Shown: positions 1 to 64,000 of the stretch, one piece after another
Layout: each line of letters begins with the position of its first letter
How positions within the stretch are numbered: position 1 is the stretch's first letter
NCBI GenBank assembly: GCA_030426545.1
Contig: JAUHYL010000001.1
Location: 1 to 64,000 of the forward strand
DNA length: 64,000 nucleotides
Reading direction: 5' to 3'
Origin: Gammaproteobacteria bacterium
GTDB taxonomy: Bacteria; Pseudomonadota; Gammaproteobacteria; Pseudomonadales; Halieaceae
The notes under the pieces: generated by a model
The model's input: only the letters and a program-made list of their open reading frames with translations
Databases searched by the model: none
Told to the model about the DNA's origin: nothing
Position numbers and translations under genes: made by a program

Positions 1-60
1 ACCTTCCATAATAATTGCGTTCTTACCAGCGTGATCGGTAGCAAACTTTTCAAGAGACAT
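1..60 (-). CDS. 5' end of a gene cut by the window edge; possibly an acyl-CoA synthetase
   Basis: Only the first 20 codons are inside the window, reading leftward from an ATG at 60. The N-terminus begins MSLEKFATDHAGKNAII. A short helix followed by a 'pathogen/ATP-ligase style' A-I-I-M-E-G strand resembles the opening of AMP-dependent acyl-CoA synthetases, which often start with a line about the unprimed substrate and a call to the A1 region. The fragment is too short for a firm family call. It runs the same way as the SDR at 157-1062 and lies 96 bases downstream of it, so the two may be co-transcribed. Confidence 0.4.
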   Translation of the reverse strand, partial: MSLEKFATDHAGKNAIIMEG

Positions 61-156
61 AGGTCAAAGCACCCAGGTGTATTCGCAGAGATCGCCCTCT
101 AATCTCAACCATAGTCTGGACATCGAGACCAAAGCTGGATCAGTTATTACAGGCGC

Positions 157-1062
157 CTAACTGGTACCAGAATCAGAAAGTACCTCGGGAAGCGAGGAGC
201 GATGAAAGGCATGGAAGGGTTTTGGAGTGTAGTGTGGTTCGTCCGGCAACTTCTGGTACATGTGTGACGAGCCAAAGCGACCCCCTCCGTCCACATGCAC
301 GGTTTCACCATTGATAAATCCGGCCGCATCACTCAAGAGGAAACAGACAACACTACTGACCTCCGACTCGCTACCCATACGCTTCAGTGGTATAAAACCA
401 GACGCCGTGTTGAGGGTGCGGGCAACATCAGGGTCGTCGTAGGTATCAAACCCACTGGAAATAACGAAGCCAGGGGACACAGCGTTCGTTCTGACACCGA
501 AAGGCCCCCACTCCCAGGCGGCAGTACGGGTCAGGTTTTCCGTTCCGGCCCTTGCCGCTCCCGCATGCCCCACCCCCGGAAAACCATTCCCACAATCTGC
601 CGTAATATTGACAATAGCGCCACCATGCTCTTGCATTGATTGTCGGAAAACCTCCCGGGACATCAAGAATCCACCAACGAGATTATTACGAGTGACCGCT
701 TCAAAACCATTCTTGCTGATATCGCGCAACAAGGCGGGAAACTGGCCGCCCGCGTTATTTACCAGGGCATGTATTTGGCCATATTTCAGGACGATTTCCC
801 CTATGACGTGGGTAACCCGCTCTTCATCGCGAATGTCACAAACCCAGTGATCACACGTGCCGCCATCTGAGACTATCTCACCGACAACAGTGCGCAACTT
901 TTCCTGAGTTCGACCCAATATGATCACTCGGCCACCAAGTGATGCGATCTCGTGCGCCATACAGCGTCCCAAACCGCTTCCGCCACCTGTGATAATCACA
1001 ACGCGCTCCTTGAAAAGGTCGGGTGCCAATACTGAGCGGTAAGCGCTTTTGCTATCTTTCAT
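157..1062 (-). CDS. SDR oxidoreductase, trans-2-enoyl-CoA / 2,4-dienoyl-CoA reductase-like
   Basis: A 301-residue classical SDR. The nucleotide-binding motif TGGGSGLG is near residues 25-32 and the NNAGG motif near 103. The usual YxxxK active site is absent. In its place is HAGAARAG, the arrangement of the peroxisomal trans-2-enoyl-CoA reductase (PECR) and 2,4-dienoyl-CoA reductase branch, with Arg where dienoyl-CoA reductases have Lys. A C-terminal tail of about 40 residues follows the VDGG motif. The likely role is NADPH-dependent reduction of an enoyl- or dienoyl-CoA in the cytoplasm (family inference). The ATG at 1062 is preceded by an AAAGGAG ribosome-binding site. The gene diverges from the SDR at 1293 across a palindromic operator at 1236-1255. 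Confidence 0.82.
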   Translation of the reverse strand: MKDSKSAYRSVLAPDLFKERVVIITGGGSGLGRCMAHEIASLGGRVIILGRTQEKLRTVVGEIVSDGGTCDHWVCDIRDEERVTHVIGEIVLKYGQIHALVNNAGGQFPALLRDISKNGFEAVTRNNLVGGFLMSREVFRQSMQEHGGAIVNITADCGNGFPGVGHAGAARAGTENLTRTAAWEWGPFGVRTNAVSPGFVISSGFDTYDDPDVARTLNTASGFIPLKRMGSESEVSSVVCFLLSDAAGFINGETVHVDGGGRFGSSHMYQKLPDEPHYTPKPFHAFHRSSLPEVLSDSGTS

Positions 1063-1235
1063 AGCATACTCCTTTCACTAAATATCAAGGGACGCTGCTG
1101 GAGAAGCGCCACCGACGCTAAAGCCAGACTCTCCAGTCACTTCTTTCCATCAGCGAATTCGCCCGCTTTGGTGGCAATGAAATTGTGCCGCAAATTCCAG
1201 TGGCCTCAGGCCAGAATGCCGAGAAAACCTATAAT

Positions 1236-1255
1236 ATACAACACTGGTGTTGTAT
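1236..1255. promoter_or_regulatory. Palindromic operator in a divergent promoter (CAACAnTGTTG family, variant)
   Basis: A 20-bp inverted repeat with perfect 9-bp arms around a TG centre: TACAACAC, TG, GTGTTGTA plus one flanking A/T pair. The 11-mer at 1239-1249 differs by one base from CAACAnTGTTG, the palindrome seen in seven other intergenic regions here. It is flanked by -10-like boxes (TATAAT at 1230-1235 and TATTAT at 1253-1258) and sits midway between divergent genes starting at 1062 and 1293. Confidence 0.72.
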
Positions 1256-1292
1256 TATGATACGGATCGAAGACACCTAAGGACTGTCAGTC

Positions 1293-2141
1293 ATGGCTAA
1301 AAACAGTGGGCGCCTGTTGATTACCGGTGCCACTGGCGGCATGGGAAGCGCCAGCAGCCTACTGGCCGCAGAACTCGGCTACTCACTATTGCTAACCGAT
1401 CTCAATGCAGACAAGCTCAGGGATTTGCAGGCGATTTGCGTCGAACGGGGTGTCGCCTGCGATACCTGCGTGACTGACGTTAGGGACGCTGCCAGCATCA
1501 ACGATCTGGCGAAACGTGCAAGAACACTTGGTATTGATGGCGCCATACACACGATCGGACTCTCACCCCAAATGGCCGACTGGAGAACGATCATAGAAGT
1601 TGATCTTGTCGGCAACCTCACCCTTGTAGAAGCGGTACGACCGGCCATGAATCCAGGCGCCTGCAGTGTCTGCATCGCCTCAATGAGCGGGCACATGGTC
1701 CCGGCGAATGAGCCTATAGACGCCTTGCTCGCCGACCCGTTGAGTGACAATTTCCGGGAGAGGCTGACTGCACTGGCGGCTGGCGAATCCAGCATCAAGC
1801 ACTCGGGACTCGCTTATGCTTATGCCAAGAAGGCTCTGCAGAATTACGTAACAAGACACGCGTACAGCTGGGGAAGTGAGGGCAAACGCATCGTATCCAT
1901 TTCGCCAGGACTTATCGATACGGAGCAGGGACAACTGGAATCCAAAGCCATGGATAACTTTGAAGAAATGCGATCGCTAGTCGCTCTACAGCGACTCGGT
2001 GCAGCGGAGGATATCGCTAATCTCTGCCTGTATCTCGTATCGGAACAGGCCTCCTATATCACCGGCTGCGATATTCTCGTTGACGGCGGCTTCATAGCTT
2101 GCATGAACGAACAGCAGGAGGCAACCGCCGCCGGCGGATGA
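1293..2141 (+). CDS. SDR oxidoreductase, 3-alpha-hydroxysteroid dehydrogenase/carbonyl reductase-like
   Basis: A 282-residue SDR. TGATGGMG near residues 12-19 binds the dinucleotide. The catalytic Ser lies in IASMSG, and Tyr/Lys in YAYAK. About 40 residues separate Ser from Tyr. This insertion is typical of the 3-alpha-hydroxysteroid dehydrogenase/carbonyl reductase group (Comamonas HsdA type), where it shapes the substrate pocket. The end VDGGF is the standard C-terminal SDR motif. The ATG is preceded by AAGGA about ten bases upstream. It is the first gene of a plus-strand unit with malonyl-CoA decarboxylase (10 bases on) and an adenylate-forming ligase. The steroid assignment is by subgroup only; the true alcohol substrate is unknown. 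Confidence 0.83.
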   Translation: MAKNSGRLLITGATGGMGSASSLLAAELGYSLLLTDLNADKLRDLQAICVERGVACDTCVTDVRDAASINDLAKRARTLGIDGAIHTIGLSPQMADWRTIIEVDLVGNLTLVEAVRPAMNPGACSVCIASMSGHMVPANEPIDALLADPLSDNFRERLTALAAGESSIKHSGLAYAYAKKALQNYVTRHAYSWGSEGKRIVSISPGLIDTEQGQLESKAMDNFEEMRSLVALQRLGAAEDIANLCLYLVSEQASYITGCDILVDGGFIACMNEQQEATAAGG

Positions 2142-2151
2142 ACATTTCTCA

Positions 2152-3510
2152 ATGCTGAGCGAAGTCTATGAAAAAGGCGCCGTACAGGCGCTGGGTGCCT
2201 CCCGATCTTCTTTTCAGAAAGCTATACAATCGGTGCTATCCGTGGGGCGTGAATTGCTGGCCAAGCAACGCTCCGGCGGCATTCCAGCAAACGGCACGGC
2301 CACATCGCTGTCCCAGCGCTGCCTGGATTTACTGGATCATCGTGGAGAAGCCTCCGGCCTCGCACTTGCGGAAGAGATCGCCGCAGAATACCAATCGCTG
2401 GACGACGATCAGAAACGACTTTTCATGCTGAGCCTCGCCGCAGACTTTGATGTAAATACCCAGCAGATCATCGATCTCGCCACCCGGTATCGGGACGACC
2501 CTAGCTACGATAACCTGGAAAGTGTCGCTCATGCAGTTGAGGCGCCCCGGAAGAAGCTATTCCGCCGTATCAACATGGCGCCCGACGGAACCCGTAGACT
2601 GGTAGAGTTGCGCGGCGACTTATTACAGTTACTACCAGAGCACCCTGAACTGAAGGGTGTAGAAGCCGACCTCAAACACCTGTTTGCATACTGGTTCAAC
2701 AAGGGTTTTCTCGAATTACGGCAGATCGACTGGAATTCGCCCGCAGCGGTATTGGAAAGACTGATCGCGTATGAGGCGGTGCATGCAATCAGCGGCTGGG
2801 AGGACCTACGTGGTCGCTTGCGCAAGGACCGCCGCTGCTTTGCTTTCTTTCACCCTGCCATGGGCGACGATCCGATAGTGTTTGTTGAGGTGGCGCTGAC
2901 GAATCACACACCCGAAGCCATCGGTCCGCTTATTTCACTGGAGCGGGAACCTCTGGAACCGGCCGAGGCAACAACGGTAGTGTTTTACTCGATCAGCAAC
3001 TGCCATCCGGGATTGAACGGCATTTCATTCGGCAATTTTCTGATCAAGAACGTGGTAAAACTACTTTCCGATGAATTCAGCTCGCTGCACACGTTCCTGA
3101 CGCTATCACCCATCCCGGGATTCACGAAGTGGCTCAAAGAAACTGACCTGACAGAACTCATCGACGACGAGGCAATGGCAGGCAAAGTGCTCGAACCGCT
3201 CGGCCAGGTGGTCGAAACGGATGTGCGCGATGCCCTGATGCAGCTTTGTGCCTACTACCTGTTACACGTGAAATCGCACGGACTGGCCCGGGATCCCGTC
3301 GCACGCTTTCACCTCAGCAACGGCGCGAGCATGCACAAACTCCACTGGGGCGCGGATCTCACCCTAAGCGGCCGTTCACAATCTGCCGGCATGATGGTCA
3401 ACTACCTCTACGAAATTCAGAAGATCGAAGTGAATCACGAAGCGTATTTCAACCAGCAGAAAATCAACGCCTCGAAAGAAATTGCGCGGCTCACAGAGCA
3501 GCGTAAATAG
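2152..3510 (+). CDS. Malonyl-CoA decarboxylase
   Basis: A 452-residue protein, the usual bacterial length. It converts malonyl-CoA to acetyl-CoA and CO2. The first ~170 residues are the helical N-terminal domain; the rest is the GNAT-like catalytic domain. Recognisable stretches are FFHPAMGDDP, then SISNCHPGLNGISFGN around residues 280-295, which carries the catalytic Ser and His, then TLSPIPGF. The gene lies 10 bases after the SDR at 1293-2141 and a few bases before the adenylate-forming ligase start at 3530. Decarboxylase/ligase pairs are known from mat-type malonate operons, but the neighbouring ligase does not look like MatB, so a role in disposing of malonyl-CoA released during catabolism is equally possible. 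Confidence 0.92.
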   Translation: MLSEVYEKGAVQALGASRSSFQKAIQSVLSVGRELLAKQRSGGIPANGTATSLSQRCLDLLDHRGEASGLALAEEIAAEYQSLDDDQKRLFMLSLAADFDVNTQQIIDLATRYRDDPSYDNLESVAHAVEAPRKKLFRRINMAPDGTRRLVELRGDLLQLLPEHPELKGVEADLKHLFAYWFNKGFLELRQIDWNSPAAVLERLIAYEAVHAISGWEDLRGRLRKDRRCFAFFHPAMGDDPIVFVEVALTNHTPEAIGPLISLEREPLEPAEATTVVFYSISNCHPGLNGISFGNFLIKNVVKLLSDEFSSLHTFLTLSPIPGFTKWLKETDLTELIDDEAMAGKVLEPLGQVVETDVRDALMQLCAYYLLHVKSHGLARDPVARFHLSNGASMHKLHWGADLTLSGRSQSAGMMVNYLYEIQKIEVNHEAYFNQQKINASKEIARLTEQRK

Positions 3511-3529
3511 ACTGCGAAGCGGCGGATAC

Positions 3530-5017
3530 ATGGCGACTATTGAAGAACTGGCGCGCGCAGCACTACAACGGGAACCTACCCTCCCGGCGCTGGAGTTCAA
3601 TGGTGCCTGGATTCACTGGGGCGAAATCTCGCGCATCGCGGCAGGAGTCCGTTCAGTAGTCCAATCCAACAGCGGGAAGATCGCCCTCGTAACGCGTAAT
3701 CGCCCCTCCGGCCTCGCAGCCCTGCTCGGCTTGCTGGCCGACGGGCATGCGATCCGCATGGTGTACCCGTTTCAGTCCGCCGCGTCCCTGGCGGCGGACC
3801 TCGAGCGGATCGGTCCCTCCACCGTGGTGGCGGACCAGGACGACCTCGCACCCGAAGTACTGCAGGCGCTGGACAACCTGGACGCTACCGTCGTGGCCCT
3901 GGACGGCGCAGACGCCAGACTGCTCCGCAGCGGCGATGTGGCAGACAGCCAGCTGCTTCACACCGCGCCCGGCATAGAGATTCTAACCAGCGGCACCACC
4001 GGGCCACCCAAGCCCTTCGCGCTGAGTTACCAGCAGGTGATCGACCATATACTCGGCGAAAGTGTCTCCCCGGCGAAACAGGTGGGCGACCCCGCAGAGT
4101 TGCCGCCCGCTCTGCTGATGTTCCCCGTGGGCAACATCTCCGGCCTCTACTCCACACTGCCGCCACTCCTTACCGGGCAGCGGGCTGTGCTGCTGGAAAA
4201 ATTCACCGTCGCGGACTGGCACGACTATGTTCTGCGCTTTCGGCCTATCATGAGCGGCATGCCTCCAGCCGGCATACAAATGGTGCTCGATGCAAATATT
4301 CCATCCGGGGATCTGTCGTCCCTGCAGGTATTGGGTACCGGAGCCGCCCCACTCGACCCGAATGTAAAACGCGCCTTCGAAGACCGCTATGGCATACCGA
4401 TTCTGCTGTCTTACGGTGCGACGGAGTTCGCTGGACCCGTTACTCGCATGACACCCGAACTACTGCAAAAATGGGGCGATGAGAAGTTCGACAGCGTCGG
4501 CCGCGCCCTCCCCGGCGTGCAGATAAGGGTTCTCGACCCCGATACCGAGAAGGAACAGCCTGCAGGGCGGGAAGGCATACTGGAAGTGGTGTCTCCGCGC
4601 ATTGGGCCCGACTGGATCCGCACCTCAGACCTTGCTGTTATTGACGCAGACGGCTTTTTGTTTCACCGCGGCCGCGCGGACGGCGCCATCATGCGCGGCG
4701 GTTTCAAGCTGATGCCCAGTGTCATTGAGCAGGCGCTGCAGACTCACCCCGCTGTTGCCCATGCCTGCGTCGTCGGCATTGCTCACCATCGCCTGGGCGA
4801 GGTACCGGTCGCGGCCATTGAAGTCGCCGCGGGACAAACGGCGCCGGCTGCAGATACACTTGAGAACCATCTGCGCGGACAACTCCCATCCACACACATA
4901 CCGTCTGACTGGCGCCTGCTGCCGACACTGCCACGCACTCCCTCAATGAAGGTCGACCTGCCGGCGGTCCGCAAACTGTTCGAGAAACCAACCGCCGTGA
5001 CCGTCGCCATGGACTAA
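3530..5017 (+). CDS. Class I adenylate-forming enzyme (acyl-CoA synthetase-like)
   Basis: A 495-residue AMP-binding enzyme, expected to activate a carboxylic acid as acyl-AMP and then acyl-CoA. The P-loop-like core motif is LTSGTTGPPKP near residues 145-156; the usual G after PK is P here. YGATEF marks the A5 motif and SDLAV...RGRADG the A7/A8 hinge. The C-terminal lysine motif is probably near PRTPSMKVD, where SMKVD replaces the common GKxxR. An in-frame upstream start at 3482 overlaps the decarboxylase gene; I prefer the ATG at 3530, which starts MATIEELARA. Its position after malonyl-CoA decarboxylase hints at a dicarboxylate or short-chain substrate, but this is unproven. Confidence 0.85.
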   Translation: MATIEELARAALQREPTLPALEFNGAWIHWGEISRIAAGVRSVVQSNSGKIALVTRNRPSGLAALLGLLADGHAIRMVYPFQSAASLAADLERIGPSTVVADQDDLAPEVLQALDNLDATVVALDGADARLLRSGDVADSQLLHTAPGIEILTSGTTGPPKPFALSYQQVIDHILGESVSPAKQVGDPAELPPALLMFPVGNISGLYSTLPPLLTGQRAVLLEKFTVADWHDYVLRFRPIMSGMPPAGIQMVLDANIPSGDLSSLQVLGTGAAPLDPNVKRAFEDRYGIPILLSYGATEFAGPVTRMTPELLQKWGDEKFDSVGRALPGVQIRVLDPDTEKEQPAGREGILEVVSPRIGPDWIRTSDLAVIDADGFLFHRGRADGAIMRGGFKLMPSVIEQALQTHPAVAHACVVGIAHHRLGEVPVAAIEVAAGQTAPAADTLENHLRGQLPSTHIPSDWRLLPTLPRTPSMKVDLPAVRKLFEKPTAVTVAMD

Positions 5018-5105
5018 GACATTTGTCGCCATCGGCTTGCCCCCTGCCGTAACAGAAAATGGTTGGCAAACGATTTAGCTGCATTTACCATGGCTCTATC
5101 TATTG

Positions 5106-5120
5106 AACATCACTGTTGTT
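5106..5120. promoter_or_regulatory. Operator-like palindrome (CAACAnTGTTG family, one mismatch)
   Basis: AACATCA, C, TGTTGTT forms an inverted repeat with one mismatch in seven pairs. The core 5108-5118 (CATCACTGTTG) differs by one base from the palindrome found ahead of other units. It lies about 55 bases before the SDR start at 5175 and just before a TTTATAG sequence that could serve as a -10 element. Confidence 0.6.
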
Positions 5121-5174
5121 TTATAGCTGCTAGCTGAGTCAGTACAGTTCAATCCAGTGGAACGGGATCACCCC

Positions 5175-5978
5175 ATGAGCAAGGACAACCTCCTCGACCT
5201 GAATGGCCAGATAGCATTCGTCAGCGGCGCGGGCCAGGGCCTGGGTCGCGAGATTGCCCTCACGCTGGCCCGGCACAGCGCGGGGGGCATCGCCGTCAAC
5301 GACTTCGACGCGGACAGGGCCGAAGCAGTGGCCGCGGAAGTACGCGAACTGGGCGTGCCGGCCACTGCAGCAATATCCGACGTGGGCAACCTCGACAGTG
5401 TGGCGGCCGCCGTGGCCGGGGCGACCGAATCCCTGGGACCCATAACACTGCTCGTTAATAACGCCGGCAACGCTGGCCCCGACAGTCGCATGGGCTTTTC
5501 GCCCGAGTTCTGGGAAACACAGCCGGAAGACTGGGCCCGTTTTTTTCACACCAACCTGTACGGCGTAATGAATTGTTGCCACGCAGTTGTGCCAGGCATG
5601 GTGGCCGAGCAGCGCGGCCGCATCGTCACGATCATCTCCGATTCGGGCCGTATGGGCGACGCACGACTGACGGCCTACTCGGCAGCCAAGGCGGGCGCAG
5701 CGGGCTTCATGCGCGCGCTCGCACGCGAGACCGGGCGCTACGGCATCACCGCCAACTCGGTGTCCCTGTCCACCCTGGTGCCGCCCCTGGAAGACGAGGA
5801 ACTGGAAGCATTCATGGGTAGCGAACGCACACGTGCCCAACTGTCGCGCTACGCCCTGCGCCGCTTCGGGGAAGCGGATGACGTGACCGGCATGGTGCTC
5901 TTCCTGTGTTCGGATGCCGCGGGCTGGATTACCGGGCAGACCTACCCCGTGAATGGCGGCTACTCCTTTGCCCTGTGA
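5175..5978 (+). CDS. SDR oxidoreductase
   Basis: A 267-residue classical SDR. SGAGQGLG near residues 15-22 replaces the first Thr of TGxxxGxG by Ser. NNAGNAG is near residue 95. The catalytic Ser is in IISDSG, and YSAAKAG provides Tyr/Lys around residues 172-178. The C-terminus carries the PVNGGYSF variant of VDGG. The start at ATG 5175 (MSKDNLLDL) is preferred over an in-frame GTG at 5157 because the family begins shortly before the 'L-x-G-Q-x-A-x-V-S-G' strand. It is the first gene of a plus-strand set with a SnoaL-like protein (6015) and an amidohydrolase (6565), and an operator-like palindrome lies upstream. Likely 3-hydroxyacyl-CoA or hydroxysteroid dehydrogenase; substrate unknown. Confidence 0.83.
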   Translation: MSKDNLLDLNGQIAFVSGAGQGLGREIALTLARHSAGGIAVNDFDADRAEAVAAEVRELGVPATAAISDVGNLDSVAAAVAGATESLGPITLLVNNAGNAGPDSRMGFSPEFWETQPEDWARFFHTNLYGVMNCCHAVVPGMVAEQRGRIVTIISDSGRMGDARLTAYSAAKAGAAGFMRALARETGRYGITANSVSLSTLVPPLEDEELEAFMGSERTRAQLSRYALRRFGEADDVTGMVLFLCSDAAGWITGQTYPVNGGYSFAL

Positions 5979-6014
5979 CAAAACGACCCGGCGCGCTGGC
6001 GCGGGCAGCAAACC

Positions 6015-6536
6015 ATGAATAGTGACGCAGAACAACTGGCAAACATGCAGGCGAAGGAGGCTATACGGGAACTCGCCCTGTTGTACTGTCGCGGAGTCGA
6101 CCGCAAAGACCCACGGCTACTGCGCTCCCTCTACACCGAGGATGCTACCGACACCCACGGCGACACATTCGACGGACCGGCCGAAGCGTATGTCGACTTT
6201 CTGGAACAGTGTTTTCCGTTCATCAGGTACAGCGGGCATCACGTTTGCAATCACCTCATCTCGGTGGACGGGGATGAGGCGGAAGGCGAAGTCTACGCCC
6301 TTGCCTACCACATCATTCCTGATGGTAAGGACGGCTGGCTCGAAGACTTCATGTGCGTGCGCTATCTCGACCGCTATTGGCGTCGTAAGGACGGTCGCTG
6401 GCGTTTTGCGGCCCGGCTAGTCTCATACGACATGCGCAGCCAACGGCCTGCGCCCGAACCGGATTCCGCCGGTGCAGTCTCAAGCAGCGCCGAAAAGCTT
6501 TTTTTCAGACACAGCCTCTTCGCCCCCCTCGCCTGA
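6015..6536 (+). CDS. SnoaL-like / NTF2-fold protein
   Basis: A 173-residue protein with the SnoaL_4-type NTF2 fold: an N-terminal helix (IRELALLYCRGVDRKD), a 'YTEDATD' turn, then the paired beta strands ending DRYWRRKDGRWRFAAR near residues 115-130. Members include dehydratases and isomerases of polyketide and steroid/bile-acid pathways (for example BaiE-type 7-alpha-dehydratase) as well as dioxygenase small-subunit relatives. Tyr in LYCRGVD and the Asp in CRGVDRKD occupy places where BaiE-like enzymes hold catalytic residues, but identity is not established. The C-terminal 30 residues are low in complexity and probably disordered. A paralogue lies at 47117-47677. Confidence 0.75.
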   Translation: MNSDAEQLANMQAKEAIRELALLYCRGVDRKDPRLLRSLYTEDATDTHGDTFDGPAEAYVDFLEQCFPFIRYSGHHVCNHLISVDGDEAEGEVYALAYHIIPDGKDGWLEDFMCVRYLDRYWRRKDGRWRFAARLVSYDMRSQRPAPEPDSAGAVSSSAEKLFFRHSLFAPLA

Positions 6537-6564
6537 GCCCGGGACACGCGCAAGGAATCCGAAA

Positions 6565-7836
6565 ATGACTACAACACTGATACGCGACGCCACGATCTTC
6601 GACGGCACGGGGGGAGACACTTTCAGGGGCCACCTGCTGGTCGAGGACAACCGAATCAAGTCGGTCCTTGCAGGCGGCGGCGACGCAATGGCGGATGTTA
6701 TTGTTGACGGCGAAGGCAAGTTTCTCATGCCGGGCATGACCGAGGGCCACGCCCACCTCTCCTTCGACTCGTTTACCTGTACGGAAGATCTCATCGCGCC
6801 CCCTCCGGAAGAGCACGCCTTCCTGACCGCACGCGTGGCCAGGACCCTGCTGGATCACGGTTCCACAAGCGCCTACGGCGCCTCCGAAGCGAAACTGCGC
6901 CTTGGCGTCGCGGTGCGCAACGAGGTCGAAGCGGGGCGCCTGCCCGGTCCGCGCATCCGCGCTGGCTCGCTTGAAATCACCGTGACAGGCGGCCTGGGCG
7001 ACGAAAGCCGCCTGCACAATCCGCGCAACTGCTACGAGCCCTCCACCGGCACTTCACCCTCACAGGTCGTGAATGGTCCAGAGGAAATGCGCAAGGCGGT
7101 GCGCATCGCCTGCCGCGAGGGCTGCGACAACATCAAGCTGGACGTCTCGGGCGACCCTTTCTACCCCGATATTCCCGCGCACTGTACGACCATGTCACTG
7201 GAAGAAATCCAGATGGCCGTGGACACCGCCCACGCCTTCGGCAAGATGGTCAACGTGCACGCACGCTCGATCGGCTCCATTCGCCACTCGCTGCTGGCGG
7301 GCGTGGACATGATCTACCACGCCGAGTACACAGACGAGGAAACCCTCGACATGCTCGAAGCCGCGAAGGACCGCGTGTTCGTCGCACCCTCTATCGGCCT
7401 GTTCCACACCATGTGGCACGAGGGCGCCGAGCACGGCATGCCGCGCGAGGTCACTGAAGCCATGGGCATCGGGCAACTCATTGAGGAGTCGATAAAGACA
7501 CATACCGAGTGTCGCAAGCGCGGCATCCGCCACCTGATCGGCGGCGACTACGGCTTCACCTGGAACATGCAGGGTACGCAGGCACGTGAACTGCAGTACT
7601 TCGTGGATTACTACGGTTACACCCCCGCCGAGGCGCTCGTTTGTGCAACCCGCAACGGCGGCCTGGCGATGCGACGCGAAGGTGATCTCGGCACGTTGCA
7701 GGAAGGCATGCTGGCCGACATGTTACTGGTGGACGGTGACCCCCTCGCTGATCTCGATGTACTCAGGGACAAGGGCCGGCTCGTCATGATCATGAAAGAC
7801 GGCGAGATTTACCGCAGCAGCGCGCTCGACAGCTGA
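6565..7836 (+). CDS. Metal-dependent amidohydrolase (imidazolonepropionase/prolidase-like)
   Basis: A 423-residue amidohydrolase of the beta/alpha-barrel type with an N-terminal beta-sandwich strand set (RDATIFDGTG). The metal HxH is in TEGHAHLSF near residue 67. NIKLDVSG carries a candidate bridging Lys, with further His in VNVHARS and YHAEY, and Asp in GGDYGF. It ends with the standard ADMLLVDGDPL strand. The ATG at 6565 follows AAGGA by six bases; a longer in-frame reading from 6472 overlaps the SnoaL-like gene and is unlikely. The family hydrolyses cyclic amides, dipeptides or lactones. In this context a lactone or ring-cleavage hydrolase is plausible but not shown. Confidence 0.82.
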   Translation: MTTTLIRDATIFDGTGGDTFRGHLLVEDNRIKSVLAGGGDAMADVIVDGEGKFLMPGMTEGHAHLSFDSFTCTEDLIAPPPEEHAFLTARVARTLLDHGSTSAYGASEAKLRLGVAVRNEVEAGRLPGPRIRAGSLEITVTGGLGDESRLHNPRNCYEPSTGTSPSQVVNGPEEMRKAVRIACREGCDNIKLDVSGDPFYPDIPAHCTTMSLEEIQMAVDTAHAFGKMVNVHARSIGSIRHSLLAGVDMIYHAEYTDEETLDMLEAAKDRVFVAPSIGLFHTMWHEGAEHGMPREVTEAMGIGQLIEESIKTHTECRKRGIRHLIGGDYGFTWNMQGTQARELQYFVDYYGYTPAEALVCATRNGGLAMRREGDLGTLQEGMLADMLLVDGDPLADLDVLRDKGRLVMIMKDGEIYRSSALDS

Positions 7837-7839
7837 GCT

Positions 7840-8700
7840 TCAGGTACGCAGGCGCTGCCGATATCGACCCGGCGACTCTCCCGTTGCTCGACGGAAGGCA
7901 TAACAGAAACTCGACGGCGAAGAAAACCCCAGCGCGTAGGCAATACCTTTCACACTCATCTGGGTAAGCAGCAGTTCCCTGGCCCTGGTCGCACGTAATC
8001 CCACCATATAATCCCCAATTGAACAGCCGCGACTGGCTCGAAAGCCGCGTGTAAGCTGGCGCACGGAAAGCCCGCACAGGGCAGCAAGTTCCGCGAGATT
8101 GGGCATCTCGCCACTCGCCTTGAGGCGCTCGTCGATCAATCGTAGCCGCCAACCTGGGAGCCCACCGGTGACACCTTCCGCCGACAGCGCCAGCTGGTAG
8201 CGCGCCAGTTCCACCGCGAGTTGCGCAACTATCAGCTCTGTGAGTGTGGCACTGGCAAAGCCTGGGTGGCGGACCTCGGCGGCAAGCCTTTCCAAAAGCA
8301 GGCGTATATTACCGTGACGGATATCAAGACCCGCGAGCAAACTGCCGTCGGACCACTCTATATCTGCCTCCAACCAGTTATTCATCTGGCCGGGATCAAA
8401 CTCGCACAGCAGCGAGGTCTGCTCACAGCAGCCATCGCTCTGGGCCTGCAGGCGTTCCCCGGGGGGAACGACAAAGACATTGCCCAGCGGCGCAAAATGC
8501 CGCATGCCCGGACGATCGGGATAGCGCGCTCGAGCATTGACCGGTCGCGGCGTGAGACACAGGTCGAGGCGGTAGCGCTCCGTTTCGCGCAAAGTGCTGT
8601 CGACCGGCGTCTCGAACTGAAAGCGCACCAGGCGCGCGGCGGCCACTGGCGCTGTGACCTCACCTTCAACCGTCATGGAGTGTTCCGGCGCAGCTCTCAC
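7840..8700 (-). CDS. AraC-family transcriptional regulator
   Basis: A 286-residue regulator. The C-terminal ~100 residues hold the two helix-turn-helix units: LAELAALCGLSVRQLTRGFR, then IAYALGFSSPSSFCYAFRR followed by GESPGRYR, matching the AraC/XylS signature. The N-terminal ~170 residues are the sensor part, without a motif I can name. The start is a GTG at 8700, six bases after the MoaD-like gene; an in-frame ATG at 8676 is an alternative. It is the last gene of the molybdenum-hydroxylase operon and convergent with the amidohydrolase that ends at 7836. It probably responds to a substrate or product of that enzyme, but whether it controls this operon is inference. Confidence 0.88.
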   Translation of the reverse strand: MRAAPEHSMTVEGEVTAPVAAARLVRFQFETPVDSTLRETERYRLDLCLTPRPVNARARYPDRPGMRHFAPLGNVFVVPPGERLQAQSDGCCEQTSLLCEFDPGQMNNWLEADIEWSDGSLLAGLDIRHGNIRLLLERLAAEVRHPGFASATLTELIVAQLAVELARYQLALSAEGVTGGLPGWRLRLIDERLKASGEMPNLAELAALCGLSVRQLTRGFRASRGCSIGDYMVGLRATRARELLLTQMSVKGIAYALGFSSPSSFCYAFRRATGESPGRYRQRLRT

Positions 8701-8706
8701 AGTGCT

Positions 8707-8949
8707 TCAGCCTCCCGCAATCTTGGCGAAGAAGATGAGCTCACTGTCCGCGTCGAATGTTTCCAACAACGGTTCCTGGATGACAATTCCATCGATAGCC
8801 AGGGCCTGCTTGCGCAGGGCGTCCTGCCGAAGTTTAGGAAAACGTGCGCAGAGTTCCACGAGTAGGTCGCGGTACGCTTCCGCGGCGACTGTCACCTCAG
8901 ACTCACCGGTGAGTCGTTCCAATTCGGAAGTGAAGATCACTCTTGCCAT
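8707..8949 (-). CDS. MoaD/ThiS-like ubiquitin-fold sulfur-carrier protein
   Basis: An 80-residue protein ending FFAKIAGG. The terminal Gly-Gly is the activation site of MoaD/ThiS sulfur carriers, which are adenylated and thiocarboxylated there. The beta-grasp pattern fits: initial strand MARVIFTSEL, central helix YRDLLVELCARFP, and a strand of the type D-S-E-L-I-F-F near the end. It sits between the molybdopterin-binding subunit gene (13 bases upstream) and the AraC gene. MoaD supplies sulfur for molybdopterin synthesis, so a dedicated copy may serve the neighbouring enzyme. A protein-modifier role is also possible. No MoaE or MoeB partner is present in this window. Confidence 0.78.
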   Translation of the reverse strand: MARVIFTSELERLTGESEVTVAAEAYRDLLVELCARFPKLRQDALRKQALAIDGIVIQEPLLETFDADSELIFFAKIAGG

Positions 8950-8962
8950 GATCCGGCGCGCC

Positions 8963-11272
8963 TTATTCCACCGCTCTGTCTATTGCAGCCAGCAGTTTGG
9001 GCGGCGACAGTGGCAGGTCGTATAACGCGGTACCCGCAGCGCGGTTTACCGCGGTGGCCACTGCGGGCATGGGCGGACAGATTGGCACCTCGCCGACACC
9101 GCGGATGCCGTAGGGGTGCAGCGGATTGGGCTCTTCAATAATCACGGTATCGATCATGGGCAGGTCTGATGCGACCGGCATGCGGTAGTCGAGAAAACCG
9201 GGATTTTCCAACACACCGTTTTCATCGTACAGATACTCCTCGTTCAAGGCCCAGCCGATGCCCTGTACGGCACCCCCCTGCATCTGGCCTTCAACATAGG
9301 CGGGGTGTACCGCCTTGCCCGCATCCTGTATGCAGGTAAATCGGGTGATGTCGACCTTGCCGGTTTCGCGGTCCACTGCCGCGTCACAGATGTTAATGGC
9401 AAACGCCGGTGCCGAGTTGTGCGCGTGCAGCGACGCAACGGCACTGAGCGGACCGCCAGTCGCGCCGGAAGTTTCAGCGAGCTCGACGAGACTCATTTCC
9501 CGATTCTCCAACTGCACTGCGGCACCGGCGTCCATAAGGTTTTCCAGGTCGCCGGTTGTTCTGGCGACGGCCTTGCCGTCGACCCACTCGACCTCATCGA
9601 GGTCGACCCCCCAGATCGCTGCCGCGCGGTGGCGCAACTCCAGTACAAGCTTCTCGGCCGCCTGGATCACCGCGCCACCGGTGGCGAGCGTGGTCCGGCT
9701 GCCGCCAGTACCGTCGCAGTAACCCACCGAATCCGTGTCGGCGACCGTCGGGTGTACGGTTTCGACCGGTACACCAAAGACCTCGGCAGCAAGTAACGCC
9801 ATGGAGGCGCGCGAGCCGCCAATATCCGGATTGCCAGTAAGCACGTTGATGGCGCCATCCAGGGCTATATTGATTGTGGCACTGGACTGCTGGCCGGAAT
9901 TTATCCAGAAAGCTGAGGCGAGACCGCGGCCCTGGCCAGGGCCCAATGGCGCCTGGTAATGCGGGTGTTCCTTCGCTGCCTGCAGCGCCTTCTTATAGCC
10001 GATCGCCTGGAAGGGCAGCCCAAAGACCGGAATATCACCCTCCTCCACCGCATTGTGCAGGCGAAAGTCGACCGGGTCGATGCCAAGTTCTTCCGCCAAC
10101 TCATTGACCGCGCATTCCACCGCCATAATCGACTGCGGCGCGCCCGGAGCGCGGTAGGCCCATACCCTGGGCTTGTTCGTCAGTACTTCGCGACCGCGAC
10201 TGCGTTGGTTCTCACACCGATAACACGCGGCACCAAACATAGTTGCCGGCATGATCGAACTGCTTGAATAACACCCGGAATCCATCACGATATCGATGTC
10301 GATCGCAGTGAGCGTACCGTCTTTCTTCGCACCGATACGCACCCGCGTCTCCGAGCAGGAAACGGGGCCCGTCGCGCGAAACACCTCCTCGCGACTCAAC
10401 ACCACCTTTACAGGCCGGCCAGACTTGAGTGCGAGTACCGCCGCAACCGGCTCAATATAAACCGTGGTCTTGCCACCAAAACCGCCGCCGATCTCTGACG
10501 CGGTTACCTTGATTTTGCCGGGTTCGATGCCAGTGAGCTGCGAGGTAAAATTGCGCACCATGAACGGACCCTGTGTGCAGCACCAAATCTCCACGCGGCC
10601 GGTTTCATCTGCACTGGCGATAGCGGCGTGAGGTTCTATGTAGCCCTGATGGCACATGGGCACCGAGTAAGTGCGCTCGACCACCACGTCTGCATCGGCG
10701 AAACCAAGATCTACATCGCCCATCTCCAGCGCCAGGTCCACCGAGAGATTGGAGGGCACCGTCGGTGCGGGGTCAAGCCCTGTCGTAATCAGGTCCGCGT
10801 GCAGCAGCGGTGCATCGTCCTCAAGCGCCGCATGCATGTCGATCACATGAGGAAGCACCTCGTACTCGACGCGCACCAGCGCTGCTGCCTCCGCCGCCAG
10901 CGATGCAGACGTGGCGGCGACAGCCGCCACAGGATGGCCGTGAAACATCGCCCTGCCGCGTGCCATGACCACGGGTGCCATATCACTGAGTTTCATTTCT
11001 ATCTCAGCGCCTTGCATCAGTTTGTCGCCTGGCTCGGGCAAATCCTCCCCCGTCATGGTCGCGATTACACCCGGCAGTTTCAGCGCCTCGGAGAAATCGA
11101 TCGACTTGATGACCGCGTGTGCATAAGGGCTGCGTACATAGTGGGCATGCAGCATGCCAGGCAGATTGAGGTCCGCACCGTACTTGGCGCGACCGGTGAC
11201 CTTGTCGGGACCGTCAGGACGCACGGGACGCGTGCCGACATACTTGAAGTCAGTCTTGACGCTGTCATTCAT
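8963..11272 (-). CDS. Molybdenum hydroxylase, large molybdopterin-binding subunit (xanthine dehydrogenase family)
   Basis: A 769-residue catalytic subunit of the xanthine dehydrogenase/CO dehydrogenase/aldehyde oxidase family. It hydroxylates a substrate carbon using water and passes electrons to Fe-S and FAD subunits. The N-terminal part (VGTRPVRPDGPDKVTGRAKY) is the usual aldehyde-oxidase N domain. GGGFGGK near residue 250 and YRAPGAPQS near 350 line the cofactor. The catalytic Glu is in IRGVGE near residue 735. Start ATG 11272 lies four bases after the 2Fe-2S gene and follows GAGGAG. Operon order is FAD, 2Fe-2S, Mo subunit, MoaD-like, AraC. Candidate substrates are N-heterocycles, aldehydes or a steroid/terpenoid tertiary carbon; none can be chosen from the sequence. 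Confidence 0.93.
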   Translation of the reverse strand: MNDSVKTDFKYVGTRPVRPDGPDKVTGRAKYGADLNLPGMLHAHYVRSPYAHAVIKSIDFSEALKLPGVIATMTGEDLPEPGDKLMQGAEIEMKLSDMAPVVMARGRAMFHGHPVAAVAATSASLAAEAAALVRVEYEVLPHVIDMHAALEDDAPLLHADLITTGLDPAPTVPSNLSVDLALEMGDVDLGFADADVVVERTYSVPMCHQGYIEPHAAIASADETGRVEIWCCTQGPFMVRNFTSQLTGIEPGKIKVTASEIGGGFGGKTTVYIEPVAAVLALKSGRPVKVVLSREEVFRATGPVSCSETRVRIGAKKDGTLTAIDIDIVMDSGCYSSSSIMPATMFGAACYRCENQRSRGREVLTNKPRVWAYRAPGAPQSIMAVECAVNELAEELGIDPVDFRLHNAVEEGDIPVFGLPFQAIGYKKALQAAKEHPHYQAPLGPGQGRGLASAFWINSGQQSSATINIALDGAINVLTGNPDIGGSRASMALLAAEVFGVPVETVHPTVADTDSVGYCDGTGGSRTTLATGGAVIQAAEKLVLELRHRAAAIWGVDLDEVEWVDGKAVARTTGDLENLMDAGAAVQLENREMSLVELAETSGATGGPLSAVASLHAHNSAPAFAINICDAAVDRETGKVDITRFTCIQDAGKAVHPAYVEGQMQGGAVQGIGWALNEEYLYDENGVLENPGFLDYRMPVASDLPMIDTVIIEEPNPLHPYGIRGVGEVPICPPMPAVATAVNRAAGTALYDLPLSPPKLLAAIDRAVE

Positions 11273-11276
11273 GCGC

Positions 11277-11762
11277 TCACGCTCCTCGTATTTCCGAAGC
11301 GGCGGCCAGGACCGCCAGGATAATTTTGTCGTAACCCGTACAACGGCACAGATTGCCGGCCAGCCAGAAGCGCACCTCTTCCTCGCTTGGGTCTGGGTTT
11401 TCCTCCAGCAGCGCCTTGGCCGCAACCACCACACCGGGCGTGCAGATACCGCACTGTAGTCCCGCGTGTTCCAGTAGTTGCTGCTGTATTGGGTGCAATC
11501 GGCCATCTTGAGCCACACCCTCGATAGTCGCCACGCGGCGGCCCTCGGCCTCAGCGGCGAGCACCAGGCAGGAACAGACCAACGCATCGTCCAGCAGGAC
11601 GCTACAGGCACCGCAGTCGCCCGTCGTACAACCCTCCTTCGTGCCGGTCATCTCCAGGTTGTTGCGTAACGCATCGGACAAAACCTGCCCCGGCTCACAC
11701 AGGAACTCGCGCGGCTCCCCGTTCACCGTGGTACTGACATGTATCTTTCTCACTTGCATCAT
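11277..11762 (-). CDS. Molybdenum hydroxylase, [2Fe-2S] subunit
   Basis: A 161-residue small subunit with two 2Fe-2S clusters. The N-terminal ferredoxin-like cluster ligands lie in GCTTGDCGACSVLLD...VCSC (about residues 44-65). The second cluster is in CGICTPG (about 102) and CRCTGY (about 140). It carries electrons from the molybdenum centre to FAD. Two adjacent ATG codons open the gene at 11762, nine bases after the FAD subunit stop. The length and motif order match CoxS-type subunits. Confidence 0.95.
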   Translation of the reverse strand: MMQVRKIHVSTTVNGEPREFLCEPGQVLSDALRNNLEMTGTKEGCTTGDCGACSVLLDDALVCSCLVLAAEAEGRRVATIEGVAQDGRLHPIQQQLLEHAGLQCGICTPGVVVAAKALLEENPDPSEEEVRFWLAGNLCRCTGYDKIILAVLAAASEIRGA

Positions 11763-11771
11763 CCCGCAGCC

Positions 11772-12641
11772 TTACGTGGGTTGTTCGATACGCGACCGCG
11801 CAATGGCAGCGGCACGCCGGACCAGCACACCGACGACCTTCCTGCGGTAGTCGGCGGTGCCGCGCTTGTCTGTAATTGGTACAGCGGCGCCAGACGCCGC
11901 GTACCCCGCGTTACGCAGGCTGTCCTCGTCCAGCGTGGTACCGATGAGCGCAGCTGCGGCCCCAGGCACCAACAGCGCTGTAGGGGCGACCGCTCCGATT
12001 GCAACGCGCGCGTCGGTACACACACCCGACTCATCCAGCGTCAACGCCACGCCGGCGCCGACGATCGCGATGTCCATCTCGGTACGCGGAATCATGCGCA
12101 GGTAGGCATCGGCTGTGCGCGGCGCTGGCCTCGGCAACTCCAGAGACACCAGTATCTCCCCGTCCTCGAGACAGTGCGTGCCGGGGCCAGTGGTGAAATC
12201 TTCCGCCGCCACCGTGCGTTCTCCACCGAGCCCAGCGATGTGGCAGGTCGCACGATTCACGATCAACGCGGGTACGCAGTCCGCCGCCGGGGATGCGTTG
12301 CACAGGTTACCGCCGGCGGAACAACGACCCTGTACCTGGCTGGAACCGATCAGGCCGAGCGCCTCGGTGAAGCCGGGGTAGATACGCGCGATCTCCCTGT
12401 TTGTCGTCACGATGGCGCCGGGTACCGCGGCACCAAGGCGCAGACCGTTGTCATCGAGGGTGAGAGCCGTCAGTTCGGGGATGCGCTTGAGATCAACAAT
12501 ATGCTGTGGGTCACGCAGGCCCAGCTTTACCTGCACAAGAAGGTCGGTGCCGCCGGCAAGGGGTCTGTTAGCCGCCCCACCCGCCAGCGCCTGCAGGGCT
12601 TCTGCCAACGTGGAGGGCGCGCTGTACTGAACTAGTGACAT
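11772..12641 (-). CDS. Molybdenum hydroxylase, FAD-binding subunit
   Basis: A 289-residue CoxM-type subunit. The FAD-binding N-terminal half shows RPLAGGTDLL near residues 31-40 and the CSAGGNLCNASPAAD motif near 105-120. The C-terminal CO-dehydrogenase flavoprotein domain follows. The ATG at 12641 starts MSLVQYSAPSTLAEAL. Longer in-frame readings up to 12749 contain a basic, low-complexity extension unlike the family and run into the operator. It is the first gene of the operon and diverges from the SDR at 12888. Confidence 0.93.
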   Translation of the reverse strand: MSLVQYSAPSTLAEALQALAGGAANRPLAGGTDLLVQVKLGLRDPQHIVDLKRIPELTALTLDDNGLRLGAAVPGAIVTTNREIARIYPGFTEALGLIGSSQVQGRCSAGGNLCNASPAADCVPALIVNRATCHIAGLGGERTVAAEDFTTGPGTHCLEDGEILVSLELPRPAPRTADAYLRMIPRTEMDIAIVGAGVALTLDESGVCTDARVAIGAVAPTALLVPGAAAALIGTTLDEDSLRNAGYAASGAAVPITDKRGTADYRRKVVGVLVRRAAAIARSRIEQPT

Positions 12642-12743
12642 GCAAAATCCCGGGTTGTTAACAATCGTCCTGAGGACCGGCTGGCGCAGGCGGCTCGCGG
12701 CCCGGGCAGGTGCCCGGCGCTGCCGGGCCACGCCCAAACTTTT

Positions 12744-12754
12744 CAACACTGTTG
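12744..12754. promoter_or_regulatory. Operator-like palindrome CAACAcTGTTG between divergent units
   Basis: An exact match to CAACAnTGTTG. It lies 103 bases before the FAD-subunit start (12641, minus) and 134 bases before the SDR start (12888, plus). A TATACT at 12773-12778 could be the -10 for the plus-strand unit, placing the operator over its -35 region. The rest of the 246-base divergent region shows no gene. Confidence 0.75.
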
Positions 12755-12887
12755 TTCATTAAATCATTTCGCTATACTGACATCAATAGACTGCCCGCGG
12801 GCCACGTCACCCCATTCAGGATAGTAACAGTGCCTCATATACGCCCACGTTCTCCGTCCATAGACCCACCCAAAAGACGCGATTAGC

Positions 12888-13700
12888 GTGGACCTCGGGC
12901 TCACAGGAGCTGTGGTGATCGTCACCGGGGCGACCGCCAATATCGGGCGGGCCATCGCGCTGGGGTTCGCTGCCGAGGGCGCAAGTCTGGTGGCGGTGGG
13001 CCGCGATGAGGCCGCCGGAGAGCGCGTGGTGTGTGCGGCACTAGAGCGCGGCGCGCAGGGCGCGGTATTCGTGGGCGCCGACCTGCTGGACGAAAATGCG
13101 CCTGCACAGATTCTTACAGCAGCGGCGGCGCTGGGCCCTGTGCAGGTGCTGGTAAACAACGTCGGCGGCAATATAGGCGCCGGCCTGTTCGTCGATTCTG
13201 ACCCCGCAACCTGGCCCGGCGATATCGATCTCAACCTGATGAGCGTGTTGCGCATGACGCATGCAGCACTGCCAGGGATGATCGAGCGTCAGACCGGTTG
13301 CATCATCAACGTAGGCTCCACCGCTGGATTGGTGGGCGATTACCTGTTGTCGATTTACTCCGCCGCAAAAGCCGCCGTGCACGGATTCACCCGGGTGCTC
13401 GCGAAAGAAGTCGGTGATCACGGTATTCGCGTCAACGCCGTCGCGCCCTACGGCACAGTCGCGTCGGACCCCGAGGCTTTTTCCAGCGGCAGCCGCTTTC
13501 ACCCCGACAGTGACTTCTTCGACAAGCTGGGACGGGCGGCACCGGAAGACCGGGCGCGTATGGCGCGGCCACGCGGAGCCCTGCCGCGCAGCATCGCACA
13601 ACCGGACGAGGTTGCCAGCGCGGTACTGTACCTGGCATCGGACACCGCGAGCTTCGTCACGGGCCAGGTCCTCCAGGTCGATGGCGGCACCTTACTGTAA
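12888..13700 (+). CDS. SDR oxidoreductase
   Basis: A 270-residue classical SDR with an unusual glycine-rich motif TGATANIG (residues 12-19) in place of TGxxxGxG. NNVGG is near 91 and the catalytic Ser is in NVGSTAG. YSAAKAA (about 156-162) gives Tyr/Lys, and VDGGT closes the chain. The start is a GTG at 12888; no strong ribosome-binding site is visible. It is followed 13 bases later by a TIM-barrel isomerase gene and shares its promoter region with the molybdenum-hydroxylase operon. This suggests a step on the product of that hydroxylase, for example oxidation of the new hydroxyl group (inference). Confidence 0.82.
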   Translation: MDLGLTGAVVIVTGATANIGRAIALGFAAEGASLVAVGRDEAAGERVVCAALERGAQGAVFVGADLLDENAPAQILTAAAALGPVQVLVNNVGGNIGAGLFVDSDPATWPGDIDLNLMSVLRMTHAALPGMIERQTGCIINVGSTAGLVGDYLLSIYSAAKAAVHGFTRVLAKEVGDHGIRVNAVAPYGTVASDPEAFSSGSRFHPDSDFFDKLGRAAPEDRARMARPRGALPRSIAQPDEVASAVLYLASDTASFVTGQVLQVDGGTLL

Positions 13701-13713
13701 TTAGGAGAAGTCA

Positions 13714-14514
13714 ATGATTGACCCGGCACGACCGTTCGGCCTGCATCAAGTCTCCGCCCTGGAGGCGAGCCCCGAGGACTTCATCGACCTGGCCGCGCGG
13801 GCGGGCTGCGCGGAGGTGTCGCTGTTTGCGCACCAACCCAACAGCGACTCCGGCTTCCCCGTGGTAACGCGCGACAAATGCGGCGCGGTAGCCCGCCGCC
13901 TGCATGATAACGGCGTGCGACTCGCCAATGTCGATTGTTTCCTGCTCCACCCCAACGCTATACCAGCAGAGTTCGACCCTGCCCTGGCACTGGGCGGGGA
14001 ACTGGGCGCTCGCGGTGCCGTGGTTTTGCTCTTCGACAACGAAGAGACGCGCGTGATCGACAAACTTGGCGCGCTCAGCGCAAGGGCGGCCAGTCTTGAT
14101 CTCAACATCGCCGTGGAGTTCCTGGCCATGTCACCGTCATGGAACACGCTTGAGACCCTGGCGGATTTACTGACCCGTGCCGCCCTGCCCAACGTCCTAC
14201 TGGGTGTAGACGTCCTGCACCTGGTCCGCTCCGGCGGACAGCCGGCGGACATCGCGCGCATTGACCCAGACCTTGTGGGCTACGCCCAGCTCTGTGACGG
14301 CGCCGACCTCACCACCACGTCCGACTACGCGGAAGAGGCGGCGGGCAACCGGCTGGCGCCCGGCGACGGCGCCTTCCCGCTGCGACAGTTCCTGGCGGCG
14401 TTGCCAGCCGAGACGCCGCTGGAACTGGAAGTCCCGCAGCCGCCAGACCGCCTCGCCGCGGAACGTATCGAGCACGCCGTCGCGGGCGCGCGTCGCCTGT
14501 TCGCACAAGGCTGA
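13714..14514 (+). CDS. Sugar phosphate isomerase/epimerase-like TIM-barrel protein
   Basis: A 266-residue protein of the xylose-isomerase-like TIM-barrel group (AP endonuclease family 2 fold). Features include FGLHQVSALEASPEDFIDLAA at the N-terminus split over a strand and helix, a metal Glu in NIAVEFLAMSP (about residue 135), Asp/His in GVDVLHLVRSGG (about 165-172), and Asp-Gly-Ala-Asp in LCDGADL near 195. The final metal Glu is probably in LELEVPQ. Related proteins are hydroxypyruvate isomerases, inosose dehydratases and uncharacterised catabolic isomerases. The start follows TAGGAGAAG. It is convergent with the small Rieske-linked gene ending at 14529. Confidence 0.8.
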   Translation: MIDPARPFGLHQVSALEASPEDFIDLAARAGCAEVSLFAHQPNSDSGFPVVTRDKCGAVARRLHDNGVRLANVDCFLLHPNAIPAEFDPALALGGELGARGAVVLLFDNEETRVIDKLGALSARAASLDLNIAVEFLAMSPSWNTLETLADLLTRAALPNVLLGVDVLHLVRSGGQPADIARIDPDLVGYAQLCDGADLTTTSDYAEEAAGNRLAPGDGAFPLRQFLAALPAETPLELEVPQPPDRLAAERIEHAVAGARRLFAQG

Positions 14515-14528
14515 TAGAAGGGTTTAAT

Positions 14529-14870
14529 TCAGGAGTCGGAAACGGCGCGGGTAATCGTAATGTGCCGCGCGTCGCGCGCATGGCGCGGCTCATCGTCACC
14601 CTGTATTTCTACCGCGAGACCGATGTGGGCCAGGCTTAACAACAGCGACATCAGGCGCTGCTCTTGTGCATCGTGCTGGTCCAGGGGCTTTGCATCGAGC
14701 AGATCAAGCGCGGGCGCCACCAGGTTTTCCGCGGTGTGAAAAAACACCTCACGTTCCTGGGCCGTGCTGTCCAGCCTGCGCTGCGCGCGCTCCGCCGCCG
14801 TCGCGAATGACCAATCGGACACGAAGACCTCGAGTGCCTCAAATCCCGATGGCAATGACACCGCGCTCAC
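14529..14870 (-). CDS. Small conserved-looking protein coupled to a Rieske oxygenase; unknown function
   Basis: A 113-residue protein I do not recognise. It starts with a GTG whose bases overlap the stop codon of the Rieske oxygenase (GTGA), which implies translational coupling. It is predicted mostly alpha-helical, with an acidic and Gln/Asp-rich middle and no Cys or obvious metal motif. It is much shorter than a ring-hydroxylating dioxygenase beta subunit (about 170 residues) and lacks its fold signature. A small accessory or assembly role for the oxygenase is the simplest reading, but it is inference. Confidence 0.6.
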   Translation of the reverse strand: MSAVSLPSGFEALEVFVSDWSFATAAERAQRRLDSTAQEREVFFHTAENLVAPALDLLDAKPLDQHDAQEQRLMSLLLSLAHIGLAVEIQGDDEPRHARDARHITITRAVSDS

Positions 14871-16075
14871 AACAGCGCCCTCCCCGCTGCGTCGCGTTCC
14901 GCGCGCCAGTTCTCCACCCTCCGGTTAACCTCCTGAAACAGATGCCGGCACAGGATTTCCTGCGACTGGAAGTGAATGTGAGTTAGCGCGCCGCTGTTCA
15001 GCCCGCGCTGCCCGGCCTCGATTACAGCGCGGTCCTCCGAGTGAATATCGCGCGCGGTCGCCATGGCGTATTCGCGCGCAAAACGTCGGCTGGCGCAGTC
15101 GTCCTCGCCATTCCAGTACAGACGGATTACACCACGCGACCGCGTGGGGGACAGTGGTATTACACACTGCGAAAACGGTGTCATGGGAGAACCGAGGAGG
15201 AACAGGTTAGGAAAGATCGCGTAGTACTGCTTGGCTCGCGTGACATCTCCGAAACCGTCGCGCATGGCGAGCTCCGCCCCCTTCACGAATGCCAGGCCCT
15301 GAAAGGGCAGCGGCCTGGCATCTGGATTGGACCAGATCGTCTGCGTGCGGTGGGTGCCGTGGAAGCCAAAATTCACCGGGTAACCGAAGGGGTTCTGCGG
15401 GCCCGCTGCAGCCGCGCCTGAGCGCGGATGGATGAAACGCAGGTGATAATTTTCCTGGAAGTTGTCGTAGGTGAGCTTCCAGTTGGCCTCGATCTCGTAC
15501 GTGTACTCGGAAAACGTCGTGGCCTGCGCGGACGGTAACTCCTCCAGCTCGGTGGCGAGGGGGCCAAGAAACTCCGCCAGGCTTTCCTGCGGTGTGGCAT
15601 CGAGATTGACAAAGATTAAACGCGCGCAGACATCTACCGCCACGGGCGTCAGCGCACAATCGGCCTTGTCGACGTAGAAACGCTCAAAATCCGGCGCCGA
15701 CAGCAGTTCGCCATCATCGGCGAAAGTCCACCTGTGGTAGGGACAACTGAAGCGAGAGCGACTGCCTTCGCACTCTGACACTAACTGCGTCCCGCGGTGG
15801 GTGCAGACGTTGTGAAAGGCGCGGATGACATCGTCCCGCCCGCGCGTAATCAGTATCGACGCGTCGGCAATTTCGATCTCCCGGACAATATAACTCCCGG
15901 GTTCCGGCAACTCACAGACGTGCCCAATTTGCAGCCAGCTGCGACGGAAGATCGCCTCCACTTCAAGCGCGAAGTAGTCGGGCTGGTAGTAAGGCGCCGC
16001 GGGAATTGGTGAAGTACCAAGATCGGCCGTGTCTTCATCGAGTTCGATGTGGTCCTGCGTTGATGACTCCTCCAT
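14867..16075 (-). CDS. Rieske aromatic-ring-hydroxylating-type oxygenase, alpha subunit
   Basis: A 402-residue oxygenase. The Rieske cluster ligands are CTHRG (about residues 91-95) and CPYHRW (about 110-115), the C-x-H...C-x2-H pattern. The C-terminal catalytic domain has the DNFQENYHLRFIHP segment (about 205-218), holding the bridging Asp and the first two Fe-ligand His residues. It inserts oxygen into an unactivated ring or C-H bond and needs a reductase and ferredoxin. None are adjacent, but candidates lie at 26867 and 28155. It has the 21-base-linked sulfotransferase gene upstream and a coupled small gene downstream. Single-component-type oxygenases of this length include KshA relatives and carnitine/choline oxygenases; I cannot choose. 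Confidence 0.9.
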   Translation of the reverse strand: MEESSTQDHIELDEDTADLGTSPIPAAPYYQPDYFALEVEAIFRRSWLQIGHVCELPEPGSYIVREIEIADASILITRGRDDVIRAFHNVCTHRGTQLVSECEGSRSRFSCPYHRWTFADDGELLSAPDFERFYVDKADCALTPVAVDVCARLIFVNLDATPQESLAEFLGPLATELEELPSAQATTFSEYTYEIEANWKLTYDNFQENYHLRFIHPRSGAAAAGPQNPFGYPVNFGFHGTHRTQTIWSNPDARPLPFQGLAFVKGAELAMRDGFGDVTRAKQYYAIFPNLFLLGSPMTPFSQCVIPLSPTRSRGVIRLYWNGEDDCASRRFAREYAMATARDIHSEDRAVIEAGQRGLNSGALTHIHFQSQEILCRHLFQEVNRRVENWRAERDAAGRALL

Positions 16076-16096
16076 AACTTCTACCTCGCAGCCGTG

Positions 16097-17248
16097 TCAG
16101 CCTTCAGCCCGCACTGTGTACTTGTCCTGGTAACGTTCCAGCACAGGCGCGACGCGCTCGACGCTTAAGCCGAACTCGGCCAGCTTGTACTCGTGCTTGC
16201 CGAACTTGTTTTGCGGGTTGTCGTCGAGCCAGTCCCGCATACCCTGCTCAACCTCTGGTGTGAACTCGTCGCCCAGGCCCGCGTAAAGTTCGCGCATGCT
16301 GCCAACTGGGTCCTCGGTCATATTCGCGTAATGCACGTCGATGATGCGGTCTTCGCCGAATTTCTCCCGGAAGTCCATGATGCGATCGACATGCTGCTGT
16401 AACTGGTAGAGGCAATTGTCGCCAATCCACTCGGGCGTGGCGCCGGTTTCGAAACCCCTGTGCGACAGCGAGATGATGCTGCAGAACGAGCCCAGCGCGG
16501 CGTAAGGGTCGCGATGCGTCCAGACCAGCCGCGCGTCGGGATAGACCTTGAGCAGGGTCTCCAGGAACAACGCATGCGACGGCATCTTCAGGTTCCAGTT
16601 ACCCGGCGCGTCAGCCTGCAGCAACTGCAGGAAACGCTTGTGGTACTCGTAGGCCGACGTCATGTCGGCCTCGAGTAACCAGTCGCGATACGTCAGCATA
16701 CTGCAGCGCGACTCCAGCATCAGCGTCTTGAAGTCATGCGCCATGAAGAACACGCACTCATTTGGGTAGATAGCCGAACTGCGATAGTACTTGCCCATTT
16801 CCGGCCGTGCTTCGAGCATCTGCCGCTCAAATTCAAGCAACTCCAGCGCGCGCGGATCAGTGTAGAGCATCTCGCGCGTGGGCGGCGGAACCGGAGTCTC
16901 AATTTCCCAGGTCAGAGGAGAGCGCCGCGCGGGGTCGGTGGCCAGCAGGTTGCTGAGAAGCGTAGTGCCCGTGCGCGGTATTCCGAAAACGAAAACCGGT
17001 CGCTCCACAGGGCGTTCCAGTAATTCAGGACGTTGCTCCAGGTAATCAGTGGTACGCAGCCGGTTGGCCAGCAATTGCACGATGTTCGGACGCAACCGCT
17101 GCAACGCACCCGCTGTGGGCTGGCCGGCGTTGAGGTCGGCGAGATAGACATCGAGCCCCTCGCGAAAACTGTCGCTATCAAAATGCTCCAGCCCTGTCTC
17201 CTGACGCGCCTGTTCAATGAGCTCTTCCGCTACGAGTGCTTCCGTCAT
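16097..17248 (-). CDS. Sulfotransferase-family protein
   Basis: A 383-residue protein of the Sulfotransfer_3 type. The 5'-phosphosulfate loop is FVFGIPRTGTTLL (about residues 78-90) and the 3'-phosphate-binding region is WTHRDPYAALGS (about 233-245). These bind PAPS. The length, about 380 residues with an N-terminal helical segment, matches bacterial family members often found in lipid and steroid catabolic clusters. It may sulfate an alcohol intermediate, yet many members remain untested. It is the first gene of the minus-strand unit with the Rieske oxygenase, and its ATG at 17248 follows GAGGATGCC. An alkylsulfatase-like gene occurs at 49414. Confidence 0.85.
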   Translation of the reverse strand: MTEALVAEELIEQARQETGLEHFDSDSFREGLDVYLADLNAGQPTAGALQRLRPNIVQLLANRLRTTDYLEQRPELLERPVERPVFVFGIPRTGTTLLSNLLATDPARRSPLTWEIETPVPPPTREMLYTDPRALELLEFERQMLEARPEMGKYYRSSAIYPNECVFFMAHDFKTLMLESRCSMLTYRDWLLEADMTSAYEYHKRFLQLLQADAPGNWNLKMPSHALFLETLLKVYPDARLVWTHRDPYAALGSFCSIISLSHRGFETGATPEWIGDNCLYQLQQHVDRIMDFREKFGEDRIIDVHYANMTEDPVGSMRELYAGLGDEFTPEVEQGMRDWLDDNPQNKFGKHEYKLAEFGLSVERVAPVLERYQDKYTVRAEG

Positions 17249-17480
17249 GGCATCCTCGGCTATATGTTTCTACTGCGCGCAGCTATAACAGCTGCTATGC
17301 AGGCATTCTGGCACGTCCGCTTCGAGCGTGACAATCACAGCGGCGTCCGTGCTGGCCCACCATGTGTATTGCGGCCCGATGTCTACACTCTCTGTCATTG
17401 AGCAGTTAGCGGGTGTTACCTACACTGCAGTTACCCCCATTTCATTCGCGGGCACACCAAGCCCGCTGAGAGGAGACATC

Positions 17481-18290
17481 ATGTCCGGCGGATTGTTTGA
17501 TTTAAGTGGCAAGGTCGCGCTGGTAACCGGCGGCAACAGCGGTCTTGGCCTGGGTTTCGCCCGGGGCATCGCGAAACAGGGCGGCGACGTCGTGATCTGG
17601 GGTCGCTCCGAAGAGAAAAACGCGGCCGCAGTCGAGGAACTGCAGTCACTGGGTGTTCGCGCCAGCGCCAGGCCGGTCGACGTGTCCTCGGAGGAGGATG
17701 TGAGTGCGGGCTTCAACGCATTGATAGGCGAGTATGGCCGCATCGATACTGTGATTGCCAACGCGGGAATGCCACCCAATACCCGCTCGATCCTGACCAC
17801 CTCCAGCGAGGACTATCACACGCTACTGAACACCAACATGCACGGCGCATTCTATACCTTGCAAAAAGCTGCACAGCTAATGGTTGAGCGCGCAGAGGCG
17901 GGTGAGCCCGGCGGCTCACTCGTATTTTGCGGCAGTCTCTCGATCTTCCAGGGCGTGCCCGGAATCGCGCCTTACGCCGCGGCGAAGGGCGGCATCAGCG
18001 CCGCACTGCGCTGCATGGCGGTGGAGCTCGGCCAACACGGCATTCGCGCCAACACGATTGCGCCGGGCTACATCAAGACGGGCTTCAGCGGCGGACGCCA
18101 GGACGGCAGCGAGCAACCCGAGGAGGAGTGGAATGACATCGACCAGATTTTCGCCGGCAAGGCCGCGCTCAGGCGTCCAGGCTTCGCGGTAGATTTCGAG
18201 GGCATCGCCGCGTACCTGGCGAGCGATGCTGCCAGCTTTCACACGGGCGACACCATCGTGATCGATGGCGCGTCCCTGATCCACATTTAG
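17481..18290 (+). CDS. SDR oxidoreductase
   Basis: A 269-residue classical SDR. TGGNSGLG (about residues 14-21) binds the cofactor and ANAGMP is near 95. The Ser is in CGSLS and YAAAKGG (about 163-169) provides Tyr/Lys. The VIDGAS end is a VDGG variant. The chosen start, ATG 17481, follows GAGAGGAG by six bases; an upstream in-frame reading to 17328 lies in non-conserved sequence. It is followed 39 bases later by an MDR alcohol dehydrogenase. The substrate is unknown; gluconate/3-oxoacyl-type reductases share this pattern. Confidence 0.83.
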   Translation: MSGGLFDLSGKVALVTGGNSGLGLGFARGIAKQGGDVVIWGRSEEKNAAAVEELQSLGVRASARPVDVSSEEDVSAGFNALIGEYGRIDTVIANAGMPPNTRSILTTSSEDYHTLLNTNMHGAFYTLQKAAQLMVERAEAGEPGGSLVFCGSLSIFQGVPGIAPYAAAKGGISAALRCMAVELGQHGIRANTIAPGYIKTGFSGGRQDGSEQPEEEWNDIDQIFAGKAALRRPGFAVDFEGIAAYLASDAASFHTGDTIVIDGASLIHI

Positions 18291-18329
18291 TCCTCGGCAC
18301 TAATCCCAAGGACAAACGGGAGACCCAGC

Positions 18330-19337
18330 ATGCGAAGAGTCCTCAACATTCACGAAGTCGACGACGCCCGCCTGGATGAGGTGCAAATGCCAGACGCGGG
18401 CGACTCGGACGTACTCATCGACGTAAAGGCCTGCGGTATCTGCGGCAGTGACCTGTCGTACATCAAGATGGGCGGCATCATGCGCCCTGAGGGTGGCGTG
18501 ACACCGCTGGGCCACGAGGCCGCTGGCGAGGTGACTTATGTCGGCAAGAACGTCGAGGGCATAACCGTGGGCGAGCGCGTCGTCATCAACCCCATGCAGA
18601 CGCCCAGCATGATCGGCAGTGGCGGACCCGAAGGCGCCTTCACAGAAAACTTGTTGGTTAGCGATGCACGGATTGGCGACAGCATACTGCCCATACCGAA
18701 AGGCCTACCTTTTGAGATTGCCGCGCTGACCGAACCTTTGGCGGTCGCGTTGCACGGTGTGAATCGCGCGGAGGTCGTACCGGGAGACAAGGTCGTCGTG
18801 TTCGGGTGTGGACCGATAGGCCTGGGTATGGTCTTGTGGTTACTCGACCGCGGCATAACAGACGTGGTCGCGCTGGACCTGGCCGAGGACCGGCTGGAAC
18901 GCGCACGCGCATTGGGCGCGCAGGCCGCGCTGAATCCGGCAGAGGTGAATGTGCGTGAGGAACTGATAAAACTGCACGGCGTGGGCAAAGTACTGAATCG
19001 CGATGCAGCCGGCACCGATGCCTACATCGACGCGGCGGGCGCGCCGAATATCCTGTCCGACGTGATTGGAATGGCGAAATTCCACTCGCGCCTAGTGATT
19101 ACCGCGGCCTACATGCAACCGGTCGAGGTACACCTGGGCGCGATGCTCACAACCGAGATGACCATCACCACCGCCATGGGCTACCCCGATGAAATGCCCG
19201 AGGTGCTGGCCGCCCTGCCCCGCATCGCCGATAAGGCCGGCTCAATGATCAGCCACCGCTTCGGGCTGGACGAGGTAATCGCCGCGCTAGACGTGGCGCG
19301 CTCGCCCGCCTCCGCGAAGGTAATGATCGATATCTGA
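18330..19337 (+). CDS. Zinc-type alcohol dehydrogenase (MDR family) lacking the structural zinc lobe
   Basis: A 335-residue MDR enzyme. The catalytic zinc Cys and the next Gly-Ser-Asp are in CGICGSDLSY (about residues 32-41). His-Glu are in PLGHEAAGEV (about 60-69). The nucleotide fold has VVFGCGPIGLGM (about 150-161). The four-cysteine structural zinc loop that usually follows GERVVINP is missing; instead the chain runs TPSMIGSGGPEGAFTENL. It oxidises an alcohol with NAD(P). It is co-directional with the preceding SDR and convergent with the SDR at 19346-20125. The start follows GGGAGA. Confidence 0.85.
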   Translation: MRRVLNIHEVDDARLDEVQMPDAGDSDVLIDVKACGICGSDLSYIKMGGIMRPEGGVTPLGHEAAGEVTYVGKNVEGITVGERVVINPMQTPSMIGSGGPEGAFTENLLVSDARIGDSILPIPKGLPFEIAALTEPLAVALHGVNRAEVVPGDKVVVFGCGPIGLGMVLWLLDRGITDVVALDLAEDRLERARALGAQAALNPAEVNVREELIKLHGVGKVLNRDAAGTDAYIDAAGAPNILSDVIGMAKFHSRLVITAAYMQPVEVHLGAMLTTEMTITTAMGYPDEMPEVLAALPRIADKAGSMISHRFGLDEVIAALDVARSPASAKVMIDI

Positions 19338-19345
19338 GCCGCGGA

Positions 19346-20125
19346 TCAGCGCGGCTGCATGCGTATAGCGCCATCCAGGCGAATCGTCTCGCCATTTACG
19401 TATCCATTGCGAAGCAGTTCCAGCGTCATGCTGGCATATTCCTGCGGGTCGCCGAGACGCTTCGGAAACGGCACCATGCCACCGAGCGACTTGAGCATCT
19501 CGTCCGGTACGCGCGCCATCGGAGGCGTGTGGAAAATGCCGGGCTGAATGGTGTTCACACGGATACCCTCCCGCGATAAGTCGCGAGCAATCGTCAGTGT
19601 CATACCGACAATCGCAGCCTTCGCAGCGGAATAGGCAGCCTGGCCGATCTGGCCCTCTGTGGCAGCCGCGGACGCGGTGTTAATCATCGCGCCGCGCTCG
19701 CCGTCGATCGGTTCGAGCTCCATCATTCCGGCTGCCGAACGCGTGATACAGCGAAAAGTACCCACTGTATTGAGCTTGAGCACCCACTCGAACTGATCGG
19801 TGGGAAACATTTTGATTTCACCTGTCTTCTTGTCGCGCTTAACAGTCGGGATGGCGTTGCCACCGCCGGCACAGCAGATTAGTGCACGCTCCTGGCCCTG
19901 GGCATCGCGAGCCTTGGCAAACGCGGCGTCCACGCTGTCGTCAGACAGCACATCGCACTGACAGAAAATGGACCCTGTCTCGGCCGCAGCCTGCTCACCC
20001 GACTCCTCATTTAGATCAAAGATGGCAACTTGTGCACCGGCGGCGCGCAGGGCCTTGACCGTGGCGAGCCCGAGCCCGGAAGCGCCGCCCGTGACGACTG
20101 CCGCGAGTGAGGAATCTACTTTCAT
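19346..20125 (-). CDS. SDR oxidoreductase, HSD10 / 3-hydroxyacyl-CoA dehydrogenase-like
   Basis: A 259-residue SDR of the HSD17B10 group, which oxidises 3-hydroxyacyl-CoAs and some hydroxysteroids with NAD. The cofactor motif TGGASGLG is at about residues 10-17, and Asp in FDLNEE favours NAD. CCAGGG stands in place of NNAG, NTASAAA holds Ser, and YSAAKAA (about 163-169) holds Tyr/Lys. The PFPKRLGDPQEYA segment and VNGETIRLDGAIRM end are typical of this subgroup. An AAGGAG site precedes the ATG at 20125. A minus-strand promoter with its -35 overlapped by an operator is visible at 20203-20231. Confidence 0.86.
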   Translation of the reverse strand: MKVDSSLAAVVTGGASGLGLATVKALRAAGAQVAIFDLNEESGEQAAAETGSIFCQCDVLSDDSVDAAFAKARDAQGQERALICCAGGGNAIPTVKRDKKTGEIKMFPTDQFEWVLKLNTVGTFRCITRSAAGMMELEPIDGERGAMINTASAAATEGQIGQAAYSAAKAAIVGMTLTIARDLSREGIRVNTIQPGIFHTPPMARVPDEMLKSLGGMVPFPKRLGDPQEYASMTLELLRNGYVNGETIRLDGAIRMQPR

Positions 20126-20202
20126 GGTGTTCTCCTTGTAATGAAATGAGTGCCGAACGGGGCGTGCGACGGGTATTCCCGGCAAGGCCGAGCGGGCCGT
20201 CA

Positions 20203-20231
20203 TATATATAACAGCCACCATAACTATGCAA
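20203..20231 (-). promoter_or_regulatory. Sigma-70-type promoter of the HSD10-like SDR gene
   Basis: Read on the minus strand: TTGCAT (-35) at 20231-20226, a 17-base spacer, then TATATA (-10) at 20208-20203. It lies 78 bases before the start at 20125. The -35 hexamer overlaps the CAACAgTGTTG palindrome at 20229-20239, so a bound protein should block RNA polymerase. Confidence 0.55.
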
Positions 20232-20239
20232 CAGTGTTG
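20229..20239. promoter_or_regulatory. Operator-like palindrome CAACAgTGTTG between divergent units
   Basis: An exact match to CAACAnTGTTG. On the plus strand it lies upstream of TATAAT at 20248-20253, which could be the -10 of the CoA-transferase unit beginning at 20280. On the minus strand it overlaps the -35 element of the SDR gene. One bound protein could therefore control both divergent units. Confidence 0.75.
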
Positions 20240-20279
20240 TTGACCTGTATAATTCTGTCAGAACAGCGGGGAATTGCGT

Positions 20280-21506
20280 ATGACTCAAGTAATGAAAGGT
20301 ATTCGCGTGTTGGAGGTCGCCCAAATGACCTTCGTGCCAGCCGCCGGCGCTATTCTGGCGGACTGGGGCGCCGACGTGATCAAGATCGAACACCCTGTGC
20401 GCGGAGACACCCAGCGCGGCTTTATCAATATGGGTGGCGTCAAGGTCAACCCGCAGCGCAGCCCGTTCGTGGAACACCCCAATCGGGGCAAGCGCAGCGT
20501 GGGCGTGGATATTTCAAAACCCGAGGGCGTCGAGGTCATTTACGAACTCGCAAAGACTGCTGATGTATTCCTCACCAATTACCTGCCGCGCCAGCGCCAG
20601 AAAATGAAATTCGACATTGAGCATATCCGCGCGGTCAACCCGGACATCATTTACGCGCGCGGTAGCGCCTATGGTGACAAAGGACCCGAGCGCGACACCG
20701 GCGGCTTCGACGGCACTGCATTCTGGAATCGCAGCGGCATTGCCACCGCCATGTCGCCGGCCGAACTTGGCGGCCCGATATCCCAGGGCATCCCTGCTTT
20801 TGGTGATTCGATCGGCGGCATGAACATCGCGGGCGGGATTTCGGCTGCGCTCTTCCACCGCGAACGCACGGGAGAGGCCATAGAGCTTGATGTCTCGCTC
20901 CTTAGCACCGCCTGGTGGGCGGCCGGGACATCCATCGATATGGGTATCGACTGCGGCCAGGTATCGCGCAACCGCATGCCCTCATCCGGTGGCAATCCCG
21001 GCAATCCATTCATGGGCAACTACACAACTTCGGACGGCGGCACGATCAACCTGTGCACGCTGACACCGGGCCCGCACATCCGCAATGTATTCGAACATCT
21101 GGGCATTCCCGACGCGGCGGATGATGCGCGCTTCGCCGACGTAGATTCCCTCATGCAGAACTGGGAAGCGGCCAGCGACCTGATCCGCGAACAATTCGCC
21201 GCCAAACCCTTTGACTACTGGCGCGAACACCTTAAGACTATGAGCGGGCAGTGGGCGCCAGTGCTCGACCTCCTGCAAATTGCCGCAGACGAACAGGCAC
21301 TGGCCAATGACATGCTGTTCGAAGTCGAGGCGCGCGACGGAGGCGACCCCGTCAAACTCGTGCGCGGCCCGGTGCAGTTCAACCACGAACCCGTGCAGAC
21401 CACCAGCGCACCGGAGGCCTCGGAACACACCGAACTCGTACTGATGGAAGCGGGCATGGAGTGGGACGAGATCGAGAAACTAAAAGCCCTGGGCGCTATT
21501 GCCTGA
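20280..21506 (+). CDS. CaiB/BaiF-type (family III) CoA-transferase
   Basis: A 408-residue family III CoA-transferase, the usual length, moving CoA between a donor acyl-CoA and a free acid. The N-terminal GIRVLEVAQM and the ADWGADVIKIEHP segment (about residues 24-36) are characteristic. The catalytic Asp is probably in PAFGDSIGGM (about residue 180). The ATG at 20280 is preferred to a TTG two codons upstream. It heads a four-gene unit with a small Cys-containing protein, an acyl-CoA ligase and another small protein, so two CoA-loading routes sit together. Bile-acid/steroid CoA-transferases belong to the same family. Confidence 0.9.
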   Translation: MTQVMKGIRVLEVAQMTFVPAAGAILADWGADVIKIEHPVRGDTQRGFINMGGVKVNPQRSPFVEHPNRGKRSVGVDISKPEGVEVIYELAKTADVFLTNYLPRQRQKMKFDIEHIRAVNPDIIYARGSAYGDKGPERDTGGFDGTAFWNRSGIATAMSPAELGGPISQGIPAFGDSIGGMNIAGGISAALFHRERTGEAIELDVSLLSTAWWAAGTSIDMGIDCGQVSRNRMPSSGGNPGNPFMGNYTTSDGGTINLCTLTPGPHIRNVFEHLGIPDAADDARFADVDSLMQNWEAASDLIREQFAAKPFDYWREHLKTMSGQWAPVLDLLQIAADEQALANDMLFEVEARDGGDPVKLVRGPVQFNHEPVQTTSAPEASEHTELVLMEAGMEWDEIEKLKALGAIA

Positions 21507-21538
21507 ACTCCCTGCACAACAGAGCGAGCGAGACGACT

Positions 21539-21829
21539 ATGAAAGCCGGAACCAAGCTAAAAAGTGCCGTGTGCGATACCGAAGTCATGGTAATTCGCGC
21601 GGGCGAAGGTGTCGTGGCCTGCGGCGGTGTTCCGATGGCGGAAGACAAGCCCGCGGAGACCGGCAGTCCGGATTCCGAATTCTCAGGCGGCACTCTGCTC
21701 GGGAAGCGCTATGTCGACGCGCAAGATACGCTCGAGTTGCTGTGCGTCAAGCCGGGCGCAGGATCCCTGTCGCTCGACGGCGTGGCGCTGATGACCAAGG
21801 ACGCCAAGCCACTGCCCTCCTCGGACTAA
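21539..21829 (+). CDS. Small conserved-looking protein with three cysteines; unknown function
   Basis: A 96-residue protein between a CoA-transferase (33 bases upstream) and an acyl-CoA ligase (9 bases downstream). It begins MKAGTKLKSAVCDTEVMVIR, with further Cys in VACGGVP and LLCVKPG. The spacing suggests a small beta-rich domain, possibly binding metal through the three Cys. It ends KPLPSSD. I recall similar small proteins beside acyl-CoA ligases in actinobacterial catabolic clusters, but I cannot name a function. A search for co-occurrence with the ligase would be informative. Confidence 0.68.
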   Translation: MKAGTKLKSAVCDTEVMVIRAGEGVVACGGVPMAEDKPAETGSPDSEFSGGTLLGKRYVDAQDTLELLCVKPGAGSLSLDGVALMTKDAKPLPSSD

Positions 21830-21838
21830 CCCCACGCC

Positions 21839-23332
21839 GTGAACATCTCTCTCATCCTGGAAATGGCCGCCGAAGCAGCCCCCGAGCGCATTGGCCTGGT
21901 GTGCGACGGCCGCCGCTGGACCTACGGCGAACTGCTGGCGGCTTCCAGAGGAGCGGCGGCGCGCCTGATGCAATACGACTGCAACTTCGTCTCACTACTG
22001 GATGAAAGCAGCGAGGCAGCCCCCATCGCGCTCTTCGGCGCAGCACTCGCCGGCATTCCCTATGTACCGCTCAACTACCGCCTGGCGGACGAGGATCTCG
22101 CAGGATTGCTAGCGCGCATTGCGCCCGCCTGCATCGTGGGCGACGTGGAGCGCGCAAGACGGCTGAACCCCGATGCCGGTCATACCTGCGTAGACCGCAC
22201 CTCATTTGTGGCCGCTGCCGAGAGCGCGGCGGGTAATTTCGACGCACCACGCGACGACGAGGATATCACCGCCCAGATATTCACCAGTGGCACGACGGGC
22301 ACCCCAAAGGCGGCACTGCTGCGTCACGCGAACCTGCTCGGCTATATTCTCGGCACTGTGGAATTTTGCTCCGCGGCGGAAACGGATGCGCAACTAGTCT
22401 GCGTACCGCCCTACCACATCGCCGGCATCTCGGCGCTGTTGAGTGCTTTTTACGCGCAGCGGCGCATTGTCATGCTACCGGCATTCGAACCTGATGACTG
22501 GTTGCACCTGGCGGCGGAAGAGCAGATCAGCAACGCGTTTCTCGTCCCCACCATGCTGGCACGTATCATGGAACGTATCGATGCCGGCAGCACGGCAAAT
22601 CTCACAGCGCTGCGCGCGATTGCTTACGGCGGCGGGCGCATGCCGGCCGAATTGATCGAGCGTGCGCTCGAGCTGTTTCCCGACACGGCATTCACCAACG
22701 CCTACGGTTTGACCGAGACCAGTTCCACCATCGCCCTGCTGGGCCCCGAAGACCATCGCCTCGCGCAGAGCGCCAAAGACCCGGCAGTGAGCGCGAGGCT
22801 CGGCTCGGTCGGCAGACCACTGCCAACTGTCGAAATCGAGATTCGCGACGCCGATGGGCTCCCGCTACCCCCGGGGGAAAGCGGCGAGATCTACGTGCGC
22901 GGCGAGCAGGTCTCCGGCGAGTACCGCGAGCGCAGCGCACTGGATAAAGACGGCTGGTTTCCCACGCGCGACGCGGGCTGGCTGGACGACGAGGGCTACC
23001 TCTTCCTCGCGGGACGCGCAGACGACGTGATCGTGCGCGGGGGCGAGAATATTTCGCCCGGCGAAATCGAGGATGTGCTGACGGCGCATCCGGCGATCGC
23101 CGATGCCGCCGCGGTGGGCGTACCTTCCACAGAGTGGGGCGAAGCAGTAGGCATTGCCGTCGTCTTCAAGCCCGGCGCAGAATCGCTGGACGACGATGCA
23201 CTGCGCCAACTGATCCGCGACCGGTTGCGCTCGTCGCGCCTGCCCGAGCAGATTCGCTTGCGCGACGAACTGCCCTACAACGAGATGGGCAAACTACTTC
23301 GCCGGGAAGTACGAAACTGGTTCAACGAATGA
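21839..23332 (+). CDS. Acyl-CoA synthetase (AMP-dependent)
   Basis: A 497-residue AMP-binding ligase. The core motif FTSGTTGTPKAALL is at about residues 150-163. NAYGLTETSS (about 288-297) is A5, TRDAGWLDDEGYLFLAGRADD spans A7/A8 (split here for position: about 378-398), and the catalytic Lys lies in YNEMGKLLRREV near the end. These are all canonical, so it should be active. It starts at a GTG (21839) and follows the small Cys protein by nine bases. It probably loads a carboxylated intermediate with CoA for the adjacent beta-oxidation-type genes. Confidence 0.92.
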   Translation: MNISLILEMAAEAAPERIGLVCDGRRWTYGELLAASRGAAARLMQYDCNFVSLLDESSEAAPIALFGAALAGIPYVPLNYRLADEDLAGLLARIAPACIVGDVERARRLNPDAGHTCVDRTSFVAAAESAAGNFDAPRDDEDITAQIFTSGTTGTPKAALLRHANLLGYILGTVEFCSAAETDAQLVCVPPYHIAGISALLSAFYAQRRIVMLPAFEPDDWLHLAAEEQISNAFLVPTMLARIMERIDAGSTANLTALRAIAYGGGRMPAELIERALELFPDTAFTNAYGLTETSSTIALLGPEDHRLAQSAKDPAVSARLGSVGRPLPTVEIEIRDADGLPLPPGESGEIYVRGEQVSGEYRERSALDKDGWFPTRDAGWLDDEGYLFLAGRADDVIVRGGENISPGEIEDVLTAHPAIADAAAVGVPSTEWGEAVGIAVVFKPGAESLDDDALRQLIRDRLRSSRLPEQIRLRDELPYNEMGKLLRREVRNWFNE

Positions 23333-23368
23333 CTACGAAGTAATTTCCAGCTACAGGGAGCGAACACT

Positions 23369-23632
23369 ATGCAAAACATGATCACCCCGGATGATCCCAA
23401 CTGCCCCTTCGAGTTCAACTTCGATGCGGCCACATTCCAACCCGGCGACATCGTTAGCTACCGTGTGTCCGAGGGTTTCGACGACATGCCCTTCGTAGGT
23501 GAACTCATCGAGGTACACGATGACTTCGTGGTCTTGCACCACTTCGGCGAGCCGGAAAACCAATGGCGGCCGATGCGCGGCACTCGCGAGGACCGACCCG
23601 TCGTGAGTCGTGAGGATGCCTTGGCCGAGTGA
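23369..23632 (+). CDS. Small acidic protein, unknown function
   Basis: An 87-residue acidic protein starting MQNMITPDDPNCPFEFN, last gene of the CoA-transferase/ligase unit, 36 bases after the ligase. It carries a short beta-barrel-like pattern: FQPGDIVSYRV, then FVGELIEVHDDFVVLHH, as in SH3-like or OB-like strands. No catalytic motif is visible. A GGGAG site precedes the ATG. It has no recognised homologue in my memory; function unknown. Confidence 0.6.
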   Translation: MQNMITPDDPNCPFEFNFDAATFQPGDIVSYRVSEGFDDMPFVGELIEVHDDFVVLHHFGEPENQWRPMRGTREDRPVVSREDALAE

Positions 23633-23844
23633 GCCTCGGCTAACTGCGGACTTTCACCGATTTCAGCTCACCCTCAAACACGCCCTCGTCAGCGCATTCG
23701 GTAAACACCGCAACCCGCGTAATGCGACCCGTATCGACGGTTACACCGAGGCCCGCCATAATGACAGCGGCGCGGCTTGGCACAGGTTCAGCAAGAGAAA
23801 CAGAACCGGCGACAAGGCGGCACGCATTGGAGTACCTCACAAGT

Positions 23845-24588
23845 CTAGTTGAATTGATAAGTCGCCAGGAACTCGCCGAATGCCACGACACAACGCGCGG
23901 CGTCAGCGCCGTTAATGACCCTGTGATCGTAACTGAGCGATAGCGGCAACAGACGCTGCGTCACCGGATTGCCGTCGGCGTCAGGCATCAGGCAGGCACG
24001 GGTACGCGTTACACCGAGAATGGCCACCTCGGGTGCATTGATGATCGGGGTGAACGCCGTGCCACCGATGTGCCCCAGTGACGAGATGGTAAAACAGCCG
24101 CCGGACATCTCAACCATCGAGAGTCCTTTACCCCGCGCCTTTTCCGACAACGCGGCGATCTCACCGGCGATCTCCTCGAGCGTCTTGCCATCGCAGTTCT
24201 GCACAACCGGCACGAGCAGTCCACCGGGCACATCCACGGCGAAACCGATATTGTAATAGCCCTTCTGGAACACTGTCGCACCGTCGGCACTGAGAGAACA
24301 GTTGAACTGCGGGTACTGCTCCAGCACTGCCACAGCGGCCTTGGTCAGCACGGGCAATAGTGTGCGCTTTTGCTCTGGGTGGGTCTCATTCCAGGCACGG
24401 CGGCGCGCCTCGAATTCTGTGACATCGACATTGTCGTGATGCGTTACGTGGGGTATCTGCGTCCAGTTGCGCTGCATGACGCGCCCGACGTGCTGCTGCA
24501 CACGGCCGGGCTCACGCGGCTCCACCGGGCCGTACTGGGAAAAATCCTCCTCGGGCCAGGGCAACGGGGGTACGGTCTTGTCACTCAT
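23845..24588 (-). CDS. E2-like acyltransferase catalytic domain without lipoyl domain
   Basis: A 247-residue protein matching only the catalytic domain of 2-oxo-acid dehydrogenase E2 components. The active-site motif is LSYDHRVINGADAAR (about residues 212-226), where His and Asp-Arg of DHRxxxG lie. The catalytic core starts with NWTQIPHVTHHDNVDVTEFE split over the first two strands. There is no N-terminal lipoyl domain and no peripheral-subunit-binding domain, so it cannot act as an ordinary swinging-arm E2. It follows the thiolase by 14 bases with a GGAG site before ATG 24588. A stand-alone CoA-dependent acyltransferase acting with the thiolase is the most likely role (inference). Confidence 0.82.
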   Translation of the reverse strand: MSDKTVPPLPWPEEDFSQYGPVEPREPGRVQQHVGRVMQRNWTQIPHVTHHDNVDVTEFEARRRAWNETHPEQKRTLLPVLTKAAVAVLEQYPQFNCSLSADGATVFQKGYYNIGFAVDVPGGLLVPVVQNCDGKTLEEIAGEIAALSEKARGKGLSMVEMSGGCFTISSLGHIGGTAFTPIINAPEVAILGVTRTRACLMPDADGNPVTQRLLPLSLSYDHRVINGADAARCVVAFGEFLATYQFN

Positions 24589-24602
24589 TGTTTCGCTCCA
24601 GG

Positions 24603-25856
24603 CTAAAGCCGTTCGATGATCATGGCCGGCGCCATGCCGCCCGCTGCGCACATGGTAATCAGTGCATAACGGCCGCCACTGCGCTCCAGTTCGTCGAGCG
24701 CCGTACCGATCAGGATAGCACCCGTAGCCGCGATGGGGTGCCCAAGCGCGATCGCCCCGCCATTAGGGTTGACCTTCTCCCGATCGAGTTCGAGGTCACG
24801 TATAAACTTCTCGACGACAACAGCGAACGCCTCGTTCACTTCCCACACATCGATGTCGTCCTTGCCCAGACCTGCTTTTTCCAGCACTTTTTTCGCGGCG
24901 GGTACAGGCGCGTTCAACATCAGCGTCGGGTCATCGCCCACGTTGGCCATGGCGACCACGCGAGCGCGGGGTTGCATACCGTGCCGGTCTGCATACTCCC
25001 TGGAGGCCAGCAGCACTGCGGCCGCACCGTCCACGACGCCAGAGGAAATACCCACGTGATGCAGAGGCTCGAATTCGAGATCCGGGTACTTCTGTTTGAT
25101 CAGCTCAGCGAAGGTGGGCCCGCCTTTCTGCGACGGCATACTGTGAAACATCTCAAAGGCCGGCTTCAGGTCCGCGAGGCTCTGAAGCGTGGTCTCCGGT
25201 CGGGGGTACTCCTCGTGATCGAGGATGACATTGCCCTCATCGTCGCGCACAGTAATGGTGGAATTATCGAAACGCCCCTGCTCGATGGCTCGCGCGGCTC
25301 GTTGCTGGCTCTGTATACCCAATTCTTCAAGTTCTGAGCGCGAAATGCCCTCCATCGCGGCAATCGCATCAGCACAGACACCCTGATTCGACTGCGGATG
25401 CGTGGCCTGGAGGCGCGGGTTACCCACCCCCATCCCGGCCGATCCAACGCCGGCCTCGCGCATCTTCATGCCGTGCGCGGTGACGTAGGAGAGCATCTCG
25501 GAGCCGCCCGCGACCACGAGGTCCTCCATACCCGCCATGATCTGGCCCGCCGCGAGGTTCGCAGCCGTCAGTCCACTGCCGCAGAACCGGTTCAGGGTTA
25601 CGCCGCTCGCGCGGACGTCGTAACCCGCATCGAGGGCAGCCATGCGTCCAACATCGCCGGCCTGCAGGCCAATCTGCCCGGAAACCCCCCAGATCACATC
25701 GTCCACGTCCGCGGTGTCGAATTGGTTGCGATCGCGAATAGCGGCAAGCACGCAGGCGGCAAGGTGCTCCGGGTGCATCTTCGACAGAGCACCCTTGCCC
25801 GGCTTACCGATGCCCCGCGGGGTGCGCAAGGCGTCGATGATATAAGCGTCCGACAT
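24603..25856 (-). CDS. Thiolase (acetyl-CoA C-acyltransferase)
   Basis: A 417-residue thiolase with all catalytic elements: nucleophilic Cys in NRFCGSGL (about residue 92), NEAF (about 345), GGAIALGHPIAATGA (about 375-389) and the second Cys in CAAGGMAPAM near the end. It cleaves 3-ketoacyl-CoA to acetyl-CoA and a shortened acyl-CoA, or the reverse. The ATG at 25856 follows AGGAGA by a normal distance. Its promoter (25910-25938) has the -35 box inside the palindrome at 25936-25946, which it shares with the divergent TetR gene. A second, Cys-less thiolase-like gene lies at 36789. Confidence 0.93.
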   Translation of the reverse strand: MSDAYIIDALRTPRGIGKPGKGALSKMHPEHLAACVLAAIRDRNQFDTADVDDVIWGVSGQIGLQAGDVGRMAALDAGYDVRASGVTLNRFCGSGLTAANLAAGQIMAGMEDLVVAGGSEMLSYVTAHGMKMREAGVGSAGMGVGNPRLQATHPQSNQGVCADAIAAMEGISRSELEELGIQSQQRAARAIEQGRFDNSTITVRDDEGNVILDHEEYPRPETTLQSLADLKPAFEMFHSMPSQKGGPTFAELIKQKYPDLEFEPLHHVGISSGVVDGAAAVLLASREYADRHGMQPRARVVAMANVGDDPTLMLNAPVPAAKKVLEKAGLGKDDIDVWEVNEAFAVVVEKFIRDLELDREKVNPNGGAIALGHPIAATGAILIGTALDELERSGGRYALITMCAAGGMAPAMIIERL

Positions 25857-25909
25857 GACATTCTCCTGATGGCCGACTGGCTCGGCACGCTGGTCCGTAA
25901 AGGGCAAAA

Positions 25910-25938
25910 ACTATACAGCGACACCCCTTATCATTCAA
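25910..25938 (-). promoter_or_regulatory. Sigma-70-type promoter of the thiolase/E2-like unit
   Basis: On the minus strand TTGAAT (-35) at 25938-25933, a 17-base spacer and TATAGT (-10) at 25915-25910. The start codon is at 25856, leaving a leader of about 50 bases. The -35 hexamer overlaps the CAACAaTGTTG palindrome, consistent with repression by a bound dimer. Confidence 0.6.
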
Positions 25939-25946
25939 CAATGTTG
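25936..25946. promoter_or_regulatory. Operator-like palindrome CAACAaTGTTG next to the TetR gene
   Basis: An exact match to CAACAnTGTTG, located between the divergent thiolase and TetR genes. A half-site-like AACAACAGTG follows at about 25956-25965. On the plus strand a TATAAC at 25949-25954 could be the TetR -10. Operators in a TetR gene's own divergent promoter are typical of autoregulation in this family. Confidence 0.78.
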
Positions 25947-26034
25947 TCTATAACGAACAACAGTGGAAAACCTCCCGCTCCCCGCAGGTCGATACGCTTT
26001 GCTACTATGGTGAAAAAAGCGTAGACGAACCGGG

Positions 26035-26667
26035 ATGACAAAAACCAGACAGGACGGCGATACGGAAGACGCCAAGGGGCGCGCCAAGCGCAGCTATAAC
26101 AGCCCATTGCGCGAACAGCAGAGCCGCGAAACGCGTGACCGCATCGTCGCTGCGGGCGCCGAGCTGGTGCACGAATTCCACGCCTGGGACTGGACCAATC
26201 TCACGGCGCGGGCGGTGGGTGAGCGAGCCGGGGTCAGCGAGCGGACCGTGCAGCGCTATTTTCCCACCGAGCTGCAACTGCGCGACGCCGTGTTACAACG
26301 CCTGGTTGATGAGTCGGGTGTAAACCTTGACGCCCTGGAACTCGGCGACTTTTCCGGTGTGATCGAGAGCATGTTCACCTATCTGTCGTCCTTCGCCATC
26401 AAGCCGGAGACGGTGGCAGACCCCTCCTTTGCCTCGATGGACAAGTACCGCCGGGACATGCTGCTGGGCGCAGTCGAGCGCGCTATGCCTGACTGGCAGG
26501 CAGAAGACCGCACCTCGGTCGCGGCAATGCTGGATATATTCTGGAACCCGCTGTTGTATGAACGCCTGGTGGAAGCCTGGGATATGAGCCCCGATCAGGC
26601 CGTAAAGGTCATCACCTGGCTGGTACGTCTGGTCGAGGAAGCCGCGTACGATAATCGCCACCCCTGA
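26035..26667 (+). CDS. TetR-family repressor; candidate regulator of the CAACAnTGTTG sites
   Basis: A 210-residue TetR-type regulator. A basic, acidic-mixed N-terminal tail of about 30 residues precedes the DNA-binding domain: helix 1 SRETRDRIVAAGAELV, then LTARAVGERAGVSERTVQRYFP, the helix-turn-helix with the usual YFP end. The C-terminal ligand domain has no diagnostic motif. In this family the dimer binds a palindrome and lets go when a ligand, often an acyl-CoA in catabolic clusters, binds. It lies centrally in the island and diverges from the thiolase gene across an exact operator, so it is the best candidate for the island-wide repressor. This assignment is by position only. Confidence 0.9.
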   Translation: MTKTRQDGDTEDAKGRAKRSYNSPLREQQSRETRDRIVAAGAELVHEFHAWDWTNLTARAVGERAGVSERTVQRYFPTELQLRDAVLQRLVDESGVNLDALELGDFSGVIESMFTYLSSFAIKPETVADPSFASMDKYRRDMLLGAVERAMPDWQAEDRTSVAAMLDIFWNPLLYERLVEAWDMSPDQAVKVITWLVRLVEEAAYDNRHP

Positions 26668-26702
26668 TCCACGCGACGGATGCTGGTATAACAATCTCGA
26701 CC

Positions 26703-26717
26703 CATGCAAATTGCATG
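26703..26717. promoter_or_regulatory. Palindrome CATGCAA-a-TTGCATG
   Basis: Perfect 7-bp arms around one base, in the 199-base gap between the TetR gene and the ferredoxin reductase gene. It is unlike the CAACAnTGTTG element and lies 110 bases farther upstream of the reductase start. It could be a second operator or part of a transcription end for the TetR gene; it lacks a T-run. Confidence 0.4.
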
Positions 26718-26776
26718 TCGTCAAACTGTTACCTAACAGGGGGGTCGTCGAGTTCGCAAATTCGGGGCAAAGATGG

Positions 26777-26788
26777 TGATTGCAATCA
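26777..26788. promoter_or_regulatory. Perfect 12-bp palindrome TGATTGCAATCA
   Basis: A self-complementary 12-mer 25 bases upstream of the CAACAtTGTTG operator and in the same intergenic region as CATGCAAaTTGCATG. Both these palindromes share a TTGCA core, suggesting two sites for one further regulator. No protein is assigned. Confidence 0.35.
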
Positions 26789-26812
26789 GCCGTGTGATTG
26801 AGTATTTTTAAG

Positions 26813-26823
26813 CAACATTGTTG
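26813..26823. promoter_or_regulatory. Operator-like palindrome CAACAtTGTTG ahead of the ferredoxin reductase unit
   Basis: An exact match to CAACAnTGTTG. It sits immediately upstream of TATAAT at 26828-26833, so it falls in the -35/-10 spacer of the likely promoter, 44 bases before the ATG at 26867. This is a classic repressor position. Confidence 0.78.
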
Positions 26824-26866
26824 ATTATATAATAGGCCTTCCGCCAGGGCCGCTCCCGGAGATTGA

Positions 26867-28093
26867 ATGAGTAACGCCCACGCCGTGATTGTCGGCGCCA
26901 GCCACGCCGCGGCCCAACTCTCTGTCGGCCTGCGCCAGAGCGGTTGGGAAGGCGGCATTTCTGTCGTTGGCAGCGAGGCTATCCCGCCCTACCACCGCCC
27001 GCCCCTCTCCAAAGACTACCTCGGCGGCGACAAACACGCAGACGAACTCCTGATCCGCCCCGCTGCTTTTTACCAGCAGCAGGATATTAACCTCGTGCTG
27101 GGCACTCGGGTCACCGCCCTGGACCGCGCGAACAAGGAGATCGAACTGCACGACGGAGCGCGCATTCCCTATACGAAGCTCGCACTGACCACAGGCGCGG
27201 CCGTGCGCAAGCTGCCGCTCACAGGCAGTGACCTCGACGGCGTACTCTACCTGCGCGAGCTGAGCGACGTCGACCGCATCCGCGGCTATCTCGGCGCGGG
27301 CAAGTCCGCTGTCATCATCGGCGGCGGCTATATCGGCCTTGAAACGGCTGCATCGCTGCGCAAGCAGGGCATGAATGTCACGGTGCTTGAAGCTCAGCCA
27401 AGGGTTTTGCAACGAGTGACGGCGCCCGAAGTGTCAGCATTTTATAGCCGCGTGCACCGGGAGGAAGGCGTCAATATCATGACCGAGGCGCAGGTACAGG
27501 CAATAAGTGGCGAAGGTCGAGTGCAGGGCGTCACCCTGTCAGACGGCACACACATTGATGCTGACCTGGTCATTATCGGTGTCGGCGTTATTCCCGCGAC
27601 GGAACTGGCAGAGACGGCCGGCCTGGAAGTCGACAACGGTATTGTCGTGGACGAATACGCGCGCACGTCGGACCACGACATCGTCGCCGCGGGCGACTGC
27701 ACAAACCACTACAGCGCTATCTACGATCGTCGGCTCCGCCTGGAATCCGTGCAAAACGCCACCGACCAGGCCAAGCTCGCGGCCGGCACCCTCTGCGGCA
27801 AGCTCGAAGCTTACAACGCGCTGCCCTGGTTCTGGTCGGATCAATACGACCTCAAGTTACAAATTGCCGGCCTGTCGCAGGGGTTCGACCGCGTCGTCAT
27901 GCGCGGCGACAGCGAGTCTGGCAGGAGTTTCGCCGCATTCTATTTCAGCGGCGAACGCCTGCTGGCCGTGGACGCCGTTAACAGACCCAAGGAATTCATG
28001 TCGGTGCGCCGCGCGTTGACACAGGGTCAGTCAGCAGACCCCGAGGTCCTGGCGGACGATTCAGCAGACATCAAGCAAGCTTTCAGCACGTAG
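26867..28093 (+). CDS. NAD(P)H:ferredoxin reductase, FAD-dependent (rhodocoxin/putidaredoxin reductase-like)
   Basis: A 408-residue flavoprotein. The FAD-binding region near the start reads IVGASHAAAQLS. YHRPPLSKDYL is characteristic of oxygenase-coupled reductases, and VIIGGGYIGLETA (about residues 146-158) is the NAD(P)H fold. ARTSDHDIVAAGDCT (about 267-281) is the second FAD contact. It should take electrons from NAD(P)H to a 2Fe-2S ferredoxin, encoded 61 bases downstream, and on to the P450 (38358) or Rieske oxygenase (14867). It starts a plus-strand unit running to the TonB receptor, with an exact operator in its promoter. Confidence 0.93.
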   Translation: MSNAHAVIVGASHAAAQLSVGLRQSGWEGGISVVGSEAIPPYHRPPLSKDYLGGDKHADELLIRPAAFYQQQDINLVLGTRVTALDRANKEIELHDGARIPYTKLALTTGAAVRKLPLTGSDLDGVLYLRELSDVDRIRGYLGAGKSAVIIGGGYIGLETAASLRKQGMNVTVLEAQPRVLQRVTAPEVSAFYSRVHREEGVNIMTEAQVQAISGEGRVQGVTLSDGTHIDADLVIIGVGVIPATELAETAGLEVDNGIVVDEYARTSDHDIVAAGDCTNHYSAIYDRRLRLESVQNATDQAKLAAGTLCGKLEAYNALPWFWSDQYDLKLQIAGLSQGFDRVVMRGDSESGRSFAAFYFSGERLLAVDAVNRPKEFMSVRRALTQGQSADPEVLADDSADIKQAFST

Positions 28094-28154
28094 TAATAGA
28101 CGCACCAAAAAAATAGCAAGAGATCTAGAGACAGCGTTCACAGGAATCAATCGC

Positions 28155-28475
28155 ATGCCATCAGTCAAATTTATTGCCCACGACGGTACAGAATCGGAAG
28201 TCCACGTAGCGGCGGGGACCAACGTGATGCACGCCGCCGTAGACAACGGCGTCAGAGGCATTCTCGCCGACTGCGGCGGCGCCTGTAGCTGCGCCACCTG
28301 CCACTGCTACGTCGACGAGGCCTGGCAGGAGAGGATCGGCAGTCCCGACGAGGTGGAAGAGCAAATGCTGGATTTCGTCATGGAACTCCAGCCGAACAGC
28401 CGCTTGAGCTGCCAGATTGTCGTTGACGACAGCCTCGACGGCCTGGTGATCAGGCTGCCCGCGAGCCAGATCTAA
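28155..28475 (+). CDS. [2Fe-2S] ferredoxin, adrenodoxin/putidaredoxin type
   Basis: A 106-residue ferredoxin. Cluster ligands are in CGGACSCATC (about residues 39-48) and a final Cys in RLSCQIVV (about 86), the C-x5-C-x2-C...C pattern of adrenodoxin-type proteins. The start follows CAGGAA. It is the natural partner of the reductase 61 bases upstream and probably supplies the P450 at 38358-39614. It has no N-terminal targeting sequence, so it is cytoplasmic. Confidence 0.94.
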   Translation: MPSVKFIAHDGTESEVHVAAGTNVMHAAVDNGVRGILADCGGACSCATCHCYVDEAWQERIGSPDEVEEQMLDFVMELQPNSRLSCQIVVDDSLDGLVIRLPASQI

Positions 28476-28530
28476 AATGCCCGCGGGCCTGGCAACTACG
28501 AAAAAAACAAAGCGACCAACGGGACACGCC

Positions 28531-30486
28531 ATGATAGTCATTCGCCAGAAACACCTACTCGCCCTCCTCGGAATTGCCATTGTGTGCCTGCCAACGCCAG
28601 GCTTGGCGCGCGACGCGAGCTGGCAAACAGACCAGCACCAGGGCGGCGAGAAATTTGCCTCCCTTACACAAATCAATCGCGATAACGTCGCCAACCTAAC
28701 CCTCGCCTGGGAATACCGTACAGGTGAGATGCCGGCACCCGCCAGCGACTCGCTGATAGCCTTCGAGGACCAACCCAGCCTGATAGAGGGCAACCTCGTG
28801 GTGTGTACCACGTCCCGGAGAATCATCGCGCTGGACCCCGCCACGGGAATAGAGCGCTGGGTGTTCGACCCCGAGGATCGCAAGGTCGGCATGCAGAAAT
28901 GCCGCGGGATCGCCAGCTGGATCGACGATGTTGCGCTCGACGGAGCGCACTGCAAGACCCGCGTTCTTTTGGGGACATCCGACAACCGGGTGATTGCAAT
29001 TGACGCTCACGACGGCAAACGCTGCGCTGGCTTCGGCACCAATGGCGAAGTCGCCATCCAACCCAGCAAGCCGGAAACGTTCCCCGGCGAATATGTCACC
29101 ACATCGCGACCTGCGGTTGTAAATGACATCATCGTGCTGGGGTCCATGGTGGCGGACAACCAGCGCATCGACGCGCCGAGCGGTCGGGTTCATGCCTTCA
29201 ACGCGCGCACCGGCACTCCGGCCTGGACCTTCGACCCGGTGCCTCGCGACCCGGCGGACCCCGCGGCAGAATCCTGGGAACGAGGCAGCGGAGAGGGGTT
29301 CGGCGGAGGCAACGTCTGGGCTGCGATGGCGGTCGACCAGGCGCTGGACCTCGTGTATCTGCCCACCACTAGCGCCTCCGGCGACTTCTACGGCGGGGGG
29401 CGCGCGGGAGATAACCTGTATACGTCTTCTGTCGTCGCGCTGCGCGGCGCGACTGGCGAGGTCGCCTGGCACTACCAGCTTGTGCACCATAATGTGTTCG
29501 ACTACGACATTCCCGCGCAGCCATTGTTAATGGATTGGCCGACCGATAACGGCAACGTACCCGCTCTCGTGCAAAACACCAAGATGGGATTGGTATTTGT
29601 CTTCAATCGTGAGACGGGCGAACCACTTGTACCCATCGAGGAGCGCCCCGTGCCGCAGTCCGGTGCTGCACCGGGTGAACAGCTATCGCCCACGCAGCCC
29701 TTCCCCGTCGGCATGCCGTCACTGATGCCTGAGGGTTTCACGCCCGACGATGCCTGGGGCTTCACGTTTATCGACGAATGGCTGTGCGAACGCGAGGTTA
29801 AAAAATTCAAACACGGGTCTATCTACACGCCGGCGAGTGAACAGGGCACCGTGTTCTGGCCCGCGGCCGGCGGTGGCCCCAACTGGGGCGGGGGCGCCTA
29901 TGACCCGGATAGTCAGTTGATGGTGGTGCCCACCAATCGCGTGCCGATGGTTATTTCACTCCTGCCGGCGGAGGGCGCGGTCCCGGTTCCGGCGAATGCG
30001 AATGCGAACGAGACTGACATCACGCAGGCATTCAATTTTCCGATCGCGGGCTCGGACTATCACTACCAAATTGAGCCACTGATGTCCCCGCTCGGCGCGC
30101 CCTGTTCCGAGCCGCCGTGGGCAGCGCTCACAGCGTTAAACCTTCGAACTCGCGAAATTGAATGGGAAGTACCACTGGGCGACATCGGCAAGATGACTGG
30201 CCTGCCCATCACACTGGAATATGGCACACCGGGTGCCGGTGGTCCGCTCGCGACCGCCGGAGGGCTCGTGTTCATAGGCTACACTCTCGACGACACGTTT
30301 CGCGCCTTCGATCTGAAGACCGGCGAAGTGTTGTGGCAGACGGACCTCCCCGCAGCCGCTACTGCAATTCCCGTAACCTATCAGATCAATGGAGAGCAAT
30401 ATGTGGTCATTCCCGCAGGTGGACACACCATGTACCAGTCGACAATGGGTGACTCGGTCATGGCATACAAGCTCCCCCGTGAATAA
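28531..30486 (+). CDS. Secreted PQQ-dependent dehydrogenase (quinoprotein glucose dehydrogenase-like)
   Basis: A 651-residue quinoprotein with an N-terminal signal peptide: a basic start (MIVIRQKH), a hydrophobic core and a PTPGLARDA cleavage region near residue 25. The body is the eight-bladed beta-propeller type, with blade motifs such as LDPATGIERW and FDLKTGEVLWQ. HHNVFDYDIPAQPLL and GGPNWGGGAYDP match the membrane glucose dehydrogenase branch. It has neither the five-helix membrane anchor nor a C-terminal cytochrome c domain. It should oxidise an alcohol or aldehyde in the periplasm using PQQ. An in-frame ATG at 28477 is possible, but the signal peptide begins at 28531. Confidence 0.88.
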   Translation: MIVIRQKHLLALLGIAIVCLPTPGLARDASWQTDQHQGGEKFASLTQINRDNVANLTLAWEYRTGEMPAPASDSLIAFEDQPSLIEGNLVVCTTSRRIIALDPATGIERWVFDPEDRKVGMQKCRGIASWIDDVALDGAHCKTRVLLGTSDNRVIAIDAHDGKRCAGFGTNGEVAIQPSKPETFPGEYVTTSRPAVVNDIIVLGSMVADNQRIDAPSGRVHAFNARTGTPAWTFDPVPRDPADPAAESWERGSGEGFGGGNVWAAMAVDQALDLVYLPTTSASGDFYGGGRAGDNLYTSSVVALRGATGEVAWHYQLVHHNVFDYDIPAQPLLMDWPTDNGNVPALVQNTKMGLVFVFNRETGEPLVPIEERPVPQSGAAPGEQLSPTQPFPVGMPSLMPEGFTPDDAWGFTFIDEWLCEREVKKFKHGSIYTPASEQGTVFWPAAGGGPNWGGGAYDPDSQLMVVPTNRVPMVISLLPAEGAVPVPANANANETDITQAFNFPIAGSDYHYQIEPLMSPLGAPCSEPPWAALTALNLRTREIEWEVPLGDIGKMTGLPITLEYGTPGAGGPLATAGGLVFIGYTLDDTFRAFDLKTGEVLWQTDLPAAATAIPVTYQINGEQYVVIPAGGHTMYQSTMGDSVMAYKLPRE

Positions 30487-30516
30487 CGGCCGCCTGGCCC
30501 GTGTCAGGCAATATCC

Positions 30517-31878
30517 GTGACTGACGCCAACAATAGCCAGGAAACACCCTACCCCCCGGCAGCGGTAGGCTGGTACGCGACAGGCATACTGGCTCTACTA
30601 TATTGGCTGTCGATCCTGGACCGCTTCATCATTGCGCTGCTCGTGGACCCGATCAAGCGCGACATGAATATTACCGACGTGCAGTTCGGCCTGCTGCACG
30701 GCTTCGCATTCGCCGTAACGTTCGCGCTCTTTGGCATTATCGCCGGCGCGCTCGCAGACCGGTTTAGCCGGCGTCGCGTAATCTTTGCAGCCGTAATGAT
30801 CTGGTCGCTGGCTACAGCTGCCTGTGGCATGGCGCAACACTTCTGGCACTTGTTACTGGCACGGGTCGGCGTTGGCGCGGGCGAGGCTGGCCTGAACCCC
30901 AGCGCCATGTCTATGCTCGCCGATCTCTTCCCGAAGGAACGACTGACTTCCGCCATGGCCGTCTACAGTATGGGCGCAACGGTAGGTTCCGGCACGGCTT
31001 ATCTTTTCGGAGGATTGATTGTTGCGACCGTTGCCACAGTAGATACTTACACCCTTCCGTTCGTGGGCGAGATGCGGTCCTGGCAGACCGTGTTTTTCAT
31101 CGTAGGGATACCGGGCGCACTTCTGTCATTCATTATTTTCACACTGCCGGAGCCTATCCGCCGAAACCGTGGAGAAATTGATACTGGCTCGGGCGTGCTT
31201 AAGCCGCTGTTACGCTCCTACGGTCAGCTGCTACGTTTCATGCGCACGAATAAGCGCTTTTTTGCCTGTCACTACGCGGGGTTTCTGCTTGCCGGAGCAG
31301 TGATTGGCGGTGGCGGCGCATGGTACCCCGCGCACATGGGGCGCACTTTCGGCTGGGACGCCGGCCAGATCGGCCTGTCTCTTGGTATCTCAATTGTAAT
31401 CGCTGGTATCACTGGAAAATTGTTGACGGGTTTTGCGGTAGACAGGCTATTTAGTCGCGGGTGGCATGACGCGCAGTTGCGCTGGTATGCGGGGTCACTG
31501 CTAATTGCCACGCCAATCGGTATTCTTGCCACTACCAGCGCAGATCCGTGGGTATTCCTGGGTGGCATCTGCGCCTTTCTTATACTGCTTTCGCCGCTGC
31601 CGGCTTGCTACGCCACGGCGCTTAACCTGGTCACACCTAACGAGCTGCGCGGTGTGGGCGTCGCTTTTTTCTCGGCGACGGCGGGGCTGATCGGTGTGGG
31701 GGGCGGCCCCATACTGATCGCCTACCTGGCCGAATCGCTGTTCGGCGGACCATCGGATATTGGCCTGGGACTGGCGACGATGGTCGGGGTTTGCTGCCCG
31801 CTCGCCGCAGCTATTCTCTGGGCGGGCTGTGCGGGAATGCGTTCAGCACTAGCAGACACCACCGCGGAGGGCAACTGA
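30517..31878 (+). CDS. MFS transporter, spinster-like
   Basis: A 453-residue membrane protein with about 12 hydrophobic segments. The first is YATGILALLYWLSILDRF (about residues 14-31). The MFS loop 2-3 signature appears as GALADRFSRRRVI (about 78-90). VGVGAGEAGLNPSAMSMLADLF resembles the spinster-type group often placed beside TonB receptors and catabolic genes. It likely moves an organic acid or lipid-like substrate across the inner membrane; direction and substrate are unknown. It starts with GTG at 30517, 30 bases after the quinoprotein. Confidence 0.88.
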   Translation: MTDANNSQETPYPPAAVGWYATGILALLYWLSILDRFIIALLVDPIKRDMNITDVQFGLLHGFAFAVTFALFGIIAGALADRFSRRRVIFAAVMIWSLATAACGMAQHFWHLLLARVGVGAGEAGLNPSAMSMLADLFPKERLTSAMAVYSMGATVGSGTAYLFGGLIVATVATVDTYTLPFVGEMRSWQTVFFIVGIPGALLSFIIFTLPEPIRRNRGEIDTGSGVLKPLLRSYGQLLRFMRTNKRFFACHYAGFLLAGAVIGGGGAWYPAHMGRTFGWDAGQIGLSLGISIVIAGITGKLLTGFAVDRLFSRGWHDAQLRWYAGSLLIATPIGILATTSADPWVFLGGICAFLILLSPLPACYATALNLVTPNELRGVGVAFFSATAGLIGVGGGPILIAYLAESLFGGPSDIGLGLATMVGVCCPLAAAILWAGCAGMRSALADTTAEGN

Positions 31879-31881
31879 CAC

Positions 31882-32778
31882 ATGCCCCTGGACCCCGAGT
31901 TTAAAGACATCATCGAGCTGTTTGGTGAAATGCCAAGCTTCAGCGAACTGCCGCTAGAAGCGCTGCGCGGTGCACCACCCCCGAACTCCAACCCGATACC
32001 CATGGCAGAAGTTCGTGACGAATACCTGCCAGGACCAGCGGGTAATATCCCGATACGCATATATCGCGCACTTCCGGCAGACGACCTGCCCTTGCTGCTG
32101 TTCATGCACGGAGGCGGCTTCGTCATGGGCAACCTGGACACCCACGACGACCTGGCGCGAGAACTGACCGCAGCAATCGGATGCGTGACGATATCAGTGG
32201 ACTACAGGCTTGCGCCCGAACATCCCTACCCCGCTGCAGTCGACGACTGCTATTACGCTTTGCAGTGGAGTGCCGGCCGGGCCCGAGATCTCGGCGCTAA
32301 TCCGGACGAACTTGTGGTCATAGGAGACAGTGCGGGTGGCAACCTGGCTGCGGTAACTGCGATGCGGGTCCGGGATGAAGGCGGCCCAGACATTGCTGCC
32401 CAGATCCTGATATACCCGGTTGCAGATATGTCAGGGCCCATGCTACCGGCACCAGACGGCAACTTTTACATTCTTTCCCCGGAAACCAGAAAGTTTTTTA
32501 ACGAGGCGTACCTGAGCGACCCTGCACAGGCCACATTACCCACGGTTTCCCCAGGCTTGGCCGAGGACCTGTCGGGCCTGCCTCGCACTCTCGTGATTAC
32601 CGCCGAATATGACCCGTTGTGCAGCCAGGGAGAAGCGCTCGCGGAACGCTACAGGCAGGATGGTGTGCGTGTTACGCATAGCCGCTACGACGGTGCCATT
32701 CATGGTTTCGCCACATTCCCGGTACAGATGCGCCACACACTTCAGCAAGAGATAGCACAGTGGCTGGCATTCACATAG
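31882..32778 (+). CDS. Alpha/beta hydrolase, hormone-sensitive lipase (HSL)-family esterase
   Basis: A 298-residue esterase. The HSL oxyanion motif HGGGFVMGN is at about residues 75-83. The nucleophile elbow is GDSAGGN (about 150-156), the acid is Asp in AEYDPL (about 238-243) and the His is in IHGFATF (about 272-278). It hydrolyses carboxyl esters of small or lipid-like alcohols. It starts three bases after the MFS stop, and GGAGG in the transporter's 3' end supplies the ribosome site. It could release an ester substrate entering through the TonB receptor. Confidence 0.9.
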   Translation: MPLDPEFKDIIELFGEMPSFSELPLEALRGAPPPNSNPIPMAEVRDEYLPGPAGNIPIRIYRALPADDLPLLLFMHGGGFVMGNLDTHDDLARELTAAIGCVTISVDYRLAPEHPYPAAVDDCYYALQWSAGRARDLGANPDELVVIGDSAGGNLAAVTAMRVRDEGGPDIAAQILIYPVADMSGPMLPAPDGNFYILSPETRKFFNEAYLSDPAQATLPTVSPGLAEDLSGLPRTLVITAEYDPLCSQGEALAERYRQDGVRVTHSRYDGAIHGFATFPVQMRHTLQQEIAQWLAFT

Positions 32779-32828
32779 GTAACTAAATTTCAGCGAAGCA
32801 AAAGCCAAACGAACACAAGTAAGAGGCA

Positions 32829-35246
32829 ATGAACGCTATGAAACTACATATCCTGCCAACAGCAGCAGCCACGCTAGTGGTTTTCACAGCATCAAGCAAC
32901 GCAGCTTTTGGCCAGCCCGGCGCACAGGGCACCAACAACCAACAAATGCTACTTGAAGAAATTGTTGTCACCGCACGTCGCAGGGAAGAGCTGCTTTCCG
33001 ATGTGCCGGCCTCTCTATCAGTATTCAGTCAAGGGCAGGTCAACGACAGTAATATTTCCAACCTCGCCGACATCGCTACCTACACGCCGAGCCTACAGGT
33101 GAACAACCGTTTCGGTACTGACAATGCCACGTTTGCGATTCGCGGGTTTCAGCAGGAACTGCGCACCACCGCTTCGGTCGGTGTCTATTTCGCCGAGGTC
33201 GTAGCCCTGCGCGGCGCGAACTCCCAGCAATCCGGCGATGGTGCTCCTCCCGGAGATCTCTACGACCTGTCGAGCATCCAGGTACTGAAGGGGCCCACCG
33301 GCACGCTGTTCGGCCGAAACACAACAGGCGGCGCGGTGATACTGACGCCCCGGGCGCCCACGGACGAATGGGAAGGCTACATTGAGGGCTCGGCCGGTAA
33401 CTACGACATGTGGCGCGCGCAGGCGGTGGTCAACGTTCCTGTGAACGACCGCTTCAAGCTGCGCCTGGGCACGGACCACCAGCAACGCGACGGCTACATT
33501 GACAATTTCTCCGGCATCGGCCCGGACGATTTCGCCGACCTCAACTACTCCGCGTACCGAGCCAGCTTCATCTGGAATATCACAGAATCCATCGAGAACT
33601 ACACCATAGTCCGCTACTCGGAATCCGACAACAATGGCTACCCGGGCAAGTTGCTCGACTGCAACACAGAGCAACCACTCGGAATTTTATTTTGCCAGGA
33701 TGATCTGAATGCTCGCATCGCAATCGGCAAGAACGATTTTTACGATACCTACAATTTCGTACCCAACCCGGTGAACGAACAGGAATTCTGGCAGGCGATT
33801 AGCACTACCACCTGGGAAATCAATGAGAATCTCCTCCTGAAAAACATCGTGTCGTATGGAGAACTCGAGACCAAGCAGCGCGGCGCCGTCTTCAGCACCA
33901 ACTGGATGTTCGGTGGGGCCGATTTCATCTTCCAAATGGTGGGCCTTGCGGAGGACTTTCCCACCACTGACCAGGAAACCTTCGTCGAAGAGCTACAACT
34001 TCAGGGCGAGAACTTCGACGAAAGGTTAATCTGGCAGGCGGGCATCTATTACGAAAGCAGCGAGCCGGGCGGGCAGTACGGCGGCCAATCACCGGCTATC
34101 ATTTCGTGTGACATGCCCACCCTCTCCTCCTCGAATCCGGCTGACTTTCGCTGCAACGACTTGCTCGGCGCCGGCTCGCTGCAACGGAGCCCCGGCGGTG
34201 TCGAGTACACCAACATGGCGGTTTACAGCCAGGGCACCTTCAACCTGAACGACGCCTACAGCATTACCGCCGGGCTGCGCTATACCGACGACGAGACAAA
34301 AGGGGACCTCGACGAGATCGTTTTGTTCTTCCCAACCACCGTTCCCGGTGAATTTGCTCCACCTGTGAGATCACTGGTGGAGGAGCGCAATCCGGAGACC
34401 CAGAGTGACGAGTTCACCTGGGTGCTGGGCCTCGACCACAAACCCGACGACGACACGCTCATCTACGGTAAGTACAGCCGGGGCTATCGGCAGGGGAGCG
34501 TCAATGTGGGAGGTTCCACTGGCGCCGACATTCATGAACCGGAACAGGTCGACACCTACGAGATAGGCTTCAAAAGCGCCTGGCACGGAGACATGCCGGC
34601 AACCCTGAATGTGGCAGCCTTCTACAACGATTTCCAGGATCAGCAGCTACAGTTCGGCTACTTCAAGTCAACGGGAGTTGGCACCACCGCCGTGGTCAAC
34701 GCCGGCGGGTCCACAATTTGGGGTATCGAGCTGGACGGCTCCCTGCAAGTTACCGAGAACATCGTGTTTACAGCGGCATACGCCTATCTGGACACCAACG
34801 TGGACGAGTTCGAAATACCCACCTTTCCTGACGGTGTCGTCGCCGAGGGCTTCGATCTGTCGTTCACTACCGCCGAGGACGAACCCCTGTCTTACGCGCC
34901 CCAACACAAGCTCGTACTGACAGGCACCTGGGTGTTGCCAGTGGACAGTTCCGCGGGGCGCCTAGCCGTCTCGACTACCTACGTGTATACGGACGAGATG
35001 CAGGCAACTGGTGAGGAGTTTTCGAAGTACAGCACGCTGCCAGACTACGAACTGGTGAACCTCAACCTGAACTGGACAGGGGTATTTGGCACGTCAATCG
35101 ACGTGTCGGCCTTCGTCACCAACCTCACCGACGAGGAGTACCTGACGTACGTGTCCGGCCTGTGGCCCAATGGCATAGAGTCGGGCCAGATCGGTATGCC
35201 CCGCATGTACGGGGCCAGGATTCGCTACAACTTCGACGAGAACTGA
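32829..35246 (+). CDS. TonB-dependent outer-membrane receptor
   Basis: An 805-residue outer-membrane receptor. The N-terminal signal peptide ends near AAFGQ (about residue 29). A TonB-box-like EEIVVTARRREE (about 41-52) is followed by a plug domain with the LKGPTGTLFGRNTTGG stretch (about 152-167). A beta-barrel of repeated aromatic-terminated strands follows, ending RYNFDEN. It lacks an N-terminal signalling domain of the FecA type. It likely takes up a bulky hydrophobic or oligomeric substrate. It is the last gene of the plus-strand uptake unit and convergent with the amidohydrolase. Confidence 0.93.
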   Translation: MNAMKLHILPTAAATLVVFTASSNAAFGQPGAQGTNNQQMLLEEIVVTARRREELLSDVPASLSVFSQGQVNDSNISNLADIATYTPSLQVNNRFGTDNATFAIRGFQQELRTTASVGVYFAEVVALRGANSQQSGDGAPPGDLYDLSSIQVLKGPTGTLFGRNTTGGAVILTPRAPTDEWEGYIEGSAGNYDMWRAQAVVNVPVNDRFKLRLGTDHQQRDGYIDNFSGIGPDDFADLNYSAYRASFIWNITESIENYTIVRYSESDNNGYPGKLLDCNTEQPLGILFCQDDLNARIAIGKNDFYDTYNFVPNPVNEQEFWQAISTTTWEINENLLLKNIVSYGELETKQRGAVFSTNWMFGGADFIFQMVGLAEDFPTTDQETFVEELQLQGENFDERLIWQAGIYYESSEPGGQYGGQSPAIISCDMPTLSSSNPADFRCNDLLGAGSLQRSPGGVEYTNMAVYSQGTFNLNDAYSITAGLRYTDDETKGDLDEIVLFFPTTVPGEFAPPVRSLVEERNPETQSDEFTWVLGLDHKPDDDTLIYGKYSRGYRQGSVNVGGSTGADIHEPEQVDTYEIGFKSAWHGDMPATLNVAAFYNDFQDQQLQFGYFKSTGVGTTAVVNAGGSTIWGIELDGSLQVTENIVFTAAYAYLDTNVDEFEIPTFPDGVVAEGFDLSFTTAEDEPLSYAPQHKLVLTGTWVLPVDSSAGRLAVSTTYVYTDEMQATGEEFSKYSTLPDYELVNLNLNWTGVFGTSIDVSAFVTNLTDEEYLTYVSGLWPNGIESGQIGMPRMYGARIRYNFDEN

Positions 35247-35247
35247 G

Positions 35248-35277
35248 TCGGGCTCCGGCCCTGGGGGTAGAGCCCGA
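35248..35277. terminator. Hairpin between convergent genes, possible bidirectional terminator
   Basis: TCGGGCTC (35248-35255) pairs with GAGCCCGA (35270-35277), an 8-bp GC-rich stem with a 14-base loop. It lies between the TonB receptor stop (35246) and the amidohydrolase stop (35282). A run of five T follows on the plus strand at about 35291. The loop is long for a strong intrinsic terminator. Confidence 0.4.
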
Positions 35278-35281
35278 AGCT

Positions 35282-36607
35282 TCAGCTCGCCTTTTTCTCT
35301 CCCTCCTCGGCGTGATGCGCGAACATGCGCATCAGGTCACCCGAGGTGATACGGCGCTGGGCCTCGCCCTCTTCCAACGGCTTTGCACCCGACATGGACA
35401 CCGGGGAAGTATCCACACCGTCCGCCCGGGCCTTCGCGCGCAGTGCGCCCACTGTCAGTACGCTCTTATCTTGATATTTGAAGGGATCGAAGTTGAACCA
35501 ACGCATGGCGTTCACGTGGGTGATCTTGTCGATCTGCTCGTCGGTCAGGTGCCTGCACTGCTCCCAGAGGTGCTCGGGGCATTCAGGCCAGAGCGTGTCG
35601 GAGTGCGGGTAGTCGCACTCGTACGCAACCATGTCCTCGTTGAGCTGGTCGAGGTTCTTTAGGCCGTAAGCATCGTCGATGAAACACAGCATGAAGTGCT
35701 TCTTGAAGCGCTCGCTGGGCAGCATGCCGCCAAAGTGATTGTGCGTCCAGTACTTGTGCCGCGAGTGTGCGAAGTCCGCTCGCTCGAGGAAATAGGGAAC
35801 CCAGCCGATGCTCGCTTCGGACATGGCAATTTTGAGATCGTGCTCCTGCAACGCTTTGAGATGCAGCCAATCTGCCGCACCCACAGAGCTCGAGAGCGGC
35901 ATGGTGGTAATCCACGCCTCAATGGGGGTTTCCATGGAAGCATGCGGGACAGGGTTGCCTGCGCCGATATGCAGGCACAGCGTAATGTCATTGTCCGCGA
36001 CCGCGCGCCACATTGGCTCCCAGTACTCATTGTGAATACTCGGCAGTTCCTGTTTCGTGGGATTTTCATTGAGCGACACGGCGGTGCAGCCTTTCGCCGC
36101 GATGCGCTTGATTTCCGCAACGGTCGCGTCCATGTCCCAGGTCGGGAGCAAGGCGCAGGGAATGAACCTCCCGGGATACGCACCGCACCACTCATCGATA
36201 TGCCAGTCGTTATAGGCACGCAGGTGAACAAGTGCCAGGTCCTTGTCCGGGGCCTTGTGGAAGCGGCCACCATCAAACCCGACACAGGTACCAAAATTCA
36301 GTGAGGCGGCGACGCCGTTGGCATTCATATCGTCGATCCGCCGGTCAACGTTATACACTCCCTCACGCATCTCCTCGAGCGAGTTCGGCTCCATGCCATA
36401 CTCCTCCAGCGGCCGACCAACTACCGCGTTAAGCCCCACCGAGGGCATAAACATGCCCTGGTAAGTCCAGAAACTTTTACCGTTCTCATCGGTATCAAAT
36501 TTCGGTGCGGTCGCAAGGTCATTCCCGGTCAGGTGTTTGTCAAACATTTCCGGCGGTTCCGTGATGTGATCATCTACACTGACAATCACCATATCGTTCA
36601 TTTCCAT
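35282..36607 (-). CDS. Amidohydrolase-family (amidohydrolase_2) hydrolase/decarboxylase
   Basis: A 441-residue TIM-barrel hydrolase of the ACMSD/LigY/LigW-like group, PF04909 type. The N-terminal metal motif is VSVDDHITEP (about residues 8-17), with Asp and His rather than HxH. His in LCLHIGAG (about 212) and Asp in ECDYPHSDTLWPECP (about 330) occupy the other metal positions. Family members cleave C-C bonds or decarboxylate ring-fission products. The protein is longer than ACMSD (about 335), with a C-terminal extension after VNAMRWFNFDP. GGAGAGAG precedes the ATG. It is the distal gene of the minus unit with the thiolase-like/DUF35 pair, 181 bases downstream of the former. Confidence 0.82.
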   Translation of the reverse strand: MEMNDMVIVSVDDHITEPPEMFDKHLTGNDLATAPKFDTDENGKSFWTYQGMFMPSVGLNAVVGRPLEEYGMEPNSLEEMREGVYNVDRRIDDMNANGVAASLNFGTCVGFDGGRFHKAPDKDLALVHLRAYNDWHIDEWCGAYPGRFIPCALLPTWDMDATVAEIKRIAAKGCTAVSLNENPTKQELPSIHNEYWEPMWRAVADNDITLCLHIGAGNPVPHASMETPIEAWITTMPLSSSVGAADWLHLKALQEHDLKIAMSEASIGWVPYFLERADFAHSRHKYWTHNHFGGMLPSERFKKHFMLCFIDDAYGLKNLDQLNEDMVAYECDYPHSDTLWPECPEHLWEQCRHLTDEQIDKITHVNAMRWFNFDPFKYQDKSVLTVGALRAKARADGVDTSPVSMSGAKPLEEGEAQRRITSGDLMRMFAHHAEEGEKKAS

Positions 36608-36788
36608 CGCTTCTCTCTCCTCGGTGCTCGTAACACCGATATCTCTACTAAAAAACTATAGCCCACCAGAAGGGCCATACACGTTTTGTCATCAATCCAG
36701 TATTTCCAGGGGCTATTCACCACGCGGTCGGATACAGACGCGGCGGCGAAACCCGGAACCCCTGCGCTGCGTAATCGAAGCCAAATCG

Positions 36789-37946
36789 TCAATCACGCGC
36801 AAGCAGCAGTGCGGTGGCCAATGGGCCTCCGCCCGAAGTACACACGGCGACGCGGGGGTCTCCCGCGACCTGTCGCTCATCGCCCTCACCGCGCAGCTGC
36901 ACCACAGACTCGTGAGCAAAGCCGAAGCCGTGCAGGCGGCCCGCGCCCAGCTGTCCGCCGCCGGTGTTCAGGGGAAGATCGCCGTCCAGCGCAATTCGCT
37001 GTCCACCCTCGATATACCGGCCCGCTTCCCCCAACTCGCAAAAACCTAACGCCTCCAGCCAGGTCAACGCAAGGAAACTGAAGCCGTCATAGAGCTGGGC
37101 CGTATCCACATCCTGAGGCGTGTAATCTGTATTGCGCCACAAGTCCGCTCCCGTGGCGTAGCTAGCCATGAGTTCGGGTTGGTCCCAACTGTGCCGCTCG
37201 ACGCTGCCCGCCATGGCCGCGATACGCACAGGCTCTGAGCTCACTTCATCGAGCGCGTCGGCGGCGGAAACAATGAGGACGGTAGACGCATCGGTATAGC
37301 GGTCGCAATCGTACAGGCACAGCGGTGTGGACACCATGCGCGACTCAAGGTACTGATCCATTGTCAGCGGCTTGTCTACCAGTGCGCGCGGATTGCGCGC
37401 CGCATTACTCGAGCAGGTAAGCGCCACCTGCGCGAGTTGCTCGCGGGTGAGCCCGTAGTGGTACATGTGTCGCGTAGCGTACTGCGCGACCCAATTCGCG
37501 GCAGACATCGCATTAAATGGAGCAGTCCACTGGCTGTGGCCCTCGACACGGTCAGGGCGCCGCATGGGAAATTCTTCGGGGCGCTTCATTGCAGCTGCTT
37601 CATACACCGTGCGGAAGCAGATAACATGGCGCGCGAGACCCGCACTTACCGCCGTAGCTGCGGCCACCACGGCACCCAATTGCGACGTGATCTCTGCTCC
37701 ACCGGCATACCAGGTGGCGCGAATACCCAGCGTGTCGATCAATTCATCGGCACCCACCGGCGAGAAGGCAAGATAGGTCGCAGCGCGGCCTGGGTACGTG
37801 GAGACACCATCGACCTGGTCTATGCCAAGGCCGGCATCTGCCAGGGCCTCCTTCACGGCATCCACAGTCAACAAGAGCGGCGCCCGCTCAAGCCCGCGAC
37901 CCACTTCGGACTGACCGATACCTGTTATAAATGCGTCGGTCGCCAT
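36789..37946 (-). CDS. Thiolase-like protein without catalytic Cys (Ltp2/SCP2-type aldolase candidate)
   Basis: A 385-residue protein of the lipid-transfer/SCP2-thiolase group, with the N-terminal ITGIGQSEVG and the C-terminal CTSGGGPLATALLLAR. At the position of the thiolase nucleophile there is no Cys; the segment reads YAGGAEITSQLGAV. Tyr in AQLYDGFS and the aligned Gly-rich loops are present. Cys-less members acting with a DUF35 OB-fold partner are retro-aldolases of steroid side-chain degradation (Ltp2 with ChsH2 DUF35). The DUF35 gene is immediately upstream, TGA-G-ATG apart, so a complex is likely. The ATG at 37946 is chosen since the upstream reading is in the partner gene. Confidence 0.85.
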   Translation of the reverse strand: MATDAFITGIGQSEVGRGLERAPLLLTVDAVKEALADAGLGIDQVDGVSTYPGRAATYLAFSPVGADELIDTLGIRATWYAGGAEITSQLGAVVAAATAVSAGLARHVICFRTVYEAAAMKRPEEFPMRRPDRVEGHSQWTAPFNAMSAANWVAQYATRHMYHYGLTREQLAQVALTCSSNAARNPRALVDKPLTMDQYLESRMVSTPLCLYDCDRYTDASTVLIVSAADALDEVSSEPVRIAAMAGSVERHSWDQPELMASYATGADLWRNTDYTPQDVDTAQLYDGFSFLALTWLEALGFCELGEAGRYIEGGQRIALDGDLPLNTGGGQLGAGRLHGFGFAHESVVQLRGEGDERQVAGDPRVAVCTSGGGPLATALLLARD

Positions 37947-37947
37947 C

Positions 37948-38352
37948 TCATGTGCACCGCTGGAAAAGTGGAATGTAGACGTCGTCCTGCTGCTCGAATA
38001 CAACGCGGACCCTGTCGCCAATGGTGACATCCTCCACAGCACAATCGACGATATTCGTAGTGAGGATCACACCCGGGGCGTCGTCCAGCGCCACCCGCGC
38101 AATAACATAAGGGACCTCCATCGCAGGGTGCCACGCCTGATAATTGATCGTGAACGAATCAATGACGCCCTCGCCTGAAACCGCATAAGGCGCGACGTTT
38201 TCGGACAGGCAGTGCCGACACACGGGCCGCGGTGGATGCACGAATCCGGCACAGTCCGCACAGCGGGCAATACGTAACTCGTCCAACTCACCGCCGGTCC
38301 AGAAGTCGCGGTTTTCGCGATCGAGGCGCGGCAGGGGTCGGGTGGCGGGCAA
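37948..38352 (-). CDS. DUF35 OB-fold protein with rubredoxin-like zinc ribbon
   Basis: A 134-residue protein. An N-terminal helix leads to a zinc ribbon, CADCAGFVHPPRPVCRHC (about residues 31-48, two C-x2-C pairs), then an OB-fold ending IGDRVRVVFEQQDD. Such proteins bind acyl-CoA and pair with thiolase-fold partners. It starts at TTG (38352), five bases after the P450 stop, with GGGGAGA upstream as ribosome site. The stop is followed directly by the thiolase-like ATG. The zinc ribbon is complete, so it should be functional. Confidence 0.9.
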   Translation of the reverse strand: MPATRPLPRLDRENRDFWTGGELDELRIARCADCAGFVHPPRPVCRHCLSENVAPYAVSGEGVIDSFTINYQAWHPAMEVPYVIARVALDDAPGVILTTNIVDCAVEDVTIGDRVRVVFEQQDDVYIPLFQRCT

Positions 38353-38357
38353 GTGCG

Positions 38358-39614
38358 TCAGTCTCCCCAGACGAGGTGCAGGCTCTCGACGCCAACCACG
38401 TGCCCGCAGTTGAAGCTCGGCGGCCGCACTGGGTCCATGCGAAACTGCGGCAGGCGCGCCAACAGTTCCTCGTAAAGAATATTCAATTCAATCCTCGCCA
38501 GGTGTGAACCCAGGCAGCGGTGCGGCCCTGCGTTAAACGCAATGTGCGCGCCCTCGCGCTTGAGGTTGAACTCTTCAGGGCTGGAATACTCCGCCGGGTC
38601 GAGGTCAGCGCCTGGAAGAAACAGCATGGCGCGTTCGTCTTTTTTCATCTGCACGCCCTGGAATTCCATATCCTTCGCCACACGCCGCGGCGGTACGGTA
38701 AAGGTATAACGGCGCAGGAGTTCTTCGGTTGCATTGGAAATCAGCGACGGATCCTCTCGCAGCTGTTGTTGCAGATCCGGATTTTCGGCGAGATGGCGCA
38801 CGCCGAGACCAATACCCTGCATCACCGTGTCGAGACCGGCGATGAACAACAGCACGCCGTAGTTTTCGAGATCTTCCTGGGTGGTTTCGCGACCATCGAT
38901 TTCCACGCCCCAGAGCATACTGATGATGTCGTCCTCGCGCTTGTCCTTGCGCTCCTCGATCGTGTCGCGCATCGCCGCGGCGACTTTCTGCAGGCGCCCA
39001 ATCGCGTCAGAGGCGCCACTTGAGGCCTGGGCATCCATGTGTGCCCTTACCAGCGCGCGGTACTCGGGGTACTTGTCCACCGGCATTCCCAGCATGCCGA
39101 GGAAGACCTTGACCGGTAGCGGCTCCGCAATCGCCGCCATGAATTCGCATTCGCCGGATCCAGCCACTGCGTCCAGCAGCTCGCCCGCGAGCGTGCGGAT
39201 ATGCCCTTTGAGCTCGTTGATGGTGCGGGGGGAGAAGACACCCTGCAGCGGTTTGCGATAAGTCCCGTGCAACGGAGGGTCAAGGTTGATTGGATAGGCG
39301 CGTGGAATGCGCCCCGACTCATCCGCCATCTGCTCGAGCAATTCCTCCATCTTCTCGTAGGGCAACACCTCGCTGGAAAAGCCCTCGCAATCCCGCGCAG
39401 CTTCGAAGTTGGCGGAGTGGCTGACGAGCATCCAGTGTCCACCGTTACGTGGCGTCCAGAAGACAGGCGGCGCAATGTCGATCAACTCGAGTACGCGTTT
39501 GTGCGGGTCGGCGCGGTACGCCGGATCCTTGAACATGTCAAAATCATAAACCAGGGTTTCGGGCACATGCTCCGGCACGGGAGTGAGTTCACTTAAAGAT
39601 GCTGCTTCAGTCAT
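38358..39614 (-). CDS. Cytochrome P450
   Basis: A 418-residue soluble bacterial P450. The heme Cys is in FNAGPHRCLGSHLA (about residues 354-367). The I-helix oxygen-activation motif is IAGLDTV (about 248-254) and the K-helix ExxR lies in EELLRR (about 293-298). It hydroxylates a substrate C-H bond with O2, using electrons from a ferredoxin. Two ferredoxins could serve: the 2Fe-2S type at 28155 and the 3Fe-4S type at 40553 in the same unit. Its position in the unit with the Ltp-like aldolase suggests side-chain or terminal oxidation, but the substrate is not known. Confidence 0.94.
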   Translation of the reverse strand: MTEAASLSELTPVPEHVPETLVYDFDMFKDPAYRADPHKRVLELIDIAPPVFWTPRNGGHWMLVSHSANFEAARDCEGFSSEVLPYEKMEELLEQMADESGRIPRAYPINLDPPLHGTYRKPLQGVFSPRTINELKGHIRTLAGELLDAVAGSGECEFMAAIAEPLPVKVFLGMLGMPVDKYPEYRALVRAHMDAQASSGASDAIGRLQKVAAAMRDTIEERKDKREDDIISMLWGVEIDGRETTQEDLENYGVLLFIAGLDTVMQGIGLGVRHLAENPDLQQQLREDPSLISNATEELLRRYTFTVPPRRVAKDMEFQGVQMKKDERAMLFLPGADLDPAEYSSPEEFNLKREGAHIAFNAGPHRCLGSHLARIELNILYEELLARLPQFRMDPVRPPSFNCGHVVGVESLHLVWGD

Positions 39615-39689
39615 TACTGGATTCCTGTTGCTGGATGCAAAGCTCGTTACATAATATTGGGCCGCCGCGAGTACTGTCTTGAGCTGCGA

Positions 39690-40502
39690 CTACTCCGCTG
39701 GCATCAACGCCGACATATCCACCTGGCCCGTTACCATCGCACCCATAAAGCCCGCGTCGACGGGCATAGCAAGTCCGTTGACAAAGTTCGCTCCATCGCT
39801 GTTCAGGTACACCAGCGGTGCCGCCTGCTCCTCTGGCGTAGACCGCCTGCCGATGGGCTGGATGAATGTGTCCAGCACCTCTTTTTTCGTAGCAGACTCG
39901 AACTCGTCCATCATCGGTGTCTGGGTTGGAGCAGGTAGTGTGCAGTTGATACGAATACCGCGCTTGATCAAGTCGGCGCCCATCCGCATCGTCCAGACGA
40001 TAACTGCCTCTTTGGACAGGGAATAACCCTCGTTAACTGTATCGGGATTGTCTTCGCACCATTTGACGATATCGGCGTAATCCTCGATTGCGATCAGCGG
40101 CATGAGAACATCCATCCGGCGGCTCCAGCCCATACCTCCGTTAGAGGAAATGCTAGCTATGGCGCCGCCCTCTCCCATATGCTCGAGTACGCGGTGGGTC
40201 AGGTGCCGGGTACCGGCGTAATTTACTTTCATGACATCCAGTGGCGGGGCAGTTTGCGGCAAGCCCGCGCAGTTGAACAGCGCGTCGACCTTGCCACCTA
40301 TCGAAGCGACCGCGGAATCAATCGAGGCGGGGTCGCGCAGGTCGACCAGGCTGAACGACGCAAGGTCCAGCGCAGACTCCTTAAAGTCCAGGCCGTGGAC
40401 TTCGGCGCCAAGTTCGACGAGCAGCTTCGCTGTGGCCTCACCCATCCCGGAGTAGCAGCCACAAACCAGAACCCGCTTGCCCTCATAACCCAGAAAATCC
40501 AT
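39690..40502 (-). CDS. SDR oxidoreductase, 3-alpha-hydroxysteroid dehydrogenase-like
   Basis: A 270-residue SDR with the cofactor motif CGCYSGMG (about residues 12-19), Cys replacing Thr. FNCAGLP substitutes for NNAG. Ser is in SISSNGG, and about 37 residues later YSLSK (about 163-167) holds Tyr and Lys. The long Ser-Tyr insertion is that of 3-alpha-hydroxysteroid dehydrogenases. The C-terminus (MPVDAGF) is a VDGG variant. It lies between the ferredoxin and P450 genes in the same unit, so it likely acts on the P450 product or a nearby alcohol. Confidence 0.84.
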   Translation of the reverse strand: MDFLGYEGKRVLVCGCYSGMGEATAKLLVELGAEVHGLDFKESALDLASFSLVDLRDPASIDSAVASIGGKVDALFNCAGLPQTAPPLDVMKVNYAGTRHLTHRVLEHMGEGGAIASISSNGGMGWSRRMDVLMPLIAIEDYADIVKWCEDNPDTVNEGYSLSKEAVIVWTMRMGADLIKRGIRINCTLPAPTQTPMMDEFESATKKEVLDTFIQPIGRRSTPEEQAAPLVYLNSDGANFVNGLAMPVDAGFMGAMVTGQVDMSALMPAE

Positions 40503-40552
40503 AGTTCAGTCCTTGCGGTTGTGCGTCGCCGGCGCGCCGGCCGTGTTGCGCT

Positions 40553-40747
40553 TTAGTTCTCGATAACCGTGATCACGCGCTCGGGACAGGCGCGCGCACC
40601 GCGCCGGGCCAAATCTTCCTTCCCGGCGGGGACTTCGAATTCTTCGATATCGATGTAGCCGTCTTCGTCGAGCGGAAACAGCTCATCGGATATCGCCCAA
40701 CAACGCGCATTACCGACACAGGCTGACTTGTCGATGCGTATCTTCAT
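40553..40747 (-). CDS. [3Fe-4S]-type ferredoxin
   Basis: A 64-residue ferredoxin. Ligand Cys residues are in CVGNARC (about residues 10-16) and ACPERVI (about 53-58). With one Cys of the CxxCxxC set replaced, a 3Fe-4S cluster is expected, as in the ferredoxins that feed many bacterial P450s. The ATG at 40747 has GGAG six bases before it; an ATG four codons upstream overlaps that site. It is the first gene of the minus unit with the SDR and P450, so it is the most likely P450 partner. Confidence 0.9.
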   Translation of the reverse strand: MKIRIDKSACVGNARCWAISDELFPLDEDGYIDIEEFEVPAGKEDLARRGARACPERVITVIEN

Positions 40748-40817
40748 AGGGAACTCCATCGCTATAATCGTTATCCGGCCCCCCTCTGGCTATTTGCGAG
40801 GCGGATGCGCTATTATA

Positions 40818-40828
40818 CAGCAATGGTG
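40818..40828. promoter_or_regulatory. Degenerate operator-like palindrome (two mismatches)
   Basis: CAGCAATGGTG lies between the divergent ferredoxin (start 40747) and EthD-like (start 40857) genes. It differs from CAACAnTGTTG at two of ten positions. TATTATA just upstream (40811-40817) could be a -10. The match is weak but the position is the same as for the other sites. Confidence 0.45.
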
Positions 40829-40856
40829 TTCATTAGCAATCTACGGAGACACCCCT

Positions 40857-41624
40857 ATGGCGCTCTACACCACCCTGCACCTACACAATGTAACCGCCCG
40901 CCGGGAAGCGGAATACGCCGACTGGTTCGGCGGTCCACACCGCGCGGCGCTGGGTAGCCTGAGGGGATTCCAGGGCGCCGAACGCTACGCCGTTTCCGCC
41001 GTCCAGATCATGCCCGACATCCCGCAGCCCTGGGCTTTTCTCAGCGTTTACGACTTCGACCTGCCCGCACCGGAAATCGACCTGCCGGCACTGGGCCCCC
41101 TCATCGCAGAAGCGCGTGACGCTGGCCTCGTGGTGGTCGACGACGACACGGAGCGCCTCTACAGTTATCGCATGCTTGCGGACTGGAAGGGCAGCCCGAA
41201 CTGGCAGGAAGACCGCCCATTTTCGGGTGTCAGCATCATTCTGGGCAACTACGTGGCTGGTCGCTATGAGGAGTATCACACCTGGTACGAGAACGTTCAC
41301 AGTGTGGAGGTCACCAACGTGCCCGGACATGTCGCGATGAAGCGCGGCGAACTTTCCGATCTACAACTCGAGCCGCGTCGCTACTGCCCCGGTGATCAAC
41401 TCGTCATGTGCGCCAACCAGACCGATGACCTGATGTTTACGATTCGCGACTTCAGCGCCCGCGCCCGCGGCGTCAGCCCCAGTGGCATTGCAATGGAACC
41501 GCGTTCGTCCGCGGGATCTTTCGCCCGCACGGTGCACTACTTCGACAAGGTAAGCGGTGAGGACTTCTGGCCCGGCGGGATCGCCTACGCGGGCGACCTG
41601 TCGGCGTACGAGGGCGTGGAATAA
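40857..41624 (+). CDS. EthD-like dimeric alpha/beta-barrel protein, two tandem repeats
   Basis: A 255-residue protein made of two ferredoxin-like barrel repeats. Repeat one has EAEYADWFGGPHRAALGSL (about residues 17-35); repeat two has YEEYHTWYENVHSVEV (about 139-154). The shared pattern Y-x2-W-[FY]-x3-H then a Gly or Leu-Gly segment is typical of EthD/DUF4286-like proteins. Family members act with P450 or ring-degrading systems, often as isomerase or lactonase-like accessory proteins, with few activities shown. The ATG at 40857 follows ACGGAG. It opens the plus-strand unit with SDR, KstD-like and aldehyde dehydrogenase genes. A one-repeat relative is at 57804. Confidence 0.72.
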   Translation: MALYTTLHLHNVTARREAEYADWFGGPHRAALGSLRGFQGAERYAVSAVQIMPDIPQPWAFLSVYDFDLPAPEIDLPALGPLIAEARDAGLVVVDDDTERLYSYRMLADWKGSPNWQEDRPFSGVSIILGNYVAGRYEEYHTWYENVHSVEVTNVPGHVAMKRGELSDLQLEPRRYCPGDQLVMCANQTDDLMFTIRDFSARARGVSPSGIAMEPRSSAGSFARTVHYFDKVSGEDFWPGGIAYAGDLSAYEGVE

Positions 41625-41687
41625 CGCACAAGGTCGCAGCTTGCAGACACCAACTTCCCAAAACCCAACAGAATAAGGAAACAAACA

Positions 41688-42428
41688 ATGTCCAGGGTTA
41701 TTGTCATCACCGGCGCAGGCGTTGGTCTCGGCCGGGCACTGGCGCGCACGTTCGCAGCCGACGGCGAACAGGTCGCCTTGCTCGGCCGCACGGCCGCCAA
41801 GGTCGAGGCCGTCGCCGAGGAACTGGGTGACTGTGCCATGGCCGTCGAGTGCGATGTGGCATCACCAGACGCGGTCAGGAAGGCCTTCGCCGCGATCGCG
41901 AAGCGCCACGGGCGGGTCGATGTGCTCATCAACAATGCCGCGATCTTCGAGCCGTTCAAGATCGCAAGTGCCCGCGACGAGCAGATCGTCAATACCATCG
42001 CTACCAACGTCGCAGGCCCGATGCTGTGCGTCCGTGAGGCGCTGCCGCTGATGCACCGCGGCGCTCACGTAATCAACGTAACCAGTGAGTCGGTTGCCAT
42101 TACACTGCCGCACCTGTCGGTTTACCAGAGCACCAAGGCCGGCCTCGAGCAGTTTTCGCACAGGCTCTACCTCGAACTCGAACCCGACGGAATCCGCGTG
42201 TCCAATGTGCGCGCGGGCATGATGTACGAGGAGGGAAAATCCTGGGACGTCGACATGGAAGCCGCGATTGCCTTCCACGAGGCGGCGACTGCCCTGGGCA
42301 TACACCTTGGGGAAAAACCGCTCTCCCAGTTCACCTCCGTGACAGGCATCTTCAAAATGCTGCTCAACCTGCCGCCAGACCTGCAGGCCCCGCACATCAG
42401 CCTGCATGCACGCGCGGCGGACGAGTAA
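41688..42428 (+). CDS. SDR oxidoreductase
   Basis: A 246-residue SDR. TGAGVGLG is at about residues 7-14, NNAAIF replaces NNAG (about 83), Ser is in VTSESV and YQSTKAG (about 145-151) gives Tyr/Lys. There is no VDGG end; the C-terminus ends with a short helical tail LHARAADE. The start follows AAGGAAAC. It ends just before, or overlaps slightly with, the KstD-like flavoprotein, so the two are translated together. Substrate unknown; the lack of the C-terminal loop is a minor departure from the classical type. Confidence 0.83.
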   Translation: MSRVIVITGAGVGLGRALARTFAADGEQVALLGRTAAKVEAVAEELGDCAMAVECDVASPDAVRKAFAAIAKRHGRVDVLINNAAIFEPFKIASARDEQIVNTIATNVAGPMLCVREALPLMHRGAHVINVTSESVAITLPHLSVYQSTKAGLEQFSHRLYLELEPDGIRVSNVRAGMMYEEGKSWDVDMEAAIAFHEAATALGIHLGEKPLSQFTSVTGIFKMLLNLPPDLQAPHISLHARAADE

Positions 42429-42432
42429 ACAC

Positions 42433-44097
42433 GTGGCGAACAGCTACGATTTTATCGTTGTAGGCAGCGGCGGCGGCTCCCTGTGCGCGGCACTCGTACT
42501 GCGCGAGGCCGGCAAGAACGTATTGGTGCTGGAGAAGACGGCTCTGGTCGGCGGCACGACCGCAATCTCGGGCGGCGTCATGTGGATACCCGCCAACCGC
42601 TACATGGCCGAATCCGGCATCGAAGACAGCGTCGAACAGGCGCTGACATACCTCGATGCCGTGGTCGGCGATTCTCCCGGTACACCCGGCGCCACGCCGG
42701 CACGTCGGCGCACCTACGTGGAACAGGCGCGCCGCATGGTCGATTTCCTGGATTCCCGCGGCGTGCGCCTGCGTCGTGTGCCGTCGTGGCCCGACTACTG
42801 CGACGCACCAGGCATGTCGGAACCCGGCCGCACAGTCGTTTCCGAACTCTTTGATAGCAAGTTACTGGGCGAATGGCGCAACAAGCTGCGTCCGGGCTTC
42901 CTGCCGCTACCCGCCTACCTTGAGGAGGCCATGCAGCTACCCGACATGAAGCGCTCCTGGTCCGCGCGGGGTACGCTCTTGCGCATCATAGGTCGCACAC
43001 TGGTCAGCCGCCTGCGGGGCAAAAAATTGATTACAGCAGGCCATGCTTTGCAGGGCCAGCTACTGCACGCGGCACTGCAGGCGGGCGTGGAAATCCGCAC
43101 CGAGGCTACCGTTAGCGCGCTGCAGGTAAAGGACGAACGCGTTACCGGCGTTACGCTCACGGGAATGGGCGGGGACGAATCGATCGCGGCGAACCTTGGG
43201 GTTCTCATCAACGCGGGCGGTTTTTCCCGCAACCAGGCGATGCGCGACCGCTATATTCCCGGCACACAGAACGCCTGGACGAAGACCGCCGAGGGCGACA
43301 CCGGCGAAATGATCGAGGCCGCGCAAGCCATCGGTGCGGCCGTCGCGCAGATGGAAGAACGGGTGGGCAATCCCATGGCGTTACCTCCCGATGCACAGGA
43401 TGGCGAACCCGCCGTGGTACATGGCGACCTGGCCAAGCCGCACTCCATCGTTGTCGACCAATCGGGCGAGCGCTATATGAGCGAGACCGATTCCTACGTC
43501 AATATCAGCCGGAAGATTCTCGCCCGCAACAAGACCGCCCCCGCGACGCCCAGCTGGCTCGTGTTCGACAGCCGTTTTCTCAACACGTATCCGCTGGCCG
43601 GCAATATGCGCGGCGCGCGCAAGCCGCAGTTGTGGTTCGACTCCAATTTCCTGCGTCGGGGTGAGACGCTGGCGGACCTGGCCGGCGCCTGCGACATCGA
43701 CGAACGCGCTCTGGAAGCTACGGTCGCGCGCTTCAATGGCTTTGTCGCGGCGGGACGTGACGAGGACTTCGGCCGCGGCGACCACGTGTACCACAACTGG
43801 CTGGGCGATGCCCTGCACAGGCCCTCCCCCACCCTCGGCAGTATCGAGGAGGGGCCGTTCTACGCCATCGCGGTCTACCCGGGCGATGTCAGCACCTTCG
43901 GCGGCCTGGTGTCGGACGAGCACGCGCGGGTGCTGCGCGAGGATGGTTCCGTGATTGATGGACTCTACGCTACAGGCACGTCGACCGCGTCCGTCATGGG
44001 CCGGGGCTGCCCGGGTGCCGGCGCCAGCATCGGGCCATCGCTCACCTGGGCATACGTGGCCGCGCGCCATGCCACGGGCAACCCTACGCAAACCTGA
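42433..44097 (+). CDS. KstD-like FAD-dependent dehydrogenase (catalytic Tyr position altered)
   Basis: A 554-residue flavoprotein of the 3-ketosteroid dehydrogenase/fumarate reductase family. The dinucleotide motif VVGSGGGSLCAALVLREAGK starts at about residue 8, and GGTTAISGGVMWIP (about 41-54) is typical of KstD. Near the C-terminus the conserved RxYxGxG/TIGP element reads GRGCPGAGASIGPS: the Tyr that takes part in KstD catalysis is replaced by Cys. The start is uncertain: GTG 42433 is preferred, while an ATG at 42406 overlaps the SDR by 22 bases. It should dehydrogenate a ring ketone or acyl chain, but may not be a true delta-1 enzyme. A paralogue is at 47728. Confidence 0.86.
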   Translation: MANSYDFIVVGSGGGSLCAALVLREAGKNVLVLEKTALVGGTTAISGGVMWIPANRYMAESGIEDSVEQALTYLDAVVGDSPGTPGATPARRRTYVEQARRMVDFLDSRGVRLRRVPSWPDYCDAPGMSEPGRTVVSELFDSKLLGEWRNKLRPGFLPLPAYLEEAMQLPDMKRSWSARGTLLRIIGRTLVSRLRGKKLITAGHALQGQLLHAALQAGVEIRTEATVSALQVKDERVTGVTLTGMGGDESIAANLGVLINAGGFSRNQAMRDRYIPGTQNAWTKTAEGDTGEMIEAAQAIGAAVAQMEERVGNPMALPPDAQDGEPAVVHGDLAKPHSIVVDQSGERYMSETDSYVNISRKILARNKTAPATPSWLVFDSRFLNTYPLAGNMRGARKPQLWFDSNFLRRGETLADLAGACDIDERALEATVARFNGFVAAGRDEDFGRGDHVYHNWLGDALHRPSPTLGSIEEGPFYAIAVYPGDVSTFGGLVSDEHARVLREDGSVIDGLYATGTSTASVMGRGCPGAGASIGPSLTWAYVAARHATGNPTQT

Positions 44098-44100
44098 TTA

Positions 44101-44130
44101 ACCAACAACGAACAACAACGAACAAAAACG
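44101..44130. repeat. Three 10-bp tandem units, consensus AACAACAACG
   Basis: Three consecutive 10-base units, accaacaacg, aacaacaacg, aacaaaaacg, follow the KstD-like stop codon and precede the aldehyde dehydrogenase start at 44166. They are rich in A and C and unlike the surrounding GC-rich sequence. They could be an unstructured leader or a repeat-slippage site. Confidence 0.6.
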
Positions 44131-44165
44131 ATCGCGGCAAACCCCACGGTCTACAAAAGGACAAC

Positions 44166-45644
44166 ATGATGAAATCTCTACCGGAAGCCCTGCTCCTGAT
44201 CCACGGCGAACTATGCCGTGCCCAGGGCGGCAAGACCTACGACAACCTCTGCCCGTGGACGGCGGAAGTCGCCTGCCAGGCGGCGGACGCCTCAGCGGCG
44301 GATGTCGACGCGGCGATCGCCGCAGCGCGCCGTGCCTTCGACGAAACCGACTGGTCGCGCGACCACGAGCGCCGCCACGAACTCGTTAAAAACTACATGG
44401 GCATTCTGCGCGCCAACAAGGACAGGCTGTCGGACATCGCGCGGATCGAATCCGGCGCCGCGCTGGGCGCCACCGGCCGCGCCGTGGTCGAGTGGGCACT
44501 GGACGGCGGCGACGACCTCGTCGAGTGCAGCAAATCGATCACGTGGGAGGAAGACCGCGGTCGCCGGTCGGAGCACGACGCGGTGAGCGACCGACTAGTG
44601 CTGCGCGAACCGCTTGGCGTGGTCGGTGCGATAACGCCGTGGAACGTACCGTTGTACGTCAACGTCGGCAAGGTCATCGCCGCGTTACTGGCCGGGTGCA
44701 CGGTCGTGCTGAAGTCCGCGCCGGACACACCGAACATGGGCGCCATCATGGGCGAGCTTGCCGTCGAGGCAGGCCTGCCGCCAGGGGTATTCAACGTCAT
44801 CTCCTCCGAGGAACCCGCTATGGCGGGGGAGTTGCTGGTGGCGGACCCGCGCGTGGATGTCATCTCGTTCACCGGCTCCACCGGGGTCGGCAAGCGCATC
44901 ATGGAGGCCGGGGCGGCCACACTGAAGCGTGTATTCCTCGAACTGGGTGGCAAGTCTGCCAAGATCATCCTCGATGACACGCCCGATTTCGCCATACAGT
45001 GCATGATGTCCATGGCGGTGTTTCACGCCGGCCAGGGCTGCGCCATGCCCACACGCCTGCTGGTGCCCAAAAGCCGCTACCAGGAGGCGGTCGAGGCGCT
45101 GGAGATGTCCTACAACAGCTTCGGCCGGAGCTGGGGCAAGTTCGACGACCCCGACAACGTCATGGGTCCGGTGATTTCGAAGAAACAACAGGAGCGCGTA
45201 CTCGGCTACATAAAGCTGGGCCAGGAGGAAGGCGCGCGGCTGCTCGCCGGCGGTGGCCCCGCGCCGGATCGCGGCGACGGCTTCTTCGTGCAGCCCACCT
45301 GCTTCGTGGATGTCACGAACGACATGCGCATTGCACAGGAAGAGATCTTCGGACCCGTGCTGGTAGTCATTCCCTTCGAGGACGATGACGATGCAATCCG
45401 CATCGCCAACGAGAGCAGCTACGGCCTCGGCGGCGCCGTGCTTTCCGGCGACAGCGAGCGCGCCATGTACGTCACCCGACGCGTCCGGGCTGGCACGATC
45501 AGTGTCAACGGCGGCCTCTCCATCACCGGCGACCTGCCGTTCGGCGGCGTCAAGGGCAGCGGCGTGGGCCGCGAGTGGGGTCGCGAAGGTATCGAGGAGT
45601 TTCTGGATACCAAGGCCATCGCCGTGGGGGTTCCGCAAGCGTAA
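44166..45644 (+). CDS. Aldehyde dehydrogenase, NAD(P)-dependent
   Basis: A 492-residue ALDH. The general base Glu is in FLELGGKSAK (about residues 258-267) and the catalytic Cys in AGQGCAMPTR (about 289-298). ITPWNVPLY (about 154-162) is the usual active-site Asn region, and EEIFGPVL (about 391-398) is conserved. It oxidises an aldehyde to an acid, probably the product of an alcohol dehydrogenase in the island. Two adjacent ATG codons at 44166 and 44169 follow AAAGGA. A GC-poor tandem repeat lies in its leader. Confidence 0.93.
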   Translation: MMKSLPEALLLIHGELCRAQGGKTYDNLCPWTAEVACQAADASAADVDAAIAAARRAFDETDWSRDHERRHELVKNYMGILRANKDRLSDIARIESGAALGATGRAVVEWALDGGDDLVECSKSITWEEDRGRRSEHDAVSDRLVLREPLGVVGAITPWNVPLYVNVGKVIAALLAGCTVVLKSAPDTPNMGAIMGELAVEAGLPPGVFNVISSEEPAMAGELLVADPRVDVISFTGSTGVGKRIMEAGAATLKRVFLELGGKSAKIILDDTPDFAIQCMMSMAVFHAGQGCAMPTRLLVPKSRYQEAVEALEMSYNSFGRSWGKFDDPDNVMGPVISKKQQERVLGYIKLGQEEGARLLAGGGPAPDRGDGFFVQPTCFVDVTNDMRIAQEEIFGPVLVVIPFEDDDDAIRIANESSYGLGGAVLSGDSERAMYVTRRVRAGTISVNGGLSITGDLPFGGVKGSGVGREWGREGIEEFLDTKAIAVGVPQA

Positions 45645-45765
45645 CCGGTCCTATCGGGAGCAAACGAGCGATTGCGAACTATACTCTTGAGGATGCAATG
45701 TCGCGCAGCGCGAGCGAGTGCAACACGCCGAAGCCGCGCGTAATACACCCGGGTAATTGCCCATA

Positions 45766-46242
45766 ATGAAACGCATCCCCCTCATTGGCGACGCTTTCCT
45801 GCAACTGGAGAGCCGCAACCAGCCACTGCATATCGGCGTACTCATGATACTGGGCTCGATGTCGACCTCACGCGCGGAGTCGAGGAAGATGCCGCCGCTG
45901 TGGGAAACGAAACGACTGCGCAAGCAGAAGAAGGCCACGCCGGTTGTACCCGCACCGGCATTGGCCGGCAGGATCAGGATGCGATCCGTAACCATGGTCG
46001 GCGGCATCATCGCGTGTCGCACAAACACGCCCAGTTCGCAGCACCTGCTCGGCTACCTCGATGATGCGCTGGATGAACTGGACAGCGCCGTGAAACGTCA
46101 CTCACGAGCCAGGATAAAGCGAAAGCAAGCGAAGAAAAAAGCGTCACCAATAAAAAGTGTGCAAAAAAAACAGCGCGCGGAAAGTCGGCCGATTAGCGCA
46201 GGCATGAAACATATATGCCCTGGGAGGGAAGGTGCCAGATAA
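45766..46242 (+). pseudogene. Decayed wax ester synthase/diacylglycerol acyltransferase-like gene
   Basis: An open frame of 159 codons whose first ~27 residues, MKRIPLIGDAFLQLESRNQ then PLHIGVLMIL, match the start of WS/DGAT acyltransferases (about 450-500 residues). Near residue 90 LLGYLDDALDELDSAV resembles their C-terminus, followed by a Lys/Arg-rich tail like that on several family members. The stretch between has no family likeness and no HHxxxDG active-site motif. It therefore seems to be a remnant with the centre lost or scrambled. It overlaps the next SDR's start by 11 bases. Alternatively it is a short unknown gene, but both ends matching argue for decay. Confidence 0.55.
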
Positions 46243-47095
46243 CAAACCGGTTGCCGTGGTAACAGGCGCTAGTCGCGGCGCGGGACGCGGTATTGCAATC
46301 GCACTCGGCAGCCATGGTTGCATCGTGTACGTCACCGGCCGCTCGGAAAAACCGGGCGATGCACCGCTACCCGGCACCATCTACGAGACCGCCGAGGCGG
46401 TTACGACCGCGGGTGGTATAGGTGTCGCAGTGCGAGTAGACCACGGCATCGACGGAGACGTTGAGGCGCTGTTCGAACTAGTCAAGCGCGAGCACGGCAA
46501 GCTCGACATCCTCGTCAACAACGCCTGTGCGCTGCACGACGAGCTTACCGCGCCGGGCAATTTCTGGGAAAAGCCGCCGGAAATCGTCGATATGCTGGAC
46601 GTGGGGCTGCGCAGCAGCTACATCGCCAGCTACCATGCCGCCCCACTCATGGTAGGGCAACGCTACGCGCTGATGGTGTTCACGTCAGCCTCCGGCTCGG
46701 TGCACTACGTGTATGGTCCGGTTTACGGCGCACACAAAGCAGGTATGGACAAGTTTGCCGCCGACATGGCCGTGGAACTGCGCGACTATAACGTCGCCGC
46801 GCTTTCCCTGTGGATGGGCGCGCTGAAGACTGAGCGCCTGCAGTTGGTCATCGACTCCAATCCCGAGAAATACGGGCATATTGCCGATCGAACCGAAACA
46901 CCCGAGTTCAGCGGGCATGTGATCTGGGCGCTGTACAGGGACCCAGAGCTACTGGAATTGAGTGGGCAGACCGTCATCGGCGCAGAGATGGCGCTGAAGT
47001 ACGGCATACAGGACGCGGGTGGCCGTCAGCCGCTCTCCTGTCGCGACAGTCACCAGGTGGCGCCGCGAGTGCAATACCCCTTCATCATTCGCTGA
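46232..47095 (+). CDS. SDR oxidoreductase, DHRS1-like
   Basis: A 287-residue SDR closely following the DHRS1 pattern: TGASRGAGRGIAIAL (about residues 11-25), LVNNACAL (about 92-99), FWEKPPEI, a DVGLRSSY segment, VYGAHKAGMDKFAAD (about 167-181, holding Tyr and Lys) and a YGIQDAGGRQPL end. DHRS1 relatives reduce a range of ketones, including steroids. The start is a GTG at 46232 after GGGAGGGAAG. Convergent with the SnoaL-like gene ending at 47117. Confidence 0.85.
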   Translation: MPDNKPVAVVTGASRGAGRGIAIALGSHGCIVYVTGRSEKPGDAPLPGTIYETAEAVTTAGGIGVAVRVDHGIDGDVEALFELVKREHGKLDILVNNACALHDELTAPGNFWEKPPEIVDMLDVGLRSSYIASYHAAPLMVGQRYALMVFTSASGSVHYVYGPVYGAHKAGMDKFAADMAVELRDYNVAALSLWMGALKTERLQLVIDSNPEKYGHIADRTETPEFSGHVIWALYRDPELLELSGQTVIGAEMALKYGIQDAGGRQPLSCRDSHQVAPRVQYPFIIR

Positions 47096-47116
47096 GGTTA
47101 GACCCGTCGTAAAAAA

Positions 47117-47677
47117 CTACCAGCGCTGCGGCGAGCTCCGGGGCTCGGGCGGCCGCTGGTAAGAGATGTCAGTGCCGTCGCGCACCCCTTTCGCGTAGCC
47201 CTGGTCTCGAAATACCGAAGAGGACAGAATGGACGCATCGCCGGACAGCAGCACGTCCACGGTCGTGCGCCTGACCAGTATTTTCCAGACACCGTCACGG
47301 CGCTCAAGCTGATCGAGGTAGCGCCCGCTGATAATGCGCGCGCTCTGTTCATCGTTATTCAGCAACATGACCAGGACGTAACTTTCGCAATGCGCGGTAT
47401 CACCGTCGATCTCGCAGGTGTGTGTGGTGATGTTATGGGTGTGCAGCTTTGAGCCCGCGGCATGCACCTTGTTGGCCCACTCCGCATACTCAGGCCCGGG
47501 ATTGAGGGCACTCCCGTGCTCATCCACTCCGTCCGGGTGATAGCAGGCCGTCAACAGGTTGACATCGAACCGGTCGTGCCCCCGCGCGTGCCGATTGACG
47601 CAATCCAGTATTGCGGTACGGTCCATCAAATAGTGAACATCTCGTTGCAGTCGCTGTAGGTCAATCGCTTCTGTCAT
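47117..47677 (-). CDS. SnoaL-like / NTF2-fold protein
   Basis: A 186-residue NTF2-fold protein. The N-terminal MDRTAILDCVNRHARGHDRFD (helix and Asp, about residues 17-37) and the YHPDGVDEHG turn match the SnoaL_4 type; HTCEIDGDTAHCESYV and the RRDGVWKILVRRT strand pair complete the fold. It may be a dehydratase or isomerase of a hydroxylated intermediate. It is the last gene of the long minus-strand operon, 50 bases after the KstD-like gene. The paralogue at 6015-6536 is of similar size but its N-terminus differs. Confidence 0.76.
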   Translation of the reverse strand: MTEAIDLQRLQRDVHYLMDRTAILDCVNRHARGHDRFDVNLLTACYHPDGVDEHGSALNPGPEYAEWANKVHAAGSKLHTHNITTHTCEIDGDTAHCESYVLVMLLNNDEQSARIISGRYLDQLERRDGVWKILVRRTTVDVLLSGDASILSSSVFRDQGYAKGVRDGTDISYQRPPEPRSSPQRW

Positions 47678-47727
47678 CGTAGGCCTCGCTCTTGGTTGTA
47701 TTGTCGGTCGTAGTTGCCAGCGAATTT

Positions 47728-49410
47728 TTAAAGCGCGTCCGCCGCGTGCAGGGCCGCGATATAGCCAAAAGTGAAGCCCGGCCCGATACTACACCCTGCA
47801 CCCGGGTAGCAACGCCCCATCACGGAACCAGTGGCAACGCCGGTGGCATAGAGACCATCGATCACCGAGCCATCCTCGCGCACCACGCGGGCGTGCTCGT
47901 CGGTCAATACCCCGCCAAAGGTGCCAACATCGCCAGGTACTACCTCGATGGCATAATAAGGCGCCTTCTCTATCGCACCCAGCGTGCGCGACGGTTCGTG
48001 TAGTGGGTCGCCCAGCCAGTTGTCGTAGGCCCGCTCACCGCGTTGGAAATCGTCATCCCTGCCCCTTGCTACGAAGCCGTTGAAGCGCTCGATCGTGGCC
48101 CGCAGCACCTGCGGGTCCACTGCGATAAGCGCAGCCAGTCCCTCAATGCTGTTCGCCTTCTTCAGGTAACCCTCGTCGTACCAGTTCTGCGGTTTTGGCG
48201 TGCCGGGCATGGTGCCCGCCAACATGTACTTGCCCATGTACTGCTCGTCAAATACAGCCCAGCTGGGAATGGCTGGCACCTCCGCGTGACGCGCCTGCAT
48301 GCCCTGGCAATACGCGACATAGGAGCCGCCCTCGTTCATGTAACGCACGCCCGTGCCGTCCACTAAAATGGCGTGGGGCGACGCCGTCATACCCTGCACG
48401 CCCGGTATGAGTTTGCCTGGCTCCAATCCGGGCGGCAGCGTTGCCTGGTAACCCACGAACTCCCCCAACTGCGCCGGTGCCGCGCCCTGGCGCAGCATTT
48501 CCTCGATCATCTCCCCGGTATCGCTTTCCGGTGCGTTGCTCCAGGCAGTGGAGGCCAGAGGCTGGTAACGTTCTCGCATCGCTTCGTTGCGCGCAAAGCC
48601 GCCGCTGTTCATCAATACGCCGAGCCCCGCGCCCACACGCAAGGCCTCGCCGTCTCGCATCGCCTCAACGCCGGTGACGCGACCGTCGTCGATGAGCAGC
48701 CCTGCAACCGCAGTCTCCGTGCGAAATTCCACCCCTGCATCCAGGCAGGCCTTGACCATGCGCCCCTGTAGCGCGGCACCACCCACCACGTACTCTTTTC
48801 CCGTAAGCCGCGCCAGCACGCCTCGCCCCAGCAGGCGCAACAGCATCCAGCGCGCCTTCCAGGAGCGCCGCATCAGCGGCAGTAGTTTCATCTCCTCCAG
48901 TGCGGCGGGCAGGTTGCCCGGCAATGCCAGGAAACTGGGGCGCAGCCGCCCCTTCCATTCGCCCAGCGCGTTGATGTTAAACGGTTTAGCCACCACGGTG
49001 CGCCCCGGCACCGAGCCGCCGGGCAGTTCGTCATGGTAGTCGGGCCAGTATTTCGGCCTATCCAACTCAATGCCCTGCGCGAGGAGAAACTCCAGCATCT
49101 TCGGCCCTTCGGTAAGGAACGCGTGACGTCGCTCCGGGGTTGCCGCGGGCGCATCGGCCTGGTCGCCAGTGAGGGTGTCAAGGTAGGTGCGCGCCTGTTC
49201 GTAACTGTCCTGGACACCGTCGCGCGCCATGAACAGGTTATTGGGTATCCACATGACGCCGCCGGAGCGCGCGGTCGTGCCGCCCACCAGGTCCGTCTTC
49301 TCGAGAATCACGACACTGCGACCCTTGCTGCGCAGGTAAAGTGCCGCGACCATCGAACCGGCCCCACTGCCGACGATGATAAAGTCATACTGTTCGTCAT
49401 AATTAGTCAT
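47728..49410 (-). CDS. KstD-like FAD-dependent 3-ketosteroid dehydrogenase candidate
   Basis: A 560-residue flavoprotein, co-directional in the long operon three bases after the metallo-hydrolase gene. The FAD motif is IVGSGAGSMVAALYL at about residues 11-25, and GGTTARSGGVMWIPNN (about 43-58) is typical. Near the C-terminus GRCYPGAGCSIGPGFTFGY keeps the KstD Tyr. This paralogue is therefore the better candidate for true delta-1-dehydrogenation of a ring ketone. Its relation to the gene at 42433 suggests an internal duplication with divergence. Confidence 0.88.
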   Translation of the reverse strand: MTNYDEQYDFIIVGSGAGSMVAALYLRSKGRSVVILEKTDLVGGTTARSGGVMWIPNNLFMARDGVQDSYEQARTYLDTLTGDQADAPAATPERRHAFLTEGPKMLEFLLAQGIELDRPKYWPDYHDELPGGSVPGRTVVAKPFNINALGEWKGRLRPSFLALPGNLPAALEEMKLLPLMRRSWKARWMLLRLLGRGVLARLTGKEYVVGGAALQGRMVKACLDAGVEFRTETAVAGLLIDDGRVTGVEAMRDGEALRVGAGLGVLMNSGGFARNEAMRERYQPLASTAWSNAPESDTGEMIEEMLRQGAAPAQLGEFVGYQATLPPGLEPGKLIPGVQGMTASPHAILVDGTGVRYMNEGGSYVAYCQGMQARHAEVPAIPSWAVFDEQYMGKYMLAGTMPGTPKPQNWYDEGYLKKANSIEGLAALIAVDPQVLRATIERFNGFVARGRDDDFQRGERAYDNWLGDPLHEPSRTLGAIEKAPYYAIEVVPGDVGTFGGVLTDEHARVVREDGSVIDGLYATGVATGSVMGRCYPGAGCSIGPGFTFGYIAALHAADAL

Positions 49411-49413
49411 ATG

Positions 49414-50811
49414 TCACTCCAGCGCCGCACGCGCGGCATCCAATTCCGACTTCAGCCACATCACTTCACTGAAGTTCTCCTGCCCGGCCTGTTCCATAAG
49501 CGCCGCGTGCGCGGCAACTTTCACCGCCAGAGCGCTTTGGTTGTTCGGCTGCGCGTGCAGCACGGGCTCGAGAAGGTGCAGCGCCTCCAGGGGCCTGCCC
49601 GCCTCGACGTGCTGGCTGGCGCGTTTGGCGAGTGCGTCCGCGCCCGCCAGTTCGACGATGTCTTTGGCGACGGACGATGCAGGCACGCCGTACAGCGAGG
49701 TCGTGGTATCGTAGTGAAACCAACCTGCATATTCCTCCCAGATCGCGCGCACGCACCAGGACAGCTTGCCGTGCGCTTGTCCCACCCTAGTTTCGTCAGG
49801 TAGAGTTACATCACGCATCAGCTCGTGCACCGTCTTGCCCGCGTTCATACCGGCGACGGTGTAGTCGTGGACAAAAACCACGGCAGCGCGCAACTTCTGT
49901 AGCGCCGCGTCGATTGTGGAGGCGCCTTCAATCACCTCGTGTCCCGTTACGATCACCGCGGGGGCCTGCGACCGTATGAAATCCAGCGACTCGATGAAGC
50001 GCTGCGCAGACCGGATCTTGTCGCCGCGGATGGTGTACAGGTTGGGCATATTGCCGAAGATGGGACCGAACAGGTTGCCCGTGATGACGGTCTTGTCCTG
50101 CGGCAACCAGACCACAACGCCGTCTTCGCTCTCGCCGCCTGGCGCCGCGTAGAGCTCGAAGTCGCGGCCGCCAACGCTGAACCGGTAATCGTCACGGAAG
50201 GTGATGTCGGGTGTTATCTCGCGCAGCTTGGCCTGTACACCGGAGCGTTCACCCAGAACGGAGCCCCACAGTTTATTACTGCGCCGTCCGTAGAAGTCCG
50301 CGAGCACCTGCCAGTATTGACGACAGGACGCATAGTTTTCATGCGTAACAATCTTCGTATCGGGATCGACCAGCTCATACGCCCCGCCAAAGTGATCGCC
50401 GTGGCACTGGGTGACAACAAGGTAATCGATGGGCGCATCGCTGCGGGCACGAAAGCGCTCCCGGTGTGCGCCGCCATTGCCCGGCATACCGCTGTTGATC
50501 ACAACGCTGCCGGCATCGGTCTGCACCAGTATGCTGTCGCTGATATCTTTTGAAACCCACAGGTAATCGTGCACCCTGACCAGTGCCTCGTCGCGGCTAC
50601 CGATACCCGTGATCGTACCCAGGCTGGTCATACTCGCGGCCTGATCGTCGTCATCTTGCATGGCGTTCTCCTGGTTTGCCGCCCGGCTCGTTGTGGCCGG
50701 TGCCGGTAACGCACCGACAGTAATTAAGGTAAGCATAGCGCCCGCCAGGACCGAAACTAAACTAGTGCGGTCCGCTGAACGGGAAAATGCATTTGTTTTA
50801 TAACCGTGCAT
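49414..50811 (-). CDS. Alkylsulfatase-like metallo-beta-lactamase-fold hydrolase
   Basis: A 465-residue metallo-beta-lactamase-fold protein of the alkylsulfatase (SdsA1/BDS1) type. The metal motif reads VVTQCHGDHFGG (about residue 132-143), with Gln where the first His of HxHxDH usually sits. Asn replaces Glu in TGNLFGPIFGNMPNLYTIRG. YAGWFHYDTT begins the dimerisation domain, but the C-terminal SCP2-like domain is absent. Start choice is difficult. From ATG 50811 the protein has a signal-peptide-like segment ending near TTSRA. An internal ATG at 50661 has a strong AGGAG site and gives a 415-residue cytoplasmic form. It may cleave sulfate esters or another ester. Confidence 0.78.
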   Translation of the reverse strand: MHGYKTNAFSRSADRTSLVSVLAGAMLTLITVGALPAPATTSRAANQENAMQDDDDQAASMTSLGTITGIGSRDEALVRVHDYLWVSKDISDSILVQTDAGSVVINSGMPGNGGAHRERFRARSDAPIDYLVVTQCHGDHFGGAYELVDPDTKIVTHENYASCRQYWQVLADFYGRRSNKLWGSVLGERSGVQAKLREITPDITFRDDYRFSVGGRDFELYAAPGGESEDGVVVWLPQDKTVITGNLFGPIFGNMPNLYTIRGDKIRSAQRFIESLDFIRSQAPAVIVTGHEVIEGASTIDAALQKLRAAVVFVHDYTVAGMNAGKTVHELMRDVTLPDETRVGQAHGKLSWCVRAIWEEYAGWFHYDTTTSLYGVPASSVAKDIVELAGADALAKRASQHVEAGRPLEALHLLEPVLHAQPNNQSALAVKVAAHAALMEQAGQENFSEVMWLKSELDAARAALE

Positions 50812-50889
50812 CAATACCGTCACGTATTCGGCCTCAATGCATCAGCGCCAAGAAGGATCGTCATTCTCGCGCGTTTACTAACAGGTTGT

Positions 50890-51912
50890 TCAGGCATGGT
50901 TTTTCGCCTCTTGACCTGCGTACCAGGCAACGGCATCGCGTATCGTCTCCGCAATAGGCCGCGGATGCCAGTCCAGATCACGGCGCGCCTTGCTCGAGTC
51001 CATCTCGCGAAAAGCGTTGGCCATGAACACCGCGTCGGCGCGCGCCATGAAGTCGCGTTTGCCGCGCAGGCGCATCCAGCGTTCTCCCAGCCACGCCATA
51101 GCATAGGCCACCGGCATGGGGATGACGCGTGGGGGTGGCTTACCCCCCTCGGCCGCAGCCAGGGCACAGAATTCGCGGTTACTGATAAATTCGTTGGCGA
51201 TGATATAGCGCTCCCCCGAGCGGCCCCGGACTTCCGCCGCCAGCGCGGCCTCCGCCACGTCACGGATATCGACCGTGGGTGCGCCGGCATCCATGGTAAA
51301 CCCTGCGCGACCGCGGGAAACATCGCGCAACATAGCGCCGTGGGGCGTGGGCGCATAATCCTCGGGGCCGTAAGTGTTAGCCACACACAACGCCACGCCT
51401 GGCAGACCGCGTTTGGCGCAATAATCGAAGAAACGATTTTCCGCTGCCAGGCGCGCGCGGATATACTCCGGCGCGCGGTCGAACCAGTTGAAGGGAATGT
51501 CTTCGGTAACAGGACCATCGGGGTTCAGGCCGAGCGTGCCCATCGTGCTCGTGAAAATAAAGCGTTCCACATCCAGCTCCAGCGCGGCGTCCATGGTATT
51601 GACCAGGCCGTCGACATTGTTGCGGTACAGCGGCGCGGAGTCAGTCAGCCAGAACCGTGCGTCGACAACGCAGTGAAAGACACTGCCGCAACCCTGCATG
51701 GCCGCGCGCAGTGACTCCGGGTCCAGTACATCGCCGTAGTGGATATCGACCGGAAGCCCCGACATGGCATCCTGCTTACTGCTCCTGCGCAGCATGACGC
51801 GCACCTTGCGACCACGCTGCGCAAGCAACCGGGCGGTGTGGCTGCCAACGAAGCCGCTGGCGCCGGTGACCAGTACCGGTTTGTCGAGAATGTCTTGCCG
51901 TTGATCCGTCAC
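50890..51912 (-). CDS. NAD-dependent epimerase/dehydratase (extended SDR), 3-beta-HSD-like
   Basis: A 340-residue extended SDR. VTGASGFVGSHTARLLA (about residues 13-29) is the GxxGxxG cofactor motif. Ser is near FTSTMGT (about 123-129), and the active-site Tyr/Lys analogue is in RAPEYIRARLAAE rather than canonical YxxxK, with Arg replacing Lys. The 3-beta-hydroxysteroid dehydrogenase/cinnamyl-type group is closest by pattern. The start is a GTG at 51912 with GAGG upstream, 31 bases after the AMP-ligase stop. An upstream ATG would overlap that gene. It probably acts on a hydroxyl/keto group of the operon substrate. Confidence 0.82.
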   Translation of the reverse strand: MTDQRQDILDKPVLVTGASGFVGSHTARLLAQRGRKVRVMLRRSSKQDAMSGLPVDIHYGDVLDPESLRAAMQGCGSVFHCVVDARFWLTDSAPLYRNNVDGLVNTMDAALELDVERFIFTSTMGTLGLNPDGPVTEDIPFNWFDRAPEYIRARLAAENRFFDYCAKRGLPGVALCVANTYGPEDYAPTPHGAMLRDVSRGRAGFTMDAGAPTVDIRDVAEAALAAEVRGRSGERYIIANEFISNREFCALAAAEGGKPPPRVIPMPVAYAMAWLGERWMRLRGKRDFMARADAVFMANAFREMDSSKARRDLDWHPRPIAETIRDAVAWYAGQEAKNHA

Positions 51913-51943
51913 TGACACCTCATCGGTTAATACGCCGTCCGTT

Positions 51944-53674
51944 TCAGGCCTCAGCCTGGGTAGCGCCCAATCGCTGCACAGCAATCGCGCGCAATTCCGC
52001 GGTCTTTATCTTTTCATTACCCGTGAGCGCAATGTCCGCCTCCTCGAAGAAGAGCACGCGGCGCGGCACTTTGTAGCTCGCGAGCCTCTCCTTGAGACAG
52101 CCGATAATCGCCCCCTCCTCCAACTGCGCGCCCGCTAGCGGCACTATGCAGGCGACAACCATCTCACTCAGGGTCTCGTGGGGCACACCCACCGTCTGCG
52201 TGCGTTTGACGCCCGGCAGGGTGGCGATAACCGTGTCTACCTCCTCGGGTGACACATTGGCACCGCCGGTCTTGATGATGTCGTTGAGGCGCCCCTCCCA
52301 GTACAGCCTGCCCTCTGCGTCCACGTAGCCGCCGTCGCCTGTGTGAAAATAGCCCTCGGCATCAAACACCTCACTCGCGTCGACGCCTGTATAACCGAGC
52401 ATCAGGGTGGGCCCCTTGATGCAGATCTCGCCGCGCTCACCAACCGGGACCACGGCGCCGGTCGCGGGATTCACAACCTTGAGCGTATTACCGGGCAGTG
52501 GCACACCAAAACTGTCCGCGTAGTCTTCTGCCGTGGCGTCCGCGTCGATGGACGAGAGGATGGTCATGGTCTCGGTCGTACCAAAGGAATTGGGCATTGC
52601 CCAGTCCGAGTGGACTGTCGGGTGCTCCAGCAAGATCTCACCTTTTGTCACGCAGTGCAGACTGGACAGGTCCGCGTGTTCCCAGCCGGCGCAGGCCTTG
52701 AGTCGGGCCCATTGGTGCGGTCGGCCATTCATCATTGTCACCCGCTCCGACTCTATCAGCGCAAGCGCCGCATCCGCGTCGAACAACGGCTGCAGGATAA
52801 GTGCCCCACCAGTGGAAAACGCAGTGCCGACTACCATCGTGACATTACCCGACCAGAAGAAGCCGTTACCCGTCCAGCAGCGCGCCGGTTCGCGTACACA
52901 GAATACCCGCGGCCAGCGCCACCACTGGATCGCGAAAGCCTGCTGCGTATGCAGGATGCCCTTGGGCAGGCTGGTCGTGCCCGAGGAAAAGAACAGGCCG
53001 CCCGGGTCAGTCGGCTGCACGCGATCAGCGCGTGCCTCGATCTCCCCGGCGGCTACCGCCGCGCCGCGCTGCAGGAAATCCGCCCAGGACTCAACCGCTG
53101 CCAGCTCTTTCACAGCCGCATCGGGTGCGGCAGTAAAACCATTGAGCCCGACCAGGTAGCGCAGTGCACGAAAGCGCTCGGATGCTACTTCGCCCGGCGC
53201 CGCGTCCGCTATTCCCGGCTCCAGCGCCACCAGCACCGTGGTGAAATCCTTGTTGAGCACCGTGCGTTCGAACAGCAGAACGGCAACGTCCGAGGCCGCG
53301 AGCAGATGCTCCAACTCGGGCGCCGTAGAAAAGGTACTGAGTGCGACCGAAATACCGCCGGCCATCGCCGTACCAAACAGCGCCGCGAGGTACTCGGGAC
53401 GGTTGGTCATGAGGATGCCAACGCGTGTTTCCCTCTCAACACCGCAGGCGACGAGCGCGCGGGCGACCGCTGTGGACTGCGCCAGCAGGTCATCGTAGGT
53501 CCAGCGCACCGCATCATGGTCGCGCGGTAGCACCACCGCCTCGCGCTCGCCATAGCGGGCCGCGACCTCACGCAGGTAGCCGGGTATGGTCAGTGCGCCC
53601 ATGCCGGGCTCAAGTGCCAGCGGCACACCCGAGACTATGGAGCGGTTACCGTCGACCTGTGCCGGAAGTCCCAT
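51944..53674 (-). CDS. Acyl-CoA synthetase (AMP-dependent)
   Basis: A 576-residue AMP-binding ligase. FFSSGTTSLPKGILH (about residues 215-229) is a core motif with one change (TTG to TTS). NSFGTTETMTI (about 350-360) is A5. YFHTGDGGYVDAEGRLYWEGRLND (about 430-453, split) is the A7/A8 part, and GNEKIKT near the end holds the catalytic Lys. Length fits medium/long-chain or steroid-CoA ligases. It overlaps no gene: ATG 53674 is 16 bases after the MaoC-type gene stop. It probably activates the acid that the two acyl-CoA dehydrogenases then attack. Confidence 0.9.
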   Translation of the reverse strand: MGLPAQVDGNRSIVSGVPLALEPGMGALTIPGYLREVAARYGEREAVVLPRDHDAVRWTYDDLLAQSTAVARALVACGVERETRVGILMTNRPEYLAALFGTAMAGGISVALSTFSTAPELEHLLAASDVAVLLFERTVLNKDFTTVLVALEPGIADAAPGEVASERFRALRYLVGLNGFTAAPDAAVKELAAVESWADFLQRGAAVAAGEIEARADRVQPTDPGGLFFSSGTTSLPKGILHTQQAFAIQWWRWPRVFCVREPARCWTGNGFFWSGNVTMVVGTAFSTGGALILQPLFDADAALALIESERVTMMNGRPHQWARLKACAGWEHADLSSLHCVTKGEILLEHPTVHSDWAMPNSFGTTETMTILSSIDADATAEDYADSFGVPLPGNTLKVVNPATGAVVPVGERGEICIKGPTLMLGYTGVDASEVFDAEGYFHTGDGGYVDAEGRLYWEGRLNDIIKTGGANVSPEEVDTVIATLPGVKRTQTVGVPHETLSEMVVACIVPLAGAQLEEGAIIGCLKERLASYKVPRRVLFFEEADIALTGNEKIKTAELRAIAVQRLGATQAEA

Positions 53675-53690
53675 AGGGTGATGGGCCGCG

Positions 53691-54881
53691 CTAGCGCGGC
53701 AGCTCAACCTCGGCTATGGCTGTCAGGATCACTTCGCCTTCCTGGGTCAACTGCTTCACCCGCACCTGTACGACAGGCACACCGTAGGGCGAGGTCTCCG
53801 ACTTGTCTACCACCTCACCTTCGAAAAAGGTCACATCGCCCTCGAAAGCGGGACTGCGGAACTGCGACTTGCAGTGGTGGATAAAACCTTCATGACCGGC
53901 CCAGTAAGACACGTAGTCAACAAACCAGGCGTTCATTGATGCACCGTACCCGTACGCACCCCCCATACCGACCTGGTCGCCCTTATCGGCATTGATGTGG
54001 CCACTGGAGGGGCCGTAAAAAAGACCGTCGCCCTGGCGCGGGTCGATTTTGCGCGCCTCGAAATCATAGCTCATGTTGTCGGCAAACCCGGCGTCCTCGG
54101 TGGCGGGGTCGTAGGCACCCTCGGGTACGTTCCAGCGCCAGGTGCCCCAGATATTCTCCCGGTGCGCGCGTCGCTCCAACGCGAAGGTGACAACGGAATG
54201 CGGCCCAATTACCCGGCGCGGCAGGGAATCGCCTACCGCGACATCGTCGTAGCGCGGGGATATCCCATCGCGATTGGAGCGAATCCAGTCAAGTCGCTGT
54301 TTTTCAATGTCGTCCAGTTCCGCCTGTGTCCACCGCTTGGGCGCACGCTGCTCCTTGTCATACATGCCGCGCTTCTTCGCCTCGTCCACGAGGTAACGAA
54401 TTGCCGTAGCGCGCTCTTTTGCCACAAGTTCACCGCGCTGGTTGCGGTGCTCGGTGTCACCACGCGCAAACACGGTGGGGCCCGCGAACTTGGTGTCTGC
54501 GACGTCGTAGCCGTCGAAACGCCGCTCCTGGACCAGCTTGTCGCCGGGGCGAATGTGCGGTCCGTAAAACCACCACTCCTCTCCGCCAAAAATCAGGTGT
54601 GAGCCTGGAATTTTGCCGACGCAGGTGGGATGACAGCCGTGGCCGTAGTCCATCGCCACGGCGAAAGACTGCGGCGCCACAATACCGCCGAAGCGTGATT
54701 CGCGCGCGAACTCCTCGTTCCAGTGTATCGGGTTGGGATAGTCCATCGCCTGCACCCAGCGGCGTATATCCGTGGCGCTGCAGGGGTCCCACAGTTCCGC
54801 GAATACAACCGGCTTGCCGACCCACTTGTCCAGGTCGGTCAGGTCGAGTAATTCCTCTTGGTCTTCGGCCTCTGCAGGCAT
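53691..54881 (-). CDS. MaoC-like enoyl-CoA hydratase, double hot-dog
   Basis: A 396-residue protein with two hot-dog repeats: an N-terminal FAS1-like dehydratase half and a C-terminal MaoC half. The hydratase-2 style sequence MDYPNPIHWNEEFA (about residues 46-59) has Asp, Asn, Pro and His in the usual order. The C-terminal half has YVSYWAGHEGFIHH and ends TAIAEVELPR. It hydrates the enoyl-CoA made by the two acyl-CoA dehydrogenases upstream. Double hot-dog MaoC enzymes of this size are known in steroid side-chain catabolism. The ATG at 54881 has AAGGAG eight bases before it. Confidence 0.86.
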   Translation of the reverse strand: MPAEAEDQEELLDLTDLDKWVGKPVVFAELWDPCSATDIRRWVQAMDYPNPIHWNEEFARESRFGGIVAPQSFAVAMDYGHGCHPTCVGKIPGSHLIFGGEEWWFYGPHIRPGDKLVQERRFDGYDVADTKFAGPTVFARGDTEHRNQRGELVAKERATAIRYLVDEAKKRGMYDKEQRAPKRWTQAELDDIEKQRLDWIRSNRDGISPRYDDVAVGDSLPRRVIGPHSVVTFALERRAHRENIWGTWRWNVPEGAYDPATEDAGFADNMSYDFEARKIDPRQGDGLFYGPSSGHINADKGDQVGMGGAYGYGASMNAWFVDYVSYWAGHEGFIHHCKSQFRSPAFEGDVTFFEGEVVDKSETSPYGVPVVQVRVKQLTQEGEVILTAIAEVELPR

Positions 54882-54948
54882 GGCGCGTTTCTCCTTCAGT
54901 CAATTTGTCCAGCCACTCACGAACACGAAGGCCTGCGGCGGCGCTTTG

Positions 54949-55980
54949 TCAGGTGTCGTACAGGCTGCCGCCGGCAAGCATACGGGCGTACGCATCGCGC
55001 CCGCGTCCGAGGTGTTCGTCCAACATGGCCCTCTTCAGGAACAGGTGACAGTCGTGTTCCGACGTCATACCGATACCGCCATGCAGTTGTAGAGCTTCCT
55101 CCACCACGTGTGTATAGGTGTTGTTCGCCAGTAGCTTGGCAGCAAGCCCCGCGCGCTCTGCAGCCGCACAGTCGTGTGCAGACGCGGTCTGCGCCAATCC
55201 GGCCTCAAGCAGGGCTGTTGCCGCCTCCACCTGCGACTTGAGATCGGCGCAGCGGTGCTTGAGTGCCTGGAACATCGCCAGCGGTCGGCCGAACTGCTGC
55301 CGCTCTCCGAGGTAGGCAACCGTGCGTTCCAGTATCGACGTGGCGCCGCCCACGGCTTCTGCGGCCAGCGCGAAGTCGCGCCGCATGCGCAGCCTCCTTA
55401 GCAGTGCATGCGCGGCATCGCCACGAGCGAGGATGCAGGTCGGTACTACATCTTCCAGGTGCAGGTCGAATAGGCGGCGCGTCTCGTCCCATGTATTACT
55501 GCATTCGAGTTGCAGTCCAGGGGCGTCGATTGCAACCAAGGCGATGCAATCGTTTGCGCCGCTCCACAGCAGCACCTCGCGAGAGCGGTCAGCCGCCGGC
55601 ACGCCATGCGCAACGCCATCGAGCTTGCCACCAACGTATTGCACCTCAGTTTCGGCAAGTGGTACGCCTATGTAGCGGTCACCGCTACCGAGCGATGCAA
55701 GCAGGTCTGCGCGCTCGGGCAGTTCAGACTGCACAACCGTGTCGATGGCCAGCAGTGCAGCGATAAAAGGTACTCGCGCCAGGCCGCGCCCGAGTTCCAC
55801 GTGCAATGCGCAGGCGTCTGCAAGATCCAGGCCCAGGCCACTGTCGGCTTCCGGCATCTCCAGGACGAGCCAGCCGAGTTCGGCCACCAGCGCCCAGGTG
55901 TCCTGCTCATCGGCGGCGAGACCCAGATCATCAACAACCTGCCGCGCCGCGTCGCGCAATTCCGTCGTGGAAACCGTCAT
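54949..55980 (-). CDS. Acyl-CoA dehydrogenase, short (second) subunit
   Basis: A 343-residue FadE-type protein, shorter than a normal acyl-CoA dehydrogenase (about 380). C-terminal LQLHGGIGMTSEHDCHLFLKR (about residues 295-315) is the FAD-contact region. The segment before it, ATALLEAGLAQT, is helical. The N-terminal half is diverged and lacks the usual acyl-CoA substrate loop. Overlap with the upstream dehydrogenase (TGATG) implies co-translation. Paired alpha/beta acyl-CoA dehydrogenases form heterotetramers in steroid side-chain degradation (ChsE type), where one subunit holds FAD less well. I infer a heteromer. Confidence 0.85.
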   Translation of the reverse strand: MTVSTTELRDAARQVVDDLGLAADEQDTWALVAELGWLVLEMPEADSGLGLDLADACALHVELGRGLARVPFIAALLAIDTVVQSELPERADLLASLGSGDRYIGVPLAETEVQYVGGKLDGVAHGVPAADRSREVLLWSGANDCIALVAIDAPGLQLECSNTWDETRRLFDLHLEDVVPTCILARGDAAHALLRRLRMRRDFALAAEAVGGATSILERTVAYLGERQQFGRPLAMFQALKHRCADLKSQVEAATALLEAGLAQTASAHDCAAAERAGLAAKLLANNTYTHVVEEALQLHGGIGMTSEHDCHLFLKRAMLDEHLGRGRDAYARMLAGGSLYDT

Positions 55981-57185
55981 CAGATGCGCTCCACGGTGTG
56001 CCAGTCCTTCGGTTCCCGCTGCATGCCCAGCATGCGCTCGGCAATGATATTGCGTTGCACCTCGTCGCTGCCCCCGGCGATGGACCAGTTATAGGAATTC
56101 ATAAAATCCAGTGGCCAGTTGCCGGTCTCCTGCGTGGCGCCGCGCATGAAACCGCGTTCGCACTGTGCCGTAAATCCGCCGACGCGCCGGCCGAGCAGGG
56201 TGAACTCGCGAAGGGTGCGGGAGTAGAAAAGTTTCACGATGGAGGCGTCACCCGGGCCCTCCTCACCCGTGATGCGCTTGTGCAGGTAGCGGTCTGCCAG
56301 CGCACAGGTGGCGTCGACGCGCGCGAGCAGATTGCCGAAGTCGTCCTGCAGGGCGCTGTCGTCGCCACGGCCCGCCGCGTTAATGGCATCTGCCAGCCGC
56401 GGCAGTGCGCTGCGCATGCGCTGGCTCAGTTCCACCAGCGTCAGGCCGCGCTCGGAGGCCAGGGTAGCCTGCGCCACTGCCCAGCCGGCGCCCTCCTCGC
56501 CAACGCGTTCGGTTACCGGCACTTCCACGTCGTCGAAAAAAATTTCCGCGAACTCATCATCGCCGGTGATCTGCGAGATAGGGCGCACGGTGACTCCCGG
56601 CGCGTGCATGTCGAGTAACAGGTAGGTCAGGCCCGCCTGCGGCGGGCCGCTACGGTCGTTGCGCGCGAGCAGCAAACAGCGATCGGCGTACTGCGCCATG
56701 GTCGACCAGGTTTTCTGGCCGTTGACGATATATACGTCACCGCGCCGCTCCGCGCGCGTGCGCAACGCGGCGAGGTCGGAGCCGGCATTCGGTTCGGAAA
56801 AACCCTGACACCAAATTTGTCCATCTTGAATCGCGGGCAGGTAGCGCGCCTGCTGCTCGGCGCTACCGCACTCCAGCAGCGTACACGCCGCGTGGTACAG
56901 GGCCACAAAATACAGAATGAGTCGCGGCGCGTCCGCGCGCGCGACTTCCTCAAAGATGAGCTTTTGTTGGGCGAGCGACCGACCTCCGCCGAGCCAACCC
57001 TCCGGCCAATGCGGCGTGGCGTAGCCGGCCGCGGACAGCTTTTGAAACCAGCCGCGCTGCAGCTCTACGAAAGACTCCTGCGCTGTGCCCGTCATGGACT
57101 CGCGCCAGGCGCCCGGCACGTTGTCCCTTAGCCAGGCACTAACCTCGCGCCGCAGTGCACCCGTCGCGTCGTCGCTTTGCTCCAC
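55980..57185 (-). CDS. Acyl-CoA dehydrogenase, large (first) subunit
   Basis: A 401-residue FadE-type enzyme. WCQGFSEPNAGSDLAALRTRA (about residues 132-152) is the FAD/substrate motif, and VNGQKTW (about 163-169) is the acyl-CoA dehydrogenase signature. The C-terminal WSIAGGSDEVQRNIIAERML (about 365-384) is the usual FAD-contact end. It removes two hydrogens from an acyl-CoA. The GTG at 57185 follows AGAGGAG by seven bases; the longer in-frame reading to 57386 crosses the operator and is rejected. It is the first gene of the eight-gene minus operon. Confidence 0.92.
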   Translation of the reverse strand: MEQSDDATGALRREVSAWLRDNVPGAWRESMTGTAQESFVELQRGWFQKLSAAGYATPHWPEGWLGGGRSLAQQKLIFEEVARADAPRLILYFVALYHAACTLLECGSAEQQARYLPAIQDGQIWCQGFSEPNAGSDLAALRTRAERRGDVYIVNGQKTWSTMAQYADRCLLLARNDRSGPPQAGLTYLLLDMHAPGVTVRPISQITGDDEFAEIFFDDVEVPVTERVGEEGAGWAVAQATLASERGLTLVELSQRMRSALPRLADAINAAGRGDDSALQDDFGNLLARVDATCALADRYLHKRITGEEGPGDASIVKLFYSRTLREFTLLGRRVGGFTAQCERGFMRGATQETGNWPLDFMNSYNWSIAGGSDEVQRNIIAERMLGMQREPKDWHTVERI

Positions 57186-57382
57186 CCTGATGCTCCTCTT
57201 GCTTACAATGCTGGCTTCGACCCAATCTTGTGCTGCTCGCACTTCAAAACTAGCGATGGCGTGTCTCACCGGGAGCGAGACCCGGCGTTTTTTCGGCCTG
57301 GTTTGCCATGGAAATCCTCTGCGAACTCTGTCCGCACGGGTGTGGCACCCTGCCCTGTCGGGGCCTGGAAAATCACAATAAT

Positions 57383-57395
57383 ACAACAGTGTTGT
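57383..57395. promoter_or_regulatory. Operator-like palindrome ACAACAgTGTTGT ahead of the beta-oxidation operon
   Basis: Perfect 6-bp arms around G, containing CAACAgTGTTG exactly. It is about 200 bases upstream of the acyl-CoA dehydrogenase start (57185) and 59 bases upstream of the remnant at 57454. It sits beside TATTAT read on the minus strand, a possible -10. Confidence 0.72.
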
Positions 57396-57453
57396 CTGGT
57401 AACGTAGTGTGCTTTAATCCACACGTGATCACAAGCTCTGGAGGACTCCGCCC

Positions 57454-57784
57454 ATGATCAGTGGAATTCTTCATGTTGCCGTGCATGTGCGCGATCTCGA
57501 CACCGTGATCAACTTCTGCCGCGACGCCTTCAGCCCCCAGCTCGTCGGCGAGCTCTTCGCCTGGAAGAACCATGCCTTCATCGACACCATTCTGGACGAG
57601 CCCAATTCCGCGGAACGCGCGTCGATGCTGATGGCGGGCACCTGCTACGCTGAGATGCTCCAGAACAGCGCCCCCGCGCCCGAATCCGATCGGCCGTAAC
57701 CCGGAGGGTAACCTCGTCGAAATCCAGCAGACCCACGAGTTCTGCGAATTTCCGCTAGATGCACTGACTAGCGCCTCAGAGTAA
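57454..57784 (+). pseudogene. VOC/glyoxalase-family gene with central deletion and frameshift
   Basis: The frame from ATG 57454 begins MISGILHVAVHVRDLDTVIN, like many vicinal-oxygen-chelate (glyoxalase/bleomycin-resistance) proteins, and continues through CYAEMLQNSAPAP to a stop at 57699. From about 57697 a second reading frame gives GRNPEGNLVEIQQTHEF, the standard VOC C-terminal Glu-strand (DPEGNxxEI), and ends at a stop at 57784. Typical VOC proteins of this type are about 145 residues; here roughly 50 central residues are missing and the halves are out of frame. The junction is near GATCGGCCGTAACC. The gene is therefore dead. Confidence 0.85.
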
Positions 57785-57803
57785 TCGCGCTGGACACAGA
57801 AAT

Positions 57804-58151
57804 TCAGGTACCACTAGCCACCGGCGGACCATACTCCTCGTATACCAGTGCCATAGAGCCCTGTGTGTCTATCGCGTCGGACATCCTGATGCGCCCGTCG
57901 CCGGCGGCCACGCCTAGCTGGCCGAGCACTGCATCAATATCATCCGTCTCTATCTCGTAGATCGCCATATAGGTGTGGGCATCGTCACCCTTTAGATTTC
58001 GGGCAAAGCGGTAGCGTCGCGCCGAATAAATACCATCGAGCGCAACAAGGTCAGCAAGATGGATATCCTGGTACCAGTCGTTGTACTCGACCTCGCGCCC
58101 CGGTTGTGCGTTAGAGAACACCATCATTTTGTAACGCCTGATATCACCCAC
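57804..58151 (-). CDS. EthD-like dimeric alpha/beta-barrel protein
   Basis: A 115-residue single-domain protein. Ferredoxin-like barrel pattern: KMMVFSNAQPGREVEYNDWYQDIH splits over strand and helix (about residues 8-31), followed by DGIYSARRYRFA (about 38-49) and TYMAIYEIET. The Y-x2-W-Y-x3-H motif matches both repeats of the protein at 40857. The start is a GTG at 58151, two bases after the crotonase stop; an ATG eight codons on is possible. It likely has an accessory or isomerase-like role; none is proven. Confidence 0.75.
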   Translation of the reverse strand: MGDIRRYKMMVFSNAQPGREVEYNDWYQDIHLADLVALDGIYSARRYRFARNLKGDDAHTYMAIYEIETDDIDAVLGQLGVAAGDGRIRMSDAIDTQGSMALVYEEYGPPVASGT

Positions 58152-58153
58152 GG

Positions 58154-58975
58154 CTAATCTTCCTCCCTGTGCAACCCAAACTGCGGCTCGCGCTTCTCAC
58201 GCAATGCATTGATTCCCTCGCGATGGTCAGCGGAACGCACGGTAACAGCCTCGTAGGCTATGCCTGCGTCCATAATTGCATTCGCTGCGCGTTTCAGTTC
58301 GAGGTTTAGTAGCACCTTTGTCCAGCGAATGGCATTGGTTGAACCCTGCAAGAGACGCTGGCAGAAGTCATCGACGGCGCCGTCCAGTTCCGCCGGGGAC
58401 AGCGCATGATTCACCAGCCCGATCTCGGCCGCCTTTTCCGCGCTCAGCAGTTCCCCCGTCAGCAAGTATTCCTTCGCACGCGGCAGACCCACGAGCTGCG
58501 GCCAGATCACGGCGCCACCGTCGCCAGCCACCAGACCCATTGCTACGTGCGGGTCGCCAATCTTTGCCTTCGTCGAGGCGTAAACCACATCGCATAGCAA
58601 CGCCAGCGTGGCCCCGAGACCCACTGCGTGTCCGTTCATACGGCACACCAAAGGCTTGTCGAGATCCAGTATTGCGAACACGATACGTTTGGCCAGGCGC
58701 GCTTCCTCATCGAAGAGATGGGGATTGGTGGCGTTATTCCACATATGGTCGATGTTGCCACCGGCGGAGAATGCCTTACCCGCGCCGGTAAACATCACGA
58801 CATCCGAATGCGTGTCACGCGCAGCGAACGCAAACACTTCGGCGAGCTCCTGATGCATGGCAAGCGTAATCGTATTCATCGAGTCAGGCTGGTTGAGCGT
58901 GATCGTAAGTAGGCGCCCGTCACGCGCGAGCAAAAGGGTCTCAAAGTGCGGCAGCGCCGCTACGTTCTGGCTCAT
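58154..58975 (-). CDS. Enoyl-CoA hydratase/isomerase (crotonase family)
   Basis: A 273-residue crotonase-fold protein. The oxyanion-hole segments are GAGKAFSAGGNID (about residues 65-77) and NGHAVGLGATLALLCD (about 114-129). At the place of catalytic Glu there is GLVAGDGGAVIW, with Asp. This change appears in crotonases with hydrolase or isomerase activity, so simple hydration is not certain. It lies upstream of the EthD-like gene in one minus-strand unit. No operator was seen in front of it; the upstream bases hold the KstD remnant. Confidence 0.86.
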   Translation of the reverse strand: MSQNVAALPHFETLLLARDGRLLTITLNQPDSMNTITLAMHQELAEVFAFAARDTHSDVVMFTGAGKAFSAGGNIDHMWNNATNPHLFDEEARLAKRIVFAILDLDKPLVCRMNGHAVGLGATLALLCDVVYASTKAKIGDPHVAMGLVAGDGGAVIWPQLVGLPRAKEYLLTGELLSAEKAAEIGLVNHALSPAELDGAVDDFCQRLLQGSTNAIRWTKVLLNLELKRAANAIMDAGIAYEAVTVRSADHREGINALREKREPQFGLHREED

Positions 58976-59004
58976 AGGCTGGCAAATTCCTCTAGTGGTA
59001 CCGA

Positions 59005-59121
59005 TCAGGGTTTTGCGTCGCCGCCCAGCGCGGCCACATCGTCCATAGCAATATAGGCAAAAACCAAGACCGAGCCAATGGTAAAGCCCGCACCGGGGTA
59101 GCGATTGCCGAACAGCCTACC
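59005..59121 (-). pseudogene. C-terminal remnant of a KstD-like flavoprotein
   Basis: A 38-codon minus-strand stretch reads GRLFGNRYPGAGFTIGSVL then VFAYIAMDD, close to the C-terminal end of the KstD-like proteins in this window (GRCYPGAGCSIGP...FGYIAALHA). No N-terminal part precedes it; upstream on that strand is the end of the secreted protein gene, whose stop overlaps by a few bases. It is a fragment left by a deletion or rearrangement of a third KstD-like copy. Confidence 0.78.
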
Positions 59122-60346
59122 CGTCTTCGTTGACCAGCTCGTCATTGAGACCGCGTGTTTCCACGTTAACGACAAAGGCCGGCGTAGCACGAAAAAAGTA
59201 CTGCGTGGAAACTGATGTACAGCGCCCGGTGTCCGGGTCGGGGTCTCCATCAGCGAGCCGCCACGAGGCGGCATAGGCTCCATTGCAGGTCCGGTTCATG
59301 GCGCTAGCCGCGCCTGTGGCGAGCTGTGCCAACATATTTGCCGGGGCGGGATTTCCGGCCTTGTCGGTAGCGCTACGAAACCCGTACTGAAAATCGTAGA
59401 GTGCCTCCACGGGCGTATAGCCGCCAAGATACCCTTCCAATACACCGTCGGGGCTGAACCTGGCCTTGATCTGAGCATTGTTCAAGGGCCGTTCCAGGTG
59501 CAGGCCCGCAACCAGCCAGTGAAACCTTACGTGGGTAGGCTGTGTAGTGAGCACCCCGTCGACAATCTTCCCATGCGTCTCGCCGCGGAATCGCGGGTCC
59601 AGCTCCGCCGCGTAGGTAGCATAGGGGATCGGCTCGCGCTGCGCGCTCAACACAATTGGGTCGGCATTTGCATAGATGCCAACCTCGATACTGTCGTCGT
59701 TTTGGTAATCATCCACACCACGCAGCTCTATGAGTACGCCCCAGCCACCTTCCAGCATAGTGTTTTCCAACGCCTCGCTGTATGGCGGCAACCAACCCGC
59801 GTGGGCCTCTTCCACCACCGACGGGTTGCCGCTGCACCCGGTCAGGCGGAAATACTGGTTGTCAATGCCACCGGCACCATCAACACCCGGGAAATCGTCG
59901 TGAGCACATGCGCTAAGGGACCGCTCGTTGTGCCTTGAGGAATCTACCCCATCGAGGTCGATACCATAAGATGCAACGGCGGGATCGTCCATTGTGCGAA
60001 AGTGGGGGTCCGGCGCCAGCTCGGGATGGACGCATAGGTTCTTGCCATCCACGTGCGCCAGGGCAACGCCACCAGCACGCATACGTTTGACATAGTCGGC
60101 CTCCGTCTCCCCTTCGCGTCGAGCACCCTGCGGCCCCCGCTCAAAAATCTGTCGATAACCCAGGGAGCGCCCATCCGGGCATGACGCCTGCCCGCGTGCC
60201 TTGGCGTTACCCCACTGGTGAACCACGAATCCAGCCGTTCTTTCTTCCACCTGCGCGTAAGTCGCTGCGGTAGACAAGCCGACCGCAAGCACGACACGCC
60301 TGGCCATGGTCCAAGTTTTTCTGCGTAGTTGAGCCCTGGTATTCAA
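59117..60346 (-). CDS. Secreted protein of unknown function, paralogue A
   Basis: A 409-residue exported protein I cannot assign. From a TTG at 60346 it has a basic N-terminus (NTRAQLRRKTW), a hydrophobic core and AATYAQ, a signal-peptide cleavage region. The TTG is seven bases after GGAGGAGG, a near-perfect ribosome site; ATG 60307 is an alternative. It shares many stretches with its neighbour at 60455: CPDGRSLGYRQIFE, HPEL, CAHDDF, GIDNQ, DPIVLSA, FRGETHGKIVDG, FHWLVAGLHLERPL and GYTPVEALYD. Six Cys (CPDG, CVHP, CAHD, GCSG, TCNG, RCTS) are conserved between them, so three disulfides in the periplasm are likely. No catalytic motif is recognised. Confidence 0.82.
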   Translation of the reverse strand: MNTRAQLRRKTWTMARRVVLAVGLSTAATYAQVEERTAGFVVHQWGNAKARGQASCPDGRSLGYRQIFERGPQGARREGETEADYVKRMRAGGVALAHVDGKNLCVHPELAPDPHFRTMDDPAVASYGIDLDGVDSSRHNERSLSACAHDDFPGVDGAGGIDNQYFRLTGCSGNPSVVEEAHAGWLPPYSEALENTMLEGGWGVLIELRGVDDYQNDDSIEVGIYANADPIVLSAQREPIPYATYAAELDPRFRGETHGKIVDGVLTTQPTHVRFHWLVAGLHLERPLNNAQIKARFSPDGVLEGYLGGYTPVEALYDFQYGFRSATDKAGNPAPANMLAQLATGAASAMNRTCNGAYAASWRLADGDPDPDTGRCTSVSTQYFFRATPAFVVNVETRGLNDELVNEDG

Positions 60347-60454
60347 GTAAAAACCTCCTCCGTTGAATAAGTGCAACCGACGTCGACTTCCATATTCAAG
60401 AACTTGCCAGTTTGACGGCGGCCACGCTATGGACATGCCGAGAAGACGACCGGC

Positions 60455-61693
60455 TCAAGGAGACATCAGAGCATCATTGACGCCGTGGGTCTCGGCATCC
60501 ACCACGAAAGCCGGGGTTGCCCGGATCCAGTATTGCGTCGAGATGGAGCGGCAACGCCCCGTCACAGGATCTGGATCGGCGTCCGCAAAGCGGTACAAAG
60601 CAGCATAGGCGCCATGACAGGTCCGACCCATCACCGAGTTGCCGAGCACCGACAGCATGCGTTTCATCTTCTCTGGCGCCGGCTCCCCGGTGTCCGTCAC
60701 TGCACTGCGGAAGCCGTAGTTAATGTCGTACATTGCCTCCACCGGGGTGTAGCCCGCGAGATAACCCTGCAGGCCGCCATCCTCGTTGAAGGTCACCTCA
60801 AGGCGAGCATCTTTTAGGGGGCGCTCCAGATGGAGGCCAGCGACCAGCCAGTGAAAGCGCACGTCTACAGGCTCGGTGATGAGCACGCCATCCACGATAC
60901 GGCCATGGGTGTCGCCACGAAAACGCGCGTCCAGGTCGGATGCGTAGGTTGCGTAAGGAATTGCCTCTCTCTTCGCACTCAGTACGATAGGGTCTGCGCT
61001 GGCGTACAAGCCCACGTCGACGTGATCGTCGCTCTCATAGCTATCCAGGCCCCTGAGTACGACCAGGACGGCCCAGCCGCCCTGTAACATCATCTCCGAA
61101 ACGCCGCTTTCCCCACTGGGCAGGTCGCCCGATTCGTCCGCCGCCGCATACTGTTCGCCCGCCCCATCACAACCGACCACCCGTGCCATCTGATTATCAA
61201 TGCCACTGCGGTCGCCGACGCCCCGAAAGTCGTCGTGGGCGCAAGAACCCTTCTCCAGTGTGCCGGAATGGGTGGTATGGCGGCCATCGAGGTCAATGCC
61301 GAACGCTACGACGTCCGCCGCCGCCATCAGTTTGTAGTGTGGGTCGGGCGGGCCCAATTCCGGGTGAGCGCAGAGATTGCCGCCGTCGATTTCGGCCAGC
61401 GCGAATGCTCCCTTATTCACCCGGTTGCGGAAATCTGCTACAGATTCCCCTTCGCGCTGCTGCCCCTTAGGACTGTGCTCGAAAATTTGAACATAACCGC
61501 GTGAACGGCCCTCGGGGCACATAACGTCGATTTGGCTCGGCCTGGCTAGCGCGTTGCCCATGCCATGGACGATAAAACCGACCTGGCCTCCTTCCGGCGG
61601 CTCCAGACTGTGGCTGAATATGGCTCCTGTCGCGAGACCAATCACGCCCATTGAGACCAGCGTTTTACCCTTGATAAAATCTACAAATCGCAT
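60455..61693 (-). CDS. Secreted protein of unknown function, paralogue B
   Basis: A 412-residue exported protein, upstream paralogue of the gene at 59117, 108 bases apart. The N-terminus MRFVDFIKGKTLVSMGVIGL has a Lys-bearing start and hydrophobic core. It shares CPEGRSRGYVQIFE, CAHPEL, CAHDDF, GIDNQ, DPIVLSA, FRGDTHGRIVDG, FHWLVAGLHLERPL and GYTPVEAMYD with paralogue A, and the same six Cys. It lies 46 bases downstream of the TetR gene on the same strand. The divergent DUF1592/DUF1588 gene begins 899 bases away, beyond the TetR gene. I know of no characterised member; the pair with DUF1592 proteins suggests envelope-linked, possibly redox, function. Confidence 0.82.
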   Translation of the reverse strand: MRFVDFIKGKTLVSMGVIGLATGAIFSHSLEPPEGGQVGFIVHGMGNALARPSQIDVMCPEGRSRGYVQIFEHSPKGQQREGESVADFRNRVNKGAFALAEIDGGNLCAHPELGPPDPHYKLMAAADVVAFGIDLDGRHTTHSGTLEKGSCAHDDFRGVGDRSGIDNQMARVVGCDGAGEQYAAADESGDLPSGESGVSEMMLQGGWAVLVVLRGLDSYESDDHVDVGLYASADPIVLSAKREAIPYATYASDLDARFRGDTHGRIVDGVLITEPVDVRFHWLVAGLHLERPLKDARLEVTFNEDGGLQGYLAGYTPVEAMYDINYGFRSAVTDTGEPAPEKMKRMLSVLGNSVMGRTCHGAYAALYRFADADPDPVTGRCRSISTQYWIRATPAFVVDAETHGVNDALMSP

Positions 61694-61739
61694 GTCGGGT
61701 TCTCTCTTATAGAAGTGCTGCCGGTTAACGGGTGTACGG

Positions 61740-62318
61740 TTACTCGGTTGGATCGTCGAGGGGAATTCCTGCGAGATATAGCCATACGCGCGTGCGTTCT
61801 ATCAAAAATTTCGCGGGACTGATCTCCTCCGGTATTACCTGCCATTGCAGCAGAGTGCCGCCGAGGTGGGCGATGAAGGCCTCCACCGCAGCATCGTGAC
61901 TTATCACCAGCTCCGGCATCCTCTTGGAAACAGCATCGAACAACACCTCTGTTCTTCGCTTGTCAAGTTGCGCCAGGGCCTCGTCTGCAAGGTCGGCCTG
62001 AAATCCCTGCAGGAAGCTGGCCAATTGCGCCCGACTGCCAAGCATGTCGCCGATACATACTGCCAGTGCCATCAGGCTCGCTGCCGAGCGAGCAGCAGAA
62101 ACTGAGCCCAGCAACTTCTCGAAATACGTCAACGCCTGTTCGCTGAGCGTACGCTTCAGGGCTTCTACCCCTTCAAAGCGCTGGATGATCGCCGCCCGGG
62201 AGATGTCCAACTCGCGCGCCAGCTCAGAGAGGGTGAACTGTTGATGACCACGCACCATGTACAAGTGCTGTGCAGTACTGAAAAGCGTTTCATCGGTAAC
62301 CTGCTTGGGTCTCGCCAT
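61740..62318 (-). CDS. TetR-family transcriptional regulator
   Basis: A 192-residue TetR protein. TLSELARELDISRAAIIQRFEG (about residues 27-48) is the helix-turn-helix; ARPKQVTDETLFSTAQHLY is helix 1. The C-terminal ligand-binding domain has no diagnostic motif. It is the first gene of a minus-strand set with two secreted paralogues and diverges from the DUF1592 gene. Inverted TAACACC half-sites lie in the shared promoter region. It is distinct from the regulator at 26035 (different N-terminus), and no CAACAnTGTTG site is near, so it probably controls only this module. Confidence 0.9.
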   Translation of the reverse strand: MARPKQVTDETLFSTAQHLYMVRGHQQFTLSELARELDISRAAIIQRFEGVEALKRTLSEQALTYFEKLLGSVSAARSAASLMALAVCIGDMLGSRAQLASFLQGFQADLADEALAQLDKRRTEVLFDAVSKRMPELVISHDAAVEAFIAHLGGTLLQWQVIPEEISPAKFLIERTRVWLYLAGIPLDDPTE

Positions 62319-62322
62319 TCAA

Positions 62323-62391
62323 TAACACCTTGTGTTGCCACAGCGGCCAATATTGGCCTTTGCTGGCTTGCAGTTTCTTACAGGGGTGTTA
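62323..62391. promoter_or_regulatory. Inverted TAACACC half-sites in the TetR/DUF1592 divergent region
   Basis: TAACACC at 62323-62329 and GGTGTTA at 62385-62391 face each other 55 bases apart. The first is part of AACAC-CTT-GTGTT (62324-62336), a small perfect inverted repeat just ahead of the TetR start at 62318. The 274-base divergent region otherwise shows no gene. Likely autoregulatory operators for the TetR protein (inference). Confidence 0.45.
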
Positions 62392-62592
62392 TATTACATT
62401 CCATCGGCACAGGAAGCCAGCACCAAGGGAAGCCAAATTGCTGGATTTGTCCGCACTGGTACTGGGCAACGCTTGCAGGTCTTGAACTTTGGTCTCAATC
62501 AATGATGCGGCGATGGTCTCCGACCAAGCCACGCAAACACTGGGCCTATTGTCCTGCTACCCATCAACCTGACGCCCAGGGAGCGCGAAAAC

Positions 62593-64000
62593 TTGAAGCA
62601 CACGGTATGTACAATCACGAATTCGAGACCGCTTATCCAGGTGCGGTGCCTGGCCGTCCTGTTGGTGGTCACACTCGCCACGGCGCCTGAATCCCTGGCC
62701 AGGGCAGAGCCTGAACTCAACAGCGCGGGCGGCCCACCAAAGGTGCGCAGGCTGACGGAAGCCCAGTACCGAGCAACAATTGCGGACATTTTTGGGCCCA
62801 ACATTGCAGTGGTCGGCCGCTTCGAGCGCGCATTGCGCTCCGATGGCCTGATAGCGGTCGGCACGAGCGAGGCGGGCCTCTCCCCCTTCAGTATTGAGCA
62901 GTACAACATCAGCGCCCGTAACATCGCCTCGGTGGTGATGAGTCAAGAGCGGCGCGACGCATTTCTATCCTGTCATCCCGCCGCGGCGGACACCTTCGAC
63001 AAGACATGCGCTCGTCGCTTTATCGGGGAATACGGGCTGCGCCTTTTTCGCCGTCCATTGAGCGACGCAGAAATTGATCTGTTCCTGTCCCTCGCAGAGG
63101 CTGGTCACGACAAACTGGGCAACTTCTACAGCGGGCTACAATTCGCACTTACCGGCATGCTGGTGGCGCCCGACTTCCTGCTCAGAATCGAGCGCTTCAT
63201 GCCGGATTCGGCGCGCCCCGGCAGCTTCCGTCTGGACAACTATTCCAGCGCGACGCGGCTAAGTTATTTCCTGACCGGCTCCGCGCCCGACGCCGAACTT
63301 CTCGCCGCGGCGGCGGCTGGCCAACTCTCCAATAATGTGGAGCTGGCGAAGCAGGTAGATCGCCTGATGGCCTCGCCCCGCTTCGAGACGGCCATACGCG
63401 ATTTTTTTGCGGACATGCTCTACTTCAATTTATTCGCAGACCTGGCGAAGGATTCGGAGATCTACCCCGCCTTCAACTCCGCTGTGGCCGCTGACTCACG
63501 AGAGCAGACGGTTCGCACCATTACCCATCACCTGCTCGAAAGCGGGGGTGACTACCGCGAGTTGTTCACCACGCGCAGCGCGCCACTCACGCGCTCGCTC
63601 GGTATCCTGTACCGCATGCCCGTCGCCACACGCCACGGCTGGAGCATGGGAGAGTTCTCCGAGTCCAGTGGCCGCGCGGGTATCCAGTCCCAGGTTAGCT
63701 TCCTCGCGCTGCACTCACACCCGGGCCGCTCCTCACCCACGCTTAGAGGCAAGGCGATCCGCGAAATCTTCCTCTGCCAACACGTGCCTGACCCTCCCGC
63801 CGACGTCGACTTCACCGGGATCAATGACATCGCCAACCCCGAACGTCCAACGGCGCGGGACAGGCTGGAGGCACATGGCACGAATCCAGCCTGCGTAGGC
63901 TGTCACACGCTGATGGACCCGCTGGGGCTAACTCTCGAAAACTTTGACGGACTGGGTGTGTTCCGCACGCGCGAAAACGGCGCGGAGATCAATGTCAGCG
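62593..64000 (+). CDS. DUF1592/DUF1588-family secreted protein, truncated at the window edge
   Basis: At least 469 codons, open to the window end. The preferred start is a TTG at 62593 with AGGGAG upstream; a GTG at 62641 is possible. A hydrophobic stretch (CLAVLLVVTLATAPESLA) is signal-peptide-like. Then come DUF1587/DUF1595-like RRLTEAQYRATIADIFG, a DUF1592 region FRRPLSDAEIDLFLSLAE, and a DUF1588 part with NPACVGCHTLMDPLGLTLENFD, which has a C-x2-C-H heme-binding-like motif. Such proteins are known from planctomycetes and some marine bacteria, with unproven function. It diverges from the TetR gene. Confidence 0.85.
   Translation, partial: MKHTVCTITNSRPLIQVRCLAVLLVVTLATAPESLARAEPELNSAGGPPKVRRLTEAQYRATIADIFGPNIAVVGRFERALRSDGLIAVGTSEAGLSPFSIEQYNISARNIASVVMSQERRDAFLSCHPAAADTFDKTCARRFIGEYGLRLFRRPLSDAEIDLFLSLAEAGHDKLGNFYSGLQFALTGMLVAPDFLLRIERFMPDSARPGSFRLDNYSSATRLSYFLTGSAPDAELLAAAAAGQLSNNVELAKQVDRLMASPRFETAIRDFFADMLYFNLFADLAKDSEIYPAFNSAVAADSREQTVRTITHHLLESGGDYRELFTTRSAPLTRSLGILYRMPVATRHGWSMGEFSESSGRAGIQSQVSFLALHSHPGRSSPTLRGKAIREIFLCQHVPDPPADVDFTGINDIANPERPTARDRLEAHGTNPACVGCHTLMDPLGLTLENFDGLGVFRTRENGAEINVS

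Follow-up and report, generated by a model that had tools for sequence, protein, structure and literature searches.

Which protein reads the palindrome CAACA-N-TGTTG that lies between a thiolase gene and a divergent gene for a TetR-type regulator, TetR-A, in a gammaproteobacterium of the Halieaceae? We addressed this question in a 64-kb stretch of DNA (the window) from a 4.35-Mb genome, G000, and in the genomes of its relatives. The region between the two genes is organized as follows.

25936-25946, no strand assigned: operator CAACAATGTTG, with N1 spacing of its half-sites, conserved in L010/L017 and L011/L018
25933-25938, minus strand: -35 hexamer of the thiolase, TTGAAT, with three bases (25936-25938) in common with the operator
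25910-25915, minus strand: -10 hexamer of the thiolase, TATAGT, 17 bases from TTGAAT
24603-25856, minus strand: thiolase of the acetyl-CoA C-acetyltransferase family, ATG at 25856, scoring above the cut-off of NF004682
26035-26667, plus strand: TetR-A, 210 aa, divergent from the thiolase, ATG at 26035

The first-pass annotation had described these two genes as divergent and had placed a minus-strand promoter (TTGAAT, 17 bases, TATAGT) before the thiolase, with its -35 at the palindrome. All of this was borne out. A sigma-70-like scan of positions 25800-26900 returned this promoter as its single match, on the minus strand and at 9 of 12 positions, although shuffled sequence gave a mean of 0.5 such matches and the promoter score by itself is therefore unremarkable. 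The spacing between TTGAAT and TATAGT is retained at L017, L018, L028 and L031. The operator sits on the divergent thiolase promoter, as expected of a divergent, autoregulated TetR arrangement, and is separated from the tetR-A ATG by 88 bp. Another block, TTTGCTACYATRG, is located about 30 bp 5' of that ATG and is conserved in two of three sequences (the window and L017); on visual inspection it resembles an extended -10 of its own. The operator is closer to the thiolase promoter than to this -10-like block, and a clear overlap with tetR-A's own promoter was not confirmed in the intergenic region of the window.

We next determined how often the operator recurs. The genome contains nine exact copies of CAACANTGTTG, versus three of the pattern read backwards as a control. 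Five of the nine fall in the window (12744, 20229, 25936, 26813 and 57384; binomial P ~8e-8), and shuffled windows contained a mean of 0.07 exact sites. All five are intergenic, in a window of which about 10% is intergenic according to a hand-made gene map (the map used ORF 11739-12635, with a small effect). No ORF that overlaps site 20229, 25936 or 26813 has a Pfam match. At sites 12744 and 57384 the overlap is limited to the opening 6 and 3 bases, respectively, of a gene taken at its longest reading, and the Pfam domains of these two genes start only at residues 40 and 77. The remaining four genomic copies lie within long open frames outside the window. The motif with two mismatches was not enriched in the window (28 versus 21). 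Therefore, only exact or near-exact copies carry signal, and degenerate copies are not readable as sites. ORF 11739-12635 was rejected as the gene before site 12744, since the Pfam domains are on the minus-strand ORF 11772-12749; the protein set used for the neighbourhood comparisons also included the rejected ORF. A candidate operator at 51612 was discarded because it lies inside an epimerase ORF (50890-51984).

The other sites of the window and the genes next to them are as follows.

26813-26823, no strand assigned: operator CAACATTGTTG, upstream of the ferredoxin reductase gene and those behind it; exact and in the same place in L010/L017
26867-35246, plus strand: probable operon behind the 26813 operator, with gene order through the lipase retained in L017
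20229-20242, no strand assigned: composite operator CAACAGTGTTGTTG, with overlapping N1 and N4 registers, between a divergent SDR and a CoA-transferase III
20280-21506, plus strand: CoA-transferase family III, downstream of the 20229 operator
19346-20125, minus strand: SDR, with its start put at about 20125 by eye (in frame, AGGAG upstream); the longest ORF gives 20221
12744-12754, no strand assigned: operator CAACACTGTTG, between molybdopterin-dehydrogenase genes (minus) and the SDR at 12888 (plus)
11772-12749, then 8963-11611, minus strand: molybdopterin-dehydrogenase FAD subunit, then large subunit, left of the 12744 operator
12888, plus strand: SDR, with a TIM-barrel gene at 13714, right of the 12744 operator
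57384-57394, no strand assigned: operator CAACAGTGTTG, upstream of minus-strand genes spanning 57.3 to 47.7 kb
5105-5118, no strand assigned: weaker site GAACATCACTGTTG, with one mismatch per register, upstream of an SDR at about 5175
1239-1252, no strand assigned: N4-spaced site CAACACTGGTGTTG, upstream of an SDR at 1293

The operon behind 26813 contains ferredoxin reductase, ferredoxin, PQQ dehydrogenase, MFS, lipase and TonB-receptor genes. The 20229 operator fills the gap between two outward-facing -10-like hexamers identified by eye. Behind 57384 follow, on the minus strand, two ACAD genes and genes for a FAS1_DH-domain protein, an acyl-CoA ligase, an epimerase, an alkyl-sulfatase-like protein and a KstD-like protein. 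The site at 1239 belongs to the N4 class and lies in a perfect inverted repeat, ATACAACAC-TG-GTGTTGTAT, which precedes SDR, malonyl-CoA decarboxylase and acyl-CoA ligase genes. Both this site and one at L022 were rejected as one-mismatch N1 sites; each is a perfect N4 site instead.

Several other ORFs of the window were recorded along the way. Directly behind the 57384 operator is an 81-aa ORF (57454-57696) without a Pfam match, which by eye resembles a cut-short gene continuing in another frame. In a 268-aa protein (23845-24651) Pfam shows only the catalytic domain of 2-oxoacid-dehydrogenase acyltransferase (E2), and an E2-domain gene is found near the thiolase in many relatives. A conserved small ORF (96-110 aa, MKxGTKLxS...) lies between the CoA-transferase and the acyl-CoA ligase in L061, L063, L065 and L066; the window ORF 21461-21829, without a Pfam match, may be its counterpart. 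A third TetR-like protein (192 aa, 61740-62318) shows weak similarity to the C-terminal part of TetR-A (26% over 89 aa).

The operator is conserved beyond G000. Within the family, 8 of the 140 genomes, G000 among them, have TetR-A; the named records of relatives with this TetR come from Halieaceae, Solimonas, Zhongshania and other gammaproteobacteria. A contig scan yielded 17 loci: 16 carry TetR-A orthologues (L017-L032, 45-81% identical), and the last, L033, is off-target at 34%. A check proposed in the first-pass annotation was to look for the same operator near TetR orthologues. The 17 loci held 13 exact copies of the motif versus none for each of ten control palindromes. With one mismatch there were 23 copies, compared to 1-19 for the controls. 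One of the exact copies, in L019, may be coding, so some of them may not be sites. The two window sites next to tetR-A are found at the same positions next to the 81% orthologue (L010/L017), and the thiolase site is retained next to the 58-60% orthologue (L011/L018). The longest run identical among the three intergenic regions (window, L017 and L018) contains the operator block. In L028 and L031 a one-mismatch operator stays with the thiolase, though the thiolase lies about 9 kb from tetR-A. The CoA-transferase promoter has an N1 operator in all ten orthologues found among 390 genomes of the order at E <= 1e-150 (nine exact, one with one mismatch), and the same operator also precedes other catabolic operons. 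These comparisons support an operator that is real, conserved and placed to block the thiolase promoter. Because the orthologous loci retain the operator and both promoter hexamers, and because the CoA-transferase site is retained as well, CAACA-N-TGTTG is the predicted operator of a conserved catabolic regulon.

Is TetR-A its reader? TetR-A belongs to the TetR family by its N-terminal TetR_N helix-turn-helix (PF00440, E 2.3e-4), which scores 21.3 bits, below the 24-bit cut-off; the orthologue in L021 passes at 24.5 bits. Structure matches of its AlphaFold model (mean pLDDT 81.4, pTM 0.61) were regulators, nearly all titled TetR or known to be TetR-type, among the matches listed. Foldseek found nothing for this model at E <= 0.001, the first match being KstR at 1.2e-3, and in VIA-align KstR was tied with NalC and EilR (Z 10.9 versus 10.5, rmsd 11-14 Å, TM ~0.35). 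These structural matches were not used for ligand assignment.

The distribution of TetR-A does not follow that of the operator. At a profile E-value of 1e-8 or below, TetR-A is absent from five of the ten CoA-transferase genomes that carry the operator: G190 (75% complete), G319 (88%), G235 and G262 (both 99%) and G325 (100%, one contig). The best TetR match to the TetR-A profile in these five reached 6e-6 and covered about half of the profile. In G365 (L068) the thiolase, tetR-A and an amidohydrolase are consecutive; in G235 and G262 (L062 and L063) tetR-A is missing between the thiolase and the amidohydrolase, and the CoA-transferase operator is exact. Compared to L068, tetR-A was lost from L062 and L063 with the thiolase promoter region, leaving the thiolase beside the amidohydrolase on the same strand. 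G004, also without TetR-A, carries exact copies at C13:18021 and 30560, and its thiolase is preceded by a copy with one mismatch. The motif is conserved both with and without TetR-A, which goes halfway towards the pattern that the first-pass annotation had named as refuting its proposal, namely conservation only where this TetR is absent.

Autoregulation of TetR-A was also part of that proposal. Among 18 genomes, the 200 bp upstream of tetR-A contain an exact N1 site in four (window, L017, L018 and L030), an exact N4 site in one (L022) and a one-mismatch N1 site in four (L021, L028, L029 and L068); the other nine have no site at one mismatch or fewer. Several of the sites upstream of tetR-A are explicable by the divergent partner gene. 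The part of the claim that stands is the operator on the divergent thiolase promoter; it may or may not cover tetR-A's own promoter, and with half of the genomes lacking an upstream site autoregulation is no more than possible.

We also looked at the spacing of the half-sites. When the tetR-A neighbourhoods were scanned de novo for inverted repeats, CAACA-N1-TGTTG came out on top (16 copies versus 0.3 expected), followed by CAACA-N4-TGTTG (13 versus 0.2 expected). Across 24 genomes, with 1.06 Mb surveyed, spacings 1 (57 sites) and 4 (29 sites) were the only ones to stand out. TetR-A genomes contained 33 N1 and 20 N4 sites and TetR-A-less genomes 24 and 9; no other spacing between 0 and 12 exceeded three sites in either group. 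Composites of the CAACAGTGTTGTTG type, which include both registers, make up 17 of the N4 sites, and many of these are at the CoA-transferase promoter. The 18 TetR-A genomes (694 kb) contained 11 sites with N4 spacing only, and the six TetR-A-less genomes (366 kb) contained one, a composite that departs from N1 at a single position; Fisher P is 0.04 if this composite is counted and 0.006 if it is left out. This contrast is suggestive of a link between N4-only sites and TetR-A genomes, but it is confounded by kinship, since 6 of the 11 come from Solimonas, and several of the TetR-A-less stretches were picked for holding N1 sites. Eight of the 11 are overlapped by a stop-free frame of at least 150 codons. 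Most of these frames were judged to be non-genes; the one over the L026 site has acyl-CoA-dehydrogenase homology.

Around the sites of TetR-A-less genomes we found another TetR family, TetR-B, of about 230 aa, which outside the helix-turn-helix region does not clearly resemble TetR-A. It is also present in G000.

C22:167821-169237 (locus L165), outside the window on the window's own contig: two tandem TetR-B genes

These genes are 141 kb from the window site cluster, which surrounds tetR-A. A one-mismatch site, CAACAGTGATG, occurs about 1.1 kb downstream of them. Every one of the 18 TetR-A genomes and of the five TetR-A-less operator genomes matched the TetR-B profile at E <= 1e-66. Of 20 other genomes, 17 were without TetR-B at E <= 1e-10, two had weak partial matches (~1e-11 to 1e-12) and G004 had two copies. 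In the order sample, where the TetR searches scored at most seven first-look candidates per genome, TetR-B was found at E <= 1e-60 in 14 of 390 genomes, including all ten CoA-transferase holders and all six TetR-A holders. Of the two regulators, TetR-B is the one present in all ten operator-bearing CoA-transferase genomes.

The operator is also found near tetR-B itself. All six of the f29 family genomes have an exact copy ~159-420 bp upstream of tetR-B; G513 has one at about -83, and one-mismatch copies are found at -90 in G515 and G516. An N4 site is also found upstream of a tetR-B (L150). The genes are clustered in the order thiolase, TetR-B, E2 in G325, G485 and G319 and in the order thiolase, E2, TetR-B in G004; the thiolase has a one-mismatch operator in G325, G485 and G004, and the G319 contig ends near the thiolase. 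No operator at one mismatch or fewer was found in the ~1.5 kb upstream of tetR-B in G000, G127, G044, G045, G047, G120 and G126, nor upstream of tetR-B in G319, G512 and G004; in G046 the view extends only ~0.1 kb upstream. In three genomes of the order, G032, G232 and G401, TetR-B is present, the CoA-transferase is missing and no operator precedes tetR-B. The co-occurrence of TetR-B and operator may reflect the pathway rather than binding. Counting sites genome-wide was rejected as a way to identify the reader: in a comparison of 27 genomes, 20 without TetR-A hold 0-9 sites and seven with TetR-A hold 3-10, the exact sites mostly not being placed relative to genes.

On these comparative grounds, the adjoining TetR-A is not the best-supported candidate for the reader. 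Our best estimate, with a probability of roughly 0.48, is a TetR-repressed catabolic regulon that is read by TetR-B, with TetR-A as a second or partial reader. The first-pass annotation had proposed that TetR-A reads the whole set of sites. A version of this proposal, in which TetR-A alone reads CAACANTGTTG in this lineage and represses the thiolase and itself, with another TetR having taken over the operator in TetR-A-less genomes, would account for the clustering of sites round tetR-A in G000, for the exact operator at L030 and for that in the tetR-A/thiolase gap of the window, L017 and L018, where it lies in a block conserved beyond its 11 bp. We consider it rather unlikely, as the operator is retained without TetR-A in half of the CoA-transferase genomes and in G004, and half of the tetR-A genes have no operator within 200 bp upstream. 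TetR-A is probably not the sole reader and may not read the operator at all.

Alternatively, the two TetRs could share one half-site, one reading N1 and the other N4, with N4 as the register of TetR-A and composites taking either. The two-peaked spacing survey and the excess of N4-only sites in TetR-A genomes are what this division would produce; the Solimonas kinship, the stop-free frames over N4-only sites, the choice of TetR-A-less stretches partly for their N1 sites and the N4 site upstream of tetR-B in L150 all weaken it, and we regard it as unlikely. A third regulator, whether the AraC-type protein encoded at 7840-8700 or one not found here, such as some other regulator common to these genomes, is a much less probable reader. 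Orthologues of the AraC-type protein at 50-57% identity are found near operator sites in L028, L066 and L120, but matches in the compared f29 stretches are partial and weak (e.g. ~34% over 104 aa in L125), and a short palindrome without mismatches is more in keeping with binding by a TetR dimer than by an AraC monomer, which reads direct repeats.

On the preferred reading, with TetR-B as the main reader, a TetR-family repressor would bind CAACA-N-TGTTG and control a catabolic regulon that includes the thiolase, the CoA-transferase and acyl-CoA ligase, the SDRs, the ferredoxin reductase, PQQ dehydrogenase and TonB receptor, and the acyl-CoA dehydrogenases. A dimer at 25936 would cover the thiolase -35, and one at 20229 would fill the space between two divergent promoters; at these sites and at 12744, a TetR dimer on the DNA would be positioned to obstruct RNA polymerase. 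Release of the repressor would come from a pathway intermediate. TetR-B would be the most conserved reader, binding by either TetR being our inference, and TetR-A an additional regulator, confined to certain lineages, that may bind these same sites or the N4-spaced ones, rather than a single master.

The genes behind the sites encode thiolase, CoA-transferase III, acyl-CoA ligases, SDRs, acyl-CoA dehydrogenases and a KstD-like dehydrogenase, as well as ferredoxin reductase and ferredoxin with PQQ dehydrogenase and a TonB receptor. Near the sites are a P450, an SCP2-type thiolase and a second KstD-like gene. From this gene content the pathway looks like polycyclic isoprenoid degradation. None of the steroid equivalogs of NCBIfam reached its cut-off among the proteins searched, and the substrate, hence the ligand, was therefore left unassigned; an acyl-CoA as ligand is a guess.

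This arrangement resembles the KstR regulon. The mycobacterial TetR repressor KstR (Rv3574) is reported to be divergent from an acyl-CoA pathway gene, with a palindrome that overlaps a promoter and recurs upstream of many lipid-degradation operons (PMC1995591). Both systems combine a divergent TetR with a palindrome at the promoter that is repeated before catabolic operons. KstR chains also head the structure list of TetR-A, the structural match being weak, and KstR is the only NCBIfam match of TetR-A at E <= 0.001. However, TetR-A scores 19.2 bits versus an equivalog cut-off of 280 for NF033703, and the KstR core is reported as AAC-N2-GTT, compared to AAC-N3-GTT (N1) or AAC-N6-GTT (N4) here. 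TetR-A was rejected as a KstR orthologue on this cut-off and because the KstR operator, TnnAACnnGTTnnA, is not matched. KstR and KstR2 are reported to be two TetR regulators within one catabolic programme (PMC3068626). Here too there are two TetR candidates but, unlike that pair, both may share the half-site sequence. Literature searches by degenerate and exact 11-mers and by topic returned, among the matches listed, no description of such an operator. The tetO operator has 5-bp arms and one central base (5+1+5). Our operator shares this geometry and the overlap of divergent promoters, and differs from tetO/TetR in its half-site, its second, N4 spacing and its many sites per genome.

These results give a large and so far uncharacterised catabolic regulon, with KstD-like, acyl-CoA dehydrogenase, thiolase and CoA-transferase genes, an operator that can be tested. 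The regulon is common to Halieaceae, Solimonas and Zhongshania, and the operator is conserved among relatives from marine and freshwater habitats. They also indicate that the adjoining repressor is an unsafe guess for the reader of an operator. A broader suggestion, which we hold to be doubtful though worth stating, is that two non-orthologous TetR families run one regulon through CAACA/TGTTG half-sites at N1 and N4, with composites taking either regulator, so that TetR-A could be lost without rewiring of the operators. If true, two unrelated TetRs on one operator would represent a natural example of regulators being exchanged while their binding sites stay in place.
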